Below, in pieces: positions 1 to 22,969 of a stretch of DNA of 22,969 nucleotides (the stretch's first letter is position 1; every line of letters starts with the position of its first letter). The notes beneath the pieces were generated by a model. The model was given only the letters and a program-made list of their open reading frames with translations. It was not told the origin of the DNA and searched no databases. A program made the position numbers and the translations under genes. Origin of the DNA: a virus; IMG/VR virus record IMGVR_UViG_3300029258_000388, positions 1 to 22,969 of that record, one strand, 5' to 3'.

Positions 1-613
1 AAACATCATGCACTTGGTGAACATAGATTCCTGCCCCGGTTCCAGTCTTTTGAATAATGACATTGTCCATAAAGACGTTGGTCATGCGGTCGATGTCGTC
101 CTCAACTGGCGGATAAAACTGGTTGCCGATATAGATAGCACCAAGCGTGAACTTGTAAGGCAAGTTCTCGTTCATGGTGATATTTGTTATGCCGATAGTC
201 TGAAAAGCGTCAACATGCAGATCAATACCTATATTGATGTTCGCCGCAGGAAGTATCACCGGGTTTGCGTCCTCGTCACCCATCAGCTCAAAAAACGGGA
301 TATAGCCGTCTGCTGTTGACCAGCTCAGATATGATCCGAAGTAGTAAGTTCCGGAGTACAGGTAGACCTTGCCGCCCAATGGCAGCAGGCTGGTCATTGC
401 CGCCTTTATTGTCACCTCGTCATCAGTACCGTCACACACATAATTAGCCGCAGCCTTGTCAGCAGCGCTTGAATCGGACGCGGCAACGTAGACGACTGTC
501 ATATCATGATCAACCGCACTCGAGGCAACATACGACAACACAACACGCCCGTCCGGCATCTCCACCATTTCCAGCGGAGGCGCTACGTTTAAGATGTCCT
601 TCAGTCTGTCCAT
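1..613 (-). CDS. Tail spike/fibre, pectate-lyase-like beta-helix, N-terminal part (runs off window)
   Basis: The frame is open from an ATG at 613 to the window edge, giving 204 residues of a longer protein. Residues 61-73 (DGTDDEVTIKAAM) followed by 80-92 (GGKVYLYSGTYYF) form the entry motif of right-handed parallel beta-helix proteins of the pectate-lyase superfamily. In phages these are mostly tail spikes or fibres that bind or cut surface polysaccharide. Residues 1-40 resemble a short particle-attachment region. The start lies 2 nt after the stop of the upstream tail gene and has no strong Shine-Dalgarno site, so translation is probably coupled. Position at the end of the tail module supports a receptor-binding role. 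Any catalytic site would lie outside the window, so lyase or hydrolase activity cannot be judged. Confidence 0.8.
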   Translation of the reverse strand, partial: MDRLKDILNVAPPLEMVEMPDGRVVLSYVASSAVDHDMTVVYVAASDSSAADKAAANYVCDGTDDEVTIKAAMTSLLPLGGKVYLYSGTYYFGSYLSWSTADGYIPFFELMGDEDANPVILPAANINIGIDLHVDAFQTIGITNITMNENLPYKFTLGAIYIGNQFYPPVEDDIDRMTNVFMDNVIIQKTGTGAGIYVHQVHDV

Positions 614-615
614 AG

Positions 616-1437
616 TTACGGCTTGTATTCCGTTATCGGCTTGAAGTCGGCGGTCGGATATACGGTAACAAGATCAGCTTCCGCTCCGCCTGTTGCCTTG
701 TATACCTGTTCGAACTCTTTGGTGTTCGGATTGTAAAACTTGTTCCACCCTTCCTCTTGATACAGCAAATTGTATTCCAGCTCCCAGCTTAGGGTTCCGT
801 CTGCTTTGCGCGTCGGCCTGGTACTCGGTGGATTGAATAGCAGCGTACCTGCAGGAAAGTCACGGTCGTACTGGTCTGAGTGTTCTGTAGCATCGTTCGT
901 CTTTCCGATAAGAGAGAACGTCTCTGCCGGTACGTCCTCGACCTCATGCAGGGTTATCACCCATGCCAGCTGGAGCATTACTTTCTGCGGAGCGCTTACG
1001 TCCTTCAGCTCGGTACTGTCCGACCAATACAGCTCCTCACTGGTAAGTGAGATCATCTTCGCGCGCGGTGTCAGCAGTTCAGTGCGGTATGGCAAGACGG
1101 AATTATCATCTGCATCAACCTGGCTGTTGTACCGAGGCGTTTCGTAGTTAGCCGTGATGATCGCGTATGTATACTTTGCCTTGTTCGTGGTAACGTCTGC
1201 TGAGATGCGCCCCATAGGCTTACTGTTTGCCCGTATACACCGTGCGGCGGAAAAATAGGGATATGTCTCTGTGATGTAGTTGATGAAGCCGATCTTGCCA
1301 CCGATAAGGCGCCGCATGAAGTCCATGCGGTCAGTCCATGCCACCTTGAAGACGCGCGTTGCGCTGAAGCTCTCGGCGGACATTGACTCAGTTGGAGAGC
1401 CGTCCATTTCCTCAAATTCTATCGGCTTGATTGGCAT
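616..1437 (-). CDS. Unknown tail-associated virion protein (273 aa)
   Basis: This 273-residue protein has no domain I recognise. It is soluble, without signal peptide or membrane segment. The second half is rich in aromatic residues and short beta-prone stretches, for example WELEYNLLYQEEGWNKFY near residue 220. It lies between the tape measure, 3 nt after that gene's stop, and the tail spike. Many siphoviruses place the distal tail and hub proteins here, so a tail-tip role is inferred from position only. GGAG inside the end of the tape-measure gene may serve as ribosome binding site. No other distal-tail or hub candidate is present between tape measure and spike. Confidence 0.7.
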   Translation of the reverse strand: MPIKPIEFEEMDGSPTESMSAESFSATRVFKVAWTDRMDFMRRLIGGKIGFINYITETYPYFSAARCIRANSKPMGRISADVTTNKAKYTYAIITANYETPRYNSQVDADDNSVLPYRTELLTPRAKMISLTSEELYWSDSTELKDVSAPQKVMLQLAWVITLHEVEDVPAETFSLIGKTNDATEHSDQYDRDFPAGTLLFNPPSTRPTRKADGTLSWELEYNLLYQEEGWNKFYNPNTKEFEQVYKATGGAEADLVTVYPTADFKPITEYKP

Positions 1438-1440
1438 GTA

Positions 1441-3393
1441 TTAACGTGCTCCGCTTACTTTTGCAGGTATTGTTTCTTCTGCAGCGGCTATTATTCGTTT
1501 CTTTTGGTCGTTCTGATATGCGATAGTTTCTTTATAAAATGCTCTTTCTTCTTCCAGCTGTTTCTTTTGAACTTCCAGTTGTTCCTTAGCAATATTATCC
1601 TGCCCTACGGTCGAACTGCTGATCCGTTCCCATGTATCTGCAAGACCGCCGAACTCGGCCTTAGCCGCGATCTTGGAGACCGGTGTATCTGGCAGGCCTG
1701 TCGGAGCCGGAGCGCCCGGCTTTGCGACGGCCTCAGCGGCCTTTGTTGCCTTGCGTGCCTTCAGTTGATCTTCGAGCTTCTTAACCTTCTTATCCTCGAC
1801 ACCTTCAAACTCGGACTTGATAGCGGAGTTCAGCGCCTTGCCAAGTTCCTCGCCGGTTGCCCGCAGTTGCTTTTCGAGGTCGGTTACTTCCCTGTCCGGG
1901 ATGTCCGGCATTTCAATCTCGCGGAAGCCTTCAGTTAAGCCCTTCCATGTGAAATCGGCATCCTTGCCGGTCAGCTTTGCCTTGATAGCCTTCCATGCGT
2001 TGCCGATGTTGGCACCGAGGTTCTTAAAGACCATACCGATATTTTCAGCCCACGTCTGAATTGTCGCAAGACCGTATCCGACGTATGTCGGCAGTCCTGT
2101 GAATATCCAGTGCTTGAACTCTTCGAAGAACGTGACGACATGCAAGGCCGCTTTTGCCATTGCGATTCCGAGCACAATTTCCCAGTTCTTGATTAAGGCA
2201 ATCGCAAGCGTCAGCCCCATGCGCAGCGCTTCCATTACCGGCTCCAGTTTCGTCTTGATGGTATTTGCAAGGTTCTTCATCTTCTCCATGAAGGTATCAC
2301 CCTCGAGTGCACCGTATGCCAGCTTTGCACCGAGTACAGCAACCAGTGCAATAAGGCCGCCTATGAGGATCATTGCAGGATTAAGTGCCATGAATGCAAC
2401 GAACAGCCCCTTCAGCGCCAGTCCTATTTTAACAAAACTCGCGGCTAAATACGCGCCGAGCTTTAACGTCACAAGTTTAGCCATCCAGCCGCCGAAGATC
2501 GCAAGCGGTCCGGCTATCGCTGCAAGGATCGCTCCCAGCTTCGCTATCGCATAGGTTCCGGTAACAATCGCGGCCGCCCACTGCGTAACCTGCAGAATAA
2601 GTTCCTGGTTGTTGTCCACCCATGTCTGAAGGCGCGCTGCAACAGTGGTCAATGTCTCAGCAAGTGCCCTCAATGCCGGTGCAAATATCGCACCTATGGA
2701 CTCGCCGACATCACCGAGAGCATTCAGTGTTGCCTTGACAGCACCGCCGAAAGTATCACGCATAGCCCTGGAAGCTCCGCCGAACTGCGACTGTACTTCC
2801 TTCAGGATCATAGCCTGTGCTTCCATCATCTTGCCGGACTTTGCCAGGTCAATGATAGTCTTTCGCTGCGTCTCCGAGAACGTAATACCTGCCCGGTTAA
2901 GGTAGGTAAGGCCGACAGCCGGATCATTCAGCGCCTTGCCGAGCTGTATAGCCGCGGACTTTGTATCTGTTCCGAGTACCGTCGCAAGATCCAAGGCAGC
3001 CTCTGTTGCGCCTGTAAAAGCATCGCCCTTGATGTTCTTGAAGGTTGCGAGTATCGCCTGCGTTTCGATTACCGCCTCATCTCCGTAGGTTGTTACCTGC
3101 TGTAACGCCCTTGCTTCCTTGAATAGCTGGTCAGCACTGAATCCAGCTGCATTCCCGGTTGCCTTCAGGACGGCCGACAGCTTCGCCTGTGCGGCTTCCT
3201 GGTTCGCGAACAGTCGAGTAGTAGCAGCAATCGCAGCACCACCGACGAGAGCGATATTCCGGGCAGCACCGGCAACCTGATTAAAGCCAGCGCTGACGCG
3301 CTTGCTCATGGCGTTTAACTTATTAACGCCCGCGCCGAACTGGCGATCATCAAGCGTCAGGTCTACGAATGCTGTACCGCCCTTGAATGCCAT
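1441..3393 (-). CDS. Tail tape measure protein (650 aa)
   Basis: The protein sets tail length and is threaded through the tube; it may help DNA cross the inner membrane. Residues 1-60 are Ala/Gly-rich, and about 60-245 match the conserved tape-measure core with motifs such as GKALNDPAVGLTYLNRAGI. About 265-360 contain several hydrophobic helices (QWAAAIVTGTYAIAKLGAIL, MILIGGLIALVAVLGAK). The C-terminal part is a Lys/Glu-rich coiled coil (about 600-640). The start follows the GT chaperone stop by 1 nt, with AAGGA upstream. From the usual 0.15 nm per residue a tail of roughly 100 nm would be expected. Order after G/GT is the standard siphovirus arrangement. Confidence 0.92.
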   Translation of the reverse strand: MAFKGGTAFVDLTLDDRQFGAGVNKLNAMSKRVSAGFNQVAGAARNIALVGGAAIAATTRLFANQEAAQAKLSAVLKATGNAAGFSADQLFKEARALQQVTTYGDEAVIETQAILATFKNIKGDAFTGATEAALDLATVLGTDTKSAAIQLGKALNDPAVGLTYLNRAGITFSETQRKTIIDLAKSGKMMEAQAMILKEVQSQFGGASRAMRDTFGGAVKATLNALGDVGESIGAIFAPALRALAETLTTVAARLQTWVDNNQELILQVTQWAAAIVTGTYAIAKLGAILAAIAGPLAIFGGWMAKLVTLKLGAYLAASFVKIGLALKGLFVAFMALNPAMILIGGLIALVAVLGAKLAYGALEGDTFMEKMKNLANTIKTKLEPVMEALRMGLTLAIALIKNWEIVLGIAMAKAALHVVTFFEEFKHWIFTGLPTYVGYGLATIQTWAENIGMVFKNLGANIGNAWKAIKAKLTGKDADFTWKGLTEGFREIEMPDIPDREVTDLEKQLRATGEELGKALNSAIKSEFEGVEDKKVKKLEDQLKARKATKAAEAVAKPGAPAPTGLPDTPVSKIAAKAEFGGLADTWERISSSTVGQDNIAKEQLEVQKKQLEEERAFYKETIAYQNDQKKRIIAAAEETIPAKVSGAR

Positions 3394-3394
3394 G

Positions 3395-4128
3395 TTATCG
3401 CTTTTCCTTCTGTGCTGCCATGAACGCCCTTAGCTCCTGGAAGCTGGCGAACGTCTTTTTCTGTCTTTTCTTGCCGCCTGATTCGTCGTTACCATCAGCA
3501 TACATCAACGCCTGATGCAATGTTAACCGGCCAATGTCTCGCGGCGTCCATCCGTAGGCCTCGGAGAGCGATTGGAAGAGTTCGCGGACGACGGAACCGC
3601 CCCGGCGCCCGCTCCTGCGTTTCCCGCCTCTCCTGTAGCCTCAGCAGCCAGTTTTTCGATCTCTTCCGGGTTCTCTGCCTGGTCTCGTGTGATGAATCCG
3701 CTTATCACCATGACCTCGATAGCAAGCGTGCTCAGATCGTTGGAGTCACGCGGCAGCAGTTGCTGTGCATTTTCGTAGGACATTGTTTTGTCCGCCTTGC
3801 GCATCGAGAGCCACATAAGCCTAAGCGTTCCCAGTATGGATACCAGATATCCGCGACCTTTGCTGTTTAGAACACTGACTTCCGATGCGGTATCGTATGC
3901 CACCGCCCACTGAATACGCTTTTCCGATTCGGACAGTGGCTCTTCTGCCATATCCGCCCGGCGTTGCATCTCTTCTGTCATGCTTGCCCGCGTTGCGCAC
4001 AGGATCTCTTCCCGCGCCGCCCGTTCGATGTACCCGAAGTCGCGGAGTTCCAGCGGATACAGAGTATAAGTCTGTCCGTTGACTTCCTTGACCGTCGGTG
4101 CTGCTGTTGCTTCTGCCATGCCTTGCAT
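3395..4128 (-). CDS. Tail assembly chaperone GT fusion made by -1 frameshift
   Basis: Frame 0 runs from ATG 4128 through codon 170 (AAC, 3621-3619). After a -1 slip on the heptamer at 3625-3619, the ribosome reads 74 further codons to TAA at 3397-3395, giving about 244 residues. The T part carries EAYGWTPRDIGRLTLHQAL, a pattern typical of phage tail-assembly chaperones with an EA-GW-P..I..LT signature, and ends in a Lys-rich tail. The -1 frame is closed by TGA at 3643-3641, so the slip must occur downstream of that, which includes the heptamer. The T region has no good start of its own. In lambda the analogous G-T fusion binds tail tube and tape measure during assembly; the same role is inferred here. 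Confidence 0.82.
3523..4128 (-). CDS. Tail assembly chaperone G (unshifted product, 201 aa)
   Basis: This is the major product of the G/GT locus, encoded between the tail tube and the tape measure. Residues 1-170 form the chaperone body, with motifs such as YTLYPLELRDFGYIER near the N-terminus. The tail after residue 170 is a low-complexity Gly/Ala/Ser/Arg run, as expected where a second reading frame overlaps. The start at 4128 is preceded by GGAGGA (4143-4138) at good spacing; a second in-frame ATG lies at 4119. No catalytic motif is seen. Function is inferred from synteny and the overlapping frameshift, both strong indicators of lambda G-type chaperones. Confidence 0.85.
   Translation of the reverse strand: MQGMAEATAAPTVKEVNGQTYTLYPLELRDFGYIERAAREEILCATRASMTEEMQRRADMAEEPLSESEKRIQWAVAYDTASEVSVLNSKGRGYLVSILGTLRLMWLSMRKADKTMSYENAQQLLPRDSNDLSTLAIEVMVISGFITRDQAENPEEIEKLAAEATGEAGNAGAGAGAVPSSANSSNRSPRPTDGRRETLAG
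3619..3625 (-). promoter_or_regulatory. -1 ribosomal slippery heptamer GGGAAAC
   Basis: On the minus strand the sequence reads G GGA AAC with GGA and AAC as frame-0 codons, the X XXY YYZ pattern for simultaneous -1 slippage. Lambda's G-T site is the near-identical GGGAAAG. It is followed by a GC-rich stretch containing GGCGCC that could form a stimulatory structure. The -1 frame is open from 3640 to 3395 and encodes the T domain. Confidence 0.85.
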
Positions 4129-4172
4129 TGTAATTGTTCCTCCGGTTTTGCCCGTACTATTTGTTATTCAGA

Positions 4173-4547
4173 TTACGTCTTTGTCCATTCGCCGTTGCCT
4201 TCAATGTTGAAGCTGACACCGACAAGTGCGGCACCTTCAATGTCAACCTCGATAGGTGTACTGGCGACAAGCGCGTTTCCGCTGTACTTCGTGCCGGTAT
4301 CACTGACCAACAGCTCGAAGTCGTATGCCTCGCCCTGCACGATGTCCGGAACGGCACCATCGTCTGCATAGACTTCAATGGTTCCAGTTACATCTTCATT
4401 GCCCTTGACGCGATTGGTAAAGCCGCCCGTGCTGCTGCTGTTGTATGCCTGCAGTTCCGCGGTCGGCTCAAGACTCCAGCTACGCACCTGCGCAACGGTC
4501 GCGCCGCCTTTCGTCACACTTCCATTCTTGCCTGAAATAGCTGCCAT
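4173..4547 (-). CDS. Major tail tube protein (124 aa)
   Basis: This small beta-rich protein begins MAAISGKNGSVTKGG, with a WSLEPTAELQAYNSSST stretch. These features are typical of short siphoviral tail-tube proteins of about 120-150 residues that polymerise into the non-contractile tube. It is preceded by GAGGAG at strong spacing, in keeping with the high expression expected of a tube subunit. It lies between a tail-terminator-like gene and the G/GT chaperones, the classical tube position. No sheath gene is adjacent, which supports a non-contractile tail. Confidence 0.8.
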   Translation of the reverse strand: MAAISGKNGSVTKGGATVAQVRSWSLEPTAELQAYNSSSTGGFTNRVKGNEDVTGTIEVYADDGAVPDIVQGEAYDFELLVSDTGTKYSGNALVASTPIEVDIEGAALVGVSFNIEGNGEWTKT

Positions 4548-4553
4548 TTTGTA

Positions 4554-5054
4554 TTACTCCTCTAACATTTCTCTGCTTAATCCGATGTCTACCACGATTG
4601 AAAACAGGCCATACCAGCCCTGACTTCCACCGGTAACGTCCACATCCACAAAGTCCTCTGCGATGTCCTCAACGCTCAACCTGCTTACAAACTCGAGCCC
4701 GAGCGGATCACGTTGCGTCTGGATAACCCAGAACGCCTTGTACAATTCCCACTTTAGCGGGAAATAGTATTCGTCAAGCCGCATAGAGCCGCTGAAGACC
4801 TCGATTGTGTACCGAGACGGTCCGATCCAGCCGGTGCTTGTCTGGCGTGCGCTGCCGCCGCCTGGACTTATCCGCACCTGCGGTGCATCACCAGGCTGCA
4901 GCGTGTCTTTCCTCACTCGCGAGTATATCCCCGTATAGCTGATACGGTTCCCGACATTGACCAACGCCGTGAATGCCGGTCGGCCAACAAGAGCCGTCCA
5001 TAACGCCTCATATATCTGCGTGAACGGATCAGTTGTCAGGTCGGGATCTGCCAT
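4554..5054 (-). CDS. Putative tail terminator / tail completion protein (166 aa)
   Basis: The 166-residue protein begins with a short acidic segment and an YEALWTALVG helix. It continues with a mixed alpha/beta body containing APQVRISPGGG and a beta-rich C-terminal half. Size, composition and position just before the tail tube fit the lambda gpU-like tail terminator group, which caps the tube at the head-proximal end. The match is by architecture and synteny and no diagnostic residue can be pointed to. The gene starts 2 nt after the stop of the upstream gene. Confidence 0.55.
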   Translation of the reverse strand: MADPDLTTDPFTQIYEALWTALVGRPAFTALVNVGNRISYTGIYSRVRKDTLQPGDAPQVRISPGGGSARQTSTGWIGPSRYTIEVFSGSMRLDEYYFPLKWELYKAFWVIQTQRDPLGLEFVSRLSVEDIAEDFVDVDVTGGSQGWYGLFSIVVDIGLSREMLEE

Positions 5055-5056
5055 GT

Positions 5057-5581
5057 TTACGCACTTGCTCCTATCAGGATGATGTCATATACCGCGTCAT
5101 CGCTGGTACTGCCGTCATGCGATATTCGCAACTGGTCGGCAGTCGATGCCGTCACAACATACCCGGTAGCATCCGGAGCCATGATAAGCACGCCGCCTGC
5201 ACCGCCTCGGACTATCAGCCGGTCGCTGGTATCCCCGAAAAGCGTTGCAAGTGCATTTGCCACCGGACCGCCGAGATACAGGTTTGCGGTTGTCGCTGCG
5301 GTCGTCTTGATGAAGATTGCCTTCAGCCGTGCGAATGTGACTGTATCGCCGAACGCATTTTCAAGCGTGCCGGTCAAGTCGAGATCATCATTTGCAGACG
5401 GTGTAATCGTCCGCTGATCGTGCCAGACAAGATCTGCCTTATCCGCAGTAACGCCGTTGGTGACTGCCCAGCTGAGCACGCCCGAACTATCGACAATATC
5501 TTTCGGTGTCGACAGGTCCAGCGTCTTCTGCTGATTCGGCTGGCAGGTGATCTTCACCGTGCCTGTGAGTGTTGTTGCCAT
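5057..5581 (-). CDS. Virion-associated structural protein of a recurrent phage type (174 aa)
   Basis: The sequence is rich in Thr, Ala, Ser and Asp and strongly beta-prone. It has recognisable pieces such as ADLVWHDQRTITPSANDDLDL, followed by FARLKAIFI, GGPVANALATLFGDTSDR, and DQLRISHDGSTSDDAVYDIIL at the end. I recall this pattern as a common, mostly unnamed protein in structural modules of phages with E-type capsids. The ribosome binding site is strong (GAGGAG, 8 nt before ATG). Neighbours are tail completion and tail terminator genes, so it is probably in the particle; exact location is unknown. Its many Thr/Ser residues make it one possible acceptor for the glycan genes upstream, which is speculation. 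Confidence 0.6.
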   Translation of the reverse strand: MATTLTGTVKITCQPNQQKTLDLSTPKDIVDSSGVLSWAVTNGVTADKADLVWHDQRTITPSANDDLDLTGTLENAFGDTVTFARLKAIFIKTTAATTANLYLGGPVANALATLFGDTSDRLIVRGGAGGVLIMAPDATGYVVTASTADQLRISHDGSTSDDAVYDIILIGASA

Positions 5582-5594
5582 TTGTTCTACTCCT

Positions 5595-6128
5595 CTATAT
5601 TCTTTCCTGTGCCTGTCGTCCGAGCTTCGCTATTGCTCGTTTAACGTCGTTCTGCATTGCCCGGATGGTCTGCATGTCCGGTTCCACGAAGATCGTTCTT
5701 TTCGGCAAATTGCCTTTGCCTTCGTCATTCCATTCTGCAATGTTGCCGTATGTTGCCCGACTCGCGCCCTTTGCCCGTGGGTGTCTGACATTCGACCGGT
5801 AGCCGACCCGGACGCCGTTTCGAATAAACTTGAACAGGTTGCCTTGGTATCCGCGCTGCAGGCCTTTTATCAGAAAGCCCTGGTCTATAAGTGGCGTCGG
5901 CTTGCCGAGTCCTTTGCCCTTCTTGCGTTGCTTCAGCGTTGACTTTGCCAACCGAGGCCAGCCACCGCGAGCCATCTTGTTATAACGCCGCGTGGTAAAA
6001 GCAAGATACCGGGAGCCCCACTGCCTGAGCATGTCCTGCGCAGGACCGGCAACGCCGTTTGCAATTTCCTTATTCAGCTCGCGCTTGAAATAAGTCAGCG
6101 GCTTAAAACTGATCTTTACCTTGCCCAT
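5595..6128 (-). CDS. Tail completion / virion morphogenesis protein (Mu gpG / P2 gpS-like, 177 aa)
   Basis: A very basic protein with the arrangement typical of the phage virion morphogenesis family. It has an N-terminal helix, then GGWPRLAKSTLKQRKKGKG around residues 55-73, LIDQGFLIKGL (about 80-90) and a late NLPKRTIFVEPD segment corresponding to the family's P-R-x-F/P element. These proteins complete the tail's head-proximal end or the head-tail joint. It starts 1 nt after the last gene of the glycan block and resumes the ordinary structural order, so it marks the downstream edge of the insertion. Confidence 0.75.
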   Translation of the reverse strand: MGKVKISFKPLTYFKRELNKEIANGVAGPAQDMLRQWGSRYLAFTTRRYNKMARGGWPRLAKSTLKQRKKGKGLGKPTPLIDQGFLIKGLQRGYQGNLFKFIRNGVRVGYRSNVRHPRAKGASRATYGNIAEWNDEGKGNLPKRTIFVEPDMQTIRAMQNDVKRAIAKLGRQAQERI

Positions 6129-6129
6129 G

Positions 6130-6648
6130 TTATGACGTTATCCTGTGTACCGGTATTCCGATTTCAGCTACGATGGCATCCCATGTTGCACGTTCACGCT
6201 GCCATCTGTCCTCGTGTCGTGATGTCCCGGTCTCGTTTCTGCAGTCATTATCTCCGGACATATCAACGCCAAATGCCGTTGCTTCGTCAATTTCCAAGTG
6301 CTTCAGCAATGCCAGCGCGGCCGGTCCGCTGTAGTTGTTCCAGCCCGGTGTTTTCAGCGGCAGCTGCTCGTGGAATACCGCTTCGTATTCCGTGAACTTG
6401 TCCCGGTATACATCCGGATGGTGTACCGCCAGCTTGCCCGGTACAACCTGCTTTGTGAACAGCGTCGGACGGCCGAGCGGTGTTACCTGCTGGAACATCG
6501 ACCAGTCACAGAAGCACCAATAGTCTGCAATGAACATCTCAGCCGCCTTGTTCACGCAGATCACGACGCTGTTTTTCACGTCGTCCTGTATGCCGCGGAA
6601 CAGCTTTGCGGATGGTCCATTGCTGATTATGTATGCGTGTTTATTCAA
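6130..6648 (-). CDS. DUF115/GT42-like nucleotide-sugar enzyme, putative (172 aa)
   Basis: The protein opens with HAYIISNGPSAK, a Rossmann-like strand-loop with the N-G-P-S motif found in DUF115-type and GT42 sialyltransferase-like proteins. CVNKAAEMF follows at about residue 31, and SGPAALALLKHLEIDEATAFGVDMSGD later. This order (GPS loop, N-x-A, C-terminal SG-A-AL plus G-D) is seen in small phage and capsule glycosyltransferases. Substrate is unknown. The start is TTG at 6648, overlapping the preceding TGA as TTGA with GGAG about 8 nt upstream; no better start exists because the next Met is far inside. It is shorter than cellular relatives and may be a minimal catalytic domain. Confidence 0.6.
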   Translation of the reverse strand: MNKHAYIISNGPSAKLFRGIQDDVKNSVVICVNKAAEMFIADYWCFCDWSMFQQVTPLGRPTLFTKQVVPGKLAVHHPDVYRDKFTEYEAVFHEQLPLKTPGWNNYSGPAALALLKHLEIDEATAFGVDMSGDNDCRNETGTSRHEDRWQRERATWDAIVAEIGIPVHRITS

Positions 6649-8921
6649 TCCTCACGCTCCAGTAACAGGTTCTCGAATGATCGAAACGCACATCGGAATC
6701 CGATGCTTTTTGCATAGTCCACAAACAGCTTTTCTTCCTCGCCCTGGTGCTCTATGCAGATAACCTTGACGCCCCAGGCATCGACCGGCAACGCATGAAG
6801 CAGCGCCAGGTTCTCGCCTTCAACGTCGATATTCACAAACTCAAAGCTGCCGGGAAACGCTTCCTGTATCTCGGACAGACTGACGGTCGTGATGTAATAC
6901 TTCCGATAGCCTGCCTTCTCCGGACTTGTCTCGCTCCGATGCTCGTTAGTGGTACTGAGCCTGTGGTTGTCATGTTCCCAGAACGGCGCAATACCGATGC
7001 CTTCGACGGTCACAGCCGCATGCAATAGGTCGACTTTCGGAAACGTCTGCATATTCTTTTTCAGCAGCAGGAATGCTGCCGGTGACGGTTCGACCATTAC
7101 ACCCGGCCAGCCATGCCTTGCAAGCGCGTTTGTGGTACTGCCCTTGACGCCGTCATTTGCGCCGATGTCAAGAAACCGGCCGCTGATAACAGTCTCGACA
7201 GCCTGCAGGATCATGTCTGTTTCCTGCTTGTGTACCTCGACCACATTAGCCGGGCGATCATCTGCCGGACGCACTGCTTCAACTTCAGCAGGACCGCGAT
7301 AAATACCCCCGCCCTTGCACTTTTCACAGATGCCCTTTGCATCGAATCCAATGCTCTTTGGTTCGCCTTTTCCCTTGCCGTGGCATCGCGGGCAGGTCAT
7401 CTTGACTTCTGCGCGAACCGGAGCCGGATCTTTGCGACGGATTACGCGTTCCATAGGTGCTTCAGTGACAACGTGCTCGACAGGTCGCAACTCTTCTGCA
7501 TTATCTTCTGGCTGCCTCACCCCGCCGATCTCTATGATCTCCCCGACGTGCTCCCCGTCCCATTCTTCATGTTCAGGGAACGGCTCGTAAGGCCATTTCA
7601 GATCAACGCTGCTGTGCTTAAGCATGCTGTTCTCAATCTTCGGCCAGATGTACTTCCGCAAAAAGCGCTGGTCGTCGGCTAATTCCTGCTTGTTCTTTTG
7701 CGGACACTCTTCCAGCAGCTCGTGTATGTCCTTGATTACACCGCCCTTGATGCCCCACATACCGGCCATAATTGGATAGATGGTATGGTGCCTGTGATCG
7801 TGCATCGAGTGTGCGTCCTTGCCGCTTGCTATCCAGGCATCGACAGCTGCCTTTTCCCGGACGTTCAACCGACTGTCAGCATCGCGAAAGATCGCATATT
7901 CAACATCAGGGCTGGACATTGCGAGGAACCGCCAGAACTGACCGCCGCGGCCTGGAACATTGTACTGCGCGAACATTTCAACGCCCATCTTGCGGAGCGT
8001 ATAGACACACGGCACATTGTAACCGTGATAGACGCGGACTTCCCAGCCTGGATATATCTCCTTTGCCAGCTTGACGTTCTCAATGACGCCCTGGTTGTAC
8101 TTCTTGTCATTGCCGAAAACAGAGAACGATATGATGCGGCGCTTCGGAGGCCGCCTGCCGATCTTTTTCCAGTAGTAATTGACCGAAAGCCGCGGATCGC
8201 TCCAGGCCTTCTTCGGTATCTTGGTCTTCTTCAGCAGGTCTTCTGTAACTTCGTCCCAGTCGTCAACAAACAGGATTGGCAGACCTTCGAAGTGTGCATT
8301 ATCCGGACTCCGCTTGAGGATCGGAATGCTGCCCATCGCGATAGCTTCCCATGTGCGATGGCAGTCTGGACCGGCTCCGGGTGGTGAGAACGTGAATTTG
8401 TGCTTGTGCATGTTGAGGAGGTAGTCCTCGAAAGGTATGTCTTTGACGCCTGCACCACCCTCGGCCGTGATCCAATCTTTATCAGCAAACAGATTATACA
8501 GTATCGGTCTCTCCGCATGTGTCGTCTTCGTGCAACACAGATAAGCAAGACGCTTGGTGTTCTTCTTGACGCGCTTAGACCGCACTCGTTCGATGATTGA
8601 CATGCAACCGTGTATTGTGTGGCTGTTGACCAGGCCGATCGGCACTGCAATCGGTCCGGTAGCCGCGCAGTTCTGAGCAAGCCACTTTTTGACAACCTTC
8701 GGGCGGTTGTCATACATATCCTGTGTGATTACACGATCACTGTTATGTGTGACCAGCGTTATCGATCCCTTGCATTCCCTGCATGCCCGAAAGAAGTTTT
8801 CAACGTACTCCGCCTTAACGTAGACAACAGATCCCGATTTCGGGCAGTCCATCCCTGGACACCATCTGACATCTGCTACGGCACCGATGCGTTCACCCGA
8901 TATGTATTCCGAGATCTTCAC
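6645..8921 (-). CDS. Four-part fusion: exostosin-like GT, second GT-A-like domain, zinc knuckles, FkbM methyltransferase (758 aa)
   Basis: Residues about 120-235 are exostosin/GT47-like: HKHKFTFSPPGAGPDCHRTW at 172-191, then EAIAMGSIPIL and LPILFVDDWDEV. Residues 261-465 form a second glycosyltransferase-like domain with FRDADSR, a DxD metal-site candidate at 347-349. A Pro/Glu-rich linker leads to two CxxCxGxG motifs (C510/C513 and C532/C535), as in DnaJ zinc fingers. Residues 575-758 are an FkbM-type SAM methyltransferase, with FLDIGANDG at 583-591 and FVNIDVEGEN at 695-704. The start is GTG 8921 with AGGA upstream and a 29-nt overlap of the previous gene. The fusion suggests stepwise sugar transfer followed by O-methylation on one polypeptide. 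Domain identities are well supported; substrates are unknown. Confidence 0.85.
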   Translation of the reverse strand: MKISEYISGERIGAVADVRWCPGMDCPKSGSVVYVKAEYVENFFRACRECKGSITLVTHNSDRVITQDMYDNRPKVVKKWLAQNCAATGPIAVPIGLVNSHTIHGCMSIIERVRSKRVKKNTKRLAYLCCTKTTHAERPILYNLFADKDWITAEGGAGVKDIPFEDYLLNMHKHKFTFSPPGAGPDCHRTWEAIAMGSIPILKRSPDNAHFEGLPILFVDDWDEVTEDLLKKTKIPKKAWSDPRLSVNYYWKKIGRRPPKRRIISFSVFGNDKKYNQGVIENVKLAKEIYPGWEVRVYHGYNVPCVYTLRKMGVEMFAQYNVPGRGGQFWRFLAMSSPDVEYAIFRDADSRLNVREKAAVDAWIASGKDAHSMHDHRHHTIYPIMAGMWGIKGGVIKDIHELLEECPQKNKQELADDQRFLRKYIWPKIENSMLKHSSVDLKWPYEPFPEHEEWDGEHVGEIIEIGGVRQPEDNAEELRPVEHVVTEAPMERVIRRKDPAPVRAEVKMTCPRCHGKGKGEPKSIGFDAKGICEKCKGGGIYRGPAEVEAVRPADDRPANVVEVHKQETDMILQAVETVISGRFLDIGANDGVKGSTTNALARHGWPGVMVEPSPAAFLLLKKNMQTFPKVDLLHAAVTVEGIGIAPFWEHDNHRLSTTNEHRSETSPEKAGYRKYYITTVSLSEIQEAFPGSFEFVNIDVEGENLALLHALPVDAWGVKVICIEHQGEEEKLFVDYAKSIGFRCAFRSFENLLLERED

Positions 8922-9693
8922 AGTAATAGTTCCTATATTCGTCGAGCATAGTTAAGTATTCGGGCATACAGTCCCGAATGAGAGCTTTGACAGTCGGCCA
9001 TGCCTCATCTGTGTAGGCCGGGCGCGGTGTGTGTGCATCAATCAGGCCGGTACGGTCGCTTCGCCAGTAGCTGCGGTCATAGCGGCCGTATGGTCCCATT
9101 GCGTTCTTCTGTTCGCGCTTCAGGAAGCAGCAGCGATCCGGGTAGCCGTCCCAGGTTTTCAGTACTTCCTTGAATATCAGTTCATCTGAAAAGTTGCCGT
9201 TTGGCTCCTCCCCGAACTCCGCGTATTCGTCCAGAAATCTGTGAACTGTCGCGTGCGGTATTACATCGTTCCAGACACTGGCAGGCGCGCCGATATGACA
9301 CAGCGGATAGCGCGGTTCCCACTGAGTGCCGTCGTAGGCGTTCGAATACCACATTGTCATGTCTGCGCTTTCGTCGTACTGATCCATATATTCCTTGCTC
9401 AACATCAACATGTCGGCATCGCCGGTTATCAGCACATCGTCATCATATGCGTTCTGGTGTGCGAAGAACCGAATGCACTTGCTGGTGTAGTGCTCCGGAT
9501 AGCACGGGTCGGCATCCATGAAAAGCACTCTAGCGCCGATGTCATAAAGAACGCTTACCGTAATGCGCGGAACGTCACCGATCAGATAGGCTATAACGCC
9601 ATATCCGAGGTGTGCCCAGCTTGCCGCCGTTATCGGTATCGGAAAGCTGTAATCCGGCTTTGCGTCGCAACTTATGACTGCGTATCTGTTCAT
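8893..9693 (-). CDS. Glycosyltransferase-like protein, paralogue B (266 aa)
   Basis: The N-terminal half has a GT-A-like order: AVISCDAK near the start, RVLFMDADPCYP at 55-66 and DVLITGDADMLML at 86-98. The last has a D-x-D motif that could bind a metal-nucleotide sugar. The C-terminal half contains WDGYPDRCCF and ends with LDEYRNYYCEDL. It is homologous to the 288-residue protein at 10837-11703, which shows the same motifs in the same order. It starts at ATG 9693 overlapping the sulfotransferase stop (ATGA). Donor and acceptor are unknown. Glycosyltransferase assignment rests on the DxD element, fold order and neighbours. Confidence 0.65.
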   Translation of the reverse strand: MNRYAVISCDAKPDYSFPIPITAASWAHLGYGVIAYLIGDVPRITVSVLYDIGARVLFMDADPCYPEHYTSKCIRFFAHQNAYDDDVLITGDADMLMLSKEYMDQYDESADMTMWYSNAYDGTQWEPRYPLCHIGAPASVWNDVIPHATVHRFLDEYAEFGEEPNGNFSDELIFKEVLKTWDGYPDRCCFLKREQKNAMGPYGRYDRSYWRSDRTGLIDAHTPRPAYTDEAWPTVKALIRDCMPEYLTMLDEYRNYYCEDLGIHIG

Positions 9694-10334
9694 CGTGTTT
9701 TGTCAAGCCTGTATTTGTGCTCGATCAGCGGGTAGCTGCCGAAAAGTACTCGGTTCAATTTGTGTAGAATAACAGGATCTGCGTCCTGCCAGTATCCGAC
9801 ATGCCCTTCCTGCGGACTCCAGCCGACAAGGCTGTCCGGACGCTTGATTTCAGCATGCTTACGCTTTAGGTCAAACTGTTCTTCGATTCGTTCCATTGTG
9901 CCGGTGAAGTTATTGCACAGATCTTCATAGCGGACAGTCGGCACTCCGATATAGCTGGTCACATGATCACGCCAACGGCAGATACGATCAGCACCCATAA
10001 AGTCGATCAGCTCCGTCTCGCGTTTTTTCTCGTTCTTGTGATCCCAGAAACGCCAGAGACTGTACAGGCAGTCGTAGGGGTGCCGGACGATGTACAGGAT
10101 ATTCTTGAATGGAATATTCTTGCGACATGCCGCGCTCAGTGGTCCGTGGGCACCGAACAGGTTACACCACGGAATGCAGGCTGTCTCTTCGCCGGTCTCA
10201 TGCCACTTCTGGCCTGGAACCTTGATATTCCCAGCTTGATTGCCGACCTCGAAGTTCTCGTATATCGAAGCGAGCATAAAGTGAGTTCCGCTTCTGCGGT
10301 GAGAACAAACACGAATTGGTGCCGGATCTGACAT
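9690..10334 (-). CDS. PAPS-dependent sulfotransferase (214 aa)
   Basis: Sulfotransferases move sulfate from PAPS to hydroxyl or amino groups, usually on sugars or Tyr. Three family signatures are visible in order. The 5'-phosphosulfate loop is RRSGTHFM at 13-20. The 3'-phosphate site IVRHPYDCLYS at 82-92 shows the classic R-x7-S spacing (R84, S92). VRYEDL is at 134-139 and EGHVGYW, a GxxGxW-type element, at 176-182. The start chosen is ATG 10334, overlapping the preceding TAA as TAATG; a TTG 30 nt further upstream is in frame but less likely. No PAPS-making gene is in the window, so the host must supply it. A soluble cytoplasmic enzyme is expected. Confidence 0.85.
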   Translation of the reverse strand: MSDPAPIRVCSHRRSGTHFMLASIYENFEVGNQAGNIKVPGQKWHETGEETACIPWCNLFGAHGPLSAACRKNIPFKNILYIVRHPYDCLYSLWRFWDHKNEKKRETELIDFMGADRICRWRDHVTSYIGVPTVRYEDLCNNFTGTMERIEEQFDLKRKHAEIKRPDSLVGWSPQEGHVGYWQDADPVILHKLNRVLFGSYPLIEHKYRLDKTR

Positions 10335-10837
10335 TATTCTTTCCATGCCTTGTGATTGCTGCAAACGTAAGTATGCGGCCAGTAATCGGTGTATTTGTAA
10401 ACATGCTTGTACATCTTCAGACCGGCGCCAAGTTTGTAATGTTCAACGCCCCCGGCATCGTGGATAACCACCCAGACAGGATAATCAACACATGCGAAGT
10501 CCTCGAGGTTGTTGTGTCGCTGGTCGCCATTGCCGTGGTCTATGAATGCTACCCCCCAGGGTTGCTGGTTTTCGAATCCCTGCGATGGCCAATCATTATG
10601 GCCGATTAGTCGGAACTCATGCCAGCATGTCACCAGGTGAGTGAATTTTGCCATCCAGGCACCATCAGATTCTACTGTAACAAGCATTCTCTCCGTCGGC
10701 CGACATATCTCATGAAGCATCGGTGTACTACCGTCACCGCAGCCAAGCTCCAGCACCGGCCCGGTACTATTGGCAACAACTGCCGACAGTATCGGGAAGT
10801 GGCTCAAATATGATGGATAGCGTTTGTTTTCGGTCAT
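10334..10837 (-). CDS. Class I SAM-dependent methyltransferase (167 aa)
   Basis: Motif I, VLELGCGDGSTPML (28-41), is a clear glycine-rich SAM loop. TVESD (54-58) holds the acidic residue expected at the end of strand 2. GVAFIDHGNGDQRHNNLE (95-112) corresponds to the motif IV/V region, and VVIHDAGG (123-130) follows. The protein is compact, about the size of one Rossmann domain, so target recognition must be built into loops. It lies between two glycosyltransferase-type genes and the sulfotransferase with TAATG junctions on both sides. That suggests methylation of the same glycan or of a sugar precursor; a protein target cannot be excluded. Confidence 0.75.
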   Translation of the reverse strand: MTENKRYPSYLSHFPILSAVVANSTGPVLELGCGDGSTPMLHEICRPTERMLVTVESDGAWMAKFTHLVTCWHEFRLIGHNDWPSQGFENQQPWGVAFIDHGNGDQRHNNLEDFACVDYPVWVVIHDAGGVEHYKLGAGLKMYKHVYKYTDYWPHTYVCSNHKAWKE

Positions 10838-11703
10838 TATACGGTATCCTTCATGTCTCTAAGGATCTGCAAACAGTCGTCCCGGTAGTTATCCAGGCGC
10901 TTCTTAACGTCGCTCGGCACTCTTGGAGAATGCTGCATCAGCAATTCCCAGTGCATATTCTGCCGCCAGTCGTTCCGGATATGGCAGTCAACCGGGTCTG
11001 CAGGCGTCCAGCGTTGACGCAGATACAGGCGACGCCCGTATTCGGTCGGCTTGCCCTTACGCTTGCCTTGATAGCAATACCGCGGATAACCGTGCCATTG
11101 TGAAAGCATGGCGTGTAGCCCCGGCTCACAGTTCCATTGTCCTCTGTAATGCTCAAGAGCGTACTGTTTGGTCTGGTTCATGTGGTCACATGTTGCCTTT
11201 GCCAGGTCGTCGCTGGCAGGTTTCATGATCTCGCGCCAGATGCCGGACGTTGCGCCCTGGTAGCAACTCGGCCACCGTGGGAACTCGCGTTCGTCCTCAT
11301 GGAACATATCAACGCCCCAGCAGTGGAATGACATAGTAGGCTCCGGAATAAGGTAATCGTCGTGAAGCAGCAGCATGTCACCATCACCAAGCATGATATA
11401 GCTGTGCGGATCGAACCACATTGAAGCGGCAAGCCTCCGGCTCCCCGTAATGCAGTGAAAGCGCTTGTTGTTCGACCAGGCCGGAACATCGAACAGTTCA
11501 ATCTCCTTGATTATCGGGTCGGTCTTCTTTATCTCCTCAAGCGCACGCTGTGCAAGCGGCTGATCCCATAAATCCATAGGTCCGAACTGCATGATAAACG
11601 GCCGAAAGCCTGCCCACTGCCATAGTATCGCGGACATTCCGCATGGCACATAATAGCGATACTGTGCGGGATCTACTGCAAGTAATGCGTACATTGTGCT
11701 CAT
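10837..11703 (-). CDS. Glycosyltransferase-like protein, paralogue A (288 aa)
   Basis: This protein shares the plan of the 266-residue protein at 8893-9693. A D-x-D segment, MLGDGDMLLLHDDYL (104-118), is followed by FPRWPSCYQGATSGIW (141-156), WHGYPRYCYQ (203-212) and a final LDNYRDDCLQILRD. The corresponding elements in the paralogue are ITGDADMLML, EPRYPLCHIGAPASVW, WDGYPDRCCF and LDEYRNYYCEDL. A GT-A-type transferase of unknown specificity is the likeliest reading. The start ATG 11703 overlaps the previous TGA (ATGA) with GGAG about 10 nt upstream. Two diverged copies in one cluster suggest two related but distinct sugar-transfer steps. Confidence 0.65.
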   Translation of the reverse strand: MSTMYALLAVDPAQYRYYVPCGMSAILWQWAGFRPFIMQFGPMDLWDQPLAQRALEEIKKTDPIIKEIELFDVPAWSNNKRFHCITGSRRLAASMWFDPHSYIMLGDGDMLLLHDDYLIPEPTMSFHCWGVDMFHEDEREFPRWPSCYQGATSGIWREIMKPASDDLAKATCDHMNQTKQYALEHYRGQWNCEPGLHAMLSQWHGYPRYCYQGKRKGKPTEYGRRLYLRQRWTPADPVDCHIRNDWRQNMHWELLMQHSPRVPSDVKKRLDNYRDDCLQILRDMKDTV

Positions 11704-12365
11704 AGTGGCTCGCTCCCCGGAAAGCCCGATGCCTTCCTTGCCTGGAACAAGTCTCTATCGTGAATACGGAAATCCTGCGCGTGTCCAAGGTGTGCCCACG
11801 GCTTGCGCTCTTCCTGCGGCAGTCGCGTCCAGTGTGCATGGAACTGGGAAACATCCGGTCGATCCCAGTAGATGCCGAGATTGCGCGCAACAGCACACAG
11901 CTCAGTATCCGGACAGAAGTGGCCATAGCCTTCAAAGAACGGACCATTACCTCCGTACCCGCGCCGTATCCACTCTCGCCCCATCCACGGCGACACAGCA
12001 GCCTGTCCGTTACCACAGAAGCCGTCACCGACCGGTTGCATAATCCCGAACGTATCCGGGAAGTGTTCCAGGAACTCGGCTTCAAGTTCCTGCGCTGTCT
12101 TGTCCTCTGCCGGATAGATGTCATCGCCACCCGTGATAACTGCGGTCATTTTGGGATCGCTGATGTAGATGTACCGGCATAGAGCATTGTTTTCGATTGC
12201 CCAGCTGCGGAAGGTGCCGGTATAAACATAATCAGCATCATCGAACGGCACCGGTGCGCCTTCGTCAAGCATCAAGGCTATCCTGTAGCCCTGTGCTTTC
12301 CAGCGCGGCAGTGTCTTTTGTGCCATTGGAAAGTTTGCTGATGGTATTGCGAACCACACACTCAT
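11700..12365 (-). CDS. Putative glycosyltransferase, GT-A-like (221 aa)
   Basis: The sequence begins with a strand and loop (WFAIPSANFPMAQKTLPRW) like the donor-binding start of small GT-A enzymes. It carries AVITGGDDIYP (75-85), an acidic D-D pair at the position of the usual DxD. A later FFEGYGHFCPDTELCAVARN segment (143-162) resembles the acceptor-side G-x-x-x-ED/D-E element of GT2-like enzymes. The protein ends about where the catalytic domain would, with no membrane segment. It starts at ATG 12365, overlapping the previous TAA by one base (TAATG). Substrate is unknown, and the family assignment is moderate. Confidence 0.6.
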   Translation of the reverse strand: MSVWFAIPSANFPMAQKTLPRWKAQGYRIALMLDEGAPVPFDDADYVYTGTFRSWAIENNALCRYIYISDPKMTAVITGGDDIYPAEDKTAQELEAEFLEHFPDTFGIMQPVGDGFCGNGQAAVSPWMGREWIRRGYGGNGPFFEGYGHFCPDTELCAVARNLGIYWDRPDVSQFHAHWTRLPQEERKPWAHLGHAQDFRIHDRDLFQARKASGFPGSEPL

Positions 12366-12979
12366 TATGCTACCAGCCCCGGCTTTTTGTAGCGGCGACT
12401 TGCCTGCGTCTGAATGATCCTCGGTTGACGCCTGCCATAGTGCCGCTCTGATAAATCTGGTGTTCTATTCGGATCTCCGGCATCGATCCAGTTGTATTCC
12501 GGCGGGAGACGCAGGACATTCAAGCCATGCGGTTCCAGGCGTTCCACAACTTTCTGCAGGTTCTTCTGATCCCATACGTCGGGATACTGTTCGTTTTCGT
12601 CTATCCATTCGTGAATGATCCGCTGTGTCCAGCCTAAGCTGTCGTTCTTGAAATACAGGCATGCTGAAATCAACTCCCGATCCCGGAACCAGTGCGCGGC
12701 AAAGTCGGCGTCGGCACTTTCCAGCAAATCCAAGCGTCCGGCTATGCGTGCATCAGCATCAAGGTACACTATCGGGAATCCGGCATACATCATCGATGCC
12801 AGCAGAATGAACTGAGCCTTCGCCTGCGTGTTCCGCTGCCAGCTTCCATGATCGCCGACAACTTTGAAGAACGGTTTGTAGCCATATTTACGGCAACTGT
12901 CACCGAGCTCCACCAGTTCATTCAAGTACGGCGACTTGTCAGTTGCATACGCTATTATCTGGAAGTTATCGTTTATCAT
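12365..12979 (-). CDS. Glycosyltransferase, nucleotide-diphospho-sugar transferase type (204 aa)
   Basis: Residues 66-80 (AGFPIVYLDADARIA) contain the DAD motif (74-76) of GT-A enzymes, preceded by a helix that scans the donor site (AKAQFILLASMM). YNWIDAG near 162 matches a late conserved loop. WDQKNLQ (136-142) is the D-Q element typical of this transferase group. The frame extends upstream to 13141, but the true start is taken as ATG 12979 because it overlaps the gp36-like gene's TGA as ATGA and the extra N-terminal residues have no coding character. This is the first gene of the modification block in transcription order. Soluble; substrate unknown. Confidence 0.75.
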   Translation of the reverse strand: MINDNFQIIAYATDKSPYLNELVELGDSCRKYGYKPFFKVVGDHGSWQRNTQAKAQFILLASMMYAGFPIVYLDADARIAGRLDLLESADADFAAHWFRDRELISACLYFKNDSLGWTQRIIHEWIDENEQYPDVWDQKNLQKVVERLEPHGLNVLRLPPEYNWIDAGDPNRTPDLSERHYGRRQPRIIQTQASRRYKKPGLVA

Positions 12980-13380
12980 TGTATCACTATCGGCGCCGTC
13001 GGCATTGTCTCTGCCCTGGTAGCGCCAAGCCTTGCCCTGCCGCTGAAGTATTCCCGGATCTCGGCATCTGCCCTGTCTGCAAGATCCTGCATACGCTCGT
13101 TCACGCTGGTATCCTGCAGTCCACGACTGAAATACAACCACGCCCCGGCGTAGACAAGCATCAGGTCTTTAACCGGCCGCAGATCGGCTTCAGTGCCTTC
13201 AAATGGGACAGTATACGGACCGAGCCGGAACTTGTCGCGCACTTTGGCCTGTCCAATGGCAAGCGCCTCGGCTATCCGGTCTGTGTCAGCACTCCCGGTG
13301 TTCTCAAGGTCGCTCCACACTGTGACATTCGAAGTACCGAACCGCTTCTCAAGATCTGCCTGTGTGATTGTTATTGCCAT
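12976..13380 (-). CDS. Head completion / connector protein, Mu gp36-like (134 aa)
   Basis: An N-terminal ITQADLEKRFG helix, a following stretch of charged helices, and DLMLVYAGAWLYFSRG in the middle match the DUF1320 (Mu gp36-like) group. These proteins sit with head-tail joining genes. Its position directly after the major capsid gene agrees. The ribosome binding site is weak, unlike most genes here, and a terminator-like hairpin lies just upstream, so expression may be tuned below that of the capsid protein. Its last codons overlap the first glycosyltransferase by 4 nt, making it the upstream border of the inserted block. Confidence 0.7.
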   Translation of the reverse strand: MAITITQADLEKRFGTSNVTVWSDLENTGSADTDRIAEALAIGQAKVRDKFRLGPYTVPFEGTEADLRPVKDLMLVYAGAWLYFSRGLQDTSVNERMQDLADRADAEIREYFSGRARLGATRAETMPTAPIVIQ

Positions 13381-13396
13381 TGCCGCTTAACCCTTT

Positions 13397-13448
13397 ACAA
13401 GAAAGAGGCCGGGTGCCGCCTGTAATGCCGTAGTGACGGCACCCAGCC
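13397..13448 (-). terminator. Terminator-like hairpin after the capsid gene, with an alternative fold
   Basis: Arms 13435-13448 and 13407-13420 form a 14-bp stem in the minus-strand RNA, including two G-U pairs that would be mismatches on the other strand, and enclose a 14-nt loop. It is followed by a U-rich stretch (UCUUUCUUGU). Within it, 13436-13441 can instead pair perfectly with 13426-13431 over a 4-nt loop, which excludes the long stem. It probably lowers read-through after the abundant capsid gene; strength is uncertain because the U tract is broken. Confidence 0.6.
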
Positions 13449-13456
13449 TGTACGGT

Positions 13457-13475
13457 GCCTGCACATTATGCAGGC
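13457..13475 (-). repeat. Perfect 7-bp hairpin between capsid and gp36-like genes
   Basis: The arms GCCTGCA and TGCAGGC (13457-13463 and 13469-13475) enclose a 5-nt loop. Just before it in transcription order, GGGGG-UUUU-CCUCC (13491-13478) can form a short tetraloop stem. Together with the larger terminator-like hairpin, the 117 nt after the capsid stop codon carry three consecutive hairpins. mRNA protection or attenuation is the likely purpose. Confidence 0.55.
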
Positions 13476-13500
13476 TCGGAGGAAAACCCCCGCAAAGATC

Positions 13501-14583
13501 CTACCATTTCACCTTTGCGATAAACACCGCATTCGGAACTTTGATGATAGGCAGGAACGTATCACCGGCCAGTTGCTTGATGCTGGGCGGATCGGTCTTG
13601 ACTTCAGCATAACTGAACATGCCGGGAACATTCCGCAGTGTTGCGAGCACGTCCAGGGCGTTGCCGCCAAGAACCATATTGCTCGGGATTGCGTATGTGC
13701 CTTCGATCACTTCCCACCATTCGGGTGAAGGATCGGGAGTGAAGATGACAGTATCATCGTCGGCAAGGTCTTGATTGGTGCCGTCGGCGTCCTCGAAAAA
13801 GGACTCATAAATCGGGCGCCATTTCATGCCCATCAGGCCATCCGGAATCTCGTTGTTCATGAGAACAGCGTTCTGCATTGCAGGATTCCGGTTGATGATT
13901 TCCTTCATCTTGTCGTTGCCGGTGAAGTACGACAGGATGTTTGCGCCGTAGAACGCATACATCGGACGGTAGCCGGTGAGCTTCCTTGCATACTTCTTGA
14001 GGTTCGTGATCTGCAGCGGGATGTCAGTTCCGGCAACGCTCCATTTTGCACTGATGATGCCGCCGATCTGGTCGCGGTTGCCCGCAGGAATACCAGCATC
14101 GACAGTTGTAACAGCACTGGAGCTGCTCGGAAGCATGTTGCCATCACCGTCAAAGAAGATCTTGCCCTGTGCAATCATGCTCATGGTCGAAGCCATGCGC
14201 AGATTCATGAACAGCCGCTTGAACTCAGCGGTCTGCCGGGCAACTTCATCTTCGCCGAGGCGCTGTTCCGCATCCATTGCGCTGCGCAGATTCTGGAGAA
14301 CCCATGCCTCGAAGACCTGGTGCTCGAATGTGTGCATCAGAGTGATCGGCACCTCGGAGATGCCGGTCTGTTCACGCCTTACTGACGCAGATCCGTACTG
14401 AACCAGCCGAGCCACCTTGCGGGTGTTGTCGACTTTGCGGTACTTCGTTGTGTTGCCGGTGACGGTGCGGTTGACCCGCATGAACTCGGGCGGAATCACG
14501 TCATCCGGAACGCCGCCTTTGATGCCGTTCACAAGGCTGGTCAAGGCGACTGACCCGAGGATTTGTTCGAGTGTCTTAGCCAT
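13501..14583 (-). CDS. Major capsid protein, lambda gpE family (360 aa)
   Basis: This is the HK97-fold shell subunit. The 360-residue length, VNRTVTGNTTKYRKVDN near residue 37, the long helix HTFEHQVFEAWVLQNLRSAM (about 84-103) and the tail segment FLPIIKVPNAVFIAKVKW fit the phage major capsid protein E family. It is preceded by one of the strongest ribosome sites in the window (GAGGAGCAACGAAAA-ATG). It follows a putative decoration gene and the protease/scaffold gene, the expected order. This is notable because the upstream portal, F and protease genes are Mu-like, whereas Mu itself uses a different capsid family. The gene ends in TAG and is followed by hairpins rather than by a coupled gene. 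Confidence 0.9.
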   Translation of the reverse strand: MAKTLEQILGSVALTSLVNGIKGGVPDDVIPPEFMRVNRTVTGNTTKYRKVDNTRKVARLVQYGSASVRREQTGISEVPITLMHTFEHQVFEAWVLQNLRSAMDAEQRLGEDEVARQTAEFKRLFMNLRMASTMSMIAQGKIFFDGDGNMLPSSSSAVTTVDAGIPAGNRDQIGGIISAKWSVAGTDIPLQITNLKKYARKLTGYRPMYAFYGANILSYFTGNDKMKEIINRNPAMQNAVLMNNEIPDGLMGMKWRPIYESFFEDADGTNQDLADDDTVIFTPDPSPEWWEVIEGTYAIPSNMVLGGNALDVLATLRNVPGMFSYAEVKTDPPSIKQLAGDTFLPIIKVPNAVFIAKVKW

Positions 14584-14646
14584 TTTTCGTTGCTCCTCAA
14601 TTTCAATCTGGAGTTTCTATCGTCCTGCTTCATTCAACGGGTCGAC

Positions 14647-15351
14647 TTAAAAGTCGTCGTCGAACGTCCAGGAACCTCCGTTAGTCCTCAGTTGTGCTTT
14701 GATCCATGCCTGTATGCTTGTATCGCTGCTGTAATTGATGATCTGACTTGCGTCCACGTTACCGGCAATAACCGGCTGCGCAAACTGGGTGTCGATGCTG
14801 GTGTCGTCAGCGTCGGTCACTTTCAGACCATAGCCGTCGTTGATAAGACACAGCGGAGCTTCGCTGCCGTCTTCGGGACGAATCAGCGAGCCGACCACGT
14901 AGTCAGCGGCTGCAGTTGTAACGGTGATGACTCCGGTAGTCGTGTTGACTGCCGAGTATGTTACCTGTTCGGTTGCCACTGTACCGGCTGCCGTGGGCGG
15001 TCCGGCAATGCCGAATGTGCCACTCGAACCGATACGCCGGACAAGTTCAGTTGCGGTTGCAGCGCTGACAGTCATCTGCGTAGCAAGCGAGCCGTCCTTG
15101 TCATACGCAACGGTAAGCGCGCCGATAACGCTCGGAGCATACTTGCCGCTTGCAGTTATCTTACCCATCAGAAGACCCGCCCTGAGCACATCGACATCGC
15201 CGGTGTTGCCAGGATCGCGAGACTTTGAGCCGTCAATGATCTCGCCGCCCGGAATCAGCATCAATCCGGCATCGGTGTTCATCACCTTGCGCGGAGTAGC
15301 TGTACGCTCCGTCTGCGGACCAGGAAGAGCATTTCCATAGTCTGTTGCCAT
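14647..15351 (-). CDS. Putative head decoration protein (234 aa)
   Basis: The protein is beta-prone and rich in Thr, Ser, Ala and Gly, with an inner Thr-rich segment (VNTTTGVITVTTAAADYVVG, about 135-155). It also has a HDP-like YGNALPGPQTERTATPRKV start. Position between scaffold/protease and major capsid protein, size above lambda gpD and composition all fit a head decoration or capsid-stabilising protein. No catalytic motif is seen. The strong GAGGAG site implies high expression. Its exposed Thr/Ser content makes it a reasonable candidate acceptor for the downstream glycosylation genes, although nothing in the sequence proves that. Confidence 0.6.
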   Translation of the reverse strand: MATDYGNALPGPQTERTATPRKVMNTDAGLMLIPGGEIIDGSKSRDPGNTGDVDVLRAGLLMGKITASGKYAPSVIGALTVAYDKDGSLATQMTVSAATATELVRRIGSSGTFGIAGPPTAAGTVATEQVTYSAVNTTTGVITVTTAAADYVVGSLIRPEDGSEAPLCLINDGYGLKVTDADDTSIDTQFAQPVIAGNVDASQIINYSSDTSIQAWIKAQLRTNGGSWTFDDDF

Positions 15352-15415
15352 TTCTCTTTCTCCTCTATCGTTCGTGTTCGTCTAAGTGGCGGCCTTCACA
15401 TTTGCCGCGTTCTTC

Positions 15416-15943
15416 TTATTCGCCGTTGTAGCGCTTCGCGATCTCTGTTCCGGATTCAGCCTGTGCCTTCTCAGAGTCCTGCTGTTCCTGACTCATGGTC
15501 AAAACCTGCGTACCGGTCTTTTCCCTGGTGTCCACAACTTCGTTGTCCTTGAGCACGTCCAGAATCTGACTGACGACAGACTTCGGAGTACCGCTGACAG
15601 TCCGGGACAGCATGAAGGGCTGTACCTTTTCGTCTGCGATAATTGCCTTGAACTTGTCGCGTACAGCAGGAGTGATCCTGGACATGCTGACCAGGTTGTC
15701 GAGCTTGGCATCGGTCGCTTCGCTCAAGACGTCCAGTACTTCCGGCTCGATGGTCACGTCCTTGGGTTTCTGGTCGCGTTCAGCATCCAGACTTGCCTGG
15801 ATTGTGTCGCGTGCGGTTGTCATTTCGGCAATCTTCGCAGTGAGCTTCGAGTGCTCGCCGGTCAGCACCTCCACAACGTTCTCCTCCGTAAGATCAGATT
15901 CGATCCCGAAGGCCTCTTTCAGTTTGGTCAATACTTCATCCAT
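15416..15943 (-). CDS. Nested in-frame scaffold protein (175 aa)
   Basis: ATG 15943 (residue 261 of the protease frame) is preceded by GAGGAG with 8 nt spacing, the same pattern that precedes the capsid, decoration and tail-tube genes. The product would be the acidic helical C-terminal part alone, beginning MDEVLTKLKEAFGI. Mu gpI/gpZ and lambda C/Nu3 use the same in-frame arrangement to make excess scaffold. The nested start is inferred from the ribosome site and the domain boundary; expression is not shown by sequence. Confidence 0.72.
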   Translation of the reverse strand: MDEVLTKLKEAFGIESDLTEENVVEVLTGEHSKLTAKIAEMTTARDTIQASLDAERDQKPKDVTIEPEVLDVLSEATDAKLDNLVSMSRITPAVRDKFKAIIADEKVQPFMLSRTVSGTPKSVVSQILDVLKDNEVVDTREKTGTQVLTMSQEQQDSEKAQAESGTEIAKRYNGE

Positions 15944-16723
15944 TTCTTTTTGCTCCTCTTCTTCAACTCGAATCAGCGACATCGGAATAAACGACGACTG
16001 CCCCGGAACAACTGGTTTCGGAGTTATTGCGATATGCGTTATCGCCTCGCCGTATTTCCGGTCTTCGCCATCAACGAACTCAGGATCAACGTTTATTGAT
16101 ACCTGGTCAACCGTGGTAGCCATCGTTTCGCTTTCCTTGCTCCCGAACTCCTGCACATAATACAGGGTGTCATCCTTGCGGAACATGTCGGTTACATAGC
16201 CGCGTGTACGTTCGCTCGGTGACTGTCGCTCGGACGCAGTATCATCATTATGGTCTGCAAAGACCGGAACCTTCACGCCGTTGCCCTGCATTTTCCAGAA
16301 CGTATCTATCCATCGATCCATTCGTGCAGTGTCGATCTCAACATCAAAGCTGCCGTTCGGGTGCTTGTAATGCCCGACGTGGATTGCATCCTTGATGTAC
16401 TTCTTGTTCCCGACCTGCTCCATTGCGCCGGTTGCCGATGCAAACGACAGGCCGAGCCGGTCGCGTTCTTTCTGCAACAGCTTTTCCGCGCGATCACGGA
16501 GCTGGTTTTTGGTCGTTGTTCCGACTCCCTTCAACTGGTCAAGCCGTGCAAGTGCATTCCGAAGGTGCGGCAGATCGATCTTGCCATCAGCGTCCTTGAA
16601 TGGGAGGTGTCGATAACTGCGCGGCGTGGTTTTTCCTTCGGAATCCTTATCACCGCCTGGCTGTATCCACAGAAAAGCCGAGTCCGGCAGGTCGTTCATA
16701 TATTTTGTTGTCCATTCTGCCAT
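15416..16723 (-). CDS. Mu gpI-like prohead protease with N-terminal DUF6582-like domain and C-terminal scaffold (435 aa)
   Basis: Residues 10-80 (DSAFLWIQPGG, RHLPFKDADGKIDLPHLRNAL) form a DUF6582-like small domain often fused to phage proteases. Residues 110-250 are the Mu I-type serine protease: VKVPVFADHND carries a candidate catalytic His158 and VDQVSINVDPEF the candidate Ser209. HIAITPKPVVPGQ closes the domain. Residues 255-435 are acidic, helical and coiled-coil-like, as in a scaffold. The protease trims scaffold and capsid precursors inside the prohead. The start was placed at ATG 16723, with AAGGA about 8 nt upstream, rather than at 16804 inside the F-like gene. A nested start at 15943 is listed separately. 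Confidence 0.8.
   Translation of the reverse strand: MAEWTTKYMNDLPDSAFLWIQPGGDKDSEGKTTPRSYRHLPFKDADGKIDLPHLRNALARLDQLKGVGTTTKNQLRDRAEKLLQKERDRLGLSFASATGAMEQVGNKKYIKDAIHVGHYKHPNGSFDVEIDTARMDRWIDTFWKMQGNGVKVPVFADHNDDTASERQSPSERTRGYVTDMFRKDDTLYYVQEFGSKESETMATTVDQVSINVDPEFVDGEDRKYGEAITHIAITPKPVVPGQSSFIPMSLIRVEEEEQKEMDEVLTKLKEAFGIESDLTEENVVEVLTGEHSKLTAKIAEMTTARDTIQASLDAERDQKPKDVTIEPEVLDVLSEATDAKLDNLVSMSRITPAVRDKFKAIIADEKVQPFMLSRTVSGTPKSVVSQILDVLKDNEVVDTREKTGTQVLTMSQEQQDSEKAQAESGTEIAKRYNGE
15950..15958 (-). promoter_or_regulatory. Internal ribosome binding site for nested scaffold
   Basis: The minus strand reads AGAGGAGCA here, 8 nt ahead of ATG 15943 and inside the protease gene. A purine-rich consensus of this quality inside a coding frame is unlikely to be accidental, given the fit with known protease/scaffold nesting. 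Confidence 0.65.
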
Positions 16724-16736
16724 GATCTCATCATCC

Positions 16737-17600
16737 TTATGCTGCAACAGCGACCGACTGCGGACTGAACTCGAATGTCGGATCTGTTGACGGTGCAACC
16801 TCAACGCCGTTCACATCAACTGAATGCGGTGGATTGATTGTACCTTCGTCGAATACCTCAATTACCGAACAGCGGCAGTTCCAGCCGTTCGGAGGTGTAT
16901 TAACTGTCCAGAACGGATCATTCTTCGGATACCGCGTGCCGTCATAGCCCTCATGCTCGAACCTTACCCGGTCATCACCGACGGTGGTATATTCCCAGCC
17001 CCACAGGATCTCGTCAATTGCCGGGTGCATTGCCGCTTCCGCTTTCCCAGCCGAGTATGAAGTCTGCACCATAGTCGTGATCCATGTCTCGATGACATAA
17101 GGCTTGACTGAGCGGAACCCCATTGCGTCCATCCTGGTTGAAAGCCAGCTTTTCGCTTCAGGTATCGTTATCTCCCCGGTATAGCCGTTATTGACCGCTG
17201 CGGCAACTGTGCTTGCAAGGCGGGGCTCAAGGTCGCCGAATATCGTGCCTACCATATTCCGATAGATCGCCCGGCCGCCCTGTTCAAGCTGAAAACTCAT
17301 CGGCATTGCCAGTCTTCCGCCCTTGCTCCGCATATAATCCTGTGCGGCTCTGACTGTGTTCTGATAGCCGCGCTCAAATGCCGTTTCAGCTACACCGAGC
17401 AGCGATTCACGCAGCGGTGATATCGCGTTCTCAATCCGGATAGTCGGCTGCAGGTCGAGTTCCGGCAGTGCTTCGAGGATCTTCCTACGGAAAGCCGGGA
17501 CAAGGCGTCGCATCCTGCGAATGTAGTCACGCTCAATCCGGACACGTTCGGCTTCCTGCCGGAGTCCTTCGCGCCTTACTTTTGCCGATACTCGAGCCAT
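16737..17600 (-). CDS. Head morphogenesis protein, Mu gpF-like (287 aa)
   Basis: The C-terminal third holds the Mu F-like signature. WGWEYTTVGDDRVRFEHEG leads into DPFWTVNTPPNGWNCRCSVIEV, with the P-P-x-G-W-N-C-R-C core at about residues 235-243. The N-terminal half is a basic helical region (RIERDYIRRMRRLVPAFRRK). Proteins of this family act with the portal early in prohead assembly. The start abuts the portal stop (ATG 17600, portal TAA 17603-17601), indicating strict coupling. Neighbour order portal-F-protease is that of Mu-like phages. Confidence 0.85.
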   Translation of the reverse strand: MARVSAKVRREGLRQEAERVRIERDYIRRMRRLVPAFRRKILEALPELDLQPTIRIENAISPLRESLLGVAETAFERGYQNTVRAAQDYMRSKGGRLAMPMSFQLEQGGRAIYRNMVGTIFGDLEPRLASTVAAAVNNGYTGEITIPEAKSWLSTRMDAMGFRSVKPYVIETWITTMVQTSYSAGKAEAAMHPAIDEILWGWEYTTVGDDRVRFEHEGYDGTRYPKNDPFWTVNTPPNGWNCRCSVIEVFDEGTINPPHSVDVNGVEVAPSTDPTFEFSPQSVAVAA

Positions 17601-18956
17601 TTAATTGCCTTCGTCTACCTCTTCGCCTGGTTCCATCGGCCTGTTTCGGACAACAGTGACTTCATCTTCGCGCTCTTCGACCGGCAGACCTACACGTTCA
17701 ATTACCTGCTGCATGTCGATTGCCTCAAGCGCAAGGTCGATGTTTACCGGGTTGCCGTACAGGCTCTTGACCAGATCCCGCATAAAAAGCAACAGCAGCG
17801 GATCGATACCGGCAAGGACTATCTTTACGTCTCGCGCCTTGTCCGGTCCGTAGTTGATAGCTACCAGCGGCTCGACCAGTCCCTGGTTGATATGCCGGAA
17901 TATCTCTTCTGTGAGCATCTGCCCGACAAGGTAAGACCACTGTGACTGTGTCTCGGATTCGGCCTTCGTGCCGTGCTGGCCTTCGAGCGCCGCCCGTTCC
18001 GGCTGAAGCCATCCGCGCATCATCAGCTTATCCCAGTATGACAGGCCGTCAACAAAGTCCTTGCCGTGTGCCGCCTTGGCTTCGAGAAAGCTGATATTCC
18101 ACGCCTTCATGCTGTCCTTGCCTGCACCACCGAGGCGTGCCAGGTCTTCGACGTACTTTGCCAACGTATTCGGCATTGCAACGCCGTTAACCGCCGACAG
18201 ATTCTGCAGTATCGCCTGGGCAAGTTTGAAGTTCGAGACCTCCTGCCCGTTTGCATCCAGGCCGGTTCCTTCGGGATATTCAATTATCGGCGTGGCTCCG
18301 GCAACCTTCTTGCCGTACTTCGAGTATCGCTTAGCCTGTTCTTGCCAGCTGTGCCATGCCGTTTCCCGGATATTCTCATGCCTGCTGCGACCGTACAGGT
18401 TCCCGGCCTCGCCGTCGTATGTGTACAGGAAGCAGTATTCCGGTGTGAGTACGACATTGCCTTTTGACTGCTTCAGCCCTGCAAACTCGCCGGTCTTCTC
18501 GGTCACTAGGATCTGTGTCTTGTCGACCAGCAGCGGCTTGATCTTCCTGTAGTGTATTTTTCCATCGGAGCCGACTTCGTAGACCTTCTCAAATGGTGCG
18601 AACCCGTAGTCAAACGCATAGAGCATGTCGTCCAGCAGTTCAGCCCAGAGACGTGTGAACTCTTCGTCGATGAAGTCGGCAATCTCTTTATCCGCTTCGT
18701 CAGCTTCCACTGACCAGTTCGCAGACTGGATCGGTGCCCGCGCCATCACCCTGGCAAGCGCCACCGTCGGATTGCTGCGCATTTCGCGATACGTCTTGTA
18801 CGTTCCGGGTGATGGTTTCGGAAGGTCGCCATCCTGGTTCTGAAGGATTGCAAGGCCTCCTGCTGCGGAGTTTGGCGGGATCTGCTGGCCGGTGCGTTCA
18901 GTGGTCTTGATTGTGGAATCGCGGCGGAACAGTCGGGTTAGTAGGTTGTCGGCCAT
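17601..18956 (-). CDS. Portal protein, DUF935 / Mu gp29-like (451 aa)
   Basis: The portal forms the dodecameric DNA entry ring. Length is normal for the DUF935 family. Visible landmarks are MRSNPTVALARVMARAPI near residue 60, DMLYAFDYGFAPFEKVYE (about 109-126) and NLYGRSRHENIRETAWHSW (about 185-203). SQWSYLVGQMLTEEIFRHIN lies near 340, the portal's long-helix region. The C-terminal tail is acidic (EREDEVTVVRNRPMEPGEEV). The upstream spacing has only a short GGGG element, so initiation may depend on the structured leader that precedes it. It is the first gene of the head module. Confidence 0.88.
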   Translation of the reverse strand: MADNLLTRLFRRDSTIKTTERTGQQIPPNSAAGGLAILQNQDGDLPKPSPGTYKTYREMRSNPTVALARVMARAPIQSANWSVEADEADKEIADFIDEEFTRLWAELLDDMLYAFDYGFAPFEKVYEVGSDGKIHYRKIKPLLVDKTQILVTEKTGEFAGLKQSKGNVVLTPEYCFLYTYDGEAGNLYGRSRHENIRETAWHSWQEQAKRYSKYGKKVAGATPIIEYPEGTGLDANGQEVSNFKLAQAILQNLSAVNGVAMPNTLAKYVEDLARLGGAGKDSMKAWNISFLEAKAAHGKDFVDGLSYWDKLMMRGWLQPERAALEGQHGTKAESETQSQWSYLVGQMLTEEIFRHINQGLVEPLVAINYGPDKARDVKIVLAGIDPLLLLFMRDLVKSLYGNPVNIDLALEAIDMQQVIERVGLPVEEREDEVTVVRNRPMEPGEEVDEGN

Positions 18957-19171
18957 TCTTTGCCCCTATAGTGGCGCATCAAAAAGTGTTCCGAGCAATA
19001 AAAAAAGGCCGGTCGAGGTGTCGGCCCCGACAGACCTTGTGACTTTTTACATCAGCGGTGAATAGCTAGTTCACTGCCTATTGCTCGGTTTTACTTACAA
19101 ATACACGCCTTTTTATTGTCCGTCAAACGAAAGTGTGCAAAAATTGTATGCCATAGGCATAGGATGGACAG
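18957..19171 (-). other. Non-coding structured leader before the portal gene
   Basis: No coding frame of note is present. In the minus-strand RNA, 19088-19079 pairs perfectly over 10 bp with 19000-18991. Inside this are GUGAA/UUCAC around UAGCUA, a UGUCGG-GG-CCGACA hairpin (19032-19019), and a GGCCG...CGGCC stem followed by U7. Near its upstream end TATGCC-TAT-GGCATA (19161-19147), followed by ACAATTTTT, is a weak terminator candidate. TTGACG-17-TATTTG around 19126-19098 is a poor promoter candidate. No tRNA could be folded from it. Confidence 0.6.
19000..19032 (-). terminator. Rho-independent terminator-like element with competing hairpin
   Basis: GGCCG (19026-19022) can pair with CGGCC (19011-19007), followed directly by seven U. 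The same GGCCGACA segment can instead join the upstream UGUCGG, dissolving the terminator stem. The U tract itself is complementary to an upstream AAAAAGGC at 19115-19108. This gives several mutually exclusive folds at one site. Confidence 0.6.
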
Positions 19172-19363
19172 TTAGAACCATCTTTGTAAACACTTCGGCA
19201 ATGCGTCCTTTATTGCTTCCAGCAGATCATCAATAGCAACTGCCACTTCGGCTCGCCGATGGCTCCACGTTCCTTTGCAATGTTTCCGAATCTTGTCATC
19301 TGGAATATAGTCTGGCAGCCGGTACAGCCAGCGAATCTTATCAAGTACCTTCGCGTTCATCAT
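19172..19363 (-). CDS. Unknown small basic protein (63 aa)
   Basis: MMNAKVLDKIRWLYRLP begins a short, basic, helical protein that ends CLQRWF; no family is recognised. The start is placed at ATG 19363 because GGAGGA (19373-19368) precedes it; a second ATG directly follows and could be used instead. The longer TTG-started frame overlaps the previous gene and lacks a ribosome site. It is the last of three small genes between large terminase and portal, and a structured non-coding region follows it. Confidence 0.6.
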   Translation of the reverse strand: MMNAKVLDKIRWLYRLPDYIPDDKIRKHCKGTWSHRRAEVAVAIDDLLEAIKDALPKCLQRWF

Positions 19364-19377
19364 TTTTCCTCCGATTG

Positions 19378-19560
19378 CTAAGATTCCCAAAAATGACAGT
19401 CCTTAAATTCTATATAGTCGCATACTGCATCAACTAACCGATCCCAACGGCCAAGTCCTTTCTTGCCACCTATCACCCAGAATGAAAGCCATATCAGCGG
19501 AACGCAAACCGTCACTGGAATAATAAGCAGGCAGAACGCTATCCGGCACATCATTTTCAT
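19378..19560 (-). CDS. Small membrane protein (60 aa)
   Basis: MKMMCRIAFCLLIIPVTVCV and PLIWLSFWVIGGKK form one long or two short hydrophobic segments (about residues 5-31). A basic turn and a soluble tail ending CHFWES follow. Start ATG 19560 lies 1 nt after the preceding stop (TAATATG) with GGA upstream; the longer frame to 19626 lies inside the preceding gene. A holin, lysis accessory or host-membrane effector are all possible, and no motif selects among them. No endolysin gene lies in the window to support a lysis role. Confidence 0.6.
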   Translation of the reverse strand: MKMMCRIAFCLLIIPVTVCVPLIWLSFWVIGGKKGLGRWDRLVDAVCDYIEFKDCHFWES

Positions 19561-19561
19561 A

Positions 19562-19795
19562 TTAGTATTTCCAGTCTTCGCTATTATCTCGCGACGCTTC
19601 GTTATTATTTGTCGTTGGATTCGCACACTCCTGCAAAAGACATTTAATCGCTGCGAAGTCCCTTGCTGATGGTATATGATTTGAAATTACTGGATTCCCG
19701 GCATCATCAAAGCCCACCAGTAGGTGACACTCCAGATACTCGCCGATATAATTTCCAAGGCCGTCTATTTTTTCTTGTGGCAGAGATTCAGGCAT
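19562..19795 (-). CDS. Unknown small acidic protein (77 aa)
   Basis: The soluble acidic protein starts MPESLPQEKIDGLGNYIGEY and ends in a polar, probably disordered tail (NPTTNNNEASRDNSEDWKY). Start ATG 19795 is set by GGAGGA at 19807-19802; a GTG immediately before is less likely. It follows the large terminase stop by 14 nt. No family is recognised and no function is proposed. Confidence 0.6.
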   Translation of the reverse strand: MPESLPQEKIDGLGNYIGEYLECHLLVGFDDAGNPVISNHIPSARDFAAIKCLLQECANPTTNNNEASRDNSEDWKY

Positions 19796-19809
19796 CACAT
19801 TTCCTCCGA

Positions 19810-21192
19810 TTAGTTCACCACCACACTCATTCGCCCCGTCGGCTTGTCGTCGAACCTGCGGATCGGCCGCAGATAGTGTATCCTGTATCCCTCGGCCTCG
19901 CTGGCGTGGGACATGCTTTCCTCGTGCTTGTCCGGCTGTCCAGAATCATCGTACCGCATACCCTTGAGATCTGCAATCAGCCGAACACAGCTCGGATGTA
20001 TCTTCCAGTGAATGTTGCTGCGCACGTCCAGTAGCGCCATGTTGACTGAGTTGATCCTGTCCTGTACAAATGGATTGCGACCTGGAACACGCACCCGGAA
20101 CGGGATTCCAGCCGCATCAAGAGCCTCGGCAAGTATCTGGTAGCACGTCTCGCCTGTTCCAGCCCAAGCGCTCCCGCCGGTTGCATCACCGTATACCTGC
20201 AGCGGATCTGCCCACTTCCAGCCGCCGAACTCCTCAATCAGCCTGACCAGCCGGACAACGGTATTCTGTACGTCAAGGCGCTTCTCGTGTATTTCGTGAA
20301 CGGTTGTGAATAGATCCTGCTGCTGATTATAGTGCCCAAGCAGTGCGTGCATGCCGGGATTGATGTTGAAGTCAAGAGCCAGGTGAAGCGGCAGTGCATA
20401 GGTGAGCTTCAGTGTATCGTCAAGATGTCGCTCTGCATCGAACGCCGAATACAGCTGTCTACCGCGCAGACTGATCGCGCCGCCCTCGAGGTATTGTTCC
20501 TGCAGTTCCGGTGACAGCATTTCCCGTTGACGCTCCAGGAACTCGGCAGCATGCGGATTTTCTTTTGTTGCCGCCCTGTAGAGTGCATGCGTTGACAGGC
20601 CGCGCCGGAACTCCTGGTATACTCGCGTTGCATCGCCCTCGTTGGTATATGTCAGCATCAACTGGCAGAAGTACGCTTCCGGGTGCCGGACTCTGGCGGT
20701 CAACTGCAAATATGGATCTTTGCTCGGATCATAGTTGTCAACCTTCCATCTCGCGGCTTCGTCCCCCCAGGCCGCCCCAACCTGCCAGCCGGTTATGCGC
20801 TCCGGCTTGTCTGCTGTGCGCACAATGATCTTGCTCGGTGAGTTCTGGGTGCCGAGATCCGGAAAGATGAACTCGCTTGCCGCTCCCTTGTACTCGCAGG
20901 ATAGACCGATCTCCCTGGCGGCGTCTTTTATGGCAGGAAGGCAGAAATCATTCGCATTGCTGTAGGTCGGCGCAACGATCGCGCTCCAGATATACGTTGG
21001 CTCACCGCTGTCCCGAAACGCATTATCAATGTGCAGCGTCAGCAACTTGCGCGCTGCTGACCAGCTTTTGCCGCTTGACCAGCCTCCCTCCAGTCCGATG
21101 CACCAGTGTTCCCAGTCGGCAAGGAATGCTTCCTGTCCTCCGGGATTCCCGTGCCAGATAATTTCGTCTGTTACTTCTACTTCGCGGGGCAT
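19810..21192 (-). CDS. terL: Large terminase subunit (460 aa)
   Basis: The enzyme packages DNA into proheads through an ATPase and a nuclease. Walker A GGWSSGKS is at 36-43, with APTYSNANDF as the following adenine/coupling region. Walker B AAWGDEA has D144 and E145. The RNase H-like nuclease shows LALDFN with D274 and VYGDATGG with D336, and a late SHASEAEG with E432 in place of the usual third aspartate. Length is normal. The initiator ATG 21192 has only a weak upstream site and overlaps the 38-codon gene before it by 16 nt, suggesting coupled translation. Followed by three small genes and then the portal rather than by the portal directly. Confidence 0.93.
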   Translation of the reverse strand: MPREVEVTDEIIWHGNPGGQEAFLADWEHWCIGLEGGWSSGKSWSAARKLLTLHIDNAFRDSGEPTYIWSAIVAPTYSNANDFCLPAIKDAAREIGLSCEYKGAASEFIFPDLGTQNSPSKIIVRTADKPERITGWQVGAAWGDEAARWKVDNYDPSKDPYLQLTARVRHPEAYFCQLMLTYTNEGDATRVYQEFRRGLSTHALYRAATKENPHAAEFLERQREMLSPELQEQYLEGGAISLRGRQLYSAFDAERHLDDTLKLTYALPLHLALDFNINPGMHALLGHYNQQQDLFTTVHEIHEKRLDVQNTVVRLVRLIEEFGGWKWADPLQVYGDATGGSAWAGTGETCYQILAEALDAAGIPFRVRVPGRNPFVQDRINSVNMALLDVRSNIHWKIHPSCVRLIADLKGMRYDDSGQPDKHEESMSHASEAEGYRIHYLRPIRRFDDKPTGRMSVVVN

Positions 21193-21293
21193 TGTGACTT
21201 GTTCTCGCCAGTTACTCTGCGATCTGCAACTTCCTTTGCAGCAGCCATTATTCCGTCGCGGTATCCTCTGGCATACTCCGTTGACATTTCCAT
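21177..21293 (-). CDS. Small gene between terminase subunits (38 aa)
   Basis: ATG 21293 follows GGAGG by 7 nt, and the frame reads MEMSTEYARGYRDGIMAAAK before ending in TAG at 21179-21177. The YARGYRDG stretch is a frequent feature of very short phage proteins of unknown role. It fills the gap between the two terminase genes and overlaps the large subunit start by 16 nt, so its translation may drive that of the large terminase. It is short enough to be missed by most gene finders. Confidence 0.65.
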   Translation of the reverse strand: MEMSTEYARGYRDGIMAAAKEVADRRVTGENKSQCPAK

Positions 21294-21323
21294 CGTCTTT
21301 CCTCCGTTCCGTTTTGCATTACA

Positions 21324-21791
21324 TCAATCCTTCGGTCCGGGCATACCGCGCTTTATACGCACCGGCTCGTCTGACTCTACGATCACTTTCTTATCCTGCG
21401 GTCCCCACTCTTTCGGGCAGCGTCTCTCGAGCCACCAGGCAGCGGCGCGCCAGTCATACTCGACGTTGTGGGTAACTATCTTTTCGACTACCTTTTCACC
21501 GGACTTCGTGACTCTGGTTACAGTTCGTTCAGTAACAACCTTCTTGGGAGCACCAGCAGCCTCGACCATCTTAACATGCCTGCGGATCGCTTCGGTGCAG
21601 GCGTGCGTGCAGGCGTCGGCAAAGAGGCGGTACTTGCCCCCCCTCTTGTCCGTCTCCCCCTTCTTCATCCATTCGTAATACGTATCCTTGTGAATCCCAG
21701 CTCTTTGGCATGCATGTACCACATACCCCCCGTCTGCGAGATAATCGACAATTATCTTCTGTCTTTCCGGTGTTAACTTCGTCTTAGCCAT
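21324..21791 (-). CDS. terS: Small terminase subunit, helix-turn-helix (155 aa)
   Basis: The small subunit recognises the packaging start site and feeds DNA to the large subunit. Residues 8-45 (LTPERQKIIVDYLADGG, ACQRAGIHKDTYYEWMKKG) form a helix-turn-helix DNA-binding domain of the phage small terminase type. The middle is helical, for oligomerisation, and the C-terminal third (TRVTKSGEKVVEKIVTHNVEYDWRAAAWWLERRCPKEWG) holds the conserved end common to this family. Ribosome site is a plain GGAAA close to ATG 21791. Direct repeats and a promoter-like TTGACA lie immediately upstream, see those entries. Confidence 0.85.
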   Translation of the reverse strand: MAKTKLTPERQKIIVDYLADGGYVVHACQRAGIHKDTYYEWMKKGETDKRGGKYRLFADACTHACTEAIRRHVKMVEAAGAPKKVVTERTVTRVTKSGEKVVEKIVTHNVEYDWRAAAWWLERRCPKEWGPQDKKVIVESDEPVRIKRGMPGPKD

Positions 21792-21797
21792 ATTTCC

Positions 21798-21826
21798 AAA
21801 GTATCACGACTGTGGTTCGTTGTCAA
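21798..21826 (-). promoter_or_regulatory. Candidate promoter ahead of the small terminase
   Basis: The -35 box is a perfect TTGACA (21826-21821); a 17-nt spacer leads to TACTTT (21803-21798), with TGA before it as an extended -10. Spacing would put transcription start at about 21791, the A of the ATG, implying a leaderless message. The -10 box matches consensus at only three of six positions, so the call is tentative. Confidence 0.35.
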
Positions 21827-21888
21827 GAATCGCGTACCTTCACAAATACTCCTGCAGCATCGGTTCAACCGGTCCTGTCAAGAATCGC
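21821..21888 (-). repeat. 13-nt direct repeat pair with central palindrome
   Basis: GCGATTCTTGACA occurs at 21833-21821 and again at 21888-21876, 55 nt apart. CGGTTCAACCG (21861-21871), a 5-bp perfect palindrome with one central base, lies between them. The outer copy is in the end of the 78-residue gene and the inner in the promoter-like region. Possible roles are an operator or a terminase binding site. Confidence 0.55.
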
Positions 21889-22076
21889 ACACGCTCTACG
21901 GCCTTTACCTTGTGCCGGTTTCGGACTCTCCAGACAACGTGTCCGTGTATTCTGTTGTCGGTGTGCGTCCTGTGCGTTGCGTCTTTGAGTGCGCTTGTCC
22001 TTGATGCGTGTATCGACATTACCGTCCCGAGGAAGTTCCCGTTCTGGGTGTTTGTGTCTATCACTGCGTATCTCAT
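21840..22076 (-). CDS. Unknown small protein (78 aa)
   Basis: Starting from ATG 22076 the protein reads MRYAVIDTNTQNGNFLGTV, then a basic, His/Arg-rich middle (HRTHTDNRIHGHVVWRVRNR) and a short acidic tail ending in QEYL. A good GGGAGG site 11 nt upstream sets this start; the longer frame to 22169 runs into the radical SAM gene. The N-terminal strand resembles small phage proteins of unknown role, but no family is assigned. It lies between the radical SAM gene and the terminase genes. Confidence 0.65.
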   Translation of the reverse strand: MRYAVIDTNTQNGNFLGTVMSIHASRTSALKDATHRTHTDNRIHGHVVWRVRNRHKVKAVERVRFLTGPVEPMLQEYL

Positions 22077-22125
22077 ATTACTGGTAACCTCCCATATACT
22101 CCCATGTATTACTCTTAGTGTAGTG

Positions 22126-22932
22126 TTATACCATATCGCGCAGGCGTGCGTGAGGCAGAAAACCACCAAAACACAACTGCCTATGTTCTCTATCCTGAAT
22201 TGTCAGATAGTTCTGATTGCCTTCCTCTGCAGTTAAATATCCATCCGGCAAATACTTTCTGAGATCTCGCTTTACATATAGCATCTTTCCTGCATTTCGT
22301 ATCATTGTTACGGCATCGACTGCAAAAGCATTCCAATCTGTTTCTGTTTTTTCATGGTTCAATGTTCCAACCTTAAATTCATCCACAAACGGCATTGCCT
22401 CTTCTATTGCCTGCAGTGACCGCGTTGGATCAATCACCGGCTCAATGCTTGCCCAGGTTTTAATACCGGCAGCATGCAATTCTCTTAGTGCTGCGATTCG
22501 CTCGGAGTGCGTAGCAGCCCCCGGCTCGATTTCATCCGACTTTGTGAGAGTTGCGCCAACCTTTAACCGATTATCAGGCCAGCTTCGAAATATGTCAATA
22601 TCACGCAGGCATCGCATGCCGCCCTTTGTGAGTATTGCCACGGAACATTTTGCAGAGCTCAAAATCTGCAATGCTTTGCGCGTGTCCTTCCATTCGACAT
22701 CATGCCGATTGTATGGGTCGCTGATAAAACACAACAAGATCTGTTCGTCGGCCTGTTCTGCTTCCTTAGCCAGTTTTGAGAGGTCGCGGCGGCGCGGCGT
22801 ATCGCACCATCCTTGCTGGAATAATCGACAATAGCAATACTTACAGGCGTGGTCACAGCCTCCCGAATAGATGTTCAGCGCCAGCGGACTATACTCCCGT
22901 GCCTTACCTCGCGGTGTATAAATCAAACTCAT
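22126..22932 (-). CDS. Radical SAM protein, SplB-like (268 aa)
   Basis: The radical SAM cluster motif C-x3-C-x2-C is present at C26, C30, C33 (GGCDHACKYCYC), with the [4Fe-4S]-binding loop right after NIYS. The rest follows the spore-photoproduct-lyase-like family: ISDPYNRHD (about 71-78), a KGGMRCLRD helix region, and WASIEPVIDP (about 162-171). True SplB repairs UV spore photoproducts, but many SplB-like proteins in phages and plasmids have no known substrate. ATG 22932 follows GAGGAG and overlaps an upstream TGA (ATGA). An anaerobic or oxygen-protected environment for function is likely given the cluster, which is inference. Confidence 0.85.
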   Translation of the reverse strand: MSLIYTPRGKAREYSPLALNIYSGGCDHACKYCYCRLFQQGWCDTPRRRDLSKLAKEAEQADEQILLCFISDPYNRHDVEWKDTRKALQILSSAKCSVAILTKGGMRCLRDIDIFRSWPDNRLKVGATLTKSDEIEPGAATHSERIAALRELHAAGIKTWASIEPVIDPTRSLQAIEEAMPFVDEFKVGTLNHEKTETDWNAFAVDAVTMIRNAGKMLYVKRDLRKYLPDGYLTAEEGNQNYLTIQDREHRQLCFGGFLPHARLRDMV

Positions 22933-22969
22933 TCTGCGTTCTCCTCAAATTCCTCCGTAATCCATTTTT
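22929..22969 (-). CDS. C-terminal end of an upstream gene (partial)
   Basis: Only the last 12 codons are in the window, reading KWITEEFEENAE followed by TGA that overlaps the radical SAM start (ATGA). The junction style matches the other gene pairs here, which is the main reason for calling this frame rather than the two alternatives. No function can be inferred. Confidence 0.5.
   Translation of the reverse strand, partial: KWITEEFEENAE

Follow-up and report, generated by a model that had tools for sequence, protein, structure and literature searches.

Why would a phage keep eight genes that resemble glycan-modifying enzymes between a head-tail connector gene and a tail completion gene? We addressed this question in a 22,969-base linear virus record, an incomplete genome referred to here in its whole length as the window. 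Its minus strand carries, in order, genes for a radical-SAM protein (22126-22932, upstream of the terminase genes), the small and large terminase, a Mu-type portal (PF06074), a gpF-like protein, a protease/scaffold, a decoration-like protein, the capsid (Phage_cap_E, phrog_29) and a gp36-like protein, then the cassette, and then a gpG/Neck1-like gene (phrog_222), tail genes with a major-tail match (phrog_1407) and the tape measure. The gp36-like gene, which is kept in relatives, scores 21.8 bits with Phage_Mu_Gp36, below the cut-off of 24.7; phrog_195, which it also matches, is a head-tail adaptor family. The capsid and most of the cassette proteins have no relatives among 50,697 sequenced phages, the exceptions being c7, some of whose domains have relatives there, and c1, with a single relative in an uncultured phage of 462 kb.

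Gene coupling in the cassette

The cassette consists of eight minus-strand ORFs, c1 to c8, which fill positions 12979 to 6130 between the gp36-like and gpG-like genes with no gap larger than 1 nt (Table 1). In order, the junctions are ATGA, TAATG, ATGA, TAATG, TAATG, ATGA, a 29-nt overlap between c6 and c7, and TTGA, followed by a 1-nt gap from c8 to gpG. As distances these are -4, -1, -4, -1, -31, -4, -29 and -4, the value of -31 being that for c5 read from its TTG. The fifth junction presupposes that c5 starts at its ATG, and this start is the more likely one because it yields the same TAATG junction that occurs elsewhere in the cassette. The first-pass annotation of this DNA had described eight coupled genes lying exactly between gp36-like and gpG-like genes, which the ORF junctions and two further contigs (L002 and L003, below) bear out; the junction types and the single long overlap that it listed are likewise correct.

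A promoter consensus scan returned a single weak minus-strand site (13238-13210), inside gp36. Overall, promoter-like sites are fewer than in shuffled sequences, while the number of weak terminator-like stems is close to that of the shuffles. Judging from the gene coupling, the cassette would be co-transcribed with the structural genes. No cassette protein contains a strong membrane segment (highest 19-residue hydropathy, KD19, 1.64). An assembly chimera is ruled out by L002 and L003, and a recent foreign insertion is unsupported by composition, as the GC and GC3 of c1-c8 match those of the neighbouring genes.

Table 1. Coordinates of the cassette genes, their flanking genes and the small ORF at the corresponding site of two relatives.
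Feature	Position	Strand	Basis or remark
gp36-like head-tail connector, left site border	12976..13380	-	PF07030 Phage_Mu_Gp36 E 2.3e-4; phrog_195 E 4e-4
c1, GT-A-like glycosyltransferase, DAD motif, 204 aa	12365..12979	-	homologues
c2, GT2-like glycosyltransferase, 221 aa	11700..12365	-	profile comparison
c3, putative GT-A-like transferase, GDGDM motif	10837..11703	-	c6 paralogue
c4, class-I methyltransferase-like protein, 167 aa	10334..10837	-	motif ELGCGDGS
c5, sulfotransferase (by family)	9690..10334	-	Pfam above cut-offs; ATG 10334 preferred over TTG 10364
c6, putative GT-A-like transferase, GDADM motif	8893..9693	-	c3 paralogue
c7, 758-aa fusion	6645..8921	-	four domains
c7 domain 1, GT47/GT114-like	residues about 55-254		A075L-type crystal structures E 1.5e-27, about 200 residues
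c7 domain 2, GT-like	residues about 265-450		matches GT-annotated domain of large (jumbo) phages and S-SRM01
c7 zinc ribbon	residues about 507-540
c7 FkbM methyltransferase	residues about 583-730		Methyltransf_21 PF05050 42.7 (cut-off 22.7)
c8, possibly MptE/sialyltransferase-like, 172 aa, gpG-side border gene	6130..6648	-	homologues; weak fold signals
gpG/Neck1-like tail completion gene, right site border	5595..6128	-	phrog_222 E 2.4e-6; conserved
Zinc-ribbon ORF of relatives, about 60 aa	L004:9288-9470; L005 about 9079-9259		between gp36 and gpG

Predicted activities of the cassette proteins

By family, c5 is a PAPS-type sulfotransferase: it scores 32.4 bits with PF00685 (cut-off 22) and 28.3 bits with PF13469 (cut-off 27), and the 5'-PSB and 3'-PSB loops for PAPS (RRSGTHF and YIVRHPYDCLYS) are present in its translation. 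Transfer of the sulfate to a glycan is predicted. The fusion protein c7 additionally matches RXYLT1_C (31.4 bits, cut-off 27) and the fkbM_fam model TIGR01444 (44.1 against a cut-off of 37.7). Its N-terminus is homologous to the chlorovirus protein A075L (GT114), a beta-xylosyltransferase that assembles the core glycan of the capsid protein of PBCV-1 (PMC11571054).

Three further proteins have supported, predicted assignments. The putative glycosyltransferase c1 belongs to a family spanning 23 viral contigs; L030 and L066 have a homologue in the equivalent position, and about 20 further viral contigs also encode one. PF03407 matches it at E 0.07 only, and the homologous domain in L112 reaches 21.2 bits against a cut-off of 22. 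Relatives of c1 also occur as single genes far from head genes in T4-like, PhoH-encoding, cyanophage-like contigs (L099, L102, L103, L106 and L107), so the c1 family extends beyond virion modification. For c2 there is no direct family match, and its profile aligns with that of GT2 proteins of phages (PF00535 member in L112) over 184 columns at an hhalign E-value of 1.1e-6, consistent with a glycosyltransferase. A Pfam search with c4 returned no match, and its sole internal evidence is the class-I methyltransferase motif; its family is conserved in L141, L143, L160 and L162, beside glycosyltransferase (GT32) and methyltransferase (TylF/Methyltransf_24) genes, which points to a methyltransferase-like family. 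Several of the enzyme assignments in the cassette are motif-based only.

The remaining three, c3, c6 and c8, are tentatively regarded as glycan enzymes. Family model searches gave no match for c3 or c6, which are paralogues at 26% identity with a common GDxDM motif; the structure prediction for c6 failed (pLDDT 34) because it has too few relatives. At best, c8 may tentatively be called MptE/sialyltransferase-like. Homologues of c8 adjoin gpG in L035 and L039/L088 and occur in the head-tail block of L110, and its other signals are weak: PF01973 at E 0.05, PDB matches all above 1e-3, weak matches to viral MptE-like proteins and a weak structure model. The c8 profile has no significant match to the MptE-like proteins of L067, L068 and L039, and where the MptE-like profile hits repeat proteins in the PDB, the matches are artefacts.

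The first-pass annotation had counted five glycosyltransferases, one methyltransferase, one sulfotransferase and one 758-residue fusion. Glycan-modification enzymes are indeed present, as are the sulfotransferase c5 and the fusion c7, the latter combining a pair of GT-like domains with a zinc ribbon and an FkbM domain, and methylation and sulfation enzymes do occur together. The exact count holds less well: c1, c2 and c4 are supported, while c3, c6 and c8 stay tentative.

Maintenance and turnover at the gp36-gpG site

Contig L002 is 100% identical to the window from the head genes into c7. L003, which comes from another metagenome, repeats the order of gp36 and c1-c5, with protein identities of 77-95%. 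Between the window and L003, dN/dS is 0.094 for c1, 0.070 for c2, 0.16 for c3, 0.075 for c4 and 0.136 for c5, alongside 0.04-0.10 for head genes. Hence c1-c5 are under purifying selection, and values of 0.07-0.16 mark them as real genes.

Relatives with the same flanking genes and no insert, which the first-pass annotation had suggested looking for, do exist. In the nearest cousins L004 and L005 (capsid identity 65-70%), gp36 and gpG are both present and a zinc-ribbon ORF alone lies between them. Searched against the window's proteins, this linker ribbon matches the c7 ribbon with 36% identity over 52 aa (E 5e-5), which suggests that an ancestral zinc-ribbon linker gene may have been absorbed into c7, although zinc ribbons are common. 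In the decoration-like protein of L004 (5940-7685), L005 and L022, residue 150 is followed by an insert, some 200-350 residues long, with no counterpart in the window's protein; the L004 insert looks internally repetitive. A link between cassette and decoration-protein insert is unsupported, as L025 and L029 have neither.

Across the phage group, a terminase alignment gave 61 viral loci, and local profiles of the capsid, gp36, gpG and two tail genes were used to place the site. Glycan genes occupy it in seven lineages (window/L003, L031/L035, L039/L088, L067, L068/L072, L030 and L066), with both borders present only in the window, L035 and L039, while in about 17 lineages (18 rows) it is empty or holds one small ORF. 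Given that most members of the group lack the cassette, it is dispensable. Every filled site seen contains glycosyltransferase, methyltransferase or sulfotransferase genes, and c1- and c8-type genes recur. In L031/L035 (IMGVR_UViG_3300035698_006057), two GT-A-like (c1-like) genes lie on the gp36 side and a c8 homologue lies towards gpG, at which the site ends. The site and the kinds of enzyme are thus those of the window, whereas most of the genes are non-homologous to the window's: a GT9-like gene, a Methyltransf_11 gene and two other sulfotransferase-like proteins, one at 25.5 bits against a cut-off of 27 and a second, weaker one. L039/L088 carries an MptE-like gene, a fusion of MptE-like, GT32 and Methyltransf_24 parts, and a c8 homologue overlapping gpG; in L030 and L066 a c1-like gene directly follows gp36 before the contig ends. 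In L055/L056 gpG is relocated and the next connector gene directly follows gp36. Separately, L055 encodes a 657-aa protein between capsid and gp36 (18199-20172), the C-terminus of which is g5057-like (phrog_22694) by eye; g5057 relatives in L006 and L007 were excluded for their different gene order.

Five changes are required to explain the filled-site trait on the capsid tree, and the AU test rejects a topology that unites all cassette carriers in one clade (p 1.8e-7). The trait therefore comes and goes, although tree counts cannot tell gain from loss. Glycan genes in a separate region of close relatives would have spoken against the first-pass annotation; the opposite is found, as relatives within the phage group keep them at the same site. 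The arrangement is less unusual than it had supposed, since it recurs at this site in these seven lineages and also at head-tail junctions of unrelated uncultured phages. In one of the latter, L110 (phrog_15 terminase, phrog_4523 capsid-protease), c1-like and c8-like genes lie between decoration and neck/tail-terminator genes. Between the decoration and major tail genes of L141 lie a GT32 gene, a homologue of c4 and a gene whose product shows a sulfotransferase-like P-loop but has no Pfam match. Behind the capsid gene of L112, one ORF fuses sialyltransferase-like and c1-like domains and is followed by GT2, rhamnosyltransferase-like and FkbM genes; this fusion, together with gene neighbourhood, ties c1 to c8-like proteins. 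L116 has an analogous gene set, with a weak sulfotransferase match (21 bits against 27).

Possible targets of the glycan enzymes

We consider it probable, at roughly 0.6, that the cassette is expressed together with the late structural genes and serves as a virion-glycan module. Drawing nucleotide sugars from the host, soluble glycosyltransferases (c1, c2 and c7, probably also c3, c6 and c8) would assemble a short chain in the cytosol on one of the head or tail proteins; methylation of the chain would fall to c4 and to the FkbM domain of c7, and c5 would sulfate it with host PAPS. A common late message would balance the supply of enzymes with that of virion proteins, and the glycan may alter the particle's sticking or recognition. 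The turnover of site content from lineage to lineage would fit a surface trait under diversifying selection. Points that weigh against this reading are the dispensability of the cassette within the group, the c1 relatives away from head genes, the motif-based nature of several enzyme assignments and the incomplete genome.

The absence of membrane proteins, the late-gene setting and the recurrence at the head-tail junction favour a virion protein over the host surface or DNA as the target. Enzymes that change the infected cell's own glycan, for example blocking re-adsorption of progeny or superinfection, are an unlikely alternative: serotype conversion of hosts by phage-borne glycosyltransferases is known, surface polysaccharides are substrates of sulfotransferases and methyltransferases, and single c1-like genes are found outside head operons. 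However, the cassette has no flippase, polymerase, membrane-anchored GtrA/GtrB-like protein or Gtr family match, it is coupled to late virion genes, its position at the head-tail junction is constant in several lineages, and no integrase was seen among the genes read in a 30-kb contig of the same phage. Decoration of modified bases in the phage's DNA against restriction has precedents, in the DNA-linked glycans made by viral glycosyltransferases (Pyle et al. 2024, as cited in a passage of PMC12619734) and in phage nucleotide glycosylation and sulfation systems mentioned in an estuary-virus study (PMC10829341). We give it little credence here, given that no thymidylate-synthase/hydroxymethylase family gene occurs in the window, the 30-kb contig or six relatives (all fragments), that no cassette protein matches a DNA glycosyltransferase family, and that the cassette sits in the structural block. 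A gp36-gpG gap that merely tolerates passing genes without common function would account for the very different contents among lineages and for the many empty sites, yet it is already disfavoured and barely probable: the content is non-random, with glycan-type enzymes in every filled case and c1- and c8-type genes recurring, and the dN/dS values and tight translational coupling also argue against it.

A virion-glycan module would be of a known kind. In Corndog-type (Cluster O) mycobacteriophages, gp35-gp38 are an O-methyltransferase and glycosyltransferases in the structural operon, proposed as capsid modifiers (PMC4351075). Both arrangements place glycosyltransferase and methyltransferase genes among virion structural genes, although the Corndog genes lie between portal and protease and the cassette at the connector/tail junction, and PMC4351075 names no sulfotransferase, unlike the cassette with c5. 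The cassette genes have no match in mycobacteriophages (tblastn, 50,697 phage records). For the mycobacteriophages Che8 and Rita, phage glycosyltransferases have been tied to the glycosylation of major capsid (and tail tube) proteins (Freeman 2023, as cited in passages of PMC11256854 and PMC12619734); there virion glycosylation is experimental, whereas here it is deduced from genes, and those passages leave sulfation, for which the cassette has c5, unmentioned. Chlorovirus A064R, in which two rhamnosyltransferases are joined to a methyltransferase (PMC9614988), parallels the GT-GT-methyltransferase layout of c7, although chloroviruses are eukaryotic viruses, the methyltransferase of c7 is FkbM-type and the other cassette genes are unrelated as far as compared. 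What would be new relative to modules such as those of Corndog and Che8 is the sulfation enzyme and the recurrent exchange site. In the literature searched, mainly open-access, viral sulfotransferases appear as auxiliary genes or in connection with the modification of nucleotides or proteins. We know of no sulfated phage virion described before.

If the virion reading is true, particles would be coated with methylated, negatively charged sugars that vary with the content of an exchangeable genome site, with a bearing on phage diffusion, adhesion to polysaccharide-rich Planctomycetota and to particles, and escape from recognition. Many viral 'auxiliary' glycosyl- and sulfotransferase genes would then decorate virions rather than serve host metabolism, and the empty-site relatives would be natural controls. 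More speculatively, and with the odds against it, uncultured tailed phages (here probably of Planctomycetota) might commonly wear lineage-specific methylated and sulfated glycans through interchangeable cassettes at a fixed head-tail hotspot, which would be a widespread parallel among phages to the glycosylation of chlorovirus capsids.

A first genome scan with the TerL alignment gave no match. Related terminases are found in four genome contigs (L083-L086), all four of them Planctomycetota metagenome bins (Phycisphaerae, Humisphaera). Since related terminases among genomes occur only in such bins, Planctomycetota are the likely host of the phage group, although binning errors are possible. 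A contig of the same phage (L012, IMGVR_UViG_3300017989_000326) also covers an early region, where a ParB-like/DNA-methyltransferase-like fusion gene lies at 13462-15231.
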